From Thauera sp. 28 (GTDB taxonomy: Bacteria > Pseudomonadota > Gammaproteobacteria > Burkholderiales > Rhodocyclaceae): a DNA stretch of 64,000 nt. The notes beneath the pieces are model-generated. The model was not told where the DNA came from and did no database searches. It worked only from the letters and a program-made list of their open reading frames with translations. Position numbers and translations under genes: made by a program. The stretch is from positions 124,001 to 188,000 of the forward strand of contig NZ_AMXA01000002.1 of the NCBI RefSeq assembly GCF_000310145.2, written 5' to 3'. Shown here piece by piece: positions 1 to 64,000 of the stretch. How positions within the stretch are numbered: the first letter of the stretch is position 1; every line of letters begins with the position of its first letter.

Positions 1-41
1 CCGGCAGGCTGAAGCGCCCGAACGAGGCGCGTCGCGCGTGA
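1..41 (+). CDS. C-terminal end of upstream gene, probably lptE (partial)
   Basis: Reading from base 3, thirteen codons run to a TGA at 39-41, which overlaps the GTG start of holA (GTGA). LPS-assembly lipoprotein gene lptE normally sits directly upstream of holA in proteobacteria, so this is probably its last 12 residues. The fragment is too short to identify on sequence alone; the call rests on gene order. Confidence 0.4.
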   Translation, partial: GRLKRPNEARRA

Positions 42-1048
42 ACATCCGGCCCGACCAGCTCGCCGCCAGTCTCGCCAAGCCGCTCGCGCCGCTCTGGCTG
101 CTGCACGGCAACGAGCCCCTTCTGGTCATCGAAGCCGCCGATGCGATCCGCGCCGCGGCGCGCACGCAAGGCTACGACGAGCGCGAAACACTCGTTGTCG
201 GCCAGGGCTTCAAGTGGGATGCGCTGACCCTTGCCGCCGGCAACATGTCGCTGTTCGGGGGCGCCAAGCTGATCGACCTGCGCATTCCTACCGGCAAGCC
301 GGGGCGCGAGGGTGGCGACGCCCTGCAGCGCTACGTGGCCGATCTGCCCGCACAAACCCTTACCCTGATCACCCTGCCCGAAGTCGACTGGGCGACACGC
401 AAGACGGCCTGGTTCAAGGCCCTCTCCGAATCGGCAGCCACGCTGGAGCTCAACGCCCCCGAGCGCGAACGCCTGCCCGAATGGGTCGGCCGCCGGCTCG
501 CTGCGCAGCAGCAGTCGGCAACCCCCGAGGCGCTGGCCTTCATTGCAGAGCATGTCGAAGGCAACCTGCTCGCGGCCCATCAGGAGATCCTCAAGCTCGG
601 TCTGCTGCACGGTGCAGGCAGCTTGAGCCTGGAGCAAGTGCAGGACGCGGTGCTGAACGTCGCCCGCTACGACATCGACAAGCTGCGTCTGGCAGTGGTC
701 GAGGGTGATCCGGCACGCTGCGCCCGGCTGCTCGAAGGGCTCAAGGGCGAAGGCGCCGCAGCGCCGCTGGTGCTGTGGGCACTCGCCAACGAGACGCGCA
801 CCCTCGCCAGCCTGTGCGCCGCACGCGACACCGGCCAGGCGCTGCCCGCCGTATTCAAGGCCGAGCGCATCTTCGAACCACGCCGCCAGCAGGCCCTGGG
901 CCGGGCGCTGGGTCGCCTCAGCCAGGGTGGGCTGCGCGCTGCGCTGATGCATGCCGCTCGTATCGACCGCATGATCAAGGGCCTCGCCAGCGGCGACGTG
1001 TGGGACGAATTCCTCCAGCTTGCACTGCGCCTCGCGGGTCGACACTGA
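38..1048 (+). CDS. holA: DNA polymerase III delta subunit
   Basis: HolA is the delta subunit of the polymerase III clamp loader; it opens the beta sliding clamp during loading in the cytoplasm. The 336-residue product is family-typical in length. The N-terminal part contains the PLWLLHGNEPLLVIEAADAI segment typical of delta subunits, followed by the degenerate AAA+ module and a C-terminal collar domain ending in IDRMIKGLASGDVWDE. The start is a GTG that overlaps the stop of the preceding gene, consistent with translational coupling to lptE. It is followed after about 100 bases by proA on the same strand. Confidence 0.93.
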   Translation: MNIRPDQLAASLAKPLAPLWLLHGNEPLLVIEAADAIRAAARTQGYDERETLVVGQGFKWDALTLAAGNMSLFGGAKLIDLRIPTGKPGREGGDALQRYVADLPAQTLTLITLPEVDWATRKTAWFKALSESAATLELNAPERERLPEWVGRRLAAQQQSATPEALAFIAEHVEGNLLAAHQEILKLGLLHGAGSLSLEQVQDAVLNVARYDIDKLRLAVVEGDPARCARLLEGLKGEGAAAPLVLWALANETRTLASLCAARDTGQALPAVFKAERIFEPRRQQALGRALGRLSQGGLRAALMHAARIDRMIKGLASGDVWDEFLQLALRLAGRH

Positions 1049-1147
1049 GTCCCGCCGGGGTTCATGCGCGCGCCATTCGGTGCTTTAATGCGCGCTTGCC
1101 CTGCGGCAACCGACATTGCCGCAACCATCGCCGACGAAGAGCCCCAA

Positions 1148-2425
1148 ATGGATATCCAGCACTACATGCAGACTCTGGGCCGCCAGGCCCGCGCCGCTTC
1201 GCGCGTGCTCGCCGCCGCCTCCACTGAAGCCAAGAACGCCGCCCTGCTGGCGATGGCCACCGAGATCCGCGCCCGTCGCGCCGAACTCCTGGCCGCCAAC
1301 GCACAAGACCTCGCCGAGGCACGCGTCGCTGGTCTGGAGCCGGCACTGATCGATCGCCTGACCCTGAACGACAAGGGCGTCGAAGCCATGGCAGTCGGCC
1401 TCGAGCAGGTCGCCGCCCTGGCCGACCCGGTGGGCGAGATGACCGACATCAAGCGTCGCCCCTCGGGCATCCAACTCGGCAAGATGCGGGTCCCCCTGGG
1501 CGTCATCGGCATCATCTACGAGGCCCGCCCCAACGTCACCGCGGACGCTGCTGCGCTGTGCCTGAAGTCGGGCAACGCGGCGATCCTGCGTGGCGGCAAG
1601 GAAGCTATCAACGCCAACCGCGCCATCGCAGCCTGCGTGCGTGCGGGCCTCATCCAGGCCGGCCTGCCCGAGCACGCGGTACAGGTGGTGGAAACCACCG
1701 ACCGTGAGGCTGTGGGCGCGCTCATCGCGATGCCCGAGTTCGTCGACGTGATCGTTCCGCGCGGCGGCAAAGGCCTGATCGAGCGCATTGCCAGGGACGC
1801 CCGCGTGCCGGTGATCAAGCACCTCGACGGCAACTGCCACGTCTATATCGACGACGAGGCCGACCCCGCGAAGGTCGTGCCGATCGTGGAAAACGCCAAG
1901 ACCCAGCGCTACGGCACCTGCAATACCGCCGAGTCCCTGCTCGTCGCGCGCGACGTCGCCGACATCTACCTGCCGGAAATCGGCCGCATGCTCGCAGCCA
2001 AGGGCGTCGAGATGCGCTGCTGCGCCGAGTCGCTCGCCCTGCTGACGGAAGCGGGCGTCGATGCCGGCAAGCTCGTCGCCGCCACCGAAGCCGACTGGCG
2101 CGAGGAATACCTCGCCCCGATCATCGCGGTGAAGGTGGTCGACGGACTGGAGGCGGCGATCGCCCACATCAATACCTACAGCTCCGGCCATACCGAGGCC
2201 ATCGTCACCGAGAACTACAGCCACGCAATGCGCTTCCTGCGCGAGGTGGACTCGTCGTCCGTGATGGTCAATGCCTCCACGCGCTTCGCCGATGGCTTCG
2301 AGTACGGGCTGGGTGCGGAGATCGGCATCTCCACCGACAAGATCCACGCCCGCGGCCCGGTAGGTCTCGAGGGCCTGACAAGCCAGAAGTGGATCGTATT
2401 CGGCAACGGCGAGATCCGGCGCTGA
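1148..2425 (+). CDS. proA: Glutamate-5-semialdehyde dehydrogenase (gamma-glutamyl phosphate reductase)
   Basis: ProA reduces gamma-glutamyl phosphate to glutamate-5-semialdehyde with NADPH, the second step of proline synthesis. From the ATG at 1148 the product has 425 residues, close to the usual 417-420. It shows the aldehyde-dehydrogenase-fold signatures: [20 protein letters not shown], the nucleotide-binding [12 protein letters not shown] segment, and the catalytic Cys258 in [13 protein letters not shown]. An in-frame upstream ATG at 1064 would add 28 residues with no resemblance to the family, so 1148 is preferred. ProB, its pathway partner, is not in the window. Confidence 0.95.
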
Positions 2426-2457
2426 GCAGCTGCGCCGTGGCCGGACACGCAGGGACA

Positions 2458-2964
2458 ATGGTGAAGCACACGTTCGAGGCGGGGGCGCAGGACCTTGCCG
2501 CCGACCTGGATGCCGTCATCGCCCTGCCCTTCGGCCCCTTCGGCATCCGCTGTGATGACGGCGCCGTGCGCGAACTGGTGTTCCTGCCGCCCGGCACCGC
2601 CCTCGTGACGCCACGAACAGCGATCGCGGGCGCCGCAGCACACGCGCTACGGGCCTGGATCGACGACCCCGAGCTCCCCTTCCCGGTCCCCCTGGCCGAC
2701 CATGGGACGCCCTTTCGCCGCCGCGTATGGGCAGAGATCAGCGCGATCCCACGCGGCCAGACCCGCAGCTATGGTGAGCTTGCCGCCCGCCTCGGCAGCG
2801 CCCCGCGGGCCGTCGGCCAAGCCTGCGGCGCCAACCCCTTCCCACTCGTCGTGCCCTGTCACCGTGTGACCTCGGCCACCGGGCTGGGTGGATTCGCAAA
2901 CGCCCGCGGCGGCTGGCTGCTCGACGTCAAACGCTGGCTGCTCGCATTCGAAGGCGCCCGGTGA
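2458..2964 (+). CDS. Methylated-DNA--protein-cysteine methyltransferase family protein (Ogt-like)
   Basis: This 168-residue protein belongs to the O6-alkylguanine-DNA alkyltransferase family, which repairs alkylated guanine or thymine by irreversible transfer of the alkyl group to an active-site cysteine. The C-terminal domain has FRRRVWAEISAIPRGQTRSYGELA, the Arg-finger region GSAPRAVGQACGANPFPL, and the active-site motif PCHRV with Cys134. The N-terminal domain is short and divergent. The start at 2458 follows proA by 32 bases; an upstream in-frame ATG lies inside proA. The stop overlaps the GTG start of xerD (GTGA). Ogt is the more likely subtype because no Ada regulatory domain is present. 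Confidence 0.88.
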   Translation: MVKHTFEAGAQDLAADLDAVIALPFGPFGIRCDDGAVRELVFLPPGTALVTPRTAIAGAAAHALRAWIDDPELPFPVPLADHGTPFRRRVWAEISAIPRGQTRSYGELAARLGSAPRAVGQACGANPFPLVVPCHRVTSATGLGGFANARGGWLLDVKRWLLAFEGAR

Positions 2965-3890
2965 GCGGGCGCACACCGGCGGTGGAAGCCGGCCTGCTGC
3001 CCGAGCACCGACGCGAACTCGACCGCTTCGTCGACGCGCTGTGGCTCGAACACGGCCTTGCCGCCAACACGCTTGCCGGTTATCGCAGCGACCTCGCTCG
3101 CTTCGCCGCCTGGCTCGAAGTCCGTGGCCAGCGCCTTCCCGCAGCCGGCCCGCCCGAACTCACCGCCTACATCGGCGAGTTCAGCCGTGGCGCCCGCCCT
3201 GCCAGCCAACGCAGGCTGCTGGCATCCTGCCGGCGCTATTACCGGATGCTGCTCATCAACCGGGAGATCGCCGAGGATCCCACCCTGCTGCTCGACTCGC
3301 CACTGGCCGCCGAACGCTTTCCACGGACCTTGAGCGAAGCCCAGGTTGAAGCCCTGCTTGCGGCGCCCGACGACGGCAATCCGCAGGGTGTGCGCGACCG
3401 CTGCATGCTCGAGGTGCTCTACGCTGCGGGCCTGCGCGTGTCGGAACTGGTTGGACTCAAGGTCTTCGCAGTCGGCCTCAATGACGGCGTGCTGCGCATC
3501 ATGGGCAAGGGCAGCAAGGAACGCCTGGTGCCGATGGGCGAGCTTGCCGCAGACTGGCTCCGGCGCTACCTGCTCGAAGCACGGCCAGCACTTCTTGCCG
3601 GACGCAGTTGCGACGAGGTCTTCGTGACACGCCTCGGTAGCGGAATGACGCGCCAGATGTTCTGGCGAATCATCAAGCAGTACGCCGTGCATGCAGGCAT
3701 TCCCAGCGAGCGAATCTCACCGCATACCCTACGCCATGCCTTCGCAACGCACCTGCTCAACCACGGCGCCGACCTGCGTGTGGTGCAGCTATTGCTCGGG
3801 CACGCCGACATTTCGACGACGCAGATCTACACACACGTCGCACGGGAGCGCCTGAAGCAATTGCATTCAAAACATCACCCACGTGCCTGA
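2961..3890 (+). CDS. xerD: Tyrosine recombinase XerD
   Basis: XerD acts with XerC at dif, under FtsK control, to resolve chromosome dimers. The 309-residue product has an N-terminal SAM-like core-binding domain (FVDALWLEHGLAANTLAGYRSD) and a C-terminal catalytic domain. Catalytic residues visible are Arg in YAAGLRVSELVGL, Lys in IMGKGSKERLVPMG, HTLRHAFATHLL, the LLGHADISTTQIYTHV box, and nucleophile Tyr290. The HTLRHAFATHLLNHGADLR stretch and overall length favour XerD over XerC or an integrase. The GTG start overlaps the preceding stop by four bases. Confidence 0.93.
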   Translation: MSGRTPAVEAGLLPEHRRELDRFVDALWLEHGLAANTLAGYRSDLARFAAWLEVRGQRLPAAGPPELTAYIGEFSRGARPASQRRLLASCRRYYRMLLINREIAEDPTLLLDSPLAAERFPRTLSEAQVEALLAAPDDGNPQGVRDRCMLEVLYAAGLRVSELVGLKVFAVGLNDGVLRIMGKGSKERLVPMGELAADWLRRYLLEARPALLAGRSCDEVFVTRLGSGMTRQMFWRIIKQYAVHAGIPSERISPHTLRHAFATHLLNHGADLRVVQLLLGHADISTTQIYTHVARERLKQLHSKHHPRA

Positions 3891-3965
3891 GCAAGGCGCG
3901 GCGGAATACAATCAGGGTAACAGCGCAAATATTTGCAACCCGATCCCGAGCAGACGAGTCCGACC

Positions 3966-4454
3966 ATGCATAAACCAGACACCCGCGCACCCGAGACGCC
4001 GGCAACCCGGTTCCTGCGCCAGCACGGCATCGCATTCTCGAGCCACCTTTACGAATACGAAGAGCACGGCGGGACCGCCGTATCCTCGCGTGAACTCAAT
4101 GTGAGCGAACATGCCGTGGTGAAAACCCTCGTCATGGAGGATGAAAACGCCCAACCGCTGATCGTACTGATGCATGGCGATCGCAAGGTATCCACCAAGG
4201 AACTCGCGCGCCAGATTCCATGCAAGCATGTCGAAACCTGCAAACCCGAAACCGCCAACCGACACACGGGTTTTCTCGTCGGCGGCACGTCGCCGTTCGG
4301 TACTCGCAAGACAATGCCCATTTACATGGAACGCACCATTCTCGATCTACCGCTCGTCTATATCAATGGCGGACGCCGCGGCTTCCTCGTTGGCATTCAT
4401 CCGCACGACCTGTTGCGCGTGCTCAAGCCGGTGCTGGTGCAGGTTGCAAACTGA
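3966..4454 (+). CDS. ybaK: Cys-tRNA(Pro)/Cys-tRNA(Cys) deacylase, YbaK/EbsC family
   Basis: YbaK hydrolyses cysteine from mischarged Cys-tRNA(Pro), a trans-editing role in translation fidelity. The 162-residue product spans the single YbaK/ProRS-INS domain. Visible motifs are AVVKTLVMEDENAQPLIVLMHGDRKVS, the conserved Lys in VSTKELARQI, the GFLVGGTSPFGTRKTMPIYME block and the C-terminal VYINGGRRGFLVGI. ATG at 3966 matches the family start; an upstream in-frame ATG at 3933 adds eleven unconserved residues. It lies 75 bases after xerD and is probably transcribed separately or weakly linked. Confidence 0.93.
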   Translation: MHKPDTRAPETPATRFLRQHGIAFSSHLYEYEEHGGTAVSSRELNVSEHAVVKTLVMEDENAQPLIVLMHGDRKVSTKELARQIPCKHVETCKPETANRHTGFLVGGTSPFGTRKTMPIYMERTILDLPLVYINGGRRGFLVGIHPHDLLRVLKPVLVQVAN

Positions 4455-4650
4455 GCGGATTGACCCAGTCGACCACGTTGTGAAATCCCTCAAGCAATCC
4501 CATGTTGGCAATTTCAATTCGCTTCGGTAAATGGCACAATTCGAATTGCACGTGAATCACTCAATGAAGCACAGCCAGAACTGAGTGCCAGTATTTCTCA
4601 GCGCTCAATTCAAGGGCCTCGATTCGCCATTGAACATACCCGGAGACCTC

Positions 4651-5013
4651 ATGGACCTATCCACCTACACCCTGCCCGAGCTGCGCAAACTCCAAGCAAA
4701 GATCGAGGCCGAAATCCGTCGCCGCAGCGATACGACGCGCCGCACCTTGCTCAAGCGCATGCAGAAAATGGCAGCAGACGAAGGCCTGACGCTGGGTGAT
4801 CTGCTCGAAGCTGCTCCTGCCCCCGCCGCCGAAACCAAACCGGCAGCCAAGCGCGCGGCACGCGGCACGGCTAAGAAGGCCAAGCCAGCTCCCGTGGTCA
4901 AGTACCGCAATCCTGCCAACCCGGAACAAGGGTGGAGCGGGCGCGGGCGCAAGCCGCAATGGGCCCTTGACTGGATCGCCCAAGGCAAGCCGCTTGAAGA
5001 ACTCGCCGCCTGA
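4651..5013 (+). CDS. H-NS histone-like family protein
   Basis: A 120-residue nucleoid-associated protein of the H-NS family, expected to bind AT-rich DNA and silence genes. The N-terminal part (TYTLPELRKLQAKIEAEIRRRS) forms the coiled-coil oligomerisation region. An Ala/Lys/Pro-rich linker follows (residues about 55-85). The C-terminal DNA-binding domain reads YRNPANPEQGWSGRGRKPQW with the WSGRGRKP hook. The ATG at 4651 follows a visible purine-rich site; an upstream in-frame ATG at 4585 is less likely. The 196-base region upstream is unusually AT-rich for this window and includes the palindrome CAATTCGAATTG at 4537-4548, which could be an autoregulatory site (inference). Confidence 0.9.
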   Translation: MDLSTYTLPELRKLQAKIEAEIRRRSDTTRRTLLKRMQKMAADEGLTLGDLLEAAPAPAAETKPAAKRAARGTAKKAKPAPVVKYRNPANPEQGWSGRGRKPQWALDWIAQGKPLEELAA

Positions 5014-5230
5014 CGCTTCTCCAGCTCAAGCGGCACAGGCCGCAAGCGTCAATCTGAAGAATGCCGTGATCGCCTGGTCAACACATCCAGGCCATTACGG
5101 CATTTTCACGCAGGCCATGCACTGCGTTCACTCAGCGCTCATATCCGGGCGCCATCAACAGCGCCCTTCAATAGCCGCCATGCAATGACGCCATTGCCGC
5201 ACAGCGGCGAATCAGGGCATTGCTGAGGAT

Positions 5231-5605
5231 TCAGGCGGTCGGCGGCACGACGACGCCATCGCGGCTGCGCTGAATGAACACCCCGACGCGCCTCACGTCC
5301 TTCATCACCCCGATCTTGGCCAGTTTGAGCTTGACCCAAGGAGCGCGAAACTCGTCGAACAGCAGATTCACGATGAACTCACCGAGGCTCTCAATAAGAT
5401 TGAAATGACGCTCCGCGAGCTCCTGCCGGATACGGGCAGTGACAACCGCATAATCAATCGTGTCGGCAATGTCATCATGCGCTGTCGCGGCCTCCGGAAC
5501 GCCGAAAGTAAGATTGAGCTCGACAACCTGAGGCCCTGTCTTCTCGCGCTCGTAGATCCCGACCCAGGCCTTGACGCGCAACTCTTCGATGAAGATGAAA
5601 TCCAT
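5231..5605 (-). CDS. folB: Dihydroneopterin aldolase
   Basis: FolB converts 7,8-dihydroneopterin to 6-hydroxymethyl-dihydropterin in folate synthesis. The 124-residue product begins MDFIFIEELRVKAWVGIYERE, the family start with the conserved Glu, and has the DTIDYAVVTARIRQELAERHFNLIESLGE core and a C-terminal LKLAKIGVMKDVRRVGVFIQR, where the usual SKPGA loop is altered to AKIGV but the lysine is kept. It is divergent from plsY with about 150 bases between them, the usual neighbour in betaproteobacteria. The 217-base gap to the H-NS gene (5014-5230) shows no gene. Confidence 0.9.
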   Translation of the reverse strand: MDFIFIEELRVKAWVGIYEREKTGPQVVELNLTFGVPEAATAHDDIADTIDYAVVTARIRQELAERHFNLIESLGEFIVNLLFDEFRAPWVKLKLAKIGVMKDVRRVGVFIQRSRDGVVVPPTA

Positions 5606-5753
5606 GCTGCTTCCCGTTTAGAATCCCTGCAATTCTAGCCTGCCCCCATGCCAGACGGCCGGACCGCATCGCATTTGCCGCCCCGAAGCGCCCACGCGGC
5701 GCTCATCCGCCCCCACCAAAGCGGGCGCCCTGTCGTCGCCCATCCGAGGAATC

Positions 5754-6368
5754 ATGATGTCGCTCCTGTTGCTGATCGTCGCAGCCTACCTGCTCGGTTC
5801 GATCCCGTTTGCCATCGTCACCAGCAAGCTATTCGGCCTGCAGGATCCTCGCCAGTATGGCTCGGGCAATCCAGGAGCCACCAACGTGCTACGCAGCGGC
5901 AACAAGGCTGCGGCCGCACTGACGCTGCTCGGAGACAGCCTTAAAGGCTGGTTTGCGGTATGGCTGGCGATGCGGCTTGGCTTTGAGCCGGGCGAAGCTG
6001 CCCTTGCCGGGCTCGCGGCCTTTCTCGGCCATGTGTTCACGATCTTCCTGCGCTTCAATGGCGGCAAAGGCGTCGCCACTGCGCTCGGCGTACTGGCCGG
6101 CGTTGACGCCCGGATTGCCATCTTCAGTGCCATCATCTGGCTGATGATCGCCTACACGACGCGCTACTCCTCGGCCGCGGCACTCGCGGCCGCAATCGCG
6201 GCGCCGCTGGCCAGCCTGCATTTCGTCGGACCAGGCATGGCGACGGGGGTACTGGCGGCAATGTCGGCGATGCTCATCTGGCGTCACAAGGAAAACATCG
6301 CCCGCCTGCGCGCGGGTACCGAAGGCCGCATCGGCGGCAAAAAAAAGGACGCGGGCAACGCAAACTGA
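5754..6368 (+). CDS. plsY: Acyl-phosphate:glycerol-3-phosphate acyltransferase
   Basis: PlsY transfers an acyl group from acyl phosphate (made by PlsX) to glycerol-3-phosphate, the first step of phospholipid synthesis, at the inner membrane. The 204-residue product has five or so membrane segments. The three conserved motifs are visible: [47 protein letters not shown] in the second cytoplasmic loop, and [16 protein letters not shown] near the C-terminus. The start has a GAGGAA ribosome-binding site; a second ATG follows immediately at 5757. The C-terminal tail [11 protein letters not shown] is Lys-rich. It converges on tsaD. Confidence 0.95.
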
Positions 6369-6397
6369 ACACCATTGCCGCAACCGCAAGCCCCTAC

Positions 6398-7432
6398 TCA
6401 GGCGGCAGACATATTCGGCGGCGCCAGTTCGACCAACGGCCAGCGCGGACGAATCTTCACCGCGCGGGCAACCGCCCCACGCTCACCCGCAGCCAGGCGC
6501 ATCGCACCGGCAAACGCAATCATCGCGCCATTGTCGGTACATAGCGCCGGCTCGGGGTAATGAACCCGCCCGCCGCGCCGGGCGAGCGCGGCGTCGAGCG
6601 TCTCACGCAGGCAACGGTTGGCACCGACCCCACCAGCCACGACCAGCGTCTTGAGTCCGACCTTCTTGAGCGCTGCGATCGACTTCGCGCACAGGACCTC
6701 CACCACAGCCAACTGGAAGTCGGCAGCCAGATCCGCCATGTAAGCCGGCTGCCAGTCAGCCCCCTGGACGACATTGAGCACGGCCGTCTTCAATCCGCTG
6801 AAGCTGAAATCCAGATCGCCCGAATGCAGCATCGGACGCGGCAAACGAAAACGCCCTGACTGCCCCTGCGCTGCGAGCGCGGCAAGCTGCGGCCCGCCCG
6901 GATAGCCCAGACCAAGCAATTTTGCAGTCTTGTCGAAGGCCTCGCCCGCGGCGTCATCGACCGACTCCCCCAGCAAGGCGTAGTCACCCACCCCGCGCAC
7001 GCGCATGAGCTGGGTATGCCCGCCCGACACCAGCAGAGCGACGAATGGAAAGGCCGGCGGATCGGCCGACAACAGCGGCGACAACAGATGCCCTTCGAGG
7101 TGATGCACAGGCAAGGCGGGAATCCCGCGCGCAAGCGCAAACGACTCCGCCACGCTGGCACCGACCAGCAGCGCCCCGGCCAATCCGGGCCCTGCGGTAT
7201 AAGCCACGGCGTCGATATCACCGAGCCCCAGCCCGGCCTGCCTCACGGCCTCCTTCATCAGCAAGGGCAAGCGCCGGATGTGATCGCGCGAGGCGAGCTC
7301 GGGCACGACGCCACCATAGGCCGCGTGAAGGTCGATCTGCGAGTGCAGGCAATGCGACAGCAGGCCCGCCTCGGTGTCGTAGATCGCCACACCGGTCTCG
7401 TCGCAGGAGGTCTCGATACCGAGCACTTTCAT
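6398..7432 (-). CDS. tsaD: tRNA N6-adenosine threonylcarbamoyltransferase
   Basis: TsaD transfers threonylcarbamoyl to A37 of ANN-decoding tRNAs, with TsaB and TsaE. From ATG at 7432 the protein has 344 residues starting [19 protein letters not shown], the exact family start; a longer frame to 7507 lacks support. Metal-binding [12 protein letters not shown], the [11 protein letters not shown] loop, [19 protein letters not shown] and the C-terminal [16 protein letters not shown] are all visible. It is divergent from rpsU, a common arrangement with the macromolecular-synthesis operon. Confidence 0.96.
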
Positions 7433-7498
7433 GTCTTGCACCTCAGGGTTCCAGGCCGGCATTCTAACCGCAGTCGACAGCCGATCGAAAAATGCCCC

Positions 7499-7527
7499 TT
7501 GCGACAACGTCCCGAGTCAGTTATATT
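7499..7527 (+). promoter_or_regulatory. Sigma-70 promoter of rpsU
   Basis: A -35 TTGCGA (7499-7504) and a -10 TATATT (7522-7527) are separated by exactly 17 bases, in the divergent tsaD/rpsU region about 40 bases before the rpsU start. The -10 matches TATAAT at five of six positions and the -35 matches TTGACA at four of six. It is the only good match in this gap and would drive rpsU-dnaG-rpoD. Confidence 0.65.
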
Positions 7528-7567
7528 CGCGGTCTTTCTGCCCACCAGACACCCAAGGAAGTCCGCA

Positions 7568-7780
7568 ATGCCCGGTATCCGCGTCAAGGAAAACGAGCCG
7601 TTTGAAGTTGCGATCCGCCGCTTCAAGCGCACCATCGAGAAGACCGGTGTGCTGACCGAACTGCGCTCGCGCGAGTTCTACGAGAAGCCCACCGCCGAGC
7701 GCAAGCGCAAGCTGGCCGCCGCAGTGAAGCGCAATCACAAGCGCCTGCGCAGCCAGACGCTGCCGCCGAAGCTGTACTGA
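7568..7780 (+). CDS. rpsU: 30S ribosomal protein S21
   Basis: A 70-residue basic protein of the small ribosomal subunit, needed for normal translation initiation. The sequence [20 protein letters not shown] is diagnostic for S21, and the C-terminus ends [10 protein letters not shown]. The ATG at 7568 is preceded by AAGGAAG. It heads the rpsU-dnaG-rpoD macromolecular-synthesis operon. A YqeY/GatB-domain gene often lies between rpsU and dnaG in betaproteobacteria; here it is absent and the gap is 136 bases. Confidence 0.97.
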
Positions 7781-7790
7781 TTCGTCTCGC

Positions 7791-7805
7791 ACCCGCCCTG
7801 CGGGT
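7791..7805 (+). terminator. Short hairpin between rpsU and dnaG, possible partial terminator
   Basis: ACCCGC and GCGGGT pair around a 3-base loop just after the rpsU stop. There is no T-run after it, so at most it acts as a partial or Rho-assisted stop or as an mRNA-processing site that lets rpsU be expressed more than dnaG, as is known for this operon in E. coli. The role here is inference. Confidence 0.3.
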
Positions 7806-7916
7806 TGCATGCACGCCGGCCGAAGATCGTCCGATCCTCGCCCGGCGTAGTGCTTTTTGACGTCCGTCGCGACACGGCCACACGGCCAGGCCTGCACGGA
7901 CAGACGCCTACGCTCG

Positions 7917-9782
7917 ATGATCCCCCAGTCCTTCGTCCAGGAACTGCTGTCTCGCATCGACATCGTCGACGTCATCGAGCGCTACCTGCCGCTCAAGAAG
8001 AGCGGCGCGAACTACTTCGCCTGCTGCCCTTTTCACGGCGAAAAGTCCGCCTCGTTCTCGGTCAGCCCCTCCAAGCAGTTCTATCACTGTTTCGGCTGCG
8101 GCGTGCACGGCAGCGCCATCGGCTTCCTGATGGAATACAGCGGGCTCGGCTTCGTCGATGCAGTCAAGGAGCTCGCCAGCCAGGTTGGTCTGCAGGTACC
8201 CGACGACGGCCGCAACGCTAACACCCATGACGACGCCAGCGAGCGCCTGTACGAAGCCGTAGCACTGGCCGCACGTTTCTACCGCGACCAGCTCAAGCCT
8301 GCGCGCAACGCGGTCGACTACCTGAAGCGCCGAGGCCTGTCGGGCGAGGTTGCCGCACGCTTCGGGCTGGGCTACGCACCCGACGAATGGCAGGCACTGC
8401 AGAAGATCTTCCCCGACTACGACGCCAAGACCCTTGCCGATGCCGGACTCGTCATCGACAACGACCAGGGACGGCGATATGACCGCTTTCGCGGTCGCAT
8501 CATCTTCCCGATCCACGACCGCCGTGGGCGCATCATCGCATTTGGCGGGCGCGTGCTCGACAAGGGCGAGCCCAAGTACCTGAACTCGCCGGAAACGCCG
8601 CTGTTCGAGAAGGGCCGCGAACTCTACGGCTTCTTCCTCGCACAAAAGGCCATCCGCGACACTGGCTTCGCCGTGGTGGTCGAGGGCTACATGGACGTCG
8701 TCGCCCTGGCCCAGTACGGCATCGAGAACGCGGTCGCCACGCTTGGTACGGCAACCACGCCGCAGCACATCCACACCCTGCTCCGCCAGACCGACCGGGT
8801 CGTATTCTGCTTCGATGGCGACGCCGCAGGCCGTCGTGCAGCCTGGCGTGCATTGGAGAACGCGCTCGAATCACTGCGCGACGACGCCACCCTTGCCTTC
8901 CTGTTCCTGCCAGCCGAGCACGACCCGGACTCCTTCGTGCGCGCCCATGGCGCAGACAGCTTCCGCACCGCTGCGACCGCGGCCACGCCACTGGCAAGTT
9001 TCCTGATCCAGGAGCTTGCCGGCCGCCACCCACTCGACACCGCCGAGGGGCGGGCCGCCTTCGTGCACGAGTCCGCCCCGCTGGTGAACCGGATCGGAGC
9101 CCCGCTGCTACGCCTGCAGGTCGTGAAGTCGGTGGCGGAAACAAGCGGACTGACCCAAGCCGAGGTCGAACTGGCGCTGAGCGAACTGGCGGCGCGCACG
9201 CCGCGCCGACGCGCCACACCCGACGCACCCCCCAAGGCATCGACCACCACCTCGCCTGACGAGCCGAGCGCTGCACCGCCGCGCCCGCGCCGCAGCCCGC
9301 AGCCCACCCAGCGTTCGCGACCGCACGGCCGCCGCAAGCCGCCGTCGACGACGGGAACGCTGCTGCGCCTGGTCCTGCAGCACCCGACCTGGGCCGCTCG
9401 CCTGCCCGTGAGCCTGGTACCCGACAGCAGCCCCGAAGGCCTTGCACTGATCGCCATCATCGACATGCTGAGCCTGGGCGAACCCATCCCCGCGGGCGGC
9501 CTGGGCGCCCTGATAGAGCGCTTCCGCGACACTCCGCACGCCGAAACCCTCTCCCGCGTCGCGGCGGAACTCGTCGAATCCGAATTTGACGAAGCCGTGG
9601 TCGAGACGCTTTTCGAGGACGCATTGCGCAAGCTGCACGCCGACAGCGTCGGCAATGAGATCGCCGCCCTGCTACAAAGAGATCGTGAATCCGGCCTGGA
9701 CGCCGCCGGACGCCACCGGCTCGGCGAACTGCTGATCGAGAAACGGAACCTCGCCAGCAGCGGCAAAGTCTCAGATTTATAG
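7917..9782 (+). CDS. dnaG: DNA primase
   Basis: DnaG synthesises RNA primers for lagging-strand replication together with DnaB helicase. The 621-residue product starts MIPQSFVQELLSRIDIVDVIERYLPLKKSG. It has the N-terminal zinc-binding domain (CCPFHGEKSASFSV and YHCFGCGVHG), a TOPRIM core with VVEGYMDVVALAQYG and FCFDGDAAGRRAA, and a C-terminal DnaB-interacting domain. A Pro/Arg/Ala-rich linker (RTPRRRATPDAPP onwards) joins the core to the C-terminal domain. ATG at 7917 matches the family start; the frame opens upstream at 7857 without conserved residues. Confidence 0.96.
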   Translation: MIPQSFVQELLSRIDIVDVIERYLPLKKSGANYFACCPFHGEKSASFSVSPSKQFYHCFGCGVHGSAIGFLMEYSGLGFVDAVKELASQVGLQVPDDGRNANTHDDASERLYEAVALAARFYRDQLKPARNAVDYLKRRGLSGEVAARFGLGYAPDEWQALQKIFPDYDAKTLADAGLVIDNDQGRRYDRFRGRIIFPIHDRRGRIIAFGGRVLDKGEPKYLNSPETPLFEKGRELYGFFLAQKAIRDTGFAVVVEGYMDVVALAQYGIENAVATLGTATTPQHIHTLLRQTDRVVFCFDGDAAGRRAAWRALENALESLRDDATLAFLFLPAEHDPDSFVRAHGADSFRTAATAATPLASFLIQELAGRHPLDTAEGRAAFVHESAPLVNRIGAPLLRLQVVKSVAETSGLTQAEVELALSELAARTPRRRATPDAPPKASTTTSPDEPSAAPPRPRRSPQPTQRSRPHGRRKPPSTTGTLLRLVLQHPTWAARLPVSLVPDSSPEGLALIAIIDMLSLGEPIPAGGLGALIERFRDTPHAETLSRVAAELVESEFDEAVVETLFEDALRKLHADSVGNEIAALLQRDRESGLDAAGRHRLGELLIEKRNLASSGKVSDL

Positions 9783-9830
9783 TACAATTTCGGGTTTCTC
9801 ATTTTCTTACACCCTCACCTGAGGAGTGCT

Positions 9831-11828
<1,998 letters not shown>

Positions 11829-11845
11829 AGGTTCCAGTAGCACCG

Positions 11846-11924
<79 letters not shown>

Positions 11925-11940
11925 TCGCATCAAGCACTTA

Positions 11941-11972
11941 CGCCAGCCCTTCGGGGCTGGCGTTTTGCTTTT
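11941..11972 (+). terminator. Rho-independent terminator after tRNA-Ile2
   Basis: Nine perfect base pairs, CGCCAGCCC with GGGCTGGCG, close a TTCG tetraloop and are followed by TTTTGCTTTT. It ends the rpoD/tRNA transcript. A-rich sequence is lacking on the other side, so it is directional. Confidence 0.85.
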
Positions 11973-12114
11973 CGGGGCACCATTGCCTCGTTCGCGCGCA
12001 GGGCAAGTGCGCCCGTTCGCAATGCCAGCGCACAGACCTGTCGTCGTAACCGCGAATAATCGACACGAAGGGCCGTGATGTCGAAGGCGTCGACACATCG
12101 GTCGGCGCCGACGC

Positions 12115-12420
12115 GAAAAGCCGTGTCGTAGACGTGACGATGGGGACCGAAGTCCCCACCGGCTTTTCTTTGGTAACAAGGCTCAAGCAGCCTCGGCATA
12201 GACCTTAAGCGGCCAGTGCGAAACGCTCATCGTTGGCGTTTATGGATTTGCGCGGATTACGTCCGTCGCCTCTCGGGTTGCCTGCTCACCTTTGCCCGCC
12301 CTGTCGAAACCAGTACACCCCCACCCAAACGCACTCCCGAATGCCCTTGGGTGGAGGTGAGGGGAATCGAACCCCTGTCCAGAACGCCTCCAGATTGCCG
12401 GGATTACAACCATGACCGTG
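12115..12420 (-). ncRNA. ssrA: Circularly permuted two-piece tmRNA
   Basis: tmRNA rescues stalled ribosomes. On the minus strand the acceptor piece comes first: a T-arm AGGGG-TTCGATT-CCCCT and 3' acceptor strand CACCTCC with discriminator A end at 12352. About 30 bases later the coding piece starts with GGGGGTGTACTGGTTTCGAC (5' end at 12322), the classic tmRNA 5' end, whose first seven bases pair with CACCTCC. The tag frame at 12237-12205 encodes ANDERFALAA and a stop. The spacer between the pieces forms a perfect CCACCCAA/TTGGGTGG extension of the acceptor stem, as expected for a permuted precursor. CCA is not fully encoded (ACCCA). The coding piece is followed by an AAAAGCC/GGCTTTT stem near 12165-12115. 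Outer ends are approximate. Confidence 0.9.
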
Positions 12421-12642
12421 ATGGTACGCAGTTCGGCTCACGCATTCAATGCCTGAGCCCGCTCAACGCCTCACGCTTTTGTAAGCGGATGCCACACCCC
12501 GCCCGCAGCACGGCGGACGCGGGAAACACGGGCTCGCGGCCAAACCGCCGCTACGTCGCGCATCGGAAGCCTCACGCAACGCTGGGCCCGGAGGCCGGGA
12601 AGAGCGATAATGGCGGACTTCCGACAAAGCGGACACGATTCG

Positions 12643-13887
12643 ATGAAGCGCGTAGATGACTTTCGCCTGCGACTGGGCGCCGATGAACTGGTACCGATCA
12701 TGGTGGGCGGCATGGGCGTGGACATTTCCACCGCCGACCTCGCGCTCGAAACAGCCCGGCTAGGTGGCGTCGGTCATATTTCGGACGCGATGCTCCCGAC
12801 CGTGTCCGATCGTCGTTACAACACCAAGTACGTCAAGAACAAGCTGCAGCAGTACAAGTTCAACGTTGCCAACGCCGACAAGTCGGTGGTGCAGTTCGAT
12901 CTTGGCCTGATTGCCGAAGCCACCGCCACCCATGTCGCGCGCACCATGGAACGCAAGCGCGGACCTGGCATGGTGTTCATCAACTGCATGGAGAAGCTGA
13001 CCATGAACGCGCCCAAGGACACCCTCCGGGTGCGCCTGCGCACGGCCATGGACCACGGCATCGACGGCATCACCCTGGCGGCGGGCCTGCACCTGGGGTC
13101 CTTTGCGCTGATCGAGGACCATCCCCGCTTCAAGGACGTCAAGCTCGGCATCATCGTCAGCTCGCTGCGCGCGCTGCAGCTGTTCCTGAAGAAGAGCGCA
13201 CGCACTGGCCGCATGCCCGACTACGTAGTGGTCGAGGGGCCGCTCGCCGGCGGCCACCTCGGTTTTGGCATGGACTGGGCGCAATACGACCTTGCTGCCA
13301 TCGTCGCCGAGATCACCGACTGGCTGCGCGAACAGCAGCTCGACATCCCGCTGATCCCGGCCGGCGGCATCTTCACTGGCACGGACGCAGTGAATTTCCT
13401 CGAAGCCGGAGCGAGCGCGGTCCAGGTCGCGACCCGCTTCACCGTAACCAAGGAGTGCGGCCTGCCCGACGAGGTCAAGCAGGACTACTTCAAGGCCAAG
13501 GAAGACGAGATCGAGGTGAACCAGATCTCGCCCACCGGCTATCCGATGCGGATGCTCAAGAGTAGTCCGGCAATCGGCTCCGGTATCCGCCCCAACTGCG
13601 AGGCTTACGGCTACCTGCTCGACTCCAGCGGCAACTGCCAGTACATCGAGGCCTACAACCGCGAGGTGGCTGCTCACCCGGACGCGAAGAAGGTCAAGGT
13701 GTTCGACAAGACCTGTCTGTGCACCCACATGCGCAACTTCGACTGCTGGACCTGTGGCCATTACACCTACAGGCTCAAGGACACGTCCTCGCTGGACGAC
13801 AATGGAGACTACCGCCTGCTCAGTGCCGAGCACGTCTTCAACGACTATCTCTACAGCACTGACAACAGGATCGCGCTGCCGGACTGA
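12643..13887 (+). CDS. Nitronate monooxygenase / 2-nitropropane dioxygenase family flavoprotein
   Basis: An FMN-dependent TIM-barrel protein of the NMO family, which oxidises alkyl nitronates; some members have other roles, so the substrate is not certain. Visible are PIMVGGMGVDISTADLALETARLGGVGHIS near the N-terminus (flavin phosphate region), VVEGPLAGGHLGF with the conserved His, and IPAGGIFTGTDAVNFLEAGASAVQVATRF for FMN phosphate binding. The C-terminal part is unusual, with a Cys-rich segment (KTCLCTHMRNFDCWTCGHYTY) that may bind metal. Start ATG 12643 gives 414 residues; an in-frame ATG at 12610 is possible. It begins about 220 bases beyond the tmRNA gene, on the opposite strand. Confidence 0.82.
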   Translation: MKRVDDFRLRLGADELVPIMVGGMGVDISTADLALETARLGGVGHISDAMLPTVSDRRYNTKYVKNKLQQYKFNVANADKSVVQFDLGLIAEATATHVARTMERKRGPGMVFINCMEKLTMNAPKDTLRVRLRTAMDHGIDGITLAAGLHLGSFALIEDHPRFKDVKLGIIVSSLRALQLFLKKSARTGRMPDYVVVEGPLAGGHLGFGMDWAQYDLAAIVAEITDWLREQQLDIPLIPAGGIFTGTDAVNFLEAGASAVQVATRFTVTKECGLPDEVKQDYFKAKEDEIEVNQISPTGYPMRMLKSSPAIGSGIRPNCEAYGYLLDSSGNCQYIEAYNREVAAHPDAKKVKVFDKTCLCTHMRNFDCWTCGHYTYRLKDTSSLDDNGDYRLLSAEHVFNDYLYSTDNRIALPD

Positions 13888-13952
13888 GCGTACGCGCGGG
13901 CAGTCGCCTTGACAATGCCCGCGGTGCGAACTAATTCCTCGGCAGGACGGCT

Positions 13953-15053
13953 GTGGAGACCAATACTGCCACCATGGACAGTCGCGAATCCGCTCCGATG
14001 AAAGTCGTCGTCGTCGACGACACGCCGCTCAACCTTGTGTTGATGGGCAAGCTCGTCGACCGTCTGCCGGGCACGCAGGCCCACACCTTCGAGCGCCCCA
14101 TCGAGGCGCTGACCTGGTGCCTCGAGAACGAGGCCGACCTGATCATCGTCGACTACATGATGCCGGCGATGGACGGCGTGGAATTCATCCGCCGCATCCG
14201 CGCCAACCGCCGCGCCGACGACCTGCCGATCCTGATGGTCACCGCCAGCCACGAGCGCAGCGTGCGCTACGAAGCGCTCGAATGCGGCGCCAACGACTTT
14301 CTCACCAAGCCGATCGACGGGCACGAGTTCGAGCCTCGTGTGCGCAACATGCTCAAGTTGCGCGAGGCGCATCTTGCCACCCGCCAGCGCGCCGAGACCC
14401 TGGCAGAGGAGGTGCGCAAAGCCACTGCCGAAATCGTAGACCGCGAACGCGAGACGATCACCCGCCTGTCACGCGCCGCCGAGTTCCGCGACCCCGAAAC
14501 CGGCGCCCACATCCAGCGCATGTCGCACTACTCAGCGCTCATTGCCGAGCGCCTTGGGCACGGCCAGGCATTTGCCCAGGACCTGCTGATGGCAGCACCG
14601 ATGCACGACGTCGGCAAATTGGGTATCCCCGACACGATCCTGCTCAAGCCGGGGCGGCTGACTACCGATGAATTCGAAGTCATGAAACGCCACCCGCAGA
14701 TCGGCTACGACATTCTCAAGGAGTCGTCCTCCAGCATCTTGCGCCTGGGCGCCACCATCGCGCTCACTCACCACGAGAAGTTCGACGGCAGCGGCTACCC
14801 GCGAGGCCTTGCAGGCGACAGCATCCCCCTCGAAGGGCGCATCGTCGCGGTGGCCGACGTGTTCGACGCACTCACCTCGGAACGCCCCTACAAGCCCGCA
14901 TGGCCGCTCGCACGAGCGATCGGCCTGTTGCGCGAGGGTCGCGGCAGCCATTTCGACCCCAATTGCGTCGACGTCTTCCTGCAGTCATGGGACGAAGTCC
15001 AGCTCATCCGCCAGCGCTTCCAGGACGAGCACGAAAGCGCGGCGGTTGCCTGA
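13953..15053 (+). CDS. Response regulator with HD-GYP cyclic-di-GMP phosphodiesterase domain
   Basis: Two domains in 366 residues. The receiver (about 16-135) has the acid pair VVVVDD, phosphoacceptor Asp67 in LIIVDYMMPAMDG, Thr in LMVTASHE and Lys in DFLTKPID. A short coiled linker follows. The HD-GYP domain (about 165-355) has GAHIQRMSHYS, HDVGKLGIPDTILLKPG, and the HHEKFDGSGYPRGLAG signature. HD-GYP domains hydrolyse c-di-GMP, so this protein likely lowers c-di-GMP when phosphorylated. The GTG start at 13953 has an AGGA site seven bases upstream; ATGs at 13974 and 13998 are alternatives. No sensor kinase gene is adjacent. Confidence 0.92.
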   Translation: METNTATMDSRESAPMKVVVVDDTPLNLVLMGKLVDRLPGTQAHTFERPIEALTWCLENEADLIIVDYMMPAMDGVEFIRRIRANRRADDLPILMVTASHERSVRYEALECGANDFLTKPIDGHEFEPRVRNMLKLREAHLATRQRAETLAEEVRKATAEIVDRERETITRLSRAAEFRDPETGAHIQRMSHYSALIAERLGHGQAFAQDLLMAAPMHDVGKLGIPDTILLKPGRLTTDEFEVMKRHPQIGYDILKESSSSILRLGATIALTHHEKFDGSGYPRGLAGDSIPLEGRIVAVADVFDALTSERPYKPAWPLARAIGLLREGRGSHFDPNCVDVFLQSWDEVQLIRQRFQDEHESAAVA

Positions 15054-15084
15054 CCCCCAGCGGGCCCGCAAGAGTCACTCACTC

Positions 15085-15471
15085 TCAGCTGCGGCGCTCG
15101 ATCAGCTCGACCTTGTAGCCGTCCGGATCCTCGACGAAGGCGATGACCGTCGTGCCATGCTTCATCGGCCCTGCCTCGCGAACCACCTTGCCGCCGCGCG
15201 CACGAATGTCCTCACAGGCCTTGCGCGCATCTTCGACCTCGAGCGCGATGTGGCCATAGGCGTTGCCGAGCTCGTAGCGGTCTACGCCCCAGTTGTGCGT
15301 CAGCTCGAGCACCGCGCCGTCCATTTCGTCCTGATAGCCGACGAAGGCGAGCGTGAACTTTCCGTCCGGGTAGTCCTGTCGGCGCAGCAAGCGCATGCCG
15401 AGCACTTCGGTGTAGAAGGCAAGGGAGCGATCGAGATCGCCGACGCGCAGCATGGTGTGAAGGATTCGCAT
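15085..15471 (-). CDS. gloA: Lactoylglutathione lyase (glyoxalase I)
   Basis: GloA isomerises the methylglyoxal-glutathione hemithioacetal to S-lactoylglutathione using Ni2+ or Zn2+. The 128-residue product starts [26 protein letters not shown] with metal ligand His5, and has [25 protein letters not shown] and [17 protein letters not shown] carrying the remaining His and Glu ligands. ATG at 15471 matches the family; a longer frame to 15594 has no support. It lies 34 bases downstream of the YgjP-like gene on the same strand. Confidence 0.95.
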
Positions 15472-15505
15472 GGTTTTTTGTCCTTGTGCTTGGGTTGGGT
15501 TGGGT

Positions 15506-16312
15506 TCAGTCTTCCTGCATGAGCGGCACCCCCACCGCCGGCGCCTCAGGACCGATGACGGGCAAGGTCGCCGCGGCCCGCCGCAATGCGGCACGCGCCT
15601 CGCGCCAGTCCGGATACAGCCGTTCGACGACCGCCCAGAAGCGCGGCGAATGGTTCATCTCGGCCAGGTGAGCCACCTCGTGGGCGACCACATAGTCGAT
15701 CAGCTCGGGGACGAGGTGTATCAGTCGCCAATGCAGGCGGATGCCGGAGCGCTGGCTACAGCTCCCCCAGCGCGTGCGCGCATTGGACAGTCGCACCGCG
15801 GGCACGGCGCGGCCGAGCCTCAGGCAGTACTCCTCGACACGGGCACGATACCAGCCCAGCGCCCGTGCCTGAAGGGCGCGCAGAAGTGCCTTCTGGGCAC
15901 TGCTGCAGGCGGCCGGCAGCAAAAGCTCCTCGCCACCGTCCTCGCCCACACGCCAGCGCACGCCCCGCCCCGCCACGAGCCGCAAGGTCAGCGGCTTGCC
16001 GAGGACGGGAAGTTGCACCCCGTCTGCGATCTCGATGCGCACTTGGGCTGGTGCACCGGCATGCGCCCGCAGCCGGTCGAGCAACCAGCGGCCATGGCCG
16101 CGCACGAAGCGCTCGACCTCGCCCAGGGGCATCTGCAATGGTACGGCAACACGCGCACCACGGTGATCGACCTGCAGCGCCATCGAACGTCGCGCGGAAC
16201 GTCGCAGCACGAGGGCCACCGGTGTGCCATCGATGACCAGGTGGTAGGCCTGGTGCTGCGACGAAGGCGCCGCGACCGCCGCCAATGCCCCGCTCAAGCC
16301 TTGTCTTCCCAC
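15506..16312 (-). CDS. YgjP/DUF45-family metal-dependent hydrolase
   Basis: A 268-residue protein of the YgjP (DUF45, SprT-like) metalloprotease family; no physiological substrate is firmly known. The zinc site is clear: [19 protein letters not shown] gives HEVAH plus the third His, and the preceding [20 protein letters not shown] is the family signature. The N-terminal half has the [22 protein letters not shown] segment. The start at 16312 overlaps the end of the upstream MoaB/CinA-like gene by 19 bases, suggesting translational coupling in a minus-strand run (ffh-EI24-MoaB-like-YgjP-gloA). Confidence 0.85.
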
Positions 16313-17043
16313 TCCACGCCACGCGCATCGAGATCGGCCCTGATGCAGGCCATCGCCTCGGCCACGCGTGCCGCCGTGCCCTTCATGCCGAGTTCGATCG
16401 ATCGCCGCTGACCCTCTGAGGCGATCGTCGGCAGGCTGAACAGCGTCGCATCGGGGAAGTCCGCGGTGATCCTGCGCATCAGGCCGATGAGCTGGCCCTC
16501 ATAGGCATCCCAGACGGTGACGGCCGCCTCGACATAGTCCTCGGCGTGATGCAGGTGGCCATAGTGCGTGTCCAGCACCCACTCGACCATCGGCCAGGCC
16601 ATCACCGGAAAGCCCGGAGCGAAGTAATGGCGGCGGATCGAGAACCCGGGAATACGGTTGAAGCTGTTGGGGATGATGTCGCTTCCCACGGGGTACACAC
16701 CCATCTGCAGACGCTCGGCGGTGATCTCGTCACCGAAGCGGGCGCGAATCTCGCGCTCTGCCTCGGGATGGAGGGCGAGATCGAGCCCGAGCGCCGCAGC
16801 GGCGGCCTCACGCGTGCGGTCGTCTGGCGTGGCGCCGATGCCACCGAAGCTGAAAACCACATCGCCGGTGGCGAAGGTCTGGCGCAGGGTGTCGACAAGG
16901 CGATCGAGGTCATCTCCCGCGTAACGTGCCCACGACAGCTTGAGCCCGCGCGCGCCGAGCAGTTCGATGAGCTTGGCGAGGTGCTTGTCGCTGCGGCGCC
17001 CCGACAGGATCTCGTCACCGATGATGAGTGCGCCAAAGTTCAT
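16294..17043 (-). CDS. Molybdopterin-binding (MoaB/CinA N-domain) protein
   Basis: A single MoCF_biosynth-fold domain of 249 residues: GALIIGDEILSGRRSDKHLAKLIELLGARGLKL at the start and VVFSFGGIGATPDDRTREAAA, the nucleotide/pterin-binding GGIG-TPDD motif. It resembles the N-terminal half of CinA without the C-terminal nicotinamide-nucleotide amidase domain. Stand-alone proteins like this are often annotated competence/damage-inducible protein A; the role is not established. Its start overlaps the upstream EI24 gene by four bases (ATGA), so they are probably co-translated. Confidence 0.82.
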   Translation of the reverse strand: MNFGALIIGDEILSGRRSDKHLAKLIELLGARGLKLSWARYAGDDLDRLVDTLRQTFATGDVVFSFGGIGATPDDRTREAAAAALGLDLALHPEAEREIRARFGDEITAERLQMGVYPVGSDIIPNSFNRIPGFSIRRHYFAPGFPVMAWPMVEWVLDTHYGHLHHAEDYVEAAVTVWDAYEGQLIGLMRRITADFPDATLFSLPTIASEGQRRSIELGMKGTAARVAEAMACIRADLDARGVEWEDKA

Positions 17044-17825
17044 GACAGCTCCCGCGAACCGGATCCCCGAGCACCTGGCTCGGCATCGAGCACGGTCACG
17101 CCGTGCTGCAGCCGATGCTTACGCAGGGTTTCCAGCATGTAATGGACAAAGGCAAGGCCGGCAAAGGCCGGCGCCACCAAGTTGATCACCGGCACATAGG
17201 CCAGCAGCGCACTGCCGCCGCCCACCAGCAGCATCTGCGGCCGCCAGTCGGTGCGCAGGCGCTGCATCTCGTCGCGATCGGCATGCAGCATGAGAGCGTC
17301 GTAGCCAAACGCACGCTGGTTGAGCCAGCCGGTCAGCACCACCGAGGCGAGCAGGCCGACACCGGGGATCAGCCAGAACGGCAAGGAGACGATCAAGGCC
17401 ACGAGAAAGAGCACCCCGGCGACGATCGAGTTCCAGGCGCTGCCAAGGTTCGAGCCGCCACGACGCAGCTCGATGTCCGCATAGTCGCTGCGGCCGATGC
17501 GCTCGAGCATCAGCGGCAGCGCAATCGTGGCCACCAGCAGTGCCGCTGTCACGTAAATCAGGGGTACGAGGAGCAGCGCAACCGCAAACTTGATCAGCAC
17601 CAGCATCACCGCCGCCGCTGCCTCGGATGCCGACAGCCAGCTACCGACGAAGGCCCAGCCGCTGACCCAGCCGAACACGCCCTCGGTAACCGGCGTCCAC
17701 AGCAGCACCGCAAGTACGGACCACAGCACCGTCGCCAGCACGCCCGGCCATACCAGGTGCCAGAAGATGTCCCGCCTCAGCAGGCTGCGGCCAGCGCGAC
17801 CGAAGGCAAGCACGATGTCCTTCAT
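17040..17825 (-). CDS. EI24-domain (CysZ-like) integral membrane protein
   Basis: A 261-residue inner-membrane protein with about four to six hydrophobic segments (residues 24-45, 70-105, 140-165, 205-235). It matches the EI24/CysZ family in pattern, including ALPLMLERIGRSDYADIELRRGG and the AFGYDALMLHADRDEM segment. CysZ proteins import sulfate, but many EI24 proteins have no known substrate, so function is not assigned. The ATG sits 11 bases downstream of the ffh stop on the same strand. Confidence 0.75.
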   Translation of the reverse strand: MKDIVLAFGRAGRSLLRRDIFWHLVWPGVLATVLWSVLAVLLWTPVTEGVFGWVSGWAFVGSWLSASEAAAAVMLVLIKFAVALLLVPLIYVTAALLVATIALPLMLERIGRSDYADIELRRGGSNLGSAWNSIVAGVLFLVALIVSLPFWLIPGVGLLASVVLTGWLNQRAFGYDALMLHADRDEMQRLRTDWRPQMLLVGGGSALLAYVPVINLVAPAFAGLAFVHYMLETLRKHRLQHGVTVLDAEPGARGSGSRELS

Positions 17826-17836
17826 GGCTCCTCCAC

Positions 17837-19207
17837 TCAGCGCGGCAGCCCCGGGAAGCCGCCGGGCATCATGCCCTTCATGGCTCGCATCATCTTGCCC
17901 ATGCCGCCCTTGGAGAACTGCTTCATCACCTTCTGCGTCTGTTCGAACTGGTTGAGCAGGCGGTTGACCTCCTGCACCGTCACACCCGCACCCGCGGCGA
18001 TACGACGCTTGCGGCTGGCCTTGAGCAGTTCGGGCTTGCTGCGTTCGAGCGGCGTCATCGAGTTGATGATGCCTTCGATGCGGCTGATCGCCTTTTCCTC
18101 TGCCCCGCCCTGAAGCTTGTCGGCGGCCGCCGCAAACTGCGCGGGCAGCTTGTCCATCATCGAAGCCAGGCCACCCATCTTGCGCATCTGGGCGATCTGC
18201 TCCTTGAAGTCGTTGAGGTCGAAACCCTTCCCGGTCTTGAGCTTTTGCGCGAAAGCACGGGCTTTTTCCTCGTCGACCCCGCGCCGGGCTTCCTCGACCA
18301 GCCCGAGAATGTCGCCCATGCCGAGGATACGGCTGGCCATACGGTCGGGGTGGAAGGGCTCGAGCCCGGAAAGCTTCTCGCCGACACCAGCGAACTTGAG
18401 CGGCTTGCCGGTGACGTGGCGCACCGACAGGGCTGCACCGCCGCGCGAATCGCCATCGAGCTTGGTGAGCACGACGCCGGTAAGGGGCAAGGCCTCGTTG
18501 AAGGCACGCGCGGTATTGACGGCATCCTGGCCCAGCATGGCGTCGACCACGAACAAGGTCTCGATCGGCGTTACCGCCGCATGCAAGGCCTTGATCTCGG
18601 CCATCATCGCCTCATCGACCGCCAGCCGGCCCGCGGTGTCGACGAGGAGGACGTCCATGTGGTGCTTGCGCGCGTGATCGAGCGCGGCAAGCGCAATATC
18701 CACCGGCTTCTGCTCGGCCGAAGACGGGAAGAAGCCCACGCCGGCCTGCGCGGCCACGGTCTTCAGCTGCTCGATGGCCGCCGGTCGATAGACGTCCGCC
18801 GACACCACCAGCACCTTCTTCTTGTGCTCTTCGTGCAACAGCTTGGCAAGCTTGCCGGTGGTTGTGGTCTTGCCTGCGCCCTGCAGGCCGGCCATCAGCA
18901 CCACGGCCGGCGGCTGGGTCGACAGGTTCAGGCCCTCGTGGGCCCCGCCCATCAGCGCCTTCAGTTCGTCGTGGACCACGCCCACCAGCGCCTGGCCGGG
19001 CGTCAGCGAACCGACGACCTCCTGGCCGACGGCCTTTTCCTTGACGCGGGCGACGAAATCCTTGACCACGGGAAGTGCGACGTCGGCCTCGAGCAGGGCC
19101 ATGCGCACCTCGCGCATCGCGTCCTGGATGTTGTCTTCGGTCAGGCGGGCCTGGCCGCGCAGCGTCTTGACGACTTTGGACAGGCGTTGAGTGAGATTGT
19201 CGAGCAT
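17837..19207 (-). CDS. ffh: Signal recognition particle protein Ffh
   Basis: Ffh is the GTPase of the SRP; with 4.5S RNA it targets nascent membrane proteins to FtsY. The 456-residue product has the N domain, the G domain with P-loop LQGAGKTTTTGKLAKLL, DTAGRLAVDEAMM, TKLDGDSRGGAALSV and the KFAGVGEKLSGLEPFHPDRMASRILGMGD motif, then the Met-rich M domain with MRKMGGLASMMDKLP and a Gly/Met-rich tail. Divergent from ypjD with 48 bases between, as in E. coli. The SRP RNA gene is elsewhere in the window, near 33.8 kb. Confidence 0.97.
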   Translation of the reverse strand: MLDNLTQRLSKVVKTLRGQARLTEDNIQDAMREVRMALLEADVALPVVKDFVARVKEKAVGQEVVGSLTPGQALVGVVHDELKALMGGAHEGLNLSTQPPAVVLMAGLQGAGKTTTTGKLAKLLHEEHKKKVLVVSADVYRPAAIEQLKTVAAQAGVGFFPSSAEQKPVDIALAALDHARKHHMDVLLVDTAGRLAVDEAMMAEIKALHAAVTPIETLFVVDAMLGQDAVNTARAFNEALPLTGVVLTKLDGDSRGGAALSVRHVTGKPLKFAGVGEKLSGLEPFHPDRMASRILGMGDILGLVEEARRGVDEEKARAFAQKLKTGKGFDLNDFKEQIAQMRKMGGLASMMDKLPAQFAAAADKLQGGAEEKAISRIEGIINSMTPLERSKPELLKASRKRRIAAGAGVTVQEVNRLLNQFEQTQKVMKQFSKGGMGKMMRAMKGMMPGGFPGLPR

Positions 19208-19255
19208 TCTGGGGCAGGCCTTGGGCGCGTGACTTGGAGTAAACTGCAGCTACGT

Positions 19256-20089
19256 ATGCGCACAATTCTACTTCATCTGCTTCCCGCCTCGCTTTATGCC
19301 GGCATCGGCGTCCTGTTCTGGCGCCAGTGCATGCTCGGCAAAGCCACCCCCGGCACCCGTCGCGAATGCATGAGCGGTCGAGAACGCGGCCTGCTGCTGC
19401 TCGCGCTGCTCGCACACGGCTTCGCCCTGCATGTGGGGATCTTCCCGGGCAACGAGATGCGTTTCGGTTTCGGTGTCGCACTATCGCTGATGGTGTGGCT
19501 GGCCGTCTGCTTCTACTGGGTCGAGACCTTGTACACGCGACTCGACGGGCTCCACGCCGTGGTCATGCCGGCGGGCGCGGTGGCCAGCCTGGTGCCGCTA
19601 GTCTTCCCCGGCGAGCACGTGCTCACCAACGCGGCATCCCCAGCATTCCGCGCACACTTCGTCGTCGCCATGCTGGCCTACAGCCTGTTTACGCTTGCAG
19701 CCTTGCACGCGATGCTGATGGCGGTCGCCGGCCGCCAGTTGCACAACGCACGCTTCAGCCGTCTGCTGTCGGGCTTGCCGCCGCTGCTCACGATGGAGGC
19801 CCTGCTGTTCAGGCTCATCAGCATCGCTTTCGTGCTGCTGACGCTGACGCTGGCGAGCGGCGTATTGTTCTCCGAGTCCCTGTTCGGCCAGGCCCTGCGC
19901 GTGGATCACAAGACCATCTTCGCGTTCATCTCCTGGCTGCTGTTCGGCAGCCTGCTGGTCGGCCGCCGGCTGTGGGGCTGGCGTGGCCGGATCGCGCTGC
20001 GGTGGACGCTCGCTGGCTTCGTGGCCCTCATGCTGGCCTACGTCGGCAGCCGCTTCGTGATCGAGGTCGTACTCAAGAGCCCGTACTGA
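19256..20089 (+). CDS. ypjD: YpjD/CcsA-family inner-membrane protein (cytochrome c assembly-like)
   Basis: A 277-residue polytopic membrane protein with about eight transmembrane segments and the cytochrome c assembly (CcsA/HemX) fold. The order ffh / ypjD / corB is the same as in E. coli, which supports the YpjD assignment; conserved His residues in ALLAHGFALHVGIF and RVDHKTIFAFISWLLFGSLL are compatible with haem contact, but direct haem handling is not proven. The long open frame upstream is the shadow of ffh; the first plausible ATG is 19256. Confidence 0.85.
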   Translation: MRTILLHLLPASLYAGIGVLFWRQCMLGKATPGTRRECMSGRERGLLLLALLAHGFALHVGIFPGNEMRFGFGVALSLMVWLAVCFYWVETLYTRLDGLHAVVMPAGAVASLVPLVFPGEHVLTNAASPAFRAHFVVAMLAYSLFTLAALHAMLMAVAGRQLHNARFSRLLSGLPPLLTMEALLFRLISIAFVLLTLTLASGVLFSESLFGQALRVDHKTIFAFISWLLFGSLLVGRRLWGWRGRIALRWTLAGFVALMLAYVGSRFVIEVVLKSPY

Positions 20090-20166
20090 GCATCAAGGTC
20101 GGCCCCAGGTTGACAGCGTCCTAGCCGGCACCAATACTCGGACGCTTTCCACTCCCTTACCGCTCC

Positions 20167-21459
20167 GTGTCGGATCTCACCCTGACGTTGCAGGCCGCAG
20201 CCCTGGTCGTGCTGCTCGTTCTCTCCGGCTGCTTCTCGATGTCCGAGACGGTCATGATGGCAGCCAACCGCTACCGGCTGCGCTCCCTGGCCAGCCAGGG
20301 CAACACCGGCGCCACACTGGCGCTTGACCTGCTGGCGAAAACGGACCGCCTGCTAGGCGTCATCCTGCTGTTCAACAACCTGGTGAACACCGCCGCCGCA
20401 ACACTGGTGAGCGTGATCACGCTCGAGTTGTTCGGCAACGAGCGCTGGGCGCTCGGCGTCGCCACCCTGCTCGTCACCTTCGCCATCCTCGTCTTCGCGG
20501 AGATCACGCCCAAGGTCATTGGTGCAACCTACGCCGATCGCCTCGCACCCATCGTGGCCTACCCGCTCGCCGGCCTGCTGCGCGCGTTCTATTTCGTGGT
20601 GTGGTTCGTCAACCTGTTCTCCCGCGGCCTGCTATGGACGATCCGCCTGCAGCCCAAGGAAGGCGACAACGGTGCGTTATCAATCGATGAACTGCGCGCC
20701 ATGGTCATCGACTCCGGCCAGTACATACCGCACAAGCACCGCAGCATGCTGGTTAACCTGTTCGACCTCGAGAACATCACGGTCGAGGACGTGATGACGC
20801 CGCGCGGCGCCATCGAGGCGATCGACCTCAGCGACCCGGAGGAACAGCTCCGCCGCCAGATTGCCACCAGCTTCCACACCCGCCTCGCGGTGTACGACGG
20901 TGACAGCGAGCATGTGATCGGCGTACTCCACCAGCGCCGGTTGCTCAGCGACACACTCCAGGACACCTTCTCGGTGGAGCGCATCCGCGAGTTGCTCACC
21001 CGCCCCTACTTCGTTCCCGCCGACACCCCACTCTATTCGCAGATCCAGTTCTTCCAGGAAAACCAGCAGCGCCTGGCCTTCGTTGTCGATGAGTATGGCG
21101 AGATCCTCGGCCTGATCACCCTGGAGGACATCATCGAGGAACTCATCGGCAAATTCACCACCAGCATCCCTGATGCCGGCAACCGCATGGCCTGGAGCGA
21201 GGAAGGCAACGTGCTGGTGGACGGCTCGGCGAACCTGCGCGAGCTCAACCGCCGCCTCGACCTGGCGCTGCCCACTGACGGTCCCAAGACACTCAACGGG
21301 CTGATCATCGAGTACCTTCAGGACATCCCGGAAGCCGGCGTATCGATGAAGATTGCCGACACGCCGATCGAGGTCGTGCAGACCCAGGACCGCATGATCC
21401 GCACGGCGCGACTGTTCCGCCCCCTCGCTCCGACACAGGCAGAAAGGAACGGACCATGA
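20167..21459 (+). CDS. corB: CorB/YfjD-type HlyC/CorC transporter protein (CNNM-CBS-CorC_HlyC)
   Basis: 430 residues in three parts: an N-terminal CNNM membrane domain with about four segments (MSDLTLTLQAAALVVLLVLSG and GVATLLVTFAILVFAEITPKVIG), a CBS pair (EDVMTPRGAIEAIDL to VDEYGEILGLITLEDIIEELIG), and a C-terminal CorC_HlyC domain. This family is linked to Mg2+/Co2+ efflux or resistance. The GTG at 20167 starts the first membrane helix. It follows ypjD by 77 bases, the same order as in E. coli. Confidence 0.88.
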   Translation: MSDLTLTLQAAALVVLLVLSGCFSMSETVMMAANRYRLRSLASQGNTGATLALDLLAKTDRLLGVILLFNNLVNTAAATLVSVITLELFGNERWALGVATLLVTFAILVFAEITPKVIGATYADRLAPIVAYPLAGLLRAFYFVVWFVNLFSRGLLWTIRLQPKEGDNGALSIDELRAMVIDSGQYIPHKHRSMLVNLFDLENITVEDVMTPRGAIEAIDLSDPEEQLRRQIATSFHTRLAVYDGDSEHVIGVLHQRRLLSDTLQDTFSVERIRELLTRPYFVPADTPLYSQIQFFQENQQRLAFVVDEYGEILGLITLEDIIEELIGKFTTSIPDAGNRMAWSEEGNVLVDGSANLRELNRRLDLALPTDGPKTLNGLIIEYLQDIPEAGVSMKIADTPIEVVQTQDRMIRTARLFRPLAPTQAERNGP

Positions 21460-21535
21460 CGCTCGACACCTCGCAAACCTTTACAAGGGCGGGTGCGCGG
21501 TGCAACATCCGCCGCACTCCGGACAAGAGCATGGC

Positions 21536-23254
21536 ATGGCGGCAGCGACAAAACCGACCCTGAGCGGGTTCGCCAGGGCACTGATACAGCACGGACATCT
21601 GCAGGAAGCAGATGCGCAGGCCTGTTCCTCCCATGCCAACGAGGGCAGCAACGCATTCATCCTCGAGGTCGCCAGCCGCGGCCTGATGAAGTGCGCCGAC
21701 ATGGCGCGTTTTGCGGCCGAGACCTTCGGTTACCCCCTGCTCGACATCGCAGCGGTCGACGCCTCCTCATACGCACGTGACGCAGTCGATCGCAAGCTGA
21801 TACAGAAGCACCAGATCGCACCTCTGGCCAAACGCCAGAATCGCCTCACGCTGGCTACCGCCGATCCGTCGAACATGCGGGCGCTTGACGAGATCCGCTT
21901 CCAGACCGGAATGCAGCTCGACCTCGTGATCGCCGAGGCCGACAAGCTCAAGCGCGTCATCGATGGGCTGGTCGAATCCGCGGCGGACACGCTGCGCGAC
22001 CTCACGGGTGAAGCCTTCGACATGGACCTGCTGCAGCAGGACACGCCTGCGCAGCAGCAGCGCGACGAGGACGAGGCCTCAGAGGTCGATGACGCCCCCG
22101 TCGTCAAGTTCATCCAGAAGGTCCTGATCGACGCAATCAACGAGGGGGCCTCCGACATCCACTTCGAGCCCTACGAGAAGTTCTATCGCATCCGCGTACG
22201 CACCGATGGCATCCTGCGCGACATCGCCCAGCCGCCGTTGGTACTCAAGGAGAAGATCGCTGCCCGCATCAAGGTGATCTCGCGCCTCGACATCTCCGAG
22301 CGACGCGTCCCCCAGGACGGCCGCATGAAGCTGGTTTTGTCAAAGAACAAGGCCATCGACTTTCGCGTATCGACCCTGCCGACACTGCATGGCGAGAAGA
22401 TCGTCATGCGCATCCTCGACCCGAGCTCGGCGATGCTCGGCATCGATGCGCTCGGCTACGAGCCCGACCAGCGCAAGGCGCTGCTCGCAGCGGTCGAGCG
22501 CCCCTACGGCATGATCCTCGTCACCGGCCCGACGGGCTCGGGCAAGACCGTGTCGCTCTACACCTGCCTCAACCTGCTCAACAAGCCGGGCGTGAATATC
22601 TCCACGGCAGAGGACCCGGCCGAAATCAACCTGCCCGGCATCAACCAGGTCAACGTCAACGAGAAGGCGGGGCTCACCTTCTCGGTCGCACTCAGGGCCT
22701 TCCTGCGCCAGGATCCCGATATCATCATGGTCGGTGAAATTCGCGACCTCGAGACCGCGGAGATCTCGATCAAGGCGGCGCAGACCGGCCACCTGGTGAT
22801 GTCGACCCTGCACACGAACGACGCCCCCACCACGCTCGAGCGACTCAAGAACATGGGCGTGGCGCCGTTCAACATTGCATCGTCGGTGATCCTCATCACG
22901 GCACAGCGCCTCGCGCGCCGGCTATGCTCGTGCAAGAAGGCCGCGGACATTCCCTTCGAGGCGCTCATCGAGGCGGGATTCAGCGCCGAGGAACTGGACG
23001 GCAGCTGGCAACCCATGGGGCCGGTCGGCTGCGACCGCTGCAAGGGCAGTGGCTACAAGGGGCGCCTGGGCATCTACCAGGTCATGCCGATCAGCGAGGA
23101 GATCGCCCACATCATCATGACCGGCGGCAACTCGATGGACATCGCGGCGCAGGCGGAACGCGAAGGCGTGCGCGACCTGCGCAAGTCCGGGCTTCTCAAG
23201 GTCAAGCAGGGTATAACCTCGCTCGAAGAAGTCCTGGCGACGACCAACGAATAG
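21536..23254 (+). CDS. pilB: Type IV pilus assembly ATPase PilB
   Basis: PilB powers extension of type IV pili from the cytoplasmic face of the machine. The 572-residue protein has the N-terminal MshEN (GspE N) domain (residues about 10-150), then the ATPase core. Walker A is LVTGPTGSGKTVSLY, followed by the Asp box STAEDPAEINLPGINQVNV, Walker B IIMVGEIRDLETAEI, and the His box VMSTLHTNDAPTTL. A zinc-binding tetracysteine (LCSCKK and CDRCKGSGYKGR) is present. ATG 21536 fits known PilB starts; a GTG at 21500 is an alternative. It begins 77 bases after corB. Confidence 0.97.
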   Translation: MAAATKPTLSGFARALIQHGHLQEADAQACSSHANEGSNAFILEVASRGLMKCADMARFAAETFGYPLLDIAAVDASSYARDAVDRKLIQKHQIAPLAKRQNRLTLATADPSNMRALDEIRFQTGMQLDLVIAEADKLKRVIDGLVESAADTLRDLTGEAFDMDLLQQDTPAQQQRDEDEASEVDDAPVVKFIQKVLIDAINEGASDIHFEPYEKFYRIRVRTDGILRDIAQPPLVLKEKIAARIKVISRLDISERRVPQDGRMKLVLSKNKAIDFRVSTLPTLHGEKIVMRILDPSSAMLGIDALGYEPDQRKALLAAVERPYGMILVTGPTGSGKTVSLYTCLNLLNKPGVNISTAEDPAEINLPGINQVNVNEKAGLTFSVALRAFLRQDPDIIMVGEIRDLETAEISIKAAQTGHLVMSTLHTNDAPTTLERLKNMGVAPFNIASSVILITAQRLARRLCSCKKAADIPFEALIEAGFSAEELDGSWQPMGPVGCDRCKGSGYKGRLGIYQVMPISEEIAHIIMTGGNSMDIAAQAEREGVRDLRKSGLLKVKQGITSLEEVLATTNE

Positions 23255-23273
23255 AACAAGGACATCCGATCTC

Positions 23274-24506
23274 ATGGCCACAGCAAGCCGGGCACCACGT
23301 GCCAAGGGTCCCAAGGAAGACCTATACACCTGGGAGGGCAAGGACAAGACTGGCAAGGTCGTTCGCGGCGAGATCCGTGCCAACGGCGACGCCATGGTCC
23401 AGGCGATGCTGCGCCGCCAGGGCATCCAGGTCAGCAAGGTCAAGAAGCAGAAGATGTCTCGTGGTGGCCGCATCAGCGACAAGGACATCGCGCTCTTCAC
23501 CCGCCAGCTCGCCACCATGATGAAGTCCGGCGTACCGCTGCTGCAGGCCTTCGATATCGGCATGAAGGGTTCGGCCAACCCGGCGCTTTCGCGCCTGCTC
23601 AACGATATCCGCAACGACGTCGAGACCGGCTCCAACCTGTCGCAGGCTTTTGCCAAGCACCCTCAGCATTTCGACAAGCTGTTCTGCAATCTCGTCGCCG
23701 CTGGCGAACAGGCGGGCATCCTCGACTCCCTGCTCGACCGCATCGCGACCTACAAGGAAAAGATTCTCGCCATCAAGAGCAAGATCAAGTCGGCGCTGTT
23801 CTACCCCGCTGCGGTGGTCGTGGTTGCCGGCCTGGTGATCTCGATCATGATGCTGTTCGTCATTCCCGAGTTCAAGAACGTGTTCGCCGGTTTCGGTGCG
23901 GACCTGCCGGCGCCAACGGAGATGGTGATCGCGATCTCGGATGCCTTCGTTGCCTACTGGTATCTCATCTTTGGCGGCCTGTTCGCAGCCATTGCGGCGA
24001 TCGCCTGGAGCTACAAGCGCTCGACGGCCATGCAGATCGCATTGGACAAGGCCATTTTGCGCTTCCCGGTGATCGGCCCCATCATCCGCAAGGCAACGGT
24101 CGCACGCTGGACGCGCACGCTGTCGACCATGTTCGCCGCGGGGGTGCCGCTTGTCGAGGCGCTCGATTCGGTAGGCGGCGCCTCGGGCAACCATGTGTAT
24201 CTGGTTGCGACGCGCGAGATCCAGTCCGAGGTCAGCAGCGGCACCAGCCTGACCATTGCCATGCAGAACGCCGAGGTCTTCCCAACGATGGTGGTCCAGA
24301 TGGTGTCGATCGGCGAAGAGTCAGGCCAGCTCGATTCGATGCTGAGCAAGGTCGCCGACTTTTTCGAACAGGAGGTGGACGACGCCGTCGCCGGCCTGTC
24401 GCAACTGCTCGAACCGTTGATCATGGTATTCCTGGGCACGGTGATCGGCGGCCTGGTGGTCGCGATGTACCTGCCCATCTTCAAGATCGGCGCGGTGGTC
24501 GGCTAG
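23274..24506 (+). CDS. pilC: Type IV pilus inner-membrane platform protein PilC
   Basis: PilC is the GspF-family platform that couples PilB and PilT motors to the pilin. The 410-residue product has two T2SSF repeats: FTRQLATMMKSGVPLLQAFDI in the first and WTRTLSTMFAAGVPLVEALDSV in the second, each followed by membrane helices, and the C-terminal LIMVFLGTVIGGLVVAMYLPIFKIG. It sits 19 bases after pilB; its stop is immediately followed by the pilD start. Confidence 0.97.
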   Translation: MATASRAPRAKGPKEDLYTWEGKDKTGKVVRGEIRANGDAMVQAMLRRQGIQVSKVKKQKMSRGGRISDKDIALFTRQLATMMKSGVPLLQAFDIGMKGSANPALSRLLNDIRNDVETGSNLSQAFAKHPQHFDKLFCNLVAAGEQAGILDSLLDRIATYKEKILAIKSKIKSALFYPAAVVVVAGLVISIMMLFVIPEFKNVFAGFGADLPAPTEMVIAISDAFVAYWYLIFGGLFAAIAAIAWSYKRSTAMQIALDKAILRFPVIGPIIRKATVARWTRTLSTMFAAGVPLVEALDSVGGASGNHVYLVATREIQSEVSSGTSLTIAMQNAEVFPTMVVQMVSIGEESGQLDSMLSKVADFFEQEVDDAVAGLSQLLEPLIMVFLGTVIGGLVVAMYLPIFKIGAVVG

Positions 24507-25358
24507 ATGGAGGCCCTGCTGCAAGACCCGCTCGTATTCGCAGGCCTCGCTGCACTGCTGGGCCTGTTCGTGGGCAGCTTCCTCAACGTCGTCATCCACC
24601 GCCTGCCAAAGATGATGGAGCGCGACTGGCATGCCCAGGCGGCGGAATTACGCGGGGAGGCGGCCACTGAAGGCGAGCGCTTCAACCTCGCGACGCCGCG
24701 CTCGCGCTGCCCTCATTGCGGCCACCAGATCAGCGCACTCGAGAACATCCCCGTGGTCAGCTACGTCCTGCTGCGTGGCCGCTGCCGACACTGCGGCGCC
24801 GGCATCAGCAAGCGCTACCCCATCGTGGAGGCCTGTACGGCGCTGCTGTCGGGCTATGCGGCATGGCACTTCGGATTCGGACTCGCCGCGCTGGGCGCCC
24901 TGCTCTTCGTCTGGGCAATGGTCGCGCTCACCTTCATCGACCTCGACACCCAGCTTCTTCCCGACGACATCACACTGCCCCTGCTCTGGCTCGGCCTGGC
25001 CTTCAACCTCGCCGGCACCTACACCGAGCTTGCCGATGCCGTGGTGGGCGCCATGGCGGGCTACCTGGTGCTGTGGTCGGTGTTCTGGCTGTTCAAGCTC
25101 GCCACGGGCAAGGAGGGCATGGGCTATGGCGACTTCAAGCTGCTCGGCGCGATCGGTGCCTGGCTCGGCTGGCAGGTACTGCCTCTGACCATCCTGCTCT
25201 CCTCCTTGGTCGGCGCGGCGGTAGGTATCGTGCTCATCCTGTTCGCCCGCCACGGCCGCAACGTCCCCATCCCTTTCGGCCCCTACCTGGCAGCCGCAGG
25301 GCTGATCGCCCTGTTCTGGGGCGAACGGCTCACCAGCCACTACCTGGCCCTGCTCTGA
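24507..25358 (+). CDS. pilD: Type 4 prepilin peptidase / N-methyltransferase PilD
   Basis: PilD cleaves prepilin leader peptides and methylates the new N-terminus. The 283-residue membrane protein has the GSFLNVVIHRLPKMMERDW start, the zinc-type tetracysteine CPHCGHQISALENIPVVSYV...CRHCG, and the two catalytic aspartates in FIDLDTQLLPDD and GMGYGDFKLLGAIGAWLG. The ATG follows the pilC stop without a gap. A terminator follows at 25407. Confidence 0.97.
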   Translation: MEALLQDPLVFAGLAALLGLFVGSFLNVVIHRLPKMMERDWHAQAAELRGEAATEGERFNLATPRSRCPHCGHQISALENIPVVSYVLLRGRCRHCGAGISKRYPIVEACTALLSGYAAWHFGFGLAALGALLFVWAMVALTFIDLDTQLLPDDITLPLLWLGLAFNLAGTYTELADAVVGAMAGYLVLWSVFWLFKLATGKEGMGYGDFKLLGAIGAWLGWQVLPLTILLSSLVGAAVGIVLILFARHGRNVPIPFGPYLAAAGLIALFWGERLTSHYLALL

Positions 25359-25406
25359 GGCGCCCGCGGCGCGCTTGAAAGACACTGCGGGCACCCCCAT
25401 ATCACC

Positions 25407-25438
25407 AGCGCGCTGCGGCTTACCCGGCGCGCTTTTTC
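25407..25438 (+). terminator. Rho-independent terminator after pilD
   Basis: AGCGCGC pairs with GCGCGCT (7 bp) and is followed by TTTTT. It lies about 50 bases after the pilD stop and ends the pilBCD transcript before the fmdB-like gene. Confidence 0.7.
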
Positions 25439-25487
25439 CTTATGCTGCATTGCGTTAGACTTGCGCACTTGTTTTCGGGAGCTCGTC

Positions 25488-25751
25488 ATGCCCATCTACG
25501 AATACCGTTGTCCGAGCTGTGGTTTCCAGAAGGAACACCTGCAGAAAATGAGCGATCAACCGCTGAGCACCTGCCCGTCCTGCGGCAGCCAGGGCTATGC
25601 CAAACTGCTCTCCGCAGCCGGCTTCCAGCTCAAGGGTTCGGGCTGGTACGCAACCGACTTCAAGGGCGGCAGCACCGCCCCGGCAGCGACATCCCCGACC
25701 GAAACCCCCACCGCACCGGCCTGTGCCGGCGGTGGCTGCGCCTGCCACTGA
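25488..25751 (+). CDS. FmdB-family zinc-ribbon protein
   Basis: An 87-residue putative regulatory protein with the FmdB zinc ribbon: MPIYEYRCPSCGFQ, then STCPSCGS, giving two CxxC pairs. FmdB was named from an amide-hydrolase operon, but the role of this small family is not established. A Cys-rich tail (CAGGGCACH) may add further metal ligands. It forms the conserved fmdB - DUF502 - aspS block with the next two genes. Confidence 0.88.
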   Translation: MPIYEYRCPSCGFQKEHLQKMSDQPLSTCPSCGSQGYAKLLSAAGFQLKGSGWYATDFKGGSTAPAATSPTETPTAPACAGGGCACH

Positions 25752-25791
25752 GCGCACGCGCACAAGACAGCGGGATCGATACGGTCACGAC

Positions 25792-26418
25792 GTGAAAAAA
25801 TACTTCATCACCGGGCTGCTGATCTGGATCCCGCTAGCAATCACCTTCATGGTGCTGGCCTGGATCGTCAGCACCCTCGACGCAATCCTGCTCTGGCTGC
25901 CCAACGGCTTCCAGCCGCGTGACTACATGGGCTTCGACGTCCCCGGCGTCGGCGTGGTCGCGAGCCTGCTGATCGTGTTCCTCACCGGACTGGTGGCTGC
26001 CAACGTGCTCGGCCAGAAGCTGGTCAAGCTGTGGGAGGCGCTGCTCGCCCGCATCCCGGTGGTGAAGTCGATCTACTACAGCGTCAAACAAGTCTCCGAT
26101 ACGCTGTTTTCCAGCAGCGGCCAGGCCTTCCGCAAGGCCTTGCTGGTGCAGTACCCGCGCCAGGGCGCATGGACGATCGCCTTCCTGACCGGCCAGCCCG
26201 GCGGCGATGCGGCCAGGCACCTGGTCGGAGACTACGTCAGCGTCTATGTTCCAACCACGCCCAACCCGACTTCGGGCTTCTTCCTGATGATGCCGCGCGC
26301 CGACGTCATCGAGCTCGACATGAGCGTGGATGAAGCGCTCAAGTACATCATCTCCATGGGGGTGGTCGCACCGCCGCCGCGCAGGCCGCAGGCGCGTGCC
26401 GCCCTGCTCAACGAATGA
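25792..26418 (+). CDS. DUF502 membrane protein
   Basis: A 208-residue protein of unknown function (DUF502). Two membrane segments are visible near the N-terminus (KKYFITGLLIWIPLAITFMVLAWIV and GVGVVASLLIVFLTGLVAANVLG). The cytoplasmic remainder includes YYSVKQVSDTLFSSSGQAFRKALLVQYPRQGAWTIAF and PTTPNPTSGFFLMMPRADV, the most conserved part of the family. Start is a GTG at 25792. It is consistently placed upstream of aspS in betaproteobacteria, which suggests but does not prove a shared transcript. Confidence 0.87.
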   Translation: MKKYFITGLLIWIPLAITFMVLAWIVSTLDAILLWLPNGFQPRDYMGFDVPGVGVVASLLIVFLTGLVAANVLGQKLVKLWEALLARIPVVKSIYYSVKQVSDTLFSSSGQAFRKALLVQYPRQGAWTIAFLTGQPGGDAARHLVGDYVSVYVPTTPNPTSGFFLMMPRADVIELDMSVDEALKYIISMGVVAPPPRRPQARAALLNE

Positions 26419-26512
26419 TGAGCGCGGGATAGGCCCGGAACCCCCCGAAGCGAACACAAGCCATTGAATCGAAGCGGCGCCCTGCGCCGCACAACCTGCC
26501 CGGAATCTTCAC

Positions 26513-28312
26513 ATGCGAACTCACTACTGCGGCAAAGTCACCGCTGCCGAACTCGACCAGATCGTCACCATCTGCGGTTGGGTGCATCGCCGCCGCGACC
26601 ACGGCGGCGTGATCTTCATCGACCTGCGCGACCGCGAGGGCCTGGTTCAGGTCGTGTGCGACCCCGACCGCGCCGACATGTTCAAGACTGCCGAATCGGT
26701 GCGCAGCGAGTTCGTCCTCAAGATGAGCGGCAAGGTACGTCGCCGCCCGGCCGGCACCGAGAACGCCAACCTCACTTCGGGCGAGATCGAGGTGCTGTGC
26801 CACGACATCGAGGTGCTCAACGCCGCGGCCACGCCGCCTTTCCAGGTCGATGACGACAACCTGTCCGAAACGGTGCGCCTGACCAACCGCGTCATCGACC
26901 TGCGCCGCCCGCAGATGCAGAAGAACCTGATGCTGCGCTACAAGACCACGATGGCCTTCCGCCGCTTCCTCGACGCAGCCGGCTTCATCGACGTCGAGAC
27001 GCCGATGCTCACCAAGAGCACGCCGGAAGGCGCACGCGACTACCTGGTACCGTCGCGGGTGCACCCGGGCCAGTTCTTCGCCCTGCCGCAGTCGCCGCAG
27101 CTCTTCAAGCAGTTGCTGATGGTGGCCGGTTACGACCGCTACTACCAGATCGTCAAGTGCTTCCGCGACGAGGACCTGCGCGCCGACCGCCAGCCCGAGT
27201 TCACCCAGGTCGACCTCGAGACGTCCTTCATGGACGAGCACGAGATCACCGCCCTGGTAGAAGAGATGATCCGCTTCGTGTTCAAGGAAGCGATGGCGGT
27301 CGAGCTGCCCGCGCCCTTCCCGCGCATGACCTATGCCGAGGCGATGCGCCGTTACGGCTCCGACAAGCCCGACCTGCGCGTGACGCTCGAGCTCACCGAC
27401 GTCACCGACGCGGTGCAGGACGTCGCCTTCAAGGTCTTCAGCGGCCCCGCCACCTCGGGCGGCCGCGTCGCGGCCATGCGTGTTCCCGGCGGTAACAGCC
27501 TCACCCGCGGCGAAATCGACGAGTACACCAAGTTCGTCGGCATCTACGGCGCCCGCGGCCTGGCCTACATCAAGGTCAACGACGTCACCCAGCCCAACGA
27601 GCAGGGCCTGCAGTCGCCGATCGTCAAGAACCTGCACGAGACCGCGCTGCGTACCATCCTCGAGCGCACCGGTGCGCAGTCGGGCGACCTCATCTTCTTT
27701 GGCGCCGACAAGACCAAGGTGGTCAACGACGCGATGGGTGCGCTGCGCATCAAGCTCGGCCACGAGAAGGCTTATGTGACGGGCGAAGCCTGGTGCCCGC
27801 TGTGGGTGGTCGACTTCCCGATGTTCGAGTACGACGAGGACGACAAGCGCTGGACCGCCTGCCACCACCCCTTCACCAGCCCGAAGGACGAGCACATCGA
27901 CCTGCTCGAGTCCAACCCTGGCGAGTGCCTGGCCAAGGCCTACGACCTCGCGTTGAACGGCTGGGAAATCGGCGGTGGCTCGGTGCGTATCCACCGCGCC
28001 GACGTGCAGGCGCGCGTGTTCGAGGCGCTCAACATCGGCGCCGAGGAGCAGCAGGCCAAATTCGGCTTCCTGCTCGACGCGCTCAAGTACGGCGCGCCCC
28101 CGCACGGCGGGCTGGCCTTCGGCCTCGACCGTATCGTCACCATGATGACCGGCGCCGAATCCATCCGTGACGTGATCGCCTTCCCCAAGACCCAGCGCGC
28201 CCAGTGCCTGCTCACCGACGCGCCGAGCAGCGTGGACGAGAAGCAGCTGCGCGAACTGCACATCCGCCTGCGCCAGAAGGTGCAGACCGATGTCGAGATC
28301 AGCCGCGACTGA
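26513..28312 (+). CDS. aspS: Aspartyl-tRNA synthetase
   Basis: AspRS charges tRNA-Asp (and possibly tRNA-Asn in a non-discriminating form). The 599-residue bacterial-type enzyme has an N-terminal OB anticodon domain ([28 protein letters not shown]), class II motif 1 ([17 protein letters not shown] region), motif 2 with [18 protein letters not shown], the GAD insertion domain in the middle, and motif 3 [30 protein letters not shown] 26513 is the family start. Confidence 0.97.
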
Positions 28313-28339
28313 GACGACAGGCCGCAACAGCACCACCGC

Positions 28340-28385
28340 AAGCCCCTGCGGCGAGGAAGTCCCCCATTTCCTGCCGCAGGGGCTT
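28340..28385 (+). terminator. Long-stem hairpin after aspS, possible terminator
   Basis: A perfect 13-bp stem, AAGCCCCTGCGGC with GCCGCAGGGGCTT, encloses a 20-base loop directly after aspS. No T-run follows, so it may act as an mRNA-stabilising or Rho-linked element instead. It lies 78 bases before the next gene. Confidence 0.45.
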
Positions 28386-28462
28386 CAGCCTTTGCGTCGG
28401 CTGCCGTAATCTATGGTCATTGCACGCTCAATCGTGCCTTTGACCGCGAGACCGAGCACCCC

Positions 28463-30109
28463 ATGCTGCTGCCCCACGAGATCGATGTTCTCGTTGTCGA
28501 GAGCCAGGCGACGATGCGCACGCAGCTGCGCACGATGCTGAACTCCATTGGCGTCGAATCACCGCAGTTCGCCGTGTCGGCGACGATGGCGATGCGCAAG
28601 CTGCGCGAGCAGCGCTTCGACCTCATCCTGTGCGAGTACAACCTGGGCGATGGCCAGGATGGTCAGCACCTGCTCGAAGACCTGCGCCAGCACGAGATCA
28701 TCCCGCTCGACACCTTGTTCGTGATGATCACCGGCGAGCGCAACTACGAGCGCGTCACAAGCGCCTGCGAGCTGCTACCCAACGACTACATCCTCAAGCC
28801 GCTGACCGCGGAGACGCTTCGCGTGCGGCTGCTGCGCGCACTCGAAAAACGCGATGCCTTCCTGCCCGCGTGGCAACTGATGCGTATCGGCGACCCGGTG
28901 GGCGCAATCGAATACTGCCGCATCGCGCGCGACGAACATCCGACGCTTCTGGTGGATTTCATGCGGCTGGAGGCAGAGCTGCACGCCAGCATCGGCCAGG
29001 TCGCGGAGGCCGAATCGCGCTACCGCGAGATCCTGTCCGCACGCAGCATCCCCTGGGCGGTGCTCGGCCTCGCCCGCATGCTGCTGCTCAGGAAGGCCTA
29101 CATCGGGGCCGAGCACGTGCTCGACGAGGTTCTCGCCCGTCACGAGCGCTTCATCGAGGCCTACGAACTGCTCGCGCGCCTCTACGAGGAAACCGGCCGT
29201 CCGGAACAAGCCTGCACGACCCTCGAGAAGGCGACCAGCCTGTCGCCCTACCGCAGCCGCCGCCTGCGCCAGTTGGGTACCCTTGCACTATCGACCGGTG
29301 ATGCGGCAAGCGCGGAGCGCAACCTGGCCGAGGTCGTTCAGCGCGGCAAGTACTCGGAGTTCCGCGACCCCGAGGATCACATCCGCCTGCTCCAGGCCCA
29401 GCTCGCACAGCAGAAGGTGGATGATGCACGCAGCACGCTGAACGACCTCGAACGCAACATGGGCAGGCAGGCCAAGGGCGAGCTGTGCGCCGCCGTTGGC
29501 AACGCCCTGCTGCACGCGCACCAGCAGGACAAGGCCGCCGCCCGCCAGGCGATGGTCAGCGCCCTGCGCCACGGCGACCGTATTCGCGAACTGTCGGTCG
29601 CACTGCGCCAGGATCTGATCAGTTCCTGCCTCGACCAGCAGCTCGACGACCAGGGCAGCGCCCTGCTCGCCGACCTGATGCGCACCTCGGCCGATGATCG
29701 CACGCTCGAGACGACGCGCGCGGCCTTGAAGGCACGTGGCCTCGACCAGCTCTCCCGTGAAATCGAGGCTCAGATACAGGCCGAGGTGAAGTCGCTTGTC
29801 ACCACGGGCGCAGAAAAAGCCCACGCTGGTGATTACGAAGGCGCGGTGAGCGAGATGATGAACGCCGCCCGCAAGATGCCGGGCAATCCGCATGTGCTGT
29901 TCAATGCCGCCCTCGCGCTACTGCGCCACATCGAGCACCGCGGCTGGAATGATGCATTCGCCGTCCAGGCCCGCAACCTCATTCAGCGTGCCCAGCGCCT
30001 GTCCCCCGCGAATCCGCGCCTAGCGGCCATCACCGCCTTCATGCACGAACTGATCAAGCGCTACGGCATCCGCCCCGAGCGCGTGATGCAGAAGACGCGC
30101 ACCGCCTGA
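28463..30109 (+). CDS. Degenerate response regulator with C-terminal TPR repeats
   Basis: A 548-residue protein: receiver domain (about 8-130) followed by helical TPR-type repeats (about 145-520; for example ASIGQVAEAESRYREIL, LYEETGRPEQACTTLEKATSL). The receiver has Glu58 where the phosphoacceptor Asp should be (DLILCEYNLGDGQDG) and ES instead of the acidic pair at positions 13-14 (VLVVESQ); the switch Thr (VMITGE) and Lys (YILKPLT) are kept. Standard Asp phosphorylation is therefore unlikely, and the Glu may mimic the phosphorylated state. It may be a constitutive scaffold. No output domain beyond TPR is seen and no kinase is adjacent. Confidence 0.85.
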   Translation: MLLPHEIDVLVVESQATMRTQLRTMLNSIGVESPQFAVSATMAMRKLREQRFDLILCEYNLGDGQDGQHLLEDLRQHEIIPLDTLFVMITGERNYERVTSACELLPNDYILKPLTAETLRVRLLRALEKRDAFLPAWQLMRIGDPVGAIEYCRIARDEHPTLLVDFMRLEAELHASIGQVAEAESRYREILSARSIPWAVLGLARMLLLRKAYIGAEHVLDEVLARHERFIEAYELLARLYEETGRPEQACTTLEKATSLSPYRSRRLRQLGTLALSTGDAASAERNLAEVVQRGKYSEFRDPEDHIRLLQAQLAQQKVDDARSTLNDLERNMGRQAKGELCAAVGNALLHAHQQDKAAARQAMVSALRHGDRIRELSVALRQDLISSCLDQQLDDQGSALLADLMRTSADDRTLETTRAALKARGLDQLSREIEAQIQAEVKSLVTTGAEKAHAGDYEGAVSEMMNAARKMPGNPHVLFNAALALLRHIEHRGWNDAFAVQARNLIQRAQRLSPANPRLAAITAFMHELIKRYGIRPERVMQKTRTA

Positions 30110-30165
30110 CCCACTTTTCCTTGCCGCTTTCCTTACCCCTTTTGCAGCCCCATCAGGTAACCCGG

Positions 30166-30528
30166 ATGCTGATTCGTCGCTTGCTCCTGCTGCTTGGCCT
30201 GCTCGGCCTGCTCACCGCCTGTTCACCCGCCGACTCTCGCAGCACCCTGCCCTCGCACGCCGGACTGCCCGCGGAGGCAATCGAGACGCTTGCCCTGATT
30301 CAGCGCGGCGGCCCCTTCCCGTATCGCAAGGATGGCACCACCTTCCAGAATCGCGAGCGCCTGCTGCCCATCAAGCCACGCGGCTACTATCGCGAATACA
30401 CGGTCCCCACGCCCGGCGCACGCGATCGCGGCGCGCGCCGCATCGTCACCGGCGGCGACCCTCCCGAAGTGTTCTACTACACCGCCGACCACTACCGCAG
30501 TTTCCGCCAGATCGAAGCACTGCCATGA
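30166..30528 (+). CDS. Ribonuclease N1/T1 (barnase-like) lipoprotein
   Basis: A secreted guanyl-specific ribonuclease homologue of 120 residues. The first 19 residues are a lipoprotein signal with lipobox LTAC (Cys19). The mature part keeps the catalytic pattern of the barnase/RNase Sa family: Glu77 in REYTVPTPG, Arg91/92 in GARRIVTGG, and His109 in YYTADHYRSF. Start ATG 30166 is chosen because the hydrophobic signal begins there; 30121 adds an unlikely extension. The stop overlaps the ATG of the barstar gene (ATGA), so the enzyme and its inhibitor are co-translated. Confidence 0.9.
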   Translation: MLIRRLLLLLGLLGLLTACSPADSRSTLPSHAGLPAEAIETLALIQRGGPFPYRKDGTTFQNRERLLPIKPRGYYREYTVPTPGARDRGARRIVTGGDPPEVFYYTADHYRSFRQIEALP

Positions 30529-30911
30529 CAGCCGACGCCCCAAGCTTCAACACCGCCGATGCGGCCCTCGAATGCCGCATCGACCTCAGCGACTGCAGGG
30601 ACAAGGCAACGCTGCTCGCACGCCTCGCCAGCGCGCTGCAGTTCCCGGACTGGTTCGGTCACAACTGGGATGCACTGGCAGATTGCCTGACCGACCTTTC
30701 ATGGTTGCCGGCACCCGGCTATCGAATCATCCTCACCCACGCCGAGGCACTGCGTGCGGCCGACCCCGAAACGCTGGCGACCGCGGTGGAGGTCCTCGAC
30801 ACCGCCGCCGCGTGGTGGGCCGAAGAAGGCATCACCTTCGAAGTGGTGTTCAGCGATCTTGCACCGGAGTCTCCGCCGCCCCACCCTGCAGCGCCCGCTT
30901 CTGATCGATAA
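30525..30911 (+). CDS. Barstar-family ribonuclease inhibitor
   Basis: A 128-residue cytoplasmic protein with the barstar signature: ARLASALQFPDWFGHNWDALADCLTDLSWLP, including the FGHNWDALADCL segment whose Asp residues insert into the RNase active site. It overlaps the upstream RNase gene by four bases. Barstar is expected to neutralise any RNase that remains in the cytoplasm. The C-terminal 61 bases overlap the end of the opposite-strand CWC gene. Confidence 0.92.
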   Translation: MTADAPSFNTADAALECRIDLSDCRDKATLLARLASALQFPDWFGHNWDALADCLTDLSWLPAPGYRIILTHAEALRAADPETLATAVEVLDTAAAWWAEEGITFEVVFSDLAPESPPPHPAAPASDR

Positions 30912-31095
30912 GCTCGGCAAGGCAACGCGGGCAGTAGCACCCCAAGGCCGGATCAACAGAGCCCACAGAAGGCACCGCGAATGCCGACGGAAAGGCTGCG
31001 CACCAGCATGCCGCGTCGCCCGCCTGCATGCCGCAGGTGAACGTCGCAGCGCAGCGCGGACAGCGGTTGGTCGAAGGTGCAGGCTTTGAATTCAT
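30850..31095 (-). CDS. Cysteine-rich CWC-family protein
   Basis: An 81-residue protein with nine cysteines. It has the CWC arrangement: RCPRCAATFTCGMQAG, then the CWC motif itself (ACWCAAFP), then GCYCPRCLAELI. This suggests zinc or another metal bound in a small fold; no function is known for the family. ATG 31095 fits the family start; the frame is open to 31203. Its end overlaps the barstar end by 61 bases in a convergent arrangement. Confidence 0.82.
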   Translation of the reverse strand: MNSKPAPSTNRCPRCAATFTCGMQAGDAACWCAAFPSAFAVPSVGSVDPALGCYCPRCLAELIDQKRALQGGAAETPVQDR

Positions 31096-31223
31096 GCTCG
31101 AAGCGCCTTTGAATAGCGGCTTGCAACTGGGGGACTCGCCGGTCTTGAAATGCGATCGCGAGCACCTATATTCGTGTTGAGGCCGGGATCGACCGGCAAA
31201 CATCGAACACAGGAGATCGCGCC

Positions 31224-31661
31224 ATGAGCAACAACCTCACCCGCCGTCCCGACCCGCTGGAGGACTTCTTCCGTGGCTTCTTCGTTCGCCCGGTCGACTT
31301 CGGCGGCAGCAACGTCGCCAACGTGAGTGCCGACGCCCCGCAGATGCGTGTCGACGTCCGGGAGAACACCGACGCCTACGAGGTCCATGCCGAACTGCCG
31401 GGAATGAAGAAGGAAGACATCCACGTTCATATCGACGGCCCTGTGGTGTCGATCAGTGCCGAGCGCAAGCAGGAGAAGGAAGTCAAGGACGGCGAGAAGG
31501 TGCTGCGCACCGAACGCTACTTCGGCAAGGTCTCGCGCAGCTTCCAGCTTGGCCAGGAGATCGACGAAGCCAAGGCTTCGGCCCGGTTCAACGATGGTGT
31601 GCTCGAACTCAAGCTGCCGAAGAAGGCCGAGGCTCAGGCCAAGCGGCTGACCATCGACTGA
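31224..31661 (+). CDS. Small heat-shock protein Hsp20 (alpha-crystallin)
   Basis: A 145-residue holdase chaperone. The alpha-crystallin domain runs from about residue 40 to 140: MRVDVRENTDAYEVHAELPGMKKEDIHVHIDGPVVSISAERK, with the C-terminal FNDGVLELKLPKKAEAQAKRLTID carrying the LxLPK end of the core. The N-terminal PLEDFFRGFFVRPVDF is typical for class A Hsp20. It is monocistronic, bounded by the 31687 terminator. No obvious sigma-32 or ROSE element is visible upstream. Confidence 0.95.
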   Translation: MSNNLTRRPDPLEDFFRGFFVRPVDFGGSNVANVSADAPQMRVDVRENTDAYEVHAELPGMKKEDIHVHIDGPVVSISAERKQEKEVKDGEKVLRTERYFGKVSRSFQLGQEIDEAKASARFNDGVLELKLPKKAEAQAKRLTID

Positions 31662-31686
31662 GCGTCGCGGCGTCTCGAGTAAGGTA

Positions 31687-31711
31687 ACGGCGGCCAAGGC
31701 CGCCGTTTTTC
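31687..31711 (+). terminator. Rho-independent terminator after hsp20
   Basis: ACGGCGGCC and GGCCGCCGT (9 bp) pair around a two-base AA turn, followed by TTTTT. It ends the hsp20 transcript 23 bases before the convergent argB stop. Confidence 0.85.
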
Positions 31712-31733
31712 TTGCTGACCTGGAAGCGAGCGC

Positions 31734-32666
<933 letters not shown>

Positions 32667-32848
32667 CTAGTGGCCCGCCGTGCGAACCGAAAGCAGCACG
32701 TAACCGCAGTGCACAAATCGAGTCGCCACGCCCCTTCGCATACCCTGAAGCAATCGACAGATTGAAATCATTTAATTGGAGCTATCGACACAGCAATTCC
32801 ATACTGATTCTGTGTGGGGCGTTCACCGCCTCGTGAAGGAGCCCGATC

Positions 32849-33751
32849 ATGGTCGACAAAGTTGCCCGCCTGCATTTCCAGCCAGCCAGCCCGGCCGGCG
32901 CGTTGCGCGCGCTCAGTGGCTGGCTTATCGCCCTCACCGGCCTTGCCCTGATCGTCGCGCAGTTCGTGCGCAGCATCGAAGGCTTCGAACTCCCGGTGTC
33001 CGGTGCCGTCTCCGGTGGCGCGATGGCCGCAGCCGCCACTGCGCTCGGCGCCGCACCGCTGCTGGTGGTGCGGCGCATCGGCGCCAGCGTGCAGGGCATG
33101 CTGCTTGGCTTCGGGGCGGGTGTGATGCTTGCGGCCAGCATCTTCTCGTTGCTGCTGCCTGCCTTCGAGGCTGCCCAGGCGCAAACCGGGTCGGCGCTCA
33201 GCGCCATCACCCTGGTCGCGTTCGGCGTGCTGCTCGGCGCTGGCGGGCTGCTGGCGATGGACCGCGCCCTGCCCCACACCCATGCCCCCGAAGGCCGCCG
33301 CAGCGCCGGCGCGGTGTGGCTGTTCGTGTTCGCGATCGCGGTGCACAACATCCCCGAGGGCTTGGCCATCGGCGTGGCCGCAGGCCTCAATGGCAGTGGA
33401 GTCGGTTCGGGCGACGCAGTGGCCGCAGGGATCTCGTTGCAGAACGTCCCCGAAGGTCTGATCGTGGCAATCGCCCTGGTCTCGGCCGGCTACAGCCGCT
33501 GGCTGGCTTTCGGCGTCGCCGCGATGTCCGGGCTGATCGAGCCGATTGCTGCCATCGCCGGCTCGATGATGGTGTCGGTGTCGGCGATGATCCTGCCTTG
33601 GGGGCTGGCAGGCGCAGCAGGTGCGATGCTGTTCGTGGTCAGCCACGAGATCATCCCGGAGTCGCACCGCCGTGGCCACGAGACACTCGCCACGGCCGGG
33701 CTGATGGTGGGCTTCGTGCTGATGATGGTGATGGACACGCTGCTCGGCTGA
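32849..33751 (+). CDS. ZIP-family divalent metal transporter
   Basis: A 300-residue membrane protein with about eight segments and the two ZIP metal-binding motifs: AIAVHNIPEGLAIGVAAGL and SLQNVPEGLIVAIALVSAG (HNxPEG and QNxPEG). A short histidine-containing loop (LPHTHAPEGRR) precedes the first. It probably imports zinc or iron; the ion is not determined. It resembles the ZupT/GufA branch. The ATG has a GGAG site. The terminator at 33763 serves the opposite-strand SRP RNA. Confidence 0.9.
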   Translation: MVDKVARLHFQPASPAGALRALSGWLIALTGLALIVAQFVRSIEGFELPVSGAVSGGAMAAAATALGAAPLLVVRRIGASVQGMLLGFGAGVMLAASIFSLLLPAFEAAQAQTGSALSAITLVAFGVLLGAGGLLAMDRALPHTHAPEGRRSAGAVWLFVFAIAVHNIPEGLAIGVAAGLNGSGVGSGDAVAAGISLQNVPEGLIVAIALVSAGYSRWLAFGVAAMSGLIEPIAAIAGSMMVSVSAMILPWGLAGAAGAMLFVVSHEIIPESHRRGHETLATAGLMVGFVLMMVMDTLLG

Positions 33752-33762
33752 GCACGGGCACG

Positions 33763-33796
33763 AAAAAACGAAGGGCGCCGCAATGGGCGCCCTTCG
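33763..33796 (-). terminator. Rho-independent terminator of SRP RNA
   Basis: On the minus strand CGAAGGGCGC and GCGCCCTTCG (10 bp) are followed by TTTTTT. It lies directly after the SRP RNA 3' end and would also receive read-through from the ZIP gene on the other strand. Confidence 0.82.
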
Positions 33797-33811
33797 TCGT
33801 TCAGAAATGAG

Positions 33812-33914
<103 letters not shown>

Positions 33915-33988
33915 CCGGCATTGTAGCAGCACAACGCCGCGCCGGGCGACCGCCAATGTACGGCAGCGAGATTCTCCCCGGCTGAACA

Positions 33989-34060
33989 GCTCGCGGCTGG
34001 CGCCGCTCCTACAGCACCTCGCCTCGCGCTTACCCCGGTGGGAGCGGCGCGAGCCGCGAG
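33989..34060. repeat. REP-like inverted repeat pair
   Basis: A GCTCGCGGCTGGCGCCGCTC unit extended by CTAC (33989-34012) is followed by its near inverse, GTGGGAGCGGCGCGAGCCGC plus GAG (34038-34060). The GTGGGAGCGGC...GCCGCGA form resembles the REP elements found between genes in Pseudomonas and relatives. It lies between SRP RNA and the acyl-CoA synthetase stop. No other copy was noticed in the window. Confidence 0.6.
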
Positions 34061-34117
34061 GGTCTGAAGGCGGCACGCGCCGCGGGGGGCGCTAGGGGAA
34101 GCTCGCCACAGGCGTCG

Positions 34118-35809
34118 TCAGCCCTTGAGCTCGGGGAAGTCCTCTTCGAAGAACTCGAGCTCGCCGCGAGCCGCCTCGCCACGCGCCTCTTCGGCCTTGC
34201 GCAACTCCACCCGGCGGATCTTGCCCGAGATGGTCTTGGGCAGGTCGGCGAAGGACAGGCGGCGGATGCGCTTGTACGGGGCCAGGCGTTCGCGGGTGAA
34301 GGCGAAGATGTCCTTGGCGAGCTCCTTGCTGGGCTCCTGGCCGGCGACCAGGATCACGAAGGCCTTGGGCACAGCCAGGCGCACCGGATCCGGGCTCGGC
34401 ACCACTGCGGCTTCGGCCACCGCGGGGTGCTCGATGAGCACGCTCTCGAGTTCAAAGGGGCTGATGCGGTAATCAGAGGCCTTGAACACATCGTCTGCGC
34501 GACCGACGTAGGTGATGTAGCCTTCCTCGTCGATGCTGGCAACGTCGCCGGTGCGGTAGTGGCCGTCTCGCATGACCTCGGCGGTCTTGGCCGGATCACC
34601 CGAGTAGCCGACCATCAGGCCGACAGGACGATGCTCGCCCATCACCAGCGAGACCTCGCCCTCGACCGAAGGCTTGCTGTCGGCGTCGAGCAGGGCAATC
34701 CTGTAGCCGGGCAGCGGGCGGCCCATGGAGCCAGGCTTGAGCGGCTGGTCGGGCGTGTTGCCGATCTGCGCGGTGGTCTCGGTCTGGCCGAAGCCGTCGC
34801 GGATGGTGATGCCCCAGGCCTTCTTCACCTGCTCGATCACTTCGGGGTTGAGCGGCTCGCCGGCGCCGATGAGTTCGCGCAGCTTGGTCTTCACCGCGGC
34901 CAGATCCTGCTGGATCAGCATGCGCCATACGGTCGGGGGCGCACACATGGTGGTGACTTCGTACTTCACCAGCACGTCGAGCAGGGCCTTGGCATTGAAG
35001 CGGTTGTAGTTGTACAGGAACACGCAGGCACCGGCGTTCCAGGGCGCGAAGAAGCAGCTCCAGGCGTGCTTGGCCCAGCCCGGCGAGGAGATGTTCATGT
35101 GACGGTCGTTGGGCTTCAGGCCGATCCAGTACATCGTCGACAGGTGGCCGACCGGGTAGGACTGGTGGGTATGCAGCACCAGCTTGGGCTTGGAGGTGGT
35201 ACCCGAGGTGAAGTAAAGCAGCAGCGGGTCGTCGACGCGGGTCACGCCGTCCGGGGTGAACTGGTCGGATTCGGCCGCGGCCTCTTCGAAGGCCTTCCAG
35301 CCAGCGGGCGCGCCGCCCACTGCGATGCGGCCAAAGGCGCCAGGGAGATTCTCGAACTTGTCGGTGTGCGCCTTGCCGATCACCACATGCTTGACCTGGC
35401 CGCGCTCGACGCGATCCACCAGGTCATCCGGGGTCAGCAGCGTGGTCGCCGGGATCACCACTGCCCCGAGCTTGACCGCGGCGAGCATGGTCTCCCACAG
35501 CGGCACTTCGTTGCCGAGCATGATGAGGATGCGCTCGCCGCGCTTGACGCCCTGCTTGCGCAGCCAGTTGGCGACGCGGTTCGAGCGCGCCGACATCTCG
35601 GCAAAGGACAGCTTCGACTCGCTGCCGTCCTCCTCGATGATCCACAGTGCCGGGCTGTCGTTACCCTTGGCCATGGTGTCGAAGTAGTCCAGCGCCCAGT
35701 TGAACTCCTTGAGTTGCGGCCACTTGAAGCCGGCATAGGCGGTGGCGTAGTCGCTGCGATGCTGCAGCAGGAAGTCGCGTGCAGCCAGGAACTCGGTAAC
35801 AGCGCTCAT
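34118..35809 (-). CDS. AMP-forming acyl-CoA synthetase
   Basis: A 563-residue member of the ANL (AMP-binding) superfamily, activating a carboxylic acid with ATP and CoA. Visible motifs are the P-loop LLYFTSGTTSKPKLVLHT, DGFGQTETTAQIG, YRTGDVASIDEEGYITYVGRADDVFKASDYRI and the C-terminal catalytic Lys region PKTISGKIRRVELR. The sequence pattern is that of medium-chain or aryl acyl-CoA synthetases; the substrate cannot be read. Start 35809 follows a GGAGAG site. A 20-bp near-palindrome at 35921-35940 lies about 110 bases upstream. Confidence 0.88.
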   Translation of the reverse strand: MSAVTEFLAARDFLLQHRSDYATAYAGFKWPQLKEFNWALDYFDTMAKGNDSPALWIIEEDGSESKLSFAEMSARSNRVANWLRKQGVKRGERILIMLGNEVPLWETMLAAVKLGAVVIPATTLLTPDDLVDRVERGQVKHVVIGKAHTDKFENLPGAFGRIAVGGAPAGWKAFEEAAAESDQFTPDGVTRVDDPLLLYFTSGTTSKPKLVLHTHQSYPVGHLSTMYWIGLKPNDRHMNISSPGWAKHAWSCFFAPWNAGACVFLYNYNRFNAKALLDVLVKYEVTTMCAPPTVWRMLIQQDLAAVKTKLRELIGAGEPLNPEVIEQVKKAWGITIRDGFGQTETTAQIGNTPDQPLKPGSMGRPLPGYRIALLDADSKPSVEGEVSLVMGEHRPVGLMVGYSGDPAKTAEVMRDGHYRTGDVASIDEEGYITYVGRADDVFKASDYRISPFELESVLIEHPAVAEAAVVPSPDPVRLAVPKAFVILVAGQEPSKELAKDIFAFTRERLAPYKRIRRLSFADLPKTISGKIRRVELRKAEEARGEAARGELEFFEEDFPELKG

Positions 35810-35920
35810 GTGCTCTCCTCTCCAGGACGTCATTGAAATCGATATTGCGTGACCGGGGCGGCTTCACCCCCTGCGCCAGGGGCATCCACTGTCGTCACGC
35901 CGGCCTCCAGGGCCGGAATT

Positions 35921-35940
35921 TTACGTTGACGTTAACGTAA
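35921..35940. promoter_or_regulatory. Palindromic operator candidate upstream of acyl-CoA synthetase
   Basis: TTACGTTGACGTTAACGTAA matches its own reverse complement at 18 of 20 positions. It sits between the minus-strand acyl-CoA synthetase and the plus-strand nitroreductase. The form ACGTnnACGT with flanking T/A recalls sites of regulators of fatty-acid or branched-chain-acid catabolism (LiuR/PsrA type); that link is from memory and not certain. No regulator gene is adjacent. Confidence 0.55.
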
Positions 35941-36089
35941 TGCAACGACCGAGATCAAATCGCGCCCGGATTTCTGCCCTCCACCGCAAGCGGCCGTATC
36001 CACGGCACGTGCACGAGCGCCGAGTTATCTTCGGCTGCCGCGGCAGAGTCGCTATACTCGCATGGTTTGCCCACTCGAGCGGAGCGCCC

Positions 36090-36932
36090 ATGTCCGTCAC
36101 ACCTGGCCCCCATCGCGCACCTCATCCAGGCCTGGAGGCGCGCTATGGCAGCACAGCATGCCCTGCCGCCGACGCGCTGAACCCATTCATCGAGCAGCTC
36201 CTGTCGCATCGGTCGGTGCGCGCCTATCTGCCCGACCCGGTCAGCGAGGCGGAACTTGCCGCCATCATCGCCGCGGCGCAATCGGCCGCGAGTTCGTCCA
36301 ACCTCAACCTGTGGTCGGTGGTGGCGGTGCGTGACGCCGACACCCGCGCGCAGCTGGCGCACTGTGCCGGCGACCAGGTTCATGTCCGCGAGGCCCCACT
36401 GCAACTGGTGTGGCTGGCGGACCTCGCCCGCCTGAGACACGTTGCCGCCCAGCTCGGACGCCCCTCGGCAGGACTCGACTACACCGAGCTATTCCTGACC
36501 GCGGTGATCGACGCCGCGCTGGCCGCGCAAAACGCGGCGGCTGCTGCCGAGTCGCTCGGTCTGGGCACCGTCTATATCGGCGGCATGCGCAACCAGCCCG
36601 AGCAGGTTGCAACGCTGCTCGGGCTACCGAGCGAAGTGTTCGCAGTGTTCGGCATGTGCGTCGGCAGGCCCGACCCCACCAAGCCTGCAGCGGTCAAGCC
36701 CCGCCCCGCGCAGTCGGTGGTGCTGCATCACGAACGCTATCGCCAGGCCCCGCTGGACGCCGGGATCGAAGCCTACAACCAGGCGATGGCGCGGTTCTAC
36801 GAAGCACAACAGATGAAAGTGCATGGCACCTGGGACGTCCATTCCGCAAAGCGCATCGCGGGACCAGAGAGTCTCTCCGGGCGCGACCGCCTGGTCGAGG
36901 CCCTGCACGCACTCGGCTTCAAGCTCAAGTAA
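36090..36932 (+). CDS. NADPH-dependent nitroreductase (NfsA-like)
   Basis: A 280-residue FMN flavoprotein of the nitroreductase fold. Features are LLSHRSVRAYLPDPVSEAEL (FMN phosphate site), AAQSAASSSNLNLWSVVAV, and SLGLGTVYIGGMRNQPEQVATLLGLP, the GxGxxxIGG segment. The C-terminal extension with ARFYEAQQMK and SGRDRLVEALHALGFKLK is typical of the NfsA/FRP branch. ATG 36090 has a GGAG site nine bases upstream. The frame opens at 35940 without support. Confidence 0.87.
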   Translation: MSVTPGPHRAPHPGLEARYGSTACPAADALNPFIEQLLSHRSVRAYLPDPVSEAELAAIIAAAQSAASSSNLNLWSVVAVRDADTRAQLAHCAGDQVHVREAPLQLVWLADLARLRHVAAQLGRPSAGLDYTELFLTAVIDAALAAQNAAAAAESLGLGTVYIGGMRNQPEQVATLLGLPSEVFAVFGMCVGRPDPTKPAAVKPRPAQSVVLHHERYRQAPLDAGIEAYNQAMARFYEAQQMKVHGTWDVHSAKRIAGPESLSGRDRLVEALHALGFKLK

Positions 36933-36961
36933 TCCCCCGCCCGCATTCGCCGGAGAACGCC

Positions 36962-38377
36962 ATGCGCAGCCGCAACACTTCCCTGACCACCGACCAGAAG
37001 GCCCTCGCAGTCAACCTCGACAAGTACAAGTACGGCTCGATCGTCGAGATCGGCGCCGGCCAGGAAGTGGCGCGCCGCTTCTTCCAGGTCGGCGCGGCTG
37101 CGGGCACCATCGCCAAGACCATGTCGGCCTACGACATGGCGGTGAGCGACGACATCTACGGCCATGTCGACCGCTACGTGAGCCGCGCTCGCCTGCTGCA
37201 GATGCTGGACAAGGAGTTCACCCAGGTCGTCGCCCGCCTCGCCCACGTGCGCGCCAAGAACACCACCTTCTTCGCTTATGCGGCCACCGTCACCGCGCGC
37301 AGCTTCAAGCAGAAGAACGAATGCCACGGCTGGGTCGGCATCCGCCTTCAGCTGCACCCGGGCGCCGAGCCGAGCGACGTGATCATGCACGTGCGCATGC
37401 TCGACAACGACAACGCGCTGCAGTCGGAAGCGCTCGGCATCCTTGGCGTCAATCTCATCCACGGCGCCTTCTTCCACCACCAGAATCCGGAGTGGATCGT
37501 CGAGGGTCTGGCCGACGGGCTCGGCTCAGAGCGCATCGAGGTCGACCTCATCCACTTCTCCGGCCCCTACTTCGAGGAAGTCGAGAACCGCCTGATGAAC
37601 CTGCACCTGATCCGCAGCTGGCTCACGCGGGCGGTGGTGTTCAACCCTCAGGGCGAGGTGGTGGTGCCGGGCGAGCTCTTCTACCGCAAGCCCGTGATGG
37701 TGATGCGCGGCAGCTTCAAGCCGGTGACCTACGTCAACGTGGACATGATGAGCGCCGGCCTGCGCCAGTTCAGCCAGCTCGCCGCGGTGGACGAGAACGA
37801 GATCCTGTCGCTGGCCGAAGTAACGATGAACTCGCTGATCAGCGGCGATAACGTTGACGGCGCCGACTTCCTCGCCCGCATCGACCTGCTCGCCTCGCAG
37901 GGCTACACGGTGATGATCTCCGACTACGTGCGCTTCTTCCGCCTGCGCGCCTACCTGCGACGCTACACGCAGAAGCCGATCGGCATCGTGCTGTCCGTGC
38001 GCGACTTCCAGTTCCTGTTCGATGAGAAGTACTACGAAGGTCTCGAGGGCGGCATCCTGGAGGCCTTCGGCAAGCTCTTCCCTGACAACACCCACGTGTA
38101 CGTTTACCCCTCGCGTCCGCGCGGCACCGACGCCGCCGCCACCGTCACCCTCGACAACGTGCAGGTACCGGAGAACCTGCGCCACCTGCTGGCCTACCTG
38201 AAGGCGAACGACAAGCTGGTGGCCGTGCAGCCGCGTGACGACAGCCATCTCCACATCGATATCGCCGAGGTACTCGCCGGCCTGCGCCGCGGTCGCGGCG
38301 AGTGGGAAGCCGATGTGCCCGAGGGCGTTGCAAAACGCATCATCGAATCGCGACTGCTGGGCTACGACACCGAATAG
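36962..38377 (+). CDS. Conserved protein of unknown function (471 residues)
   Basis: I do not recognise a named function. The protein is soluble, with no signal peptide or membrane segment. It begins with the block NLDKYKYGSIVEIGAGQEVARRFFQVGAAAGTIAKTMSAYDM, and has other conserved-looking stretches such as CHGWVGIRLQLHPG, GVNLIHGAFF, FKPVTYVNVDMM and YYEGLEGGILEAFGKLFPDN. The repetition of Gly-rich loops followed by hydrophobic strands suggests an alpha/beta fold. It begins 29 bases after the nitroreductase stop and may be in the same transcript, which hints at a redox or nucleotide-related role (inference). Confidence 0.8.
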   Translation: MRSRNTSLTTDQKALAVNLDKYKYGSIVEIGAGQEVARRFFQVGAAAGTIAKTMSAYDMAVSDDIYGHVDRYVSRARLLQMLDKEFTQVVARLAHVRAKNTTFFAYAATVTARSFKQKNECHGWVGIRLQLHPGAEPSDVIMHVRMLDNDNALQSEALGILGVNLIHGAFFHHQNPEWIVEGLADGLGSERIEVDLIHFSGPYFEEVENRLMNLHLIRSWLTRAVVFNPQGEVVVPGELFYRKPVMVMRGSFKPVTYVNVDMMSAGLRQFSQLAAVDENEILSLAEVTMNSLISGDNVDGADFLARIDLLASQGYTVMISDYVRFFRLRAYLRRYTQKPIGIVLSVRDFQFLFDEKYYEGLEGGILEAFGKLFPDNTHVYVYPSRPRGTDAAATVTLDNVQVPENLRHLLAYLKANDKLVAVQPRDDSHLHIDIAEVLAGLRRGRGEWEADVPEGVAKRIIESRLLGYDTE

Positions 38378-38500
38378 CCCGGCGGCCGCGCGCACGCCAA
38401 CCGCGCTGCGCGCTTGCGGAACTTTCGCGACAACGGCATGCTCTTTATTGCGCCGCAACATCAACACCGCCCCCCAACGGGCTAACTCGCGAGCAAGCGC

Positions 38501-41209
<2,709 letters not shown>

Positions 41210-41260
41210 GCCGCCTTCGGAGGGCGAACCGGCCTGCGTAGTGCCTCTTCCGAAAACGCG

Positions 41261-43156
41261 ATGACCCACGACCAGTCCCTGATCCTGCTCATCCTCGCCG
41301 CCACCGTTGGCATGTTCCTGTGGGGGCGCTGGCGCCACGACATGGTCGCGGCGGGTGCCCTGCTCGCCTGCGTACTCGCCGGGCTGGTCGCACCCGCCGA
41401 GGCCTTCTCCGGCTTCGGCCACCCGGCGGTGGTCACCGTGGCCTGCGTGCTGGTGCTCAGCCGGGGGCTGCAGAGTTCGGGCGCAGTCGATGTGCTCGCC
41501 GCCCGCGTGCTGCCCGCCAAGGCGGGCATGGCCGCAAGCCTGGCCGCGCTCGTCGGCCTAGGGGCGCTGCTTTCGGGCTTCATGAACAACGTGGGGGCGA
41601 TGGCCCTGCTGATGCCGGTGGCGATGCAACTCGCCGGGCGCCTGTCGCTGCCGCCCGGGCGGGTGCTGATGCCGCTGGCCTTCGGCACCATTCTCGGCGG
41701 CATGACCACGATGATCGGCACCCCGCCCAACCTGATCGTGTCCGGCTTCCGTGCCCAGCAGGGCACGGGCGGCTTCGCCATGTTCGACTTCACCCCGATC
41801 GGCCTGGCCGTCGCCCTCGGCGGCATCCTGTTCATCGTGCTGCTCGGCTGGCGCCTCGTGCCCGCGCGCGAGAAGGCGAGCACCGAAGGCTTCGAGACCG
41901 GCGCCTACGTCACCGAGGTGCGCGTGCTGCCCGACAGCAAGGCGGCGGGCCTGCTCCTGCGCGAGATCGAGCGCACGCTGGACGGGGCCGACGCGCAGGT
42001 CATCGGCCTGGTGCGCAACGAGGTTCGCATGAACGCCCCCCAGTCCGGGCGCAAGGTGCTCGCGGGCGACATCCTCGTCATCGAGGCCGAGGCGGACGCC
42101 CTGCCCGAGGTCCTGTCCACGCTGGGGCTGAAACTGGAGGAGGCCGGCTCGTCGAGCGCGGAGGACGAGACCGGGCAGGAGGACAAGGGCGAAAAGAACC
42201 ACGGTCAGGACAAAGCCGGCGAGAAGGCCGGACACAAGGCCGGGCGCGAGGGCGAGGACGCCGAAGCCGAAGCGGACAGATCACCCCAGGACGACGAGAT
42301 CACCCTGATGGAGCTCGTCGTCCGCCCCGAGGCCGGCCTCATCGGCCGCTCGGCCAAGGACCTGCTGCTGCGCACCCGCTACGGCCTCAACCTGCTTGCC
42401 GTGTCGCGCGAGGGCGCGCGCTCCAAGGCCCGGCTGAGGACCCTGAAGATCCAGGCTGGCGACCTGCTGCTGATGCAGGGCCCGCTTGAAGCCTTGAGCG
42501 AGTTCGCCGCCGACTCGGGCTGCGTGCCACTGGCGCGGCGCGACTTGCGCATCCCCGACCGCGGCAAGGCCTGGGTCGCCGGGCTCGTCATGGCCTTCGC
42601 GGTCGGCGGCGCCGCCCTCGGCCTGTTGCCGGCGGCAATCTCCTTCGCGCTCGGCGTGCTTGCCTCGATGGCCCTGCGCACCGTGCCGCTGCGCGCGGTG
42701 TACGAAAGCATCGACTGGTCGGTGATCGTGCTCCTGGGCGCGCTGATCCCGGTCGCGGGGGCGATGGAGTCGACCGGCAGCGCCAACCTCATCGCGCGCG
42801 CCTTGCTCGAGGGTGTGGCGCGCGGCGACGCGATCGTCGGCCTCACTCTCGTGATGGTGGTCACCATGTTCCTGTCCGACCTCATGAACAACGCCGCGAC
42901 CGCGGCGGTGATGTGCCCGATTGCGATCGGCACCGCAGCCGCGCTGGGGGCAAGCGCCGACCCTTTCCTGATGGCAGTCGCGATCGGCGCCTCTTGCGCC
43001 TTCCTAACCCCCATAGGGCACCAGAACAACACGCTGATCCTTGGCCCAGGCGGCTTTCGCTTCGGAGACTACTGGCGCCTCGGGCTACCCCTCGAGCTTC
43101 TCGTCGTGGCGATCGCCATCCCCCTGCTCATGCTCTTCTGGCCACTGCACGGCTGA
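41261..43156 (+). CDS. SLC13-family permease with two TrkA-C domains and a charged insert
   Basis: A 631-residue permease. N-terminal membrane half (about 1-205) has SGFMNNVGAMALLMPVA and GGMTTMIGTPPNLIVSGF. Two RCK-C (TrkA-C) domains follow (about 210-290 and 345-415). Between them is a hydrophilic low-complexity insert of about 55 residues rich in Glu, Asp, Lys and Gly (residues about 290-345). The C-terminal membrane half has FLSDLMNNAATAAVMCPIAIG and PIGHQNNTLILGPGGF. The family imports dicarboxylates, sulfate or other anions; the substrate is unknown. Confidence 0.88.
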   Translation: MTHDQSLILLILAATVGMFLWGRWRHDMVAAGALLACVLAGLVAPAEAFSGFGHPAVVTVACVLVLSRGLQSSGAVDVLAARVLPAKAGMAASLAALVGLGALLSGFMNNVGAMALLMPVAMQLAGRLSLPPGRVLMPLAFGTILGGMTTMIGTPPNLIVSGFRAQQGTGGFAMFDFTPIGLAVALGGILFIVLLGWRLVPAREKASTEGFETGAYVTEVRVLPDSKAAGLLLREIERTLDGADAQVIGLVRNEVRMNAPQSGRKVLAGDILVIEAEADALPEVLSTLGLKLEEAGSSSAEDETGQEDKGEKNHGQDKAGEKAGHKAGREGEDAEAEADRSPQDDEITLMELVVRPEAGLIGRSAKDLLLRTRYGLNLLAVSREGARSKARLRTLKIQAGDLLLMQGPLEALSEFAADSGCVPLARRDLRIPDRGKAWVAGLVMAFAVGGAALGLLPAAISFALGVLASMALRTVPLRAVYESIDWSVIVLLGALIPVAGAMESTGSANLIARALLEGVARGDAIVGLTLVMVVTMFLSDLMNNAATAAVMCPIAIGTAAALGASADPFLMAVAIGASCAFLTPIGHQNNTLILGPGGFRFGDYWRLGLPLELLVVAIAIPLLMLFWPLHG

Positions 43157-43370
43157 CCCTCGGCAGCCGGACACAGGTCACGGCTACATGGTGGTAGAAG
43201 CTCAACCGGTCCGATCGAATTTGTGACAAGAGTCCAGGCCAATTCGTGAACCTCAGGTGCAGTGTCATCCCTCGTTCCTGAGGGAGGGGAGGAGGTCGGG
43301 TCCGGCGACCTTTGCATGCCGGCCCACGCGCTAGTAGAGTCCAAGCGCGCCCACCCTTGCAGAGCACATC

Positions 43371-44804
43371 ATGCCGATCACCCGCAAGCGCGCCGTGTTT
43401 GCGGCGGTCTTCGTCGCCCACACGCTCGGCGTCTTGTCCTCCATCGACGCCCTGATGTCCACCCGCACCGCACCCGGCGCTGTGGCCTGGATCGTGTCGC
43501 TGAGCACCTTCCCTTACGTCACCGTGCCGGCCTACTGGGTTTTCGGGCGGAACCGTTTCAACGGCTACGTGATCGGCCGTCGCGAGGACGACAGCCTGCT
43601 CTACCGTGAGCTCGCGCAGAAGATGTCACACGTGGGACAGTACGCAATCGCGCCGCCCGACGCCCAGCAGCAACTGCAGGTCATGGAGCGCCTGGCCAAG
43701 CTGCCACTGCTCGGCGGCAACGAAGCCGAGTTGCTGATCGACGGTGAGGCCGCGTTCGCCAGCATGTTCGCCGGCATCGATGCAGCCGAGCGTTATCTGC
43801 TGGTGCAGTTCTACATCGTGCGCGACGACGCCCTCGGCCGCGAACTCAAGCGCCGCCTCGAAGCCCGAGCGCGTGCGGGAGTGAAGGTGCATTTCCTGTA
43901 TGACGAGATCGGCAGCTACCGGCTGCCGCGGCGCTATGTGCAGGAGCTGCGGGCCGCGGGTGTCGAGGTGCGCCCCTTCCACTCCACCCAGGGCTCAGGC
44001 AATCGCTTTCAGCTCAACTTCCGCAACCACCGCAAGATCATCGTCGCCGACGGCCGCGTGGGCTGGGTAGGCGGCTTCAACGTCGGTGACGAGTACTTGG
44101 GTCGCGACCGCCGCATCGGTCCCTGGCGCGACACCCACATGAAGCTCATCGGCCCGGCCGTGTTCAGCCTGCAGCTGTCCTTCCTCGAAGACTGGCACTG
44201 GGCGAGCGGCGAAATTCTGGACTTCGACTGGCAGCCGGCCACGGCGGCAAACGGTGGCATGCCGGTCCTGATGCTGCCGAGCGGCCCCGCCGACCGCTTC
44301 GAGACCGCCAGCCTGATGGTGCAGCATGCGCTCGCATCGGCGCGCCACCGCGCCTGGATCGCCAGCCCCTACTTCGTACCTGACGAATCGGTGCTCAACG
44401 CGCTCAAGCTCGCCGCGCTGCGCGGGGTGGACGTTCGCATCCTCATCCCTGAGCGTCCGGATAACATCCTCACCTGGCTCGCGGCCTACGCTTTCGTCGG
44501 GCCGCTGCTTGAGGCCGGCGTGCACATCCATCGCTACCAGGCGGGCTTCCTGCATGGCAAGACCATGCTCATCGACGACGGCGCCGCGGCAGTGGGCACG
44601 GTCAACCTCGACAACCGCTCCTTCCGCCTCAACTTCGAGATCACCGCCTGGGTGCTGGACGAGGGCTTCGGCCGCGACGTGGCGGCCATGTTCGAGGCGG
44701 ACTTCGCGCGCTCGCGCGAGATGACGCTGGCCGAGGTGCTCGACCAGCCGTGGTGGTTCCGCGCCGCCTCGCGCGCTGCCCATCTCACCGCACCGGTGCT
44801 GTGA
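43371..44804 (+). CDS. cls: Cardiolipin synthase
   Basis: Cls makes cardiolipin from two phosphatidylglycerol molecules in the inner membrane. The 477-residue protein has two N-terminal hydrophobic segments (KRAVFAAVFVAHTLGVLSSI and AWIVSLSTFPYVTVPAYWVFG) and two phospholipase D HKD motifs: NHRKIIVADGRVGWVGGFN and HGKTMLIDDGAAAVGTVNL. Its end overlaps the convergent nasA end by 20 bases. The 214 bases upstream carry no gene. Confidence 0.94.
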   Translation: MPITRKRAVFAAVFVAHTLGVLSSIDALMSTRTAPGAVAWIVSLSTFPYVTVPAYWVFGRNRFNGYVIGRREDDSLLYRELAQKMSHVGQYAIAPPDAQQQLQVMERLAKLPLLGGNEAELLIDGEAAFASMFAGIDAAERYLLVQFYIVRDDALGRELKRRLEARARAGVKVHFLYDEIGSYRLPRRYVQELRAAGVEVRPFHSTQGSGNRFQLNFRNHRKIIVADGRVGWVGGFNVGDEYLGRDRRIGPWRDTHMKLIGPAVFSLQLSFLEDWHWASGEILDFDWQPATAANGGMPVLMLPSGPADRFETASLMVQHALASARHRAWIASPYFVPDESVLNALKLAALRGVDVRILIPERPDNILTWLAAYAFVGPLLEAGVHIHRYQAGFLHGKTMLIDDGAAAVGTVNLDNRSFRLNFEITAWVLDEGFGRDVAAMFEADFARSREMTLAEVLDQPWWFRAASRAAHLTAPVL

Positions 44805-47553
44805 GCATGCGCCGGATCTCGGGCACACAGGACCCACAAGACGTGCCGCAGCCCAACTTCGCCTGCAAGGCATCGAGATCGGCGCCGGCGCCGATGGCGG
44901 CGGCGATCTCGTTCTCGGACACGTTCAGGCAGTTGCACACGATCCGACCCCGTCCGGCTGCCGCCGTGGGCGGCACCGACAGCGGCGCCAGCAGCCAGCG
45001 CCGCAGCTCGGCGGTGGACTGCGCCTCCACCATCAGTTCTCGCAGCCAGGCGCCCGCCACCGTGTCTCCAGCCAGGCGCACGCCGACCAGGCATTCGTTG
45101 TCGATCCGCGCGCGCTTGCTGATGCCCCGCCGCCGATCCTCGAAGCTCAGCACGCAGTCGTCGTCCAACCCGAGCAGGGCATCGAGCTCGGCCAGCCAGG
45201 CCGGCGGGATCGGCTGGTCATGCGCGACCCGCATCACGACTGCAGCGGTATCGCGACCGGCAAGCGCGAGCGAGGCATAGGCGAAACGTTCGAGCCACGG
45301 CACCAGGGACTCGGCTTGCTCGATGGCTGCGCATTCGTCACGCTCGACACGCATCAGCAGCATCTGCCAGGGCAGCTCGGCGCGCTCGATGGCAATCGCG
45401 CTGTGCTTGAGCTCGGGTTGTCTGGAGAATGGGTCCACGTCGCCACCGACCAGTACGTTGATCCCGCCCGAGTCGAGTACGTTGCGCCCCCAGTGCATGG
45501 CCACGAAGGCCTGGCCGCGCCCGACCTCCTCCGACGCATGCGCACGCAGCACCAGCTCGCCGCGCCGGCTCGACACCCGCAGCAGCTCGCCACTGCGCAC
45601 GCCATACGTCTGCAGGTCGGCGGGGTTGAGATCGATGCGGGCCTCGTCCACATGGCTGTACAGGCGTGCAACCTTGCCGGTGCGGCTCATGCCGTGCCAC
45701 TGATCGCGCAGGCGGCCGGTGGTGAGGTGCAACGGATAGCAGGCATCGACCTGCTCCGCCGTGCTCGCCTGCACAGGCACCACGAAACGTGCGCGGCCGC
45801 TCGGGGTCGGGAAATGCCCGTCGGCATACAGACGCCCCCTGCCCGCCTCCCCTGCCGCGCGCATCGCGGCCGTGAGCGGCCATTGCTGCGGCCCCGCGCT
45901 GTCGAGCAGGGCATAGTCGAGGCCGGTGATGTCGAGATCACGTCCGGCGGTGCTCGCCACGTGCTCGGCAAAGATCGCTTCCACGCCGTCATAGGCGAAC
46001 ATGCGCCCGGCCTGCGGCTTGCCGATCAACGGTCCGAGTGCACGTGCGAAGTCGCACACGATGCGCCAGTCGGGCCGCGCCTCGGCGGGCGGCGGCAAGG
46101 CCCGCTTCACATGCGTGATGCGGCGCTCGGAATTGGTCACCGTGCCCTCCTTCTCGCCCCAGGTCGCCGCCGGCAGCATGAGATCGGCAAAGGCTGCGGT
46201 CTCGGTACTGCGAAACGCCTCCTGCAGCACGACGAAGTCGCAGCGCTGCAAGGCCTCTCGCACCCGCTCGAGTTCGGGCATCGACTGCGCCGGATTGGTG
46301 CACGCGATCCACAGCGCCTTGATGCGGCCTTCGCGCACGGCCTGGAACAGCTCCACCGCGGTCAGTCCCGGCGTGGCGGGCACGCTATCGACGCCCCACA
46401 GACGGGCGATTTCTTCGCGATGGGCCGGGTTGGCCAGGTCGCGATGGGCGGACAGCAGGTTGGCCAGCCCGCCCACCTCGCGCCCGCCCATCGCGTTGGG
46501 CTGGCCGGTGAGCGAGAACGGTCCGCAGCCCGGCTTGCCGATCTTGCCGGTGGCGAGCGATAGCGCGATCAGCGCCGCGCCGTTGTGGGTACCGTGGGTG
46601 GACTGGTTGAGGCCCTGGCACCACAGCGACAGCGCCGCCGGCGACTGCCCCCACCAGCGCGCAGCGGTGACGATGTCGGCCTCGGCGACGCCGCACACGC
46701 CGGCCGCCACAGCCGGCGTGATCGTGTCCACATGCGTGCGCAGCGCATCGAAGCCCTCGGTATGGGCGGCGATGAAAGCGGCGTCGACCAGGCCCTCGCG
46801 CAGCAGCACATGCAGCATCGCGTTGTACAGCCAGATGTCGGTGCCAGGCAGGATGGCCAGGTGCAGGTCGGCACTGGCGGCGGTGTCGGTGCGGCGCGGA
46901 TCGACCACGATCAGCTTCATGTGCGGGCGCGCCTTCCTCGCATCCTCGATGCGACGGAAGGCGACCGGATGGGCATAGGCAGGATTGGCACCGGCGATCA
47001 GGATGCAGTCGGCGTGGTCGAAGTCCTCGTAGGCGCAAGGCGGCGCATCCGCACCCAGGGTCTGCTTGTAGGCAGCGACCGCACTCGACATGCACAGCCG
47101 CGAGTTGGTATCGACGTTGTTGCTGCCGATCAGGCCCTTCATCGCCTTGTTGAAGACATAGTAGTCCTCGGTCAGCAACTGGCCGGAGATGTAGAAGGCC
47201 ACTGCGTCCGGGCCATGGGTGTTGATGACCTCGGCGAAACGGTTCGCCGCGGTGGCGATGGCCTCATCCCAGCCCACGCGCTGGCGTGGCTCGCCACGCG
47301 TGCGCCGCAGCTCCGGGTGCAGCAGCCGTGTCTGCGGCCGTGCAGTGAGGTGCAGGGTCGAACCCTTGGTGCACAGGCGGCCGAAGTTGGCCGGATGCGC
47401 GGGGTCCCCGCGCACGCCGGTGATGCGTTCGCCGTCGTGCTCGATCAGCACACCGCAGCCGACGCCACAATAGGGACAGGTCGCGCGGGTCTGCATCGGA
47501 GATGGGGATGGCGACGGGGCTGTGGTCTTCGCTGGCAGATCGGAAGTCATCAT
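44785..47553 (-). CDS. nasA: Assimilatory nitrate reductase catalytic subunit with C-terminal BFD-like [2Fe-2S] domain
   Basis: NasA reduces nitrate to nitrite in the cytoplasm with a Mo-bis-MGD cofactor and a [4Fe-4S] cluster. The 922-residue protein has N-terminal CPYCGVGCGV with further Cys at CTKG, the SNNVDTNSRLCMSSAVAAYK region, a C-terminal molydopterin dinucleotide-binding domain (HLTTGRLRDQWHGMSRTGK), and a bacterioferritin-associated-ferredoxin-type domain at the C-terminus (RIVCNCLNVSENEIAAAI and LGCGTSCGSCVPEI). It is last in the narK-kinase-nasA run. Start 47553 is 14 bases past the kinase stop; an internal ATG at 47496 is possible. Confidence 0.95.
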   Translation of the reverse strand: MMTSDLPAKTTAPSPSPSPMQTRATCPYCGVGCGVLIEHDGERITGVRGDPAHPANFGRLCTKGSTLHLTARPQTRLLHPELRRTRGEPRQRVGWDEAIATAANRFAEVINTHGPDAVAFYISGQLLTEDYYVFNKAMKGLIGSNNVDTNSRLCMSSAVAAYKQTLGADAPPCAYEDFDHADCILIAGANPAYAHPVAFRRIEDARKARPHMKLIVVDPRRTDTAASADLHLAILPGTDIWLYNAMLHVLLREGLVDAAFIAAHTEGFDALRTHVDTITPAVAAGVCGVAEADIVTAARWWGQSPAALSLWCQGLNQSTHGTHNGAALIALSLATGKIGKPGCGPFSLTGQPNAMGGREVGGLANLLSAHRDLANPAHREEIARLWGVDSVPATPGLTAVELFQAVREGRIKALWIACTNPAQSMPELERVREALQRCDFVVLQEAFRSTETAAFADLMLPAATWGEKEGTVTNSERRITHVKRALPPPAEARPDWRIVCDFARALGPLIGKPQAGRMFAYDGVEAIFAEHVASTAGRDLDITGLDYALLDSAGPQQWPLTAAMRAAGEAGRGRLYADGHFPTPSGRARFVVPVQASTAEQVDACYPLHLTTGRLRDQWHGMSRTGKVARLYSHVDEARIDLNPADLQTYGVRSGELLRVSSRRGELVLRAHASEEVGRGQAFVAMHWGRNVLDSGGINVLVGGDVDPFSRQPELKHSAIAIERAELPWQMLLMRVERDECAAIEQAESLVPWLERFAYASLALAGRDTAAVVMRVAHDQPIPPAWLAELDALLGLDDDCVLSFEDRRRGISKRARIDNECLVGVRLAGDTVAGAWLRELMVEAQSTAELRRWLLAPLSVPPTAAAGRGRIVCNCLNVSENEIAAAIGAGADLDALQAKLGCGTSCGSCVPEIRRMLTAPVR

Positions 47554-47566
47554 GGAGCCTTTGGTT

Positions 47567-49315
47567 CTAGTGGCGGCTGAGCAGGTACAGCAGCACGACG
47601 TTGAGTGCGAGCGATAGCGCGGCGACGATCTTCAGCGCCAGGCGCGGGTTGCGCTCGAGCAAGGGCACGCGGCGGCGGGTGGCAAGCGGACGGCTCGCAC
47701 CGCGTTCGAGTGCGAGCAGGAACTCCTCGGCGGTCTCGAAGCGATCCTGCATCTCGCGCGCGCAGGCCTTCAGCAAGACGCTCTCGAGCCACTCGGGGGT
47801 GTCGGGGCGGTAACGCGTCGGCGGTACCGGGGCGGCAAAGCGCGGGTGCTGGAAAGGCTCCACCTCGCCATAGGGGTACTTTCGCGTCAGCAGCTCGTAG
47901 AGCGTGACACCGCAGGCGTAGAGATCGGAAGACTCGCTTGCCTGAGCGCCGGCAAACAGTTCGGGCGCCATGTAGGACGGAGTGCCCGGGTTGTTGATCT
48001 CGGCGAGGTCCTCGGCGTCGGTCGCGGCCACACCGAGGTCGAGCAGGCGCAACTCGCCACTGCGGTCGATATGGACATTGTCGGGCTTGATATCGCGGTG
48101 CACGATGCCGAGTCGGTGCAGCACCGCCACCCTGCGCAGCAAGGCACGGCCGATGCCGACCAGTTCATGCGCCTCATAGCGGTGCCCACGGGCAAGGCTG
48201 GCCTTCAGCGTTTCGCCCTCATGCCAGCTCATCAGGTAGTACAGGTGCGCACGCGCATGGTCGCACACGCGCGGAAAGCCCTTGCCCGGGACACGGCGGG
48301 CCAGCCACTCCTCGCGCACCAGCGCGCTCACCGCCTCGTCGTCGTCCGCCTCCGGGCGCAGCGTCTTCAGTACCAGGGCCTCACCGCTGCTCAAGCGCGT
48401 GACCCGGTAGAGCAGCGTCACGCGCGATTCGTGCAGCACCTCTTCCACACGCAGGCCGTCGATCGCCTGCCCTGGCTTGAGCCGCGGCGGCAAGGGCAGG
48501 CGGTGACTGTCGGCGAGGCGGTCGCGCAGGTTGTCGGCAGGCAGCGCGTCGACATTGGCCACCAGCGCAGTGGCGTTGTCGGTGGCACCGCGGCGCAGCG
48601 CACCCTGGGCAAGCGCATCGGCAGCCCGTTGGGCATCCGGCTGCGCCTGCAGTACGGCGGCGATGCCGGCATCGCCGAGCGTGGTCCATACGCCATCTGT
48701 CGCCAGCACGAAGCGGTCGCCGGCAGCCAGCTCGCCATCGTCGTGGTCGACCAGCAGGCGTGCCTCCAGACCGATCGCACGGCGCAGCACGTTGTCGAAC
48801 TCGGGGTGCGCCCAGGTGTGGTCCTCGGTCAGGCGCAGCAGTTCGCCCGCCCGCCAGCGGTAGGCGCGCGAGTCGCCCACGTGGGCGACGTGATAGCGCC
48901 GACCGCGCAGCACCACGGCCGTCAGCGTGGTCGCCATGCCGGCATACTCGCGCGCCTTCGCCGACTGGCCGAGCAGCCAGCGATTGACCGCAGCGAGCAC
49001 GGTATCGACCGACTTGTCGACGCTCCAGGTCTGCGGCGTCGAAAAGTAGTCGGCGAGCAGGCTACGCACCGTCTGCTCGGCGGCCTCGCGGCCGTGGGCA
49101 TGACCGCCCACACCGTCGGCCACGGCCAGCAGCATGCCCTTGGCCTCGAGCTCCTCGCCTTCGGGCGTGGCAGCGCCGACGAAATCCTCGTTGCGCGGGC
49201 GCGGCCCCTGCGCGCTGGCGTGGCCCAGGCTGACCCGCAGGGCGGACGCAGCACGTGCCGGCGGCGACACGCTGCCCGCCACGGCGGGTTGTGTGATTGC
49301 ATTGAGCGTACGCAC
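47567..49315 (-). CDS. Bifunctional PP2C phosphatase / Ser-Thr protein kinase
   Basis: A 582-residue fusion. The N-terminal PP2C domain (about 25-250) has RNEDFVGA, AVADGVGGHAHG, HVGDSRAYRW, LATDGVWTTLG and GATDNATAL, giving all metal-binding Asp positions. The kinase domain (about 270-540) has the Lys in ALVLKTLRP, HRDIKPDNVHID and a DLG rather than DFG (RLLDLGVA); the Gly-rich loop is poorly formed. A single C-terminal membrane segment (LKIVAALSLALNVVLLYLLSR) anchors it. Such genes occur in nitrate-assimilation operons of several proteobacteria, but the substrate is unknown. Confidence 0.9.
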   Translation of the reverse strand: MRTLNAITQPAVAGSVSPPARAASALRVSLGHASAQGPRPRNEDFVGAATPEGEELEAKGMLLAVADGVGGHAHGREAAEQTVRSLLADYFSTPQTWSVDKSVDTVLAAVNRWLLGQSAKAREYAGMATTLTAVVLRGRRYHVAHVGDSRAYRWRAGELLRLTEDHTWAHPEFDNVLRRAIGLEARLLVDHDDGELAAGDRFVLATDGVWTTLGDAGIAAVLQAQPDAQRAADALAQGALRRGATDNATALVANVDALPADNLRDRLADSHRLPLPPRLKPGQAIDGLRVEEVLHESRVTLLYRVTRLSSGEALVLKTLRPEADDDEAVSALVREEWLARRVPGKGFPRVCDHARAHLYYLMSWHEGETLKASLARGHRYEAHELVGIGRALLRRVAVLHRLGIVHRDIKPDNVHIDRSGELRLLDLGVAATDAEDLAEINNPGTPSYMAPELFAGAQASESSDLYACGVTLYELLTRKYPYGEVEPFQHPRFAAPVPPTRYRPDTPEWLESVLLKACAREMQDRFETAEEFLLALERGASRPLATRRRVPLLERNPRLALKIVAALSLALNVVLLYLLSRH

Positions 49316-49351
49316 GATGCCTCCGTTACGGATCTGGCGGACGGGCCGGGC

Positions 49352-50566
49352 TCAGATCTTTGCCGAGGTCAGGTGCGCTGCACCCCAGGTGGTGCGCCAG
49401 CGCGTCTTCACTGCGGTCAGGCCGATCAGTGCGAACACGGCAAGCGCGGCGAACACCAGGAAACCGATCTGGTAGCTGCCGGTGACCTGCTTCGAGTAGC
49501 CGAGGGATGACGCCAGGTAGAAACCGCCGACACCGCCCGCCATTCCGACCAGGCCGGTCATGACGCCGATCTCGCGCCGGAAGCGCTGCGGCACGAGCTG
49601 GAACACCGCACCGTTGCCCATGCCCAGCGCCAGCATCGCACACACGAACACCACCAGCGCCATCCATGCCTCGGGCAGGCCGAAGCTGACGATGGCAAGG
49701 AAGATCGCCGCAAACACGTACATCACGCTGAGCGACTTGACCCCGCCGATGCGGTCCGCCACGTTGCCGCCAATCGGTCGCACCAGCGAACCGGCAAACA
49801 CGCAGCCGGCGGTGAAGAAGCCCGCCATCTTCGGGTCCAGCCCGTACTGGGTATTGAAGTAGATCACCAGCGAGGACGCGAGGCCGACGAAACCACCGAA
49901 AGTGACGGCATAGAAGAACATGAACCACCACGCATCCTTGTCCTTGAGCACCTTCAGGTACTCGGCGAAGGTCTTGGGCGGCGGCGCGTCCGGCGCGTCC
50001 TTGGCCATGAAGCAGAAGGCGACAAGCACGATCACCAGCGGGATCAGCGCGATGCCGAAGACGTTGTGCCAGCCGAAGGCCATCGCCAGGCCGGGGGCGA
50101 ACAGCGCAGCAAAGGCGGTGCCGGAGTTGCCCGCCCCGGCGATGCCCATCGCCGTGCCCTGGTGCTCCGGCGGATACCAGCGCGAAGCCAGCGGCAGCGC
50201 GGCGGCAAACGATGCACCGGCGACGCCGAGGAACACGCCCAGCACCAGCACCTCGGCAAAGGAATGAACGCCTGCAACCCAGGCATAGGCAAGCGCGGCG
50301 ATGACGATGATCTGGCCGATGATCGCCGCCTTCTTCGGCGACAGGCGATCAACCGCCACGCCCATGACGATGCGCAGCAGCGCCCCGGCCAGCACCGGCG
50401 TCGCCACCATCAGGCCCTTCTCGGAATGGGACAAGCCAAGGTCAGCCGAGATGCCCACCGCCAGCGGGCCAAGCAACACCCACACCATGAAGGCGAGGTC
50501 GAAGTACAGGAATGCGGCAATGAGGGTCGGCGTATGGCCGGCCTGCAGGAAGGACTTCTTATCCAT
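49352..50566 (-). CDS. NarK/NasA-type MFS nitrate/nitrite transporter
   Basis: A 404-residue, 12-segment major facilitator. It has the nitrate signature segments AGAGNSGTAFAALFAPGLAMAFGW and GLVGMAGGVGGFYLASSLGYSKQ, plus RPIGGNVADRIGG between helices. It probably imports nitrate or exports nitrite. It is first in a run with the kinase/phosphatase and nasA and lies behind a sigma-54 promoter. With NrtABC, this organism has two different nitrate uptake routes. Confidence 0.92.
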   Translation of the reverse strand: MDKKSFLQAGHTPTLIAAFLYFDLAFMVWVLLGPLAVGISADLGLSHSEKGLMVATPVLAGALLRIVMGVAVDRLSPKKAAIIGQIIVIAALAYAWVAGVHSFAEVLVLGVFLGVAGASFAAALPLASRWYPPEHQGTAMGIAGAGNSGTAFAALFAPGLAMAFGWHNVFGIALIPLVIVLVAFCFMAKDAPDAPPPKTFAEYLKVLKDKDAWWFMFFYAVTFGGFVGLASSLVIYFNTQYGLDPKMAGFFTAGCVFAGSLVRPIGGNVADRIGGVKSLSVMYVFAAIFLAIVSFGLPEAWMALVVFVCAMLALGMGNGAVFQLVPQRFRREIGVMTGLVGMAGGVGGFYLASSLGYSKQVTGSYQIGFLVFAALAVFALIGLTAVKTRWRTTWGAAHLTSAKI

Positions 50567-50639
50567 TTCGGGCTCCAGAGTTCTTGATCACGCGCCGCTT
50601 TGGCGCAATAAACCCCAGCGCATGACTCCGTTGCCCGAA

Positions 50640-50661
50640 GGCCCGCCCTCGATGGCGGGCC
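50640..50661 (-). promoter_or_regulatory. Hexaloop hairpin in the narK leader (NasR-target-like)
   Basis: On the minus strand GGCCCGCC and GGCGGGCC pair perfectly (8 bp) around the six-base loop ATCGAG, which has A at loop position 1 and G at 4, the pattern recognised by ANTAR proteins. It begins about 12 bases after the predicted start site of the 50684-50699 promoter. A second, weak candidate is GGC-AACGGA-GTC just downstream. No terminator is evident, so the role is uncertain. Confidence 0.45.
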
Positions 50662-50683
50662 AGACGCTGTTTCAAAAACACAA

Positions 50684-50699
50684 AGCAAGCATCGTGCCA
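50684..50699 (-). promoter_or_regulatory. Sigma-54 promoter of narK-kinase-nasA
   Basis: The minus strand reads TGGCACGATGCTTGCT, an exact match to the TGGCACG-N4-TTGCW consensus, in the 252-base gap upstream of narK. The predicted start is near 50673, giving a leader of about 107 bases. Confidence 0.85.
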
Positions 50700-50786
50700 A
50701 ACATAAAACAGATGCTTTTCAATAGCTTGACGGTTTCATTGACCACGGCTTGCGCACGACTTCGGGGCATCGCCAAGCGTCATCGC

Positions 50787-50801
50787 GCACAACAACGGTG
50801 C
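50787..50801 (-). promoter_or_regulatory. NtrC-type enhancer site upstream of narK
   Basis: GCAC-N7-GTGC (minus strand GCACCGTTGTTGTGC) matches the NtrC half-site pattern exactly. It is about 90 bases upstream of the sigma-54 promoter, a normal enhancer distance. Confidence 0.7.
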
Positions 50802-50818
50802 ATTCGCCGCGGTCCGGG

Positions 50819-52072
50819 CTACGCCATAGCAGCGGCAACAGGACGTCCGAACAGCAGATGATCGCGGAACGCACTGACGTCCTCACCATCCTTCATGAGC
50901 TGGAAGTGCCAGGCGCCATCCGCCGTATCGCCATACAGCACCGAACCGACAATACGGTCGTTGCGAAGCACGACTCGCTTGTAGACACCCCCCTGGCGAT
51001 CGCGCAGCACGATCTCCTCGGTCCCTTCGCCGCCGCTGAAGTCGCCCGCGGAGAACACATCGATACCGGTCACCTTGAGCTTGGTGGAGGTCACCGAGCC
51101 GGTGTAACGGCCGACACCCACATTGGCGAGATGGCTGGCACACACCCGAGCCTGCTCGAACAGCGGCGCAACCAGGCCATAGGCCACGCCACGATGGGCG
51201 ACACACTCGCCCACCGCGTAGATGCGCGGATCGGTGACGGTCTGCAAGGTGTCCGACACGTGGATACCGCGCACTGGACCGCTGCCGCAGTACAGGCCCG
51301 CAGCTTCGGCGAGCGCAACATTGGGGCGGATGCCGGCTGCGATCACGACCAGGTCGGCAGGGATCTCCGCCCCGTCGGCAAGGCGTAGCGCGCCGACACG
51401 CCCCCCCTCGCCGCCATCCTGGGCGGCAGGCAACAGCGCCTCGGTCTGGCATGCGAGCAGGAACTTCATGCCGCGGGCCTCGAGCTCGGCCTGGAGCATG
51501 TCGGCAGCGGCCTTGTCGAGTTGGCGCTCCATGATCCAGTCGCCCTTGTGCACGACGGTCACCGCCATGCCGCGCCGCATCAGGCCGTTGGCGGCCTCAA
51601 GGCCAAGCACGCCGGCACCGATCACCACCGCATGGCGGTAGCGGCCGGCCGCCGCGATCATCGCCTCGGTGTCGGCGATGTCGCGGTAGCCGAGCACCCC
51701 CGGCAGCGCGCTGCCCGGAATCGGCGGAATGAAGGGCGTCGAGCCGGTGGCCAGCAGCAGGCGGTCGTAGCGCGCCTCGGTGCCGTCCTCGGCGACCACC
51801 TTGCGCCCGACGCGGTCGATCTTCACCACCCGCTTGCCCGCATGCAGCGTCACGCCCCGGTCGCGGTACCAGTCGAGGTCGTTGAGCATGATCTCGGGCA
51901 GGTCCATCTCACCTGCAAGCACCGGTGACAACAGGATGCGGTTGTAATTGCCTTGCGGCTCGGCACCAAACACCGTGATGTCATAGAGCTCGGGGGCGAG
52001 CTTGAGCAACTCCTCGAGCGTGCGCACCCCGGCCATGCCGTTTCCCACCAGGACGAGCTTGATCTTCTCCAT
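50819..52072 (-). CDS. NasC-like FAD/NAD(P)H oxidoreductase of nitrate assimilation
   Basis: A 417-residue two-dinucleotide-binding-domain flavoprotein. It has GNGMAGVRTLEELL (FAD), LLLATGSTPFIPPIPG, VVIGAGVLGLEAANGLMRRG (NADH) and YAVGECVAHRGVAYGLVAPLFEQA. It resembles the N-terminal half of NirB and the NasC electron-donor subunit, without [2Fe-2S], sirohaem or [4Fe-4S] domains; the C-terminal Fe-S of NasA may compensate. Start 52072; the frame is open to 52135. It is 13 bases after nrtC, as in nasFEDCBA of Klebsiella. Confidence 0.85.
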   Translation of the reverse strand: MEKIKLVLVGNGMAGVRTLEELLKLAPELYDITVFGAEPQGNYNRILLSPVLAGEMDLPEIMLNDLDWYRDRGVTLHAGKRVVKIDRVGRKVVAEDGTEARYDRLLLATGSTPFIPPIPGSALPGVLGYRDIADTEAMIAAAGRYRHAVVIGAGVLGLEAANGLMRRGMAVTVVHKGDWIMERQLDKAAADMLQAELEARGMKFLLACQTEALLPAAQDGGEGGRVGALRLADGAEIPADLVVIAAGIRPNVALAEAAGLYCGSGPVRGIHVSDTLQTVTDPRIYAVGECVAHRGVAYGLVAPLFEQARVCASHLANVGVGRYTGSVTSTKLKVTGIDVFSAGDFSGGEGTEEIVLRDRQGGVYKRVVLRNDRIVGSVLYGDTADGAWHFQLMKDGEDVSAFRDHLLFGRPVAAAMA

Positions 52073-52085
52073 GGCCTTGCTCCGC

Positions 52086-52940
52086 TCAGGCCCGCAGGGC
52101 CGCCGCCTCGCGGGTGCTCGCCGCCCCGCGCGCACGGGCGTTGGCGATGGACTCGACCTTGCGCTGCTTCTCGTAGAGGAAGCTCAGCACCTCGTGGCGG
52201 TAGTGGGTGTAGCGTGGATCGTCGGCAAGCGCCAGGCGGTCGCGCGGGCGCGGCAGGTCGATGTCGAGCACCTGGCCGATGGTGGCCGAGGGGCCGTTGG
52301 TCATCATCACGATACGGTCGGACAGCAGCACCGCCTCGTCCACATCGTGGGTGATCATCATCACCGTGTTCTGCAGCTCGGACTGAATGCGCATGACTTC
52401 GTCCTGGAGGTGGGCGCGGGTAAGGGCATCGAGCGCGCCGAAAGGTTCGTCCAGCAGCAGCACCTTGGGCTCCATCGCCAGCGCACGGGCAATGCCCACG
52501 CGCTGCTTCATGCCGCCGGAGATCTCCGCTGGCAGGCGGTCGAGCGCGTGGCTCATGCTCACCATGTCGAGGTTGTGCAGGATCCAGTCGCGCTGCTCGG
52601 CCGCACTGCGCTTGCCCTTGAAGATCTTCTGCACCGCGATCTCGACGTTCTGATACACCGTCAGCCAGGGCAGCAGCGAGTGGTTCTGGAACACCAGGGC
52701 GCGGTCCGGCCCCGGCGAGTTGACCTCGCGGCCATCGACGATGACGCCGCCCGAGGTGGCGCGCAGCAGGCCGGCGACGATGTTGAGCACGGTCGATTTG
52801 CCGCAGCCGGAATGGCCGATCAGCGAAATGTACTCGCCGCGCTGGACGTCGAGATTGACGTCCCGGAGGACCGGGTTGGTGACGCCGCCACGGCTGAAGT
52901 CCATGTCGACGCGGGAGATGCTGAGATAGGGCTGGCTCAT
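52086..52940 (-). CDS. nrtC: Nitrate ABC transporter ATP-binding protein (NrtC/NrtD, NasD type)
   Basis: A 284-residue ABC ATPase: Walker A LIGHSGCGKSTVLNIVAGL, Q-loop FQNHSLLPW, signature LPAEISGGMKQRVGIARALAMEPKVLLLDEPFGALDAL with Walker B, and His in MMITHDVDEAVLLSDRIVMM. It energises nitrate import with nrtB. ATG at 52940 has AAGGAG nine bases upstream; an ATG at 52946 is also in frame. The solute-binding C-terminal domain of cyanobacterial NrtC is absent. Confidence 0.93.
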   Translation of the reverse strand: MSQPYLSISRVDMDFSRGGVTNPVLRDVNLDVQRGEYISLIGHSGCGKSTVLNIVAGLLRATSGGVIVDGREVNSPGPDRALVFQNHSLLPWLTVYQNVEIAVQKIFKGKRSAAEQRDWILHNLDMVSMSHALDRLPAEISGGMKQRVGIARALAMEPKVLLLDEPFGALDALTRAHLQDEVMRIQSELQNTVMMITHDVDEAVLLSDRIVMMTNGPSATIGQVLDIDLPRPRDRLALADDPRYTHYRHEVLSFLYEKQRKVESIANARARGAASTREAAALRA

Positions 52941-52953
52941 GATCATATGCTCC

Positions 52954-53814
52954 TTAAGCGGGACTGGTGCCACGGGTGACGCGCTTGCCGACCCAGGCGA
53001 CCATGCGGTCGAGCAGGAAGCCGACGATGCCGACATAGACGAGGGCGAGGATGATGTCGCTGACCAGCGACGAGTTCCACGCATCCCAGATGAAGAAGCC
53101 GATGCCCACGCCGCCGATCAGCATCTCGGCAGCGATGATCGCCAGCCAGGACAGGCCGACCCCGATGCGCAGCCCGGAAAAGATGTATGGCGCGGCCGCC
53201 GGCAGCATGATCTTCCAGAAGTACTCGACGCCATTGAGGCGGATGACGCGGGCGACGTTGCGGTAGTCCTCGGGGATGTTCCTGATGCCCACCGAGGTGT
53301 TGATGATGATCGGCCAGATCGCGGTGATGAAGATCACGAAGATGGCCGACGGGTTGCTGTCCTGGAAACCGGCCAGCGAGATCGGCAGCCAGGCCAGCGG
53401 CGGCACCGTGCGCAGCACCTGGAACAGGGGATCGAGCCCGCGCAGCGCCCAGGTCGATTGCCCCACCAGCACGCCCAGGCTCACCCCGGCTACTACCGCG
53501 AGCAGGTAACCGTAGGCCACGCGCTCGAGGCTGGCGAGGATCTGCCAGGCCAGGCCGACGTCATTGCCGCCGTTGTCGAAGAAGGGCTGGGTGATGAGCT
53601 CCCAGGTCTCGCTGACCACCTGGCTGGGCGCGGGCAGCGCCGCGCCGGGGCGCGAGCACAGCAGCTCCCACACCGCGCACAGCAGGCCGATGACGACCAG
53701 CGGCGGCAGGACGTGGTTCATGAAGTGGCTGTAGGCCGCACCGGCGCGCACGCGCAGCATGGAGGGCGGCGCGCTGGCCGGCGCCGGGGCGGCGATGGAA
53801 TGGGTGTTGTCCAT
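52954..53814 (-). CDS. nrtB: Nitrate ABC transporter permease
   Basis: A 286-residue permease of the BPD_transp_1 fold with about six membrane segments. The EAA-like loop ALDRLP is not in this gene; here it reads VARVIRLNGVEYFWKIMLPAAAPYIFSGLRIGVGLSW. N-terminal residues 1-25 are Ala/Pro-rich. It follows nrtA by about 50 bases and precedes nrtC by 13 bases, forming the nrtABC transport module. Confidence 0.92.
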   Translation of the reverse strand: MDNTHSIAAPAPASAPPSMLRVRAGAAYSHFMNHVLPPLVVIGLLCAVWELLCSRPGAALPAPSQVVSETWELITQPFFDNGGNDVGLAWQILASLERVAYGYLLAVVAGVSLGVLVGQSTWALRGLDPLFQVLRTVPPLAWLPISLAGFQDSNPSAIFVIFITAIWPIIINTSVGIRNIPEDYRNVARVIRLNGVEYFWKIMLPAAAPYIFSGLRIGVGLSWLAIIAAEMLIGGVGIGFFIWDAWNSSLVSDIILALVYVGIVGFLLDRMVAWVGKRVTRGTSPA

Positions 53815-53865
53815 GACGGGCTCCTGTGGATGTCAGGCCTGTGTCCAGGCCCGGTCGGTTCGGTC

Positions 53866-55173
53866 TCAGCTGCGCACGGTCTTGATGGCGAGGCTGTCGA
53901 GGTAGGCCATCGGGTTCTCGGGATCGAACACCTTGCCGTCGAAGAAGGTCTCCAGCCCGCGCGAGGTCGATGCCGGAATGTCGCTCGCCGCCACGCCCAG
54001 CTCCTGCGCGGCCTGGCGCCACAGGTCCTCGCGGTTCACCTTGCCCACCCAGGCCTTCATGTCGAAGTCGCGCGGCAGGTAGCCCCAGCGGATGTTCTCG
54101 GTGAGGAACCACAGGTCGTGGCTCTGGAAGGGGTAGGAGGCCTGGTCCTTCCAGTAGCGCATCTGCTGCGGGCTGTTCTCGACCACGCGGCCGGTGCCGT
54201 AATCGAAGTCACCGCGCATGCGATCGACGATGTCCTCGAAGGGGGCGTTGATCCAGCGCCGCTTGGCACAGATGCGCGCCACTTCCTCGCGGTTGGCCGG
54301 GTCTTCGCAGAACATCTGCGCCTCCATCACCGCCTTGATCAGTGCCTTGGTCGAGTTCGGATGTGCGTCGACATAATCGGCGCGCATGGCGAAGGCCTTC
54401 TCGGGGTGGTTGTGCCACAACTCGCCGGTGGTGTTGGCGGTGTAGCCGATGCCCTGGTTGATGAGCTGGCGGTTCCACGGCTCGCACACGCAGAAGGTGT
54501 CCATGCTGCCGACCTTCATGTTGGCCACCATCTGCGCCGGCGGCACGACGATGGTCGAGATGTCGCGCGTGGGGTCGATGCCGCCTGCGGCCAGCCAGTA
54601 GCGGATCCACATGTCGTGGGTGCCGCCGGGGAAGGTCATCGCCGCATTGACCGCCTTGCCGCTGGCGCGCTTGGCGGCAAGCGCGTCCTTGAACGCGGTG
54701 GTGTCGGTGCCGACCTTGAGATCCTTGTACTCGTTGCCCACCGAGATGCACTGCCCGGCCAGGTTCAGGCGGGCGAGGATGTACATCGGCACCTGCACGT
54801 TGTTGGCCGTCATCGCCCCGCTGCTGATCAGGTAGGGCATGGGGGTGAGGATGTGGGCGCCGTCGATGCCGTTGCGCTGCGAGCCCAGCACCAGGTTGTC
54901 GCGCGTGGTGCCCCAGGACGACTGCTTGAGCACCTCGACCTCGGTCATGCCGTGCTTGGCGAAGAAGCCCTTCTCGTCGGCGACGAAGAGCGGCGCGGCG
55001 TCGGTGAGCGCGATGAAGCCGAGCTTGGCCTTCTTTGTCTCGAGCGCGCCCCCCGCAGCCCGCGCCGTACCTGTCCACAGTCCGCCCATCATCGCTGCGC
55101 CGCCGAGCGCCATGGCACCGCGGATGAAGTGACGACGACTGACCGCTGCCTGCTTGATTGTCTTGCTGCCCAT
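53866..55173 (-). CDS. nrtA: Nitrate ABC transporter substrate-binding protein
   Basis: A 435-residue periplasmic nitrate-binding protein of the NrtA/CmpA family. The N-terminus has a twin-arginine signal, SRRHFIRGAMALGGAAMMGG, followed by a cleavage-like site near TARAAGG. The binding domain begins KAKLGFIALTDAAPLFVADEKGFFAKHGM. ATG 55173 has AGGAG six bases upstream. It is the first gene after the attenuator leader and the first of nrtABC-nasC. Confidence 0.93.
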   Translation of the reverse strand: MGSKTIKQAAVSRRHFIRGAMALGGAAMMGGLWTGTARAAGGALETKKAKLGFIALTDAAPLFVADEKGFFAKHGMTEVEVLKQSSWGTTRDNLVLGSQRNGIDGAHILTPMPYLISSGAMTANNVQVPMYILARLNLAGQCISVGNEYKDLKVGTDTTAFKDALAAKRASGKAVNAAMTFPGGTHDMWIRYWLAAGGIDPTRDISTIVVPPAQMVANMKVGSMDTFCVCEPWNRQLINQGIGYTANTTGELWHNHPEKAFAMRADYVDAHPNSTKALIKAVMEAQMFCEDPANREEVARICAKRRWINAPFEDIVDRMRGDFDYGTGRVVENSPQQMRYWKDQASYPFQSHDLWFLTENIRWGYLPRDFDMKAWVGKVNREDLWRQAAQELGVAASDIPASTSRGLETFFDGKVFDPENPMAYLDSLAIKTVRS

Positions 55174-55199
55174 GATCGACTCCTGACTATGAACCACTG

Positions 55200-55319
55200 A
55201 AAGCAACAAGGCGCCCATCCCTGCCCAATTGGTATTGGCAATGGATGGACGCCTTTGTCCGGGATGCGACAGCCGCCGGGCTGCGCCTTGAGTCTCGAAC
55301 CGCCTTTGGTTTCGCCTCG
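55200..55319 (-). promoter_or_regulatory. NasR antitermination leader of nrtA (two hexaloops plus terminator)
   Basis: From the predicted start near 55319, hairpin P1 (55314-55296) has stem AACC/GGTT extended by CG/CG with a bulged A and loop AAAGGC. P2 (55260-55247) is GGAC-AAAGGC-GTCC. Both loops have A at position 1 and G at position 4. A terminator-like stem (55255-55208) pairs AAGGCG-T-CCATCC with GGATGG-G-CGCCTT, followed by GTTGCTTTC. The 5' arm of the terminator overlaps P2, so the two are mutually exclusive. This is the layout expected for ANTAR-protein antitermination. Confidence 0.85.
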
Positions 55320-55329
55320 ATCAAGCTAT

Positions 55330-55345
55330 TGCAGGACTCGTGCCA
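55330..55345 (-). promoter_or_regulatory. Sigma-54 promoter of nrtA operon
   Basis: The minus strand reads TGGCACGAGTCCTGCA, matching TGGCACG-N4-TTGCW except for one base (C for T). GG and GC spacing is exact. The predicted start is near 55319, at the edge of hexaloop hairpin P1. Confidence 0.85.
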
Positions 55346-55423
55346 GCTCTTGAATAAGGCCCCTATCTTTTTTAAATCATGGACTTGAAGCAATACTACT
55401 GGAGTGCCGAGTCATACATCCAC

Positions 55424-55438
55424 GCACTGCTGCAGTGC
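55424..55438 (-). promoter_or_regulatory. NtrC-type enhancer site 1 upstream of nrtA
   Basis: GCACTGCTGCAGTGC is an exact GCAC-N7-GTGC site about 80 bases upstream of the sigma-54 promoter. Confidence 0.75.
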
Positions 55439-55454
55439 AACAGATGGACATGGC

Positions 55455-55469
55455 GCACAGCCGCAGTGC
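55455..55469 (-). promoter_or_regulatory. NtrC-type enhancer site 2 upstream of nrtA
   Basis: GCACAGCCGCAGTGC is a second exact GCAC-N7-GTGC site, 31 bases from the first, close to three helical turns. Tandem sites at this spacing suit cooperative NtrC binding. Confidence 0.75.
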
Positions 55470-55522
55470 GTTGCGCACCACGAGTACCCCTGCAGGCCGG
55501 ACGCCTTACGCAACACGCAGGT

Positions 55523-56794
55523 TCAGCTGCGCGGCGGAAGCAGGTCGGACATCGCCAGCACGGCCTGGGCCACATCTACCAGGCGCCGCCCCTGGTTCAT
55601 CGCGGTCCGGCGCAGCAGGCGATAGGCCTCATCCTCGGCCAGGCCCTGGTGCCGCATCAGCTCCCCCTTGGCGCGCTCGATGAGCTTGCGCTCGTCGAGC
55701 GCAGTACGCACCGCAGCCAGCTCGTCGTTCATCGCTTGCAGACGCTGCGCCTGCGCATGCAAGGCATCTACAATCGAACGCCGCAGGCGCGGCCCGAGGG
55801 CCTCCACCCCATCCTCCGTGGGCAGCACACCGCTCGGCGACACCGGCTCGGGCTGCGCTGCGAGTGCGCGCAACAGGCTTTGCGGATCGTCCGGATCGGC
55901 CTGCAAGGCGGCGATGCGCTGCAGGCAGGCGGCGCGCAAGCCCTGCGCAAGCGCCGCCTCGGTGTCACGAATCAGCTCCAGGCGCTGCGAGCAGCAGGCG
56001 AACCAGGCCTGTGCCTGCGCGGGATCGAGCACCGCGCCCTGGGCGGCAGCCAGCAACCTGCGCCGCATGCGTTCGAGTTCGCCCATCGGCATCGCGGCCT
56101 TGGCCTGGGCCCAGGTGCCGAGCAGTTCAGTCGGACAGAAGGCCTCGAAGCGCTCGAAGCAGGCCTCCTGGGCATCGATCAGGTGGAGCAGGTCCTGGCC
56201 GCCAGCGGCCGCCGTGCTCGCAGCCGCCGCACCAGCCGCGAACGCCGCGGCGCCGGCTGCACGCTCCTGACCAGCATGCTCCTTGCCTTGCATGAGGTTG
56301 AACAGCGCCACCAGCAAGCGTGACACTGCCGGATCGGCCGCGACATCGGCCGCCTCGAACACGAGCGCCAGCAAGGCTGCAACCATGCGGTTGAAACGCA
56401 GCGTGGCATCTGCGGCCTTGCAGCGCCGGGCAGCGACCTCCGCGCGCAGTTCGGCCAAGCCGTCGAGCGCATGCAGCGCCACCGCAATCCGCGTGAACAG
56501 CCTTGCACCACCGGGCACCGCCACGATGGGCGCATCCTGACCGCCCTCGACCTGAGCGAGCCAGCTGCGCAGTGCAGCCTCTGCTTGTGCGCTGAGGGCA
56601 ACGCAGGCTTCGCGCTGGGAGACGAACACCTCGCCACCGGAAGCCAGGAACAGGTTGGAAGCACCACGCTCGCCCTGCAGCCGATGCACGAGTTCGCTCA
56701 CGGCCTGGACGAGGTCGCAACTGCGGGCAAGGTGTTCGAGGTCGTGGATCTCGCACTGTCGGGCAGCGGCGAGGAAGGCAAGCGTCGAGTTCAT
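55523..56794 (-). CDS. nasR: Nitrate-responsive antitermination regulator NasR (NIT-ANTAR)
   Basis: NasR binds nitrate or nitrite through its NIT domain and then binds hexaloop hairpins in nascent leader RNA to prevent termination. The 423-residue protein has the NIT start DLVQAVSELVHRLQGERGASNLFLAS, an Ala-rich low-complexity stretch in the middle (AAGAAAFAAGAAAASTAAAG), and a C-terminal ANTAR domain, LDERKLIERAKGELMRHQGL followed by EDEAYRLLRRTAMNQGRRLVDVAQA. ATG 56794 matches the family; the frame is open to 56866. It ends 350 bases before nrtA, with the nrtA control region between them. Confidence 0.94.
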   Translation of the reverse strand: MNSTLAFLAAARQCEIHDLEHLARSCDLVQAVSELVHRLQGERGASNLFLASGGEVFVSQREACVALSAQAEAALRSWLAQVEGGQDAPIVAVPGGARLFTRIAVALHALDGLAELRAEVAARRCKAADATLRFNRMVAALLALVFEAADVAADPAVSRLLVALFNLMQGKEHAGQERAAGAAAFAAGAAAASTAAAGGQDLLHLIDAQEACFERFEAFCPTELLGTWAQAKAAMPMGELERMRRRLLAAAQGAVLDPAQAQAWFACCSQRLELIRDTEAALAQGLRAACLQRIAALQADPDDPQSLLRALAAQPEPVSPSGVLPTEDGVEALGPRLRRSIVDALHAQAQRLQAMNDELAAVRTALDERKLIERAKGELMRHQGLAEDEAYRLLRRTAMNQGRRLVDVAQAVLAMSDLLPPRS

Positions 56795-56845
56795 GAGCGG
56801 TTCCAGCAAAGGGCTGTTGGCAGGCCAGAAGGCGGAGAGACTACA

Positions 56846-56861
56846 AGCAACAACCGTGCAA
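56846..56861 (-). promoter_or_regulatory. Possible sigma-54 promoter of nasR
   Basis: The minus strand reads TTGCACGGTTGTTGCT, matching TGGCACG-N4-TTGCW at all positions except the first G of the -24 element. It lies 52 bases upstream of the nasR start, in the 116-base gap after the PyrD-like gene. The missing G weakens it. Confidence 0.35.
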
Positions 56862-56910
56862 TGCACGCGTCACGCCCGGCCATACCCGCACGCGACAGCC
56901 GCCGCCGACC

Positions 56911-57891
56911 TCAACCTTGCGCGCAAGCCCCCGTACAGGCGCCCTGCCGACGCCCCCGCCGCACACCCAGCCCGGCGATGCCCAGGCTCAGGGACAGCGC
57001 CCGTCGCGGCGCAGCGATCAGGGCGCGATGCACCTGCACCAGGTCGGCTCCCGCAGCCAGACGCGCAGCCGCCTCGCGCACCGAGCCGACACCCCCCACG
57101 CTGATCAGGGCCGTGCGCTCGCCCACTTCCGCAGCGACCCTGGCGATGCGAAGCGCCGCTGGCATCGAATCCCCTTCAGCCGACAGCAGAAGGCCATCCG
57201 CACCCGCGTCGATCATATGGTGTGCCCAGCGCACGCCCCCCGCAGCAGCCAGCCAGGGCGCAGGCAGCTTGGCCACGAGGGCGAGGCGGATGGGACGCGC
57301 CAGGCGGTCGCGTACCTTGGCCAGTGCGGCCAGCAACTCGATGCACTGGGCTGGGGTGGCGCCACTGCGCCCCGGGTTCAGCACGACATAGTCGGCCGTG
57401 GCATGGCAGGCTGCAAAAAGGGCTTGCAGCCGTTCCAGCGCGTGCCCTCCGCGCCTGGTGTCGCCCTTCCCTTCAAGACGCGGTACGAGCAGACTCAGAC
57501 CATGCAGGCAGACACCCATCCGGCCGCCGCCCGCTGCCACATGCCGGCGCGCCGCAGCCACCCGCACACGGGGTGACGGACAGGCTGACGATGTCCGCAG
57601 GCTCCCCGTCTCGACGGCGCCCAGACCGAGTCGCGACGCATTCTCCAGCAGCACGCCATGGCGGTCGAAGCCGGCCGCGAGCAGCAGCGGCGAACCGAAC
57701 CGCAACCCCATCACCTCGACCACGGACGCAGTCATGCCTCGGCCATGCACGACGCCGTCGGCGCGCGCAACCCACTCGGCCGGCTCAACCCCATGACGCG
57801 CCAGCCGCAGTAGCGACCAGCGTGTGCGCAAAGCGCGTGGACTCAGGGCGGGAAGCGTCATCCACGCGCTACTCAAGGTGCCTGGTGGCAC
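56911..57891 (-). CDS. Degenerate PyrD-like (dihydroorotate dehydrogenase-fold) protein
   Basis: A 326-residue TIM-barrel protein related to class 2 dihydroorotate dehydrogenase. Matching landmarks are PLLLAAGFDRHGVLLENASRLGLGAVETGSL, DYVVLNPGRSGATPAQ, RLALVAKLPAPWLA, DAGADGLLLSAEG and ISVGGVGSVREAAARLAAGADLVQVHRALI. The NxSSPNT catalytic-base loop of class 2 enzymes is NPGRSGAT here, and the Asn-rich substrate loops are altered, so orotate chemistry is doubtful. GTG 57891 has GAGG upstream and overlaps the SerC-like gene by 19 bases; ATG 57861 is an alternative. Last gene of the pqq operon. Confidence 0.72.
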   Translation of the reverse strand: MPPGTLSSAWMTLPALSPRALRTRWSLLRLARHGVEPAEWVARADGVVHGRGMTASVVEVMGLRFGSPLLLAAGFDRHGVLLENASRLGLGAVETGSLRTSSACPSPRVRVAAARRHVAAGGGRMGVCLHGLSLLVPRLEGKGDTRRGGHALERLQALFAACHATADYVVLNPGRSGATPAQCIELLAALAKVRDRLARPIRLALVAKLPAPWLAAAGGVRWAHHMIDAGADGLLLSAEGDSMPAALRIARVAAEVGERTALISVGGVGSVREAAARLAAGADLVQVHRALIAAPRRALSLSLGIAGLGVRRGRRQGACTGACAQG

Positions 57892-59102
57892 CGGCCAGCC
57901 TCGCTGCAGGCGAAGCCGCTCAGCAGGCCTGCGAGCGCCGCCACCGCGTCGTCGGCGAGTCCGTTATAGAGGCTCAGGCGTACACCGCCGCGTTCGGGAT
58001 GGCCTCCCAGGTCGTGCAAATCCGTCGCGTCCGCAGCCGCGAAGAAGCGCCGGGCGGTCTCCTCGTCGGGCAGCTGGAAGCAGGGATTGACCTGCGAGCG
58101 CCAGGCGCTGGGCGCGCTCCAGCGATAGAGACCGACATCCTCACCCGCGGCCATGGCCGCGGTCACCAAGGCATGGCGGTGCGCGAGCCGGACCGCCATG
58201 GCCGCCACGCCGCCGGCCGCCTCGATCCAGTGCAACATGCGGTGGGCAACGAAGACCGGCAGCACCGGCGGCGTACACAGGCGGGACTCCGCCTCGGCCT
58301 GGGCGCCGTAGTCCATGACCCGCGGCGTACCTGCTCGGGCATGTCCGAGCAGGGAGCGGCGGATGATCACCAGGGTGAGCCCCGGTGTGCCGATCGTCTT
58401 CTGCGTTCCTGCATAGCCGACGTCGAGCCGCTGCCAGTCGATCGCGCGGGTGAGCAGTTCGGACGTGAGATCGGCCACCAGCGGCGCCTGCGTAACCGGG
58501 AGCCGGGCGAACTGCAGCCCGTCGGCAGTCTCGTTGGGCGTGACATGGACGTAGGCGGGGCGGTAGCCAACCGCGTCCTCCAGAACGGACATGCCGACAC
58601 GCGTCTGCGCAGCTGCAGTCTCAGGCACGCCACCGCACCCCCACGCCGCCGTCAGCGCCGCCAACGCGCACACATGCACCGGGCAGTGGCGCCGCGCCTC
58701 GGCAATGGCCCGCCGCGACCAGTGCCCACTGTCGATATAAACAGCCCGCGTTCCAGTGTCTGCGCCGTACAGGTTCATGGGCACCAGGGCAAACTGCGTG
58801 CTCGCACCGCCCGCCATGAACAGGACCACGAACTCGTCCGGGATCGCCAGCAGCCGGCGCAGGCATGCTTCGGTCTCGGCCTGCAGGTTGCGATAGGCCG
58901 ATGTAGTGAAGGGCAGGCTCAGGATCGATCCCGGCCCCGGCCGGCAGGCCTCAGCCACCTCGTCCGCAACCACCGTGGGCAGCGGTCCCGCCGCCGCGGA
59001 AAAGCTGAACCCGGGCCGCGTACGCCAGGCCGCAAGGCCGGTGGGGACGCGCCCGGACGCTGATGTCGACAGCTGCGGGTCAGGAGAAGAGCGCGATCCC
59101 AT
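57873..59102 (-). CDS. SerC-like PLP-dependent aminotransferase (class V)
   Basis: A 409-residue fold-type I aminotransferase paralogous to phosphoserine aminotransferase. Landmarks are FSAAAGPLPTVV, VVLFMAGGASTQFALVPMNL, VTPNETADGL, VADLTSELLTRAIDW and YAGTQKTIGTPGLTLVIIRRSLLG, whose Lys is the PLP Schiff-base residue. SerC makes phosphoserine; the substrate here is unknown, because the gene is embedded in the pqq operon and the sequence has drifted. It overlaps its upstream neighbour by 23 bases and the downstream PyrD-like gene by 19. Confidence 0.8.
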   Translation of the reverse strand: MGSRSSPDPQLSTSASGRVPTGLAAWRTRPGFSFSAAAGPLPTVVADEVAEACRPGPGSILSLPFTTSAYRNLQAETEACLRRLLAIPDEFVVLFMAGGASTQFALVPMNLYGADTGTRAVYIDSGHWSRRAIAEARRHCPVHVCALAALTAAWGCGGVPETAAAQTRVGMSVLEDAVGYRPAYVHVTPNETADGLQFARLPVTQAPLVADLTSELLTRAIDWQRLDVGYAGTQKTIGTPGLTLVIIRRSLLGHARAGTPRVMDYGAQAEAESRLCTPPVLPVFVAHRMLHWIEAAGGVAAMAVRLAHRHALVTAAMAAGEDVGLYRWSAPSAWRSQVNPCFQLPDEETARRFFAAADATDLHDLGGHPERGGVRLSLYNGLADDAVAALAGLLSGFACSEAGRCHQAP

Positions 59103-59589
59103 GCGTTCCAGCCCCCATCAGAAAGACCACCGGGATCGACAGCATGGTGTTGACCCGTGCCGACAGGAAGGTGACGCGGGAGCAGCGCAAGCGCTCGTCC
59201 AGCGGCGCGGGGACGAAGCCGAGTACGCGCTTCTGGTGCGGCCACAAGACGAACCACAGGTTGCACACCATGATCACCCCCAGCCAGACGCCCAGCCCGA
59301 GCGGCGCCAGGCTGCCCTGCAGGCTGAGTGCATCGAGCAACCAGCCGCGCTCCCACAGGATCGCCAGGCCGGTTCCCAGCACCACCAGCGAGCCATGGCG
59401 GAAGGTGCCGTGCTCGCGCTGCATGAGCGCACGCTGGCGCGGGCTGTCCGGGTCGGACAGGTCGGCGGCGGTGAGCGGGACGTAGCGCGCGCGCGTGACC
59501 GCGGTGGCGTAGTTGTGTCCGACCCACACCAGTGCGCCAAGCACATGCAGCCAGCGCGCCACGGTCTCGAACAGGATCTCCATCGTCAT
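59080..59589 (-). CDS. PuuD-like integral membrane protein
   Basis: A 169-residue protein with about four membrane segments and the pattern of the urate hydroxylase PuuD membrane domain: ARWLHVLGALVWVGHNYAT, SLVVLGTGLAILWERG, GVIMVCNLWFVLWPHQKRVLG and a terminal FLSARVNTMLSIPVVFLMGAGTHG. The cytochrome c domain of full PuuD is absent. His residues in the first and last segments could hold haem (inference). It starts 5 bases after the small membrane ORF and overlaps the SerC-like gene. Confidence 0.72.
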   Translation of the reverse strand: MTMEILFETVARWLHVLGALVWVGHNYATAVTRARYVPLTAADLSDPDSPRQRALMQREHGTFRHGSLVVLGTGLAILWERGWLLDALSLQGSLAPLGLGVWLGVIMVCNLWFVLWPHQKRVLGFVPAPLDERLRCSRVTFLSARVNTMLSIPVVFLMGAGTHGIALFS

Positions 59590-59594
59590 CTCGC

Positions 59595-59699
59595 CTAGCC
59601 CGACACGCGCAGCAGCAGCGTCAGCACTGCAGTGAGCACGACGCCATACGCCACCGTCACCACCGAGGAGTCGAACGCACGCAGCAGCAGGTCAGACAT
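59595..59699 (-). CDS. Small membrane peptide (34 residues) in the pqq operon
   Basis: An ORF of 34 residues starts ATGTCTGA, overlapping the pqqE stop by eight bases (59699-59692). It begins MSDLLLRAFDSSVVTVAYGV and has one hydrophobic helix across residues about 12-31 (SVVTVAYGVVLTAVLTLLL), with a short polar N-terminus. The TAG stop is five bases before the PuuD-like ATG, so it bridges two genes in the coupled series. I know no named family that fits; the overlap geometry is the main support that it is translated. Confidence 0.5.
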   Translation of the reverse strand: MSDLLLRAFDSSVVTVAYGVVLTAVLTLLLRVSG

Positions 59700-60909
59700 C
59701 GGACGGCTCCACGACGGCAACGGCAAGGTCCGCGCGCCCGGCAGCCCCACAACCTCCGCCCGTGCCGCTGCCTTCGCCGAGCAGGCGCGAATTGCGATCG
59801 TTGCGCAGCACGAGCGGCTGGATCCTGCGCCCGGGTGCGTGCGCCTTGGCGATCGCCTCGGCAATCAGGTGGTGGTGCGGCGAGCGCGAACAGGCGGGGT
59901 CGGTGTTTGCTGCGTCGCCGGTGAGCAGGAAGGCCTGGCAGCGGCAGCCGCCGAAGTCCTTCTCCTTCTCGTCGCAGCTGCGGCAGGTCGGGCTCATCCA
60001 CTCGTCGCCGCGAAATTTCTGGAAGGTCGGCGACTCGTTCCACAGCCACGCCAGGCTATTGTCGCGGATGCTGGGAAATTCCAGCCCCTCGATGACGCGC
60101 GCCTCCTGGCAGGGCATGGCAACACCGTCGGGTGCAATGGTGAGGTGGATCGAGCCCCAGCCGTTCATGCACGCCTTGGGGCGGCCCTCGTAATAGTCGG
60201 GGATGACGAAGTAGATCGTCATGCGGTCGCCAAGACGTTCGCGCGCGGCCTGGACCGCACGTTCGGCGGCCTGCAGCTGCTCGCGCGTCGGCAGCAGTTC
60301 GTCGCGATTGACCATCGCCCAGTTGTAGTACTGGATGTTGGCGAACTCGAGGTAATCGACGCCGATTTCCTCGGCCAGGCGCAGGATGTCCTCGACCTGG
60401 CCGATGTTCTGGCGGAACACCGGCACATTGAGCACCATCGGGAAGCCATGCGCCTTGATCATGTGCGCGACCTTCACCTTGAGGTCGTGCGCCCGCGCAC
60501 CAACCAGGGTGTCGGTGAGTTCGCGCTCGCTCGACTGCAGCGAAAGCTGGATCTGGTTGAGGCCGGCGGCCTTGAGCGCGCTGAGGCGCGCCTCGCTCAG
60601 GCCGACACCCGAGGTGATCAGGTTGGTGTAGTAGCCCAGTGCGCGCGCATCGGCGACCAGTTCCTCGAGGTCGTCGCGCAGCAGGGGCTCGCCACCGGTA
60701 AAACCGAGCTGCAGCGCGCCCAGTTCGCGGCCTTCGCGCAGCACGCGCTTCCACTCGGCAGTGGACAGCTCGGCGGTCTCGTCGCGGGCGTAATCGACCG
60801 GATTGCTGCACCACGGACACTTCAGCGGACAGCGGTAGGTGAGCTCGAGCACCAGCCACAGGGGCTTGCCCTGCCCATCAAGCCTGACGACGGATCCATC
60901 CTTTGGCAC
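59692..60909 (-). CDS. pqqE: PQQ biosynthesis radical SAM protein PqqE
   Basis: PqqE is the radical SAM enzyme that joins the Glu and Tyr side chains of PqqA, bound to PqqD. The 405-residue product begins VPKDGSVVRLDGQGKPLWLV from a GTG at 60909 with GGAGG six bases upstream. The radical SAM cluster is Cys27, Cys31 and Cys34 (TYRCPLKCPWCSN), then LGFTGGEPLLRDDL. The SPASM domain has CMNGWGSIHLTIAPDGVAMPC and CRSCDEKEKDFGGCRC. A C-terminal tail of about 30 Gly/Ala-rich residues is beyond the usual end. It overlaps pqqD by 32 bases. Confidence 0.95.
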   Translation of the reverse strand: MPKDGSVVRLDGQGKPLWLVLELTYRCPLKCPWCSNPVDYARDETAELSTAEWKRVLREGRELGALQLGFTGGEPLLRDDLEELVADARALGYYTNLITSGVGLSEARLSALKAAGLNQIQLSLQSSERELTDTLVGARAHDLKVKVAHMIKAHGFPMVLNVPVFRQNIGQVEDILRLAEEIGVDYLEFANIQYYNWAMVNRDELLPTREQLQAAERAVQAARERLGDRMTIYFVIPDYYEGRPKACMNGWGSIHLTIAPDGVAMPCQEARVIEGLEFPSIRDNSLAWLWNESPTFQKFRGDEWMSPTCRSCDEKEKDFGGCRCQAFLLTGDAANTDPACSRSPHHHLIAEAIAKAHAPGRRIQPLVLRNDRNSRLLGEGSGTGGGCGAAGRADLAVAVVEPSDV

Positions 60910-61177
60910 GGAACACCTCCAGGAATGTGTAGACGCCCTCGGCCACGCGTTCCTCGTCGCCCGGGTAGCGCTGCTGCAACTCGGCGACGAGTTCGGCGAC
61001 GGTGCGTTTGCCGTCGCAGCGCTCGATGATGTCGCCGGCGGTCTGGTTGAGCTTGACGATGCCTTCCGGGTAGAGCAGGACATGGGCGTCCTGAGTGGGC
61101 TCCCAGCGGAAGAGATACATCGGGTTGAGCGCGTAGCGCTCGCCCGCGGCAGGCGGGCTGACGGCTGAGTCGTTCAT
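60878..61177 (-). CDS. pqqD: PQQ peptide chaperone PqqD
   Basis: PqqD binds the PqqA precursor and presents it to PqqE. The 99-residue protein has the RiPP-recognition winged-helix pattern: RYALNPMYLFRWEPTQDAHVLLYPEGIVKLNQTAGDIIERCDGKRTV and ELVAELQQRYPGDEERVAEGVYTFLEVFRAKGWI. ATG 61177 fits the family; 61198 is open upstream. It is separated from pqqA by 63 bases containing a long GC-rich hairpin. Confidence 0.93.
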   Translation of the reverse strand: MNDSAVSPPAAGERYALNPMYLFRWEPTQDAHVLLYPEGIVKLNQTAGDIIERCDGKRTVAELVAELQQRYPGDEERVAEGVYTFLEVFRAKGWIRRQA

Positions 61178-61205
61178 GCGGGCATCCGCTCCGGGCAAGC
61201 GCCGG

Positions 61206-61236
61206 CCGGCCGCCCGCAGGCAGGCCGGGCGGCCGG
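61206..61236 (-). promoter_or_regulatory. GC-rich hairpin between pqqA and pqqD
   Basis: An 11-bp perfect stem, CCGGCCGCCCG with CGGGCGGCCGG, surrounds a nine-base loop directly after the pqqA stop. No T-run follows. It probably protects or partially attenuates the mRNA so that the precursor peptide is made in excess over the enzymes, a known need in pqq operons; this use is inference. Confidence 0.55.
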
Positions 61237-61240
61237 ACTT

Positions 61241-61315
61241 TCAGCGTACGTAGACGTAGGCGGTGACTTCGAAGCCGAGACGGATGTCGCAATAAGCGGG
61301 GTCGGTCCACTGCAT
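61241..61315 (-). CDS. pqqA: PQQ precursor peptide PqqA
   Basis: A 24-residue precursor, too short for standard gene calling. It starts MQWTDPAYCDIR and continues LGFEVTAYVYVR. Glu16 and Tyr20, the ExxxY pair cross-linked by PqqE to form pyrroloquinoline quinone, are in the expected places. The ATG has AGAGGAG upstream. It heads the minus-strand run pqqA-pqqD-pqqE. Confidence 0.93.
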   Translation of the reverse strand: MQWTDPAYCDIRLGFEVTAYVYVR

Positions 61316-61485
61316 GATGTGTCTCCTCTTGAATGATGGTGGCTGAACCGGCTTGTTTGCCGGCTCAGGGGCCATCATCCCGGTGACAGCAGCCGGCGGG
61401 ATCCGCAGGATCGCGACCCCGCCATCGACGCGATCACCAGCGCGAACTGGCGAATATCATGATTCTTCCGCCACTGGTGCCGGTT

Positions 61486-61499
61486 TTGATGCAGATCAA
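61486..61499 (-). promoter_or_regulatory. FNR/Anr box upstream of pqqA
   Basis: TTGATCTGCATCAA on the minus strand is a perfect TTGAT-N4-ATCAA FNR site. It overlaps the last codons of bluB. With its centre at 61492.5, the expected class II start site at +41.5 is near 61451, and a -10-like CATGAT (61461-61456) sits where it should. This suggests oxygen-responsive activation of the pqq operon. Confidence 0.72.
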
Positions 61500-62263
61500 C
61501 GCAGAACCGGCACGACCTGGTCAATCGCCTCGACCAAGCGCTCACCCGCGGCATCTGCCCTGCCCTGCCAGCCATCGAAATGCAGCAGTTCGGGCAAGGG
61601 CACGCGCCTGAGCCAACCGGCCGCCTCCAGTTCGGGGCGGGCATGGAAGTCGCGGACGTAGCCGATGCACAGGTAGGCGATGGGCACGATCTCGGGCGGA
61701 ATGCCGAGTGCCTCACGCAGCGCCGGCGGGTGCAGGATGCTCACCCAGCCTACGCCGAGGTTCTCGGCCCGTGCCGCGAGCCACAGGTTCTGCACTGCAC
61801 ACACGGCGCTGTAGACGTCCATGGCGCCGATGTGGGTGCGGCCGATCACCACCGGGCCGTGACGGCTGCGATCGCAGGTGATGCAGATATTGACCGGCGA
61901 CTCGAGGATGCCTTCGAGCTTGAGATTGCGGTAGGTGGCGCGCTTGCCCTCCTCGAACATCTGCTCGGCCTCGGCATGGGCGGCGAGGAAATCGGCATGG
62001 ATCTTCTCGCGCACCGCGCGCGCGCGCACGACGATGAAATCCCACGGCTGCATGAAGCCGACCGAGGGCGCGTGATGGGCGGCCGTGAGCACGCGCGCCA
62101 GCACGTCATCCGGGATCGGGTCGGGGAGGAACTCGCCGCGTACGTCACGGCGGGTGTGGATGGCGCGATACACCGCGTCGCGCTCGGCGCTGCTGAACCG
62201 AGGGTTGGTCTGGAAACGGGTGTCCTGCGGCGGTGCGCAATGCACCTGGGTCTGGCTGCTCAT
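61496..62263 (-). CDS. bluB: 5,6-dimethylbenzimidazole synthase BluB
   Basis: BluB splits FMNH2 with O2 to make the lower ligand of cobalamin. The 255-residue flavin-destructase of the nitroreductase fold has RDVRGEFLPDPIPDDVLARVL, AAHHAPSVGFMQPWDFIVV, TYRNLKLEGILESPVNICITCDRSRHGPVVIGRT and ENLGVGWVSILHPPALREALGIP. It follows a cobalamin riboswitch. Because it needs oxygen, its neighbour, an FNR-type box for the next operon, is notable. Confidence 0.95.
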   Translation of the reverse strand: MSSQTQVHCAPPQDTRFQTNPRFSSAERDAVYRAIHTRRDVRGEFLPDPIPDDVLARVLTAAHHAPSVGFMQPWDFIVVRARAVREKIHADFLAAHAEAEQMFEEGKRATYRNLKLEGILESPVNICITCDRSRHGPVVIGRTHIGAMDVYSAVCAVQNLWLAARAENLGVGWVSILHPPALREALGIPPEIVPIAYLCIGYVRDFHARPELEAAGWLRRVPLPELLHFDGWQGRADAAGERLVEAIDQVVPVLR

Positions 62264-62329
62264 GAAGTAGTCCCCTTGTCGACGAGCAGTGGGCAGCCGC
62301 CGACCAGACGGCTGCAGGAAACACTTCGA

Positions 62330-62490
62330 GGCCGGTCTTCCGGCTGCGGATCATCTCGTCCGGACGCCTTCCCGATCCTGACGACCAGTGGCTGGGCGAG
62401 CCTTGCCCGGACAATCCCCTTCACGGCGCTGGGCGCGCGGCGGATTGGCACCGCCTTCCCGATTCTCCCGCGCAAAGCGCGGGCACCTCG
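62330..62490 (-). promoter_or_regulatory. Cobalamin riboswitch upstream of bluB
   Basis: The minus strand carries the adenosylcobalamin aptamer pattern: GAGGTGCC at the 5' side, then GGGAAGGCGGTGCCAATCCG and CGCGCGCCCAGCGCCGTGA (the B12-box region), and the closing AGCCGGAAGACCGGCC. It lies 66 bases before the bluB start, so it should repress bluB when cobalamin is plentiful. Exact edges are approximate. Confidence 0.87.
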
Positions 62491-62567
62491 AAGTCGAGAG
62501 GGCCAGATTCTAGCCACATGCCCTCCATCTCGCGACACCTGTGCGCTGGCTCGTGCCGCGGTATTAC

Positions 62568-62618
62568 ACCTGCCCCCCTCCCCTTCCCCCCCTTCACTCC
62601 TCCCTTCCCCCCCTTCGC
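62568..62618. repeat. Polypyrimidine tract
   Basis: About 45 bases of nearly pure C/T on the plus strand, broken by one A. The composition is unlike the neighbouring sequence. It lies between the bluB and nirB control regions; such tracts can form triplex DNA, but no function is shown. Confidence 0.5.
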
Positions 62619-62631
62619 CGCCCGGCACGGT

Positions 62632-62646
62632 GCACCAGCTTGGTGA
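62632..62646 (+). promoter_or_regulatory. NtrC-type enhancer site 1 upstream of nirB
   Basis: GCACCAGCTTGGTGA matches GCAC-N7-GTGC except for the last base. It lies about 85 bases before the sigma-54 promoter at 62731. Confidence 0.6.
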
Positions 62647-62651
62647 CAAGC

Positions 62652-62666
62652 GCACCAACACAGTGC
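62652..62666 (+). promoter_or_regulatory. NtrC-type enhancer site 2 upstream of nirB
   Basis: GCACCAACACAGTGC is an exact GCAC-N7-GTGC site, 20 bases (two helical turns) from the first. Confidence 0.72.
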
Positions 62667-62730
62667 GCCCGGTGCATCTGCCATCGCGGCAGATCCAGTC
62701 AATCCGGGGCTTTCAAGGCGTTGAAGTGCA

Positions 62731-62746
62731 TGGCACGGTCCGTGCT
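62731..62746 (+). promoter_or_regulatory. Sigma-54 promoter of nirB
   Basis: TGGCACGGTCCGTGCT matches TGGCACG-N4-TTGCW except for the first T of the -12 element. The GG and GC spacing is exact. The predicted start is near 62757. Confidence 0.8.
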
Positions 62747-62756
62747 TATTGCAAAC

Positions 62757-62848
62757 CAGCCCAGCACGCAAGGATGCGAACAGGGCTTGCCTCCGCCAAC
62801 GCAGGTGGGGGCCGGCGGATACGAATACGTATGTCGCCGGCCATTTCC
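62757..62848 (+). promoter_or_regulatory. NasR antitermination leader of nirB (two hexaloops plus terminator)
   Basis: P1 (62758-62787) pairs AGCCC with GGGCT and CGC with GCG around loop AAGGAT. P2 (62790-62811) pairs CCTCCGCC with GGTGGGGG around loop AACGCA. Both loops have A at position 1 and G at 4. A terminator-like hairpin (62810-62842) pairs GGCCGGCG with CGCCGGCC, with inner ATACG/CGTAT, followed by ATTTCC. It shares two bases with P2. The leader starts at the predicted start site, as for nrtA. Confidence 0.75.
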
Positions 62849-62939
62849 ATCCGATGTCGAACCGCGTCCCGCGGAGGCCGTCATGCTTGAGCCGGGCTCA
62901 CCCCGTGCCCAGGTATCGCCAGGTCCAACGCGGGGCCGA

Positions 62940-64000
62940 ATGAGTGATACCAGCATGAAGATCGTTCTCGTTGGCCATGGCATGGTCGGCCACAAGTTCC
63001 TCGAGGAACTCCGGCAACTGCAGATCCCCGGTGCGGAAGTCACCGTACTGTGCGAGGAACCGCGGGTCGCCTACGACCGTGTGCACCTCTCCGAATTCTT
63101 CGCCGGCAAGACGGCGGAAGACCTCTCGCTGGTCGCCCCCGGCTTCTTCGCCGAGGCAGGCTTCACGCTTCGGCTGGGCAGCCGCGCGGCGGCGATCGAC
63201 CGCCGCGCACGCACGGTGACGACGCAGGACGGCGTCACCCTGCCCTACGACAAGCTGGTGCTGGCCACGGGGTCCTATCCCTTCGTGCCGCCGGTCAAGG
63301 GCAGCGAGCGCGACCAGTGCTTCGTCTATCGCACCATCGAGGACCTCGAGGCGATGAAGGCGGCCGGCGCGATCTCGCGCAAGGGCGTCGTGGTGGGCGG
63401 CGGCCTGCTCGGCCTGGAGTGCGCCAAGGCGCTGCGCGACCTCGGCCTCGAGACCCACGTCGTCGAATTCGCGCCCCGCCTGATGGCGGTGCAGGTGGAC
63501 GACGAAGGCGGCCGCATCCTGCGCAGCAAGATCGAGGCCCTGGGCGTGCAGGTACACACCGAGCGCAACACGGTCGAGATCACCGACGGCCGCAGCGCCC
63601 GCCACCGCATGGTGTTTGCCGACGGTACCCACCTGGAGACCGACATGATCGTGTTCTCCGCCGGCATCCGTCCGCGCGACGAGCTCGCGCGCCAGAACGC
63701 ACTGGCCGTCGGCGCCCGTGGCGGCATCGCGATCGACGACCACTGCCGCACCAGCGATGCGGCCATCCTCGCCATCGGCGAGTGCGCGGCCTGGCGCGAC
63801 CAGACCTTCGGCCTGGTGGCCCCGGGCTACGAGATGGCCCGCATCGCCGCCCGCCAGCTGGCAGGTGACGCCCAGGCCGCCTTCGGCGGTGCGGACATGA
63901 GCACCAAGCTCAAGCTGATGGGCGTGGATGTGGCCAGCATCGGCGACGCCCACGGCAGGACGCCGGGCTGCCGCAGCTTCCGTTACGCCGACGAATGCAA
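62940..64000 (+). CDS. nirB: Assimilatory nitrite reductase large subunit NirB (partial, runs off the window)
   Basis: NirB reduces nitrite to ammonium with NADH, using FAD, [2Fe-2S], [4Fe-4S] and sirohaem. The first 353 codons are present. They include the FAD motif VLVGHGMVGHKFLEEL, LPYDKLVLATGSYPFVPPV, the NADH motif VVVGGGLLGLECAKAL, VEFAPRLMAVQVDDEGGRILRSKIE and LAIGECAAWRDQTFGLVAPGYEMARIAARQL. ATG 62940 is used; ATG 62955 is also plausible. The Fe-S and sirohaem domains would lie beyond the edge. A BFD-type Fe-S domain and nirD are expected to follow. Confidence 0.93.
   Translation, partial: MSDTSMKIVLVGHGMVGHKFLEELRQLQIPGAEVTVLCEEPRVAYDRVHLSEFFAGKTAEDLSLVAPGFFAEAGFTLRLGSRAAAIDRRARTVTTQDGVTLPYDKLVLATGSYPFVPPVKGSERDQCFVYRTIEDLEAMKAAGAISRKGVVVGGGLLGLECAKALRDLGLETHVVEFAPRLMAVQVDDEGGRILRSKIEALGVQVHTERNTVEITDGRSARHRMVFADGTHLETDMIVFSAGIRPRDELARQNALAVGARGGIAIDDHCRTSDAAILAIGECAAWRDQTFGLVAPGYEMARIAARQLAGDAQAAFGGADMSTKLKLMGVDVASIGDAHGRTPGCRSFRYADEC

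Follow-up and report, generated by a model that had tools for sequence, protein, structure and literature searches.

To our knowledge, PQQ synthesis is held to require O2. The operon described here, from Thauera sp. 28, shares with canonical pqqABCDE clusters a PqqA with an E-x3-Y motif, PqqD and PqqE, but lacks PqqB and PqqC; in addition, its PqqA ends in TAYVYVR, an FNR-type box precedes it, and it adds membrane, PLP-type and flavin-type genes. The mycofactocin pathway, in which a peptide-derived redox cofactor is finished, likewise combines a PqqD-like chaperone, a SPASM radical SAM enzyme and an FMN enzyme, although the radical SAM enzyme of the operon studied here scores as a PqqE.

The closest described counterpart is the pqqAED-puuD-serC-pyrD cluster of Hyphomicrobium denitrificans (Hden_0548-0553; PMC12423496, section 2.9), which has the same gene set and is a second copy alongside a complete pqqABCDE. 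That 2025 paper speculates that the cluster finishes PQQ without O2, names denitrifying hosts and five further organisms, reports that Hden_0551-0553 are transcribed less in sHdrR/SoxR mutants, and states that H. denitrificans uses methanol and nitrate for growth. It also describes UbiT/UbiU/UbiV, O2-independent ubiquinone steps that replace O2-dependent ones in denitrifiers, a functional analogy only. Not mentioned in section 2.9 are a microprotein, FNR boxes, changes in active sites, genomes having a single PqqE, and the PqqA core. According to PMC11102522, PQQ enzymes can function in full anoxia only if PQQ has been carried over or supplied. Searches of the available open-licence literature found no description of activity for any enzyme of the cluster, nor of anaerobic PQQ made by it.

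Gene content and layout of the operon

The window, i.e., the whole 64 kb stretch of DNA that was analysed, contains the following features:

61486..61499 (-): FNR/ANR-type box TTGAT-CTGC-ATCAA, upstream of pqqA2 and overlapping the bluB stop codon
61241..61315 (-): pqqA2, 24-residue precursor MQWTDPAYCDIRLGFEVTAYVYVR with Glu16 and Tyr20; relatives have similar peptides
60878..61198 (-): pqqD2, peptide chaperone (TIGR03859); ATG at 61177 is a possible alternative start
59692..60909 (-): pqqE2, radical SAM/SPASM enzyme (TIGR02109 and tree); probable GTG start
59595..59699 (-): conserved single-TM microprotein of 34 residues (profile matches in relatives)
59080..59589 (-): PuuD-like membrane protein with four helices, presumably haem-binding (Urate_ox_N match)
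57873..59102 (-): SerC-like PLP-type enzyme without the substrate-phosphate arginines; start uncertain
56911..57891 (-): PyrD-like TIM-barrel protein of the FMN type, lacking the catalytic serine; start uncertain

An earlier note made from this DNA alone had described seven overlapping genes on one strand, and all seven ORFs were confirmed together with their overlaps, which amount to 32 nt for pqqD2/pqqE2 (provided that the GTG at 60909 is the pqqE2 start), 8 nt for pqqE2 and the peptide ORF, 23 nt for the PuuD-like and SerC-like genes, and 19 nt for the SerC-like and PyrD-like genes. Its description of PqqA, PqqD and PqqE as canonical also held. Glu16 and Tyr20 of PqqA2 and Cys27/31/34 of PqqE2 are intact, and the three proteins exceed the NCBIfam cut-offs: PqqA2, with the E-x3-Y of a precursor, reaches 33.5 bits against TIGR02107 (cut-off 20), PqqD2 101.5 bits against TIGR03859 (cut-off 46), and PqqE2, which carries CX3CX2C and a SPASM domain (PF13186, 34.3 bits), 504.5 bits against TIGR02109 (cut-off 381). 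In a tree of 81 sequences (89 rows before removal of near-copies), PqqE2 clustered with cassette-type PqqE. A mycofactocin system was rejected, since PqqE2 obtained 111.4 bits for the maturase model TIGR03962, below its cut-off of 265.

Cassette PqqA has a core of its own, RLGFEVTAYVYVR, present in 121 of 122 among the matches listed, part of it being fixed by the scan pattern itself, and absent from the 19 canonical pqqA examined. No match to the PqqA2 pattern was detected in the viral contigs scanned.

Recurrence of the cassette and its upstream box

As had been noticed earlier, neither pqqB nor pqqC is present in the operon. A whole-genome check located both elsewhere (G000:C9), together with another pqqA, pqqD and pqqE; since a full pqqABCDE is thereby available, the operon probably serves a different purpose. 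One explanation offered by the earlier note was PQQ synthesis with pqqB and pqqC at another site and unconnected passenger genes; as evidence against an unusual pathway it had named adjacent pqqB and pqqC elsewhere, with ordinary PQQ production independent of the SerC-, PyrD- and PuuD-like genes, and no recurrence of the set in other genomes. The genes were indeed found elsewhere, which bears out this expectation in part, but the gene set recurs across genera and classes and the passengers are not unrelated.

Scanning contigs for the PqqA2 pattern E-[VI]-T-A-Y-x-Y yielded at least 117 stretches, of which the first 80 (L043-L122) were worked and the other 37 (L123-L159) kept as a hold-out; whole-genome tests covered 50 of the 80, with isolates preferred and many rows being close relatives. 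The set pqqA-D-E/microprotein/PuuD-like/SerC-like/PyrD-like occurs in alpha-, beta- and gammaproteobacteria, indicating that the operon is not a chance arrangement. A PuuD-like gene lies downstream of a PqqE gene in all 50 genomes tested. Where PuuD-like loci had enough sequence, the SerC-like gene followed in 49/49 and the PyrD-like gene in 48/49, a count that takes three genomes twice (L071/L224, L050/L223 and L120/L220); on these grounds the unrelated-passenger reading was rejected. The queries used here also matched L116 and L117 from Hyphomicrobium.

The box preceding pqqA2 is a perfect TTGAT-N4-ATCAA operator and the single occurrence of TTGAYN4RTCAA in the window (expected, 0.11). Loci were assigned by rule to 60 A-D-E, 15 B-C-A-D and 9 other arrangements; an earlier split by eye gave 61 and 23 loci, with L119, whose upstream stretch is short, omitted. 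Among the matches listed, the full box was found at most 300 nt upstream of pqqA in 42 of 87 A-D-E loci (29/60 of those worked first, 13/27 in the hold-out), the rate in shuffled sequences being 0.0009. A complete box is missing from roughly half of the A-D-E cassettes, and several Stutzerimonas match only 7-8 of the 10 positions. It preceded none of the canonical pqqA in a control of 20 rows (L242 was dropped as no pqqA was found; L227 and L229 are one species) and none of 21 pqqA genes preceded by pqqB/C, with 9 of 10 positions matched in 2/6 hold-out loci. Upstream of pqqE in B-C-A-D-type genomes it was found in 0/11, one row of which (L226, genome G101) has a second PqqE. Taken together, shuffles, window-wide count and hold-out loci led us to reject a chance occurrence.

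Sequence features of the accessory proteins

The small ORF encodes a conserved membrane microprotein of 34 residues. Its profile matched at 70 loci among those listed, the microprotein count taking four genomes twice (L071/L224, L050/L223, L120/L220 and L043/L225); it lies 88-293 nt upstream of the PuuD-like gene in the 49 loci measured, and was found in 23 of the 28 hold-out loci having a PuuD-like gene. Both microprotein and full box were absent at Methylovirgula L039 and at Hyphomicrobium L085, L111, L116 and L117; in the lack of a detectable microprotein, the Hyphomicrobium loci differ from the window operon.

The urate oxidase PuuD has a C-terminal cytochrome c domain. The PuuD-like protein matches Urate_ox_N (PF06181) with 35.8 bits (cut-off 26.9), covering the domain in part only, and has no C-terminal cytochrome c domain, its 169 residues ending with the last long helix. 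His15, 25, 60 and 163 are invariant in 22 sequences. Its predicted structure (pLDDT 91.6) aligned with cytochrome b561 4o6y (Z 10.5, rmsd 3.2, 142 aligned), with unrelated helical bundles listed alongside, and VIA-align returned just general helical bundles, cytochromes b among them. Foldseek gave nothing at E 0.001 or better (best, 0.48), and searching the PDB with a profile of the PuuD-like alignment found nothing up to E = 1.

The SerC-like protein scores 61.2 bits against Aminotran_5 (cut-off 21.5). In E. coli SerC numbering, we take K198 to be the PLP lysine, R335 the carboxylate arginine, and R42 and R329 the substrate-phosphate arginines. Lysine and arginine are kept at the first two positions in 26/26 aligned sequences; arginine occupies the R42 position in 0/26 and the R329 position in just 1/26, and the H41 position is phenylalanine in 26/26, while solved PSATs have SHR and GHR/GHK at the corresponding sites. 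A pattern count in 51 ORFs agreed on the missing substrate-phosphate arginines, owing to which a true SerC was rejected. Similarly, the PyrD-like protein (42.7 bits against DHO_dh, cut-off 27) keeps the barrel lysine K208 in 26/26 and the GG, GA and Q positions of the FMN phosphate motif in 25-26 of 26. Serine 175, the catalytic residue of class 2 dihydroorotate dehydrogenase, is found in 2/26 and replaced by arginine in the window protein, and a true DHODH was therefore rejected. Haem, FMN and PLP would be bound by the PuuD-, PyrD- and SerC-like proteins, respectively. Public annotation labels the relatives serC, urate hydroxylase and dihydroorotate oxidase.

Possible product of the cassette

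The reading that fits best, absent from those in the earlier note, is an O2-independent finish to the same cofactor: the operon would be a dedicated, FNR-controlled, O2-independent route to PQQ (probability about 0.72), its PQQ product and anaerobic function being suggested by gene content, genomic distribution and the upstream box. In 11 of the 50 genomes, which hold PqqC as well as a PuuD-like protein, the sole PqqE over the cut-off is of cassette type, and the tree places it within the cassette-type groups. One PqqE, along with its PqqA, must there serve both the pqqB/C and the PuuD/SerC/PyrD-like branches, and the product of this PqqE is therefore very probably the PQQ precursor. Moreover, PQQ alcohol dehydrogenases were found in 32/32 genomes tested, and 7 loci in six genomes carry a PQQ dehydrogenase in the cassette flank, two of them named by NCBIfam.

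These observations disfavour the earlier proposal of a different quinone-like cofactor for anaerobic enzymes, for instance a transaminated or partly oxidised Glu-Tyr product, which we consider unlikely even though the operon lacks pqqB and pqqC, has a distinct PqqA core, and encodes an aminotransferase-type PLP protein whose lysine is intact and whose substrate pocket is altered. Under that proposal, which is improbable in this form too, the PLP step would give a PQQ relative of altered nitrogen or oxidation state for anaerobic use, and some bacteria would make two quinone cofactors from one precursor. It is equally doubtful that the additional genes serve to modify, transport, regenerate or shield PQQ, with PqqB/PqqC, in trans where needed, still carrying out the oxidations. 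PqqC is kept in 49/50 cassette genomes and lies at most 31 kb from the cassette PqqE in 25, as would be expected (26 genomes had been chosen for nearness, and in G141 it then proved to be on a separate contig), but FNR-type boxes suit an anaerobic role, in which PqqC would be without O2, and the metagenome-assembled genome G139, in which a PQQ alcohol dehydrogenase (756 bits) accompanies the cassette, gave no PqqC match, an absence that may reflect its incompleteness. Finally, a gene-dosage duplicate of pqqADE with co-travelling genes could account for three family members above their cut-offs and for the plasmid location of the set in two genomes; nevertheless, the same order in three proteobacterial classes and the constancy of the SerC-like and PyrD-like genes make it very improbable, and recurrence largely refutes it.

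The hosts of the proposed anaerobic PQQ finishing are best read as mostly denitrifiers. Because 369 genomes sampled across the class yielded only 5 cassette-type PuuD proteins, NosZ was compared within the family of G103, presumably Pseudomonadaceae: it was present in 32/33 genomes with a cassette-type PuuD-like protein vs 63/215 without, numbers that come from one family and are not phylogenetically independent. In a family sample searched with the divergent PyrD-like query, cassettes may have been missed. NarG was matched in 37/50 cassette genomes and not in the other 13. The nitrate genes within the window are assimilatory in appearance.

In the proposed O2-independent route, PqqD2 and PqqE2, to judge from their intact, above-cut-off sequences, would cross-link Glu16 and Tyr20 of PqqA2, and proteolysis would follow. 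The O2-dependent PqqB and PqqC would then be replaced by the PuuD-like protein and its microprotein, together with a flavoprotein (PyrD-like) and a PLP enzyme (SerC-like). These would feed electrons into the respiratory chain; the step assigned to each of them, and their order, are putative. We take the formulas to be C14H18N2O7 (cross-linked Glu-Tyr) + H2O -> C14H6N2O8 (PQQ) + 14 H, so that the single additional oxygen atom could come from water. Against this route, the aminotransferase has no obvious place, since the product keeps both nitrogens.

If this is correct, the cassette would carry out O2-free chemistry of a new kind: going by the formulas, 14 electrons would be removed and water would supply the oxygen. 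The serC, urate hydroxylase and dihydroorotate oxidase labels of public annotation would be wrong, and a conserved microprotein would have been missed. An FNR-controlled alternative to PqqB/PqqC makes testable the contradiction between an O2-requiring PQQ synthesis and anaerobic growth on methanol, and would account for how bacteria that respire nitrate maintain working PQQ enzymes in the absence of air.

A second pqqADE set and its recurrence

The window spans G000:C2:124001-188000, and the following features of it were considered.

56911-61499, minus strand: operon of pqqA2, pqqD2, pqqE2, a 34-residue microprotein and PuuD-like, SerC-like and PyrD-like genes
61486-61499, upstream of pqqA2: FNR-type box TTGATCTGCATCAA
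61496-62263, minus strand, directly upstream of the operon: bluB (5,6-dimethylbenzimidazole synthase)
44785-56866, minus strand, downstream: nitrate-assimilation-type genes, namely a molybdoenzyme (NasA/formate dehydrogenase type), NarK-like, NirB-like and NrtA-like genes and a NIT-ANTAR regulator

The seven minus-strand ORFs and the overlaps described in an earlier note were confirmed, and PqqA, PqqD and PqqE all passed the NCBIfam curated cut-offs, while the other large proteins matched Urate_ox_N (a partial domain), Aminotran_5 and DHO_dh. That note had asked whether pqqB and pqqC lie elsewhere; both were found in a complete canonical pqqA-B-C-D-E set of the host (G000:C9), whose PqqA has the C-terminal end GFEITMYIANR. 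This makes the operon of the window a second pqqADE set. The bluB gene also adjoins the cassette in L058 and L115.

Recurrence of the gene set, for which a survey had been proposed, was evident. Both Methylovirgula sp. HY1 and Acidibrevibacterium fodinaquatile carry it on plasmids, reached via tblastn of plasmids. Within the host's family, 2 of 100 further genomes have it, although the divergent query used there may have overlooked some. When one genome of each species was scanned with a DNA pattern for the PqqA2 core, at least 117 stretches were obtained. Among the 117 listed, each of up to 8 kb, 88 contained at least one of the PuuD-like, SerC-like and PyrD-like genes, 54 all three together with pqqD and pqqE, and 31 pqqB or pqqC. 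All 50 genomes picked from the first 80 stretches encode a cassette-type PuuD-like protein (at least 262 bits), downstream of a same-strand PqqE at a distance of 94-393 nt; at loci with enough sequence, SerC-like was found in 49/49 and PyrD-like in 48/49 (three genomes counted twice). In an unrelated class sample of 369 genomes, the five high-scoring PuuD-like proteins, the window's included, were all beside PqqE and SerC-like genes, neighbours that were absent within about 1.5 kb of 15 lower-scoring ones (15 of 92 retrieved).

A second PuuD-like membrane protein family (about 107-158 bits) was seen in 92 of the 369 genomes. No pqq genes lay beside it at the 15 retrieved loci (L195-L209), and at five of these the neighbours resemble, by eye, argD, asnB or pyrC. 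The cassette of the Methylovirgula plasmid has as its neighbours a CbpA/CbpB peptide-maturation pair and a Crp/Fnr regulator (L039:3454-6303). Acidovorax sp. 210-6 and Dechloromonas agitata (L044/L226 and L076/L217) share an identical pqqE-to-pqqC spacing of 5275 nt, with equal or nearly equal scores and peptides, which suggests recent transfer or contamination.

The FNR-type box and denitrification

The box is the sole TTGAYN4RTCAA in the 64 kb, where 0.11 were expected. Loci were assigned to gene-order classes by rule, and the full consensus was sought within 300 nt of pqqA. Among loci with the conserved A-D-E order, it was present in 29/60 of the first set (80 of the listed stretches) and 13/27 of the hold-out (the other 37), counts that include close relatives and hence non-independent rows; the shuffle rate was 0.0009. 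It occurred in 0/21 loci where pqqB/pqqC precede pqqA and in 1/13 of the remaining class; among the six B-C-A-D loci of the hold-out, two agree with it at 9/10 positions. The full box was found upstream of none of 20 canonical pqqA genes (the host's and 19 others, one species twice), nor upstream of pqqE in 11 B-C-A-D-type genomes, and it is absent in several Stutzerimonas.

In the family of G103, a Stutzerimonas (thus, by inference, Pseudomonadaceae), 33 of 248 genomes encode a cassette-type PuuD-like protein. NosZ was found in 32 of these 33 and in 63 of the other 215 (Fisher p = 2e-14, inflated, as many positives are probably close relatives). NarG was present in 37/50 cassette genomes; in 7 of these 37 (G108, G117, G119, G121, G126, G138, G141), narG and the cassette share a contig and are, by eye, no more than 50 kb apart. 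The window's own nitrate genes look assimilatory, although the scores of its molybdoenzyme, NarK-like and NirB-like proteins fall short of the model cut-offs. A NIT-ANTAR relative was also seen near the cassette in L119 and, partially, in L112.

The finishing proteins and the microprotein

Read against solved phosphoserine aminotransferases, all 26 SerC-like sequences retain the PLP lysine and the carboxylate arginine. At the position of the SHR motif, which binds the substrate phosphate, all 26 carry PF and then T, S, G, D or A, and the second arginine is gone in 25. Among 21 hold-out SerC-like ORFs picked up by a simple pattern, PF was found in 20 (one unread) and GH followed by R or K in 2. 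The loss of phosphate-site residues suggests that the substrate is probably an amino acid without phosphate. The PyrD-like protein, matched best in the PDB by E. coli DHODH (1f76), retains the lysine and FMN phosphate motifs, and the catalytic serine position holds S in only 2/26. The 169-residue PuuD-like protein is a predicted helical membrane bundle (pLDDT 91.6) with four invariant histidines, and its length leaves no space for a cytochrome c domain. In structural comparison it resembled helical bundles in general, cytochromes b among them; it is a candidate haem protein.

The 34-residue peptide is not incidental to the operon. A profile built from 13 seed examples, themselves counted among the matches, matched 70 first-set loci, three weakly (E 3.5e-5 to 4.4e-3), and the peptide lies 88-293 nt upstream of the PuuD-like gene at the 49 first-set loci with measured position; 19,211 six-frame fragments gave no other match at E < 1. 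Of 28 hold-out loci with a PuuD-like gene, 23 have it, 97-244 nt upstream of that gene and never more than once per locus. Eight first-set loci lack it (L039, L079, L085, L086, L090, L111, L116, L117), out of 56 whose sequence takes in both pqqE and PuuD-like; it is also missing from the gene table, itself incomplete, of the Acidibrevibacterium plasmid. One example searched had no Pfam match, and section 2.9 of PMC12423496, on the Hyphomicrobium denitrificans cluster, makes no mention of it. One would naturally guess that it forms a small subunit of the PuuD-like membrane protein.

The product of the cassette

Eleven of the 50 genomes have a single PqqE over the cut-off together with PqqC and PuuD-like (G102, G107, G111, G118, G124, G125, G134, G135, G140, G141, G146). 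PqqC lies within 8 kb of this PqqE in seven, 16-30 kb away in three and on a different contig in one. The PqqA that matched the pattern in these genomes is of the TAYVYVR type. In an unrooted tree of 81 PqqE rows, the 19 canonical sequences require one label change (support only 78/22), and the cassette type forms two supported groups, of 17 and 45 rows. The PqqE of the 11 genomes fall within these groups, ten beneath one 12-row node (support 100/98). In these genomes one PqqE serves both branches, and it is the cassette type that must make the precursor used by PqqB and PqqC, which is the main argument that the cassette product is PQQ.

The Rhodocyclales MAG G139 has one PqqE and the cassette, no PqqC match, which in a MAG may reflect incompleteness, and a PQQ alcohol dehydrogenase about 8 kb from pqqE. 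The search for PQQ-dependent dehydrogenases called for earlier gave a PQQ alcohol dehydrogenase scoring above the cut-off in 32/32 genomes tested, including the host; the gene flanks the cassette in six genomes (L065, L069, L107, L120/L220, L222, L225). In G139 only, among the loci tested, an FMN-binding/4Fe-4S membrane protein of 727 residues that looks NosR-like by eye lies directly upstream of pqqA2 (L225:10263-12446).

PMC12423496 reports a pqqAED-puuD-serC-pyrD-type cluster in H. denitrificans, where transcription of Hden_0551-0553 is reduced in two repressor mutants, and in several denitrifiers alongside canonical pqqABCDE. It notes that Klebsiella pneumoniae and Pseudomonas aeruginosa, with canonical genes only, make no PQQ anaerobically, and offers O2-free finishing by the cluster as speculation; the idea was therefore already in print, and the present analysis is a test of it. 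In the route proposed here, O2-independent oxidation would convert the cross-linked Glu-Tyr to PQQ, electrons would pass to the respiratory chain, and oxygen in PQQ would come from water. The step assigned to the SerC-like protein is understood least, since PQQ retains both nitrogens and an aminotransferase is hard to place; this leaves room for a different product, such as the other quinone-like cofactor raised earlier, which we consider unlikely.

The window operon is probably a variant of PQQ biosynthesis, proposed in 2025 as speculation. Novelty is limited because that paper came earlier; what is added here is support from regulation, genome comparison and active-site residues, together with one more component. 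According to PMC11102522, anoxia will limit PQQ-dependent methanol dehydrogenases since PQQ biosynthesis requires O2. A clear question on PQQ biosynthesis is now directly testable.
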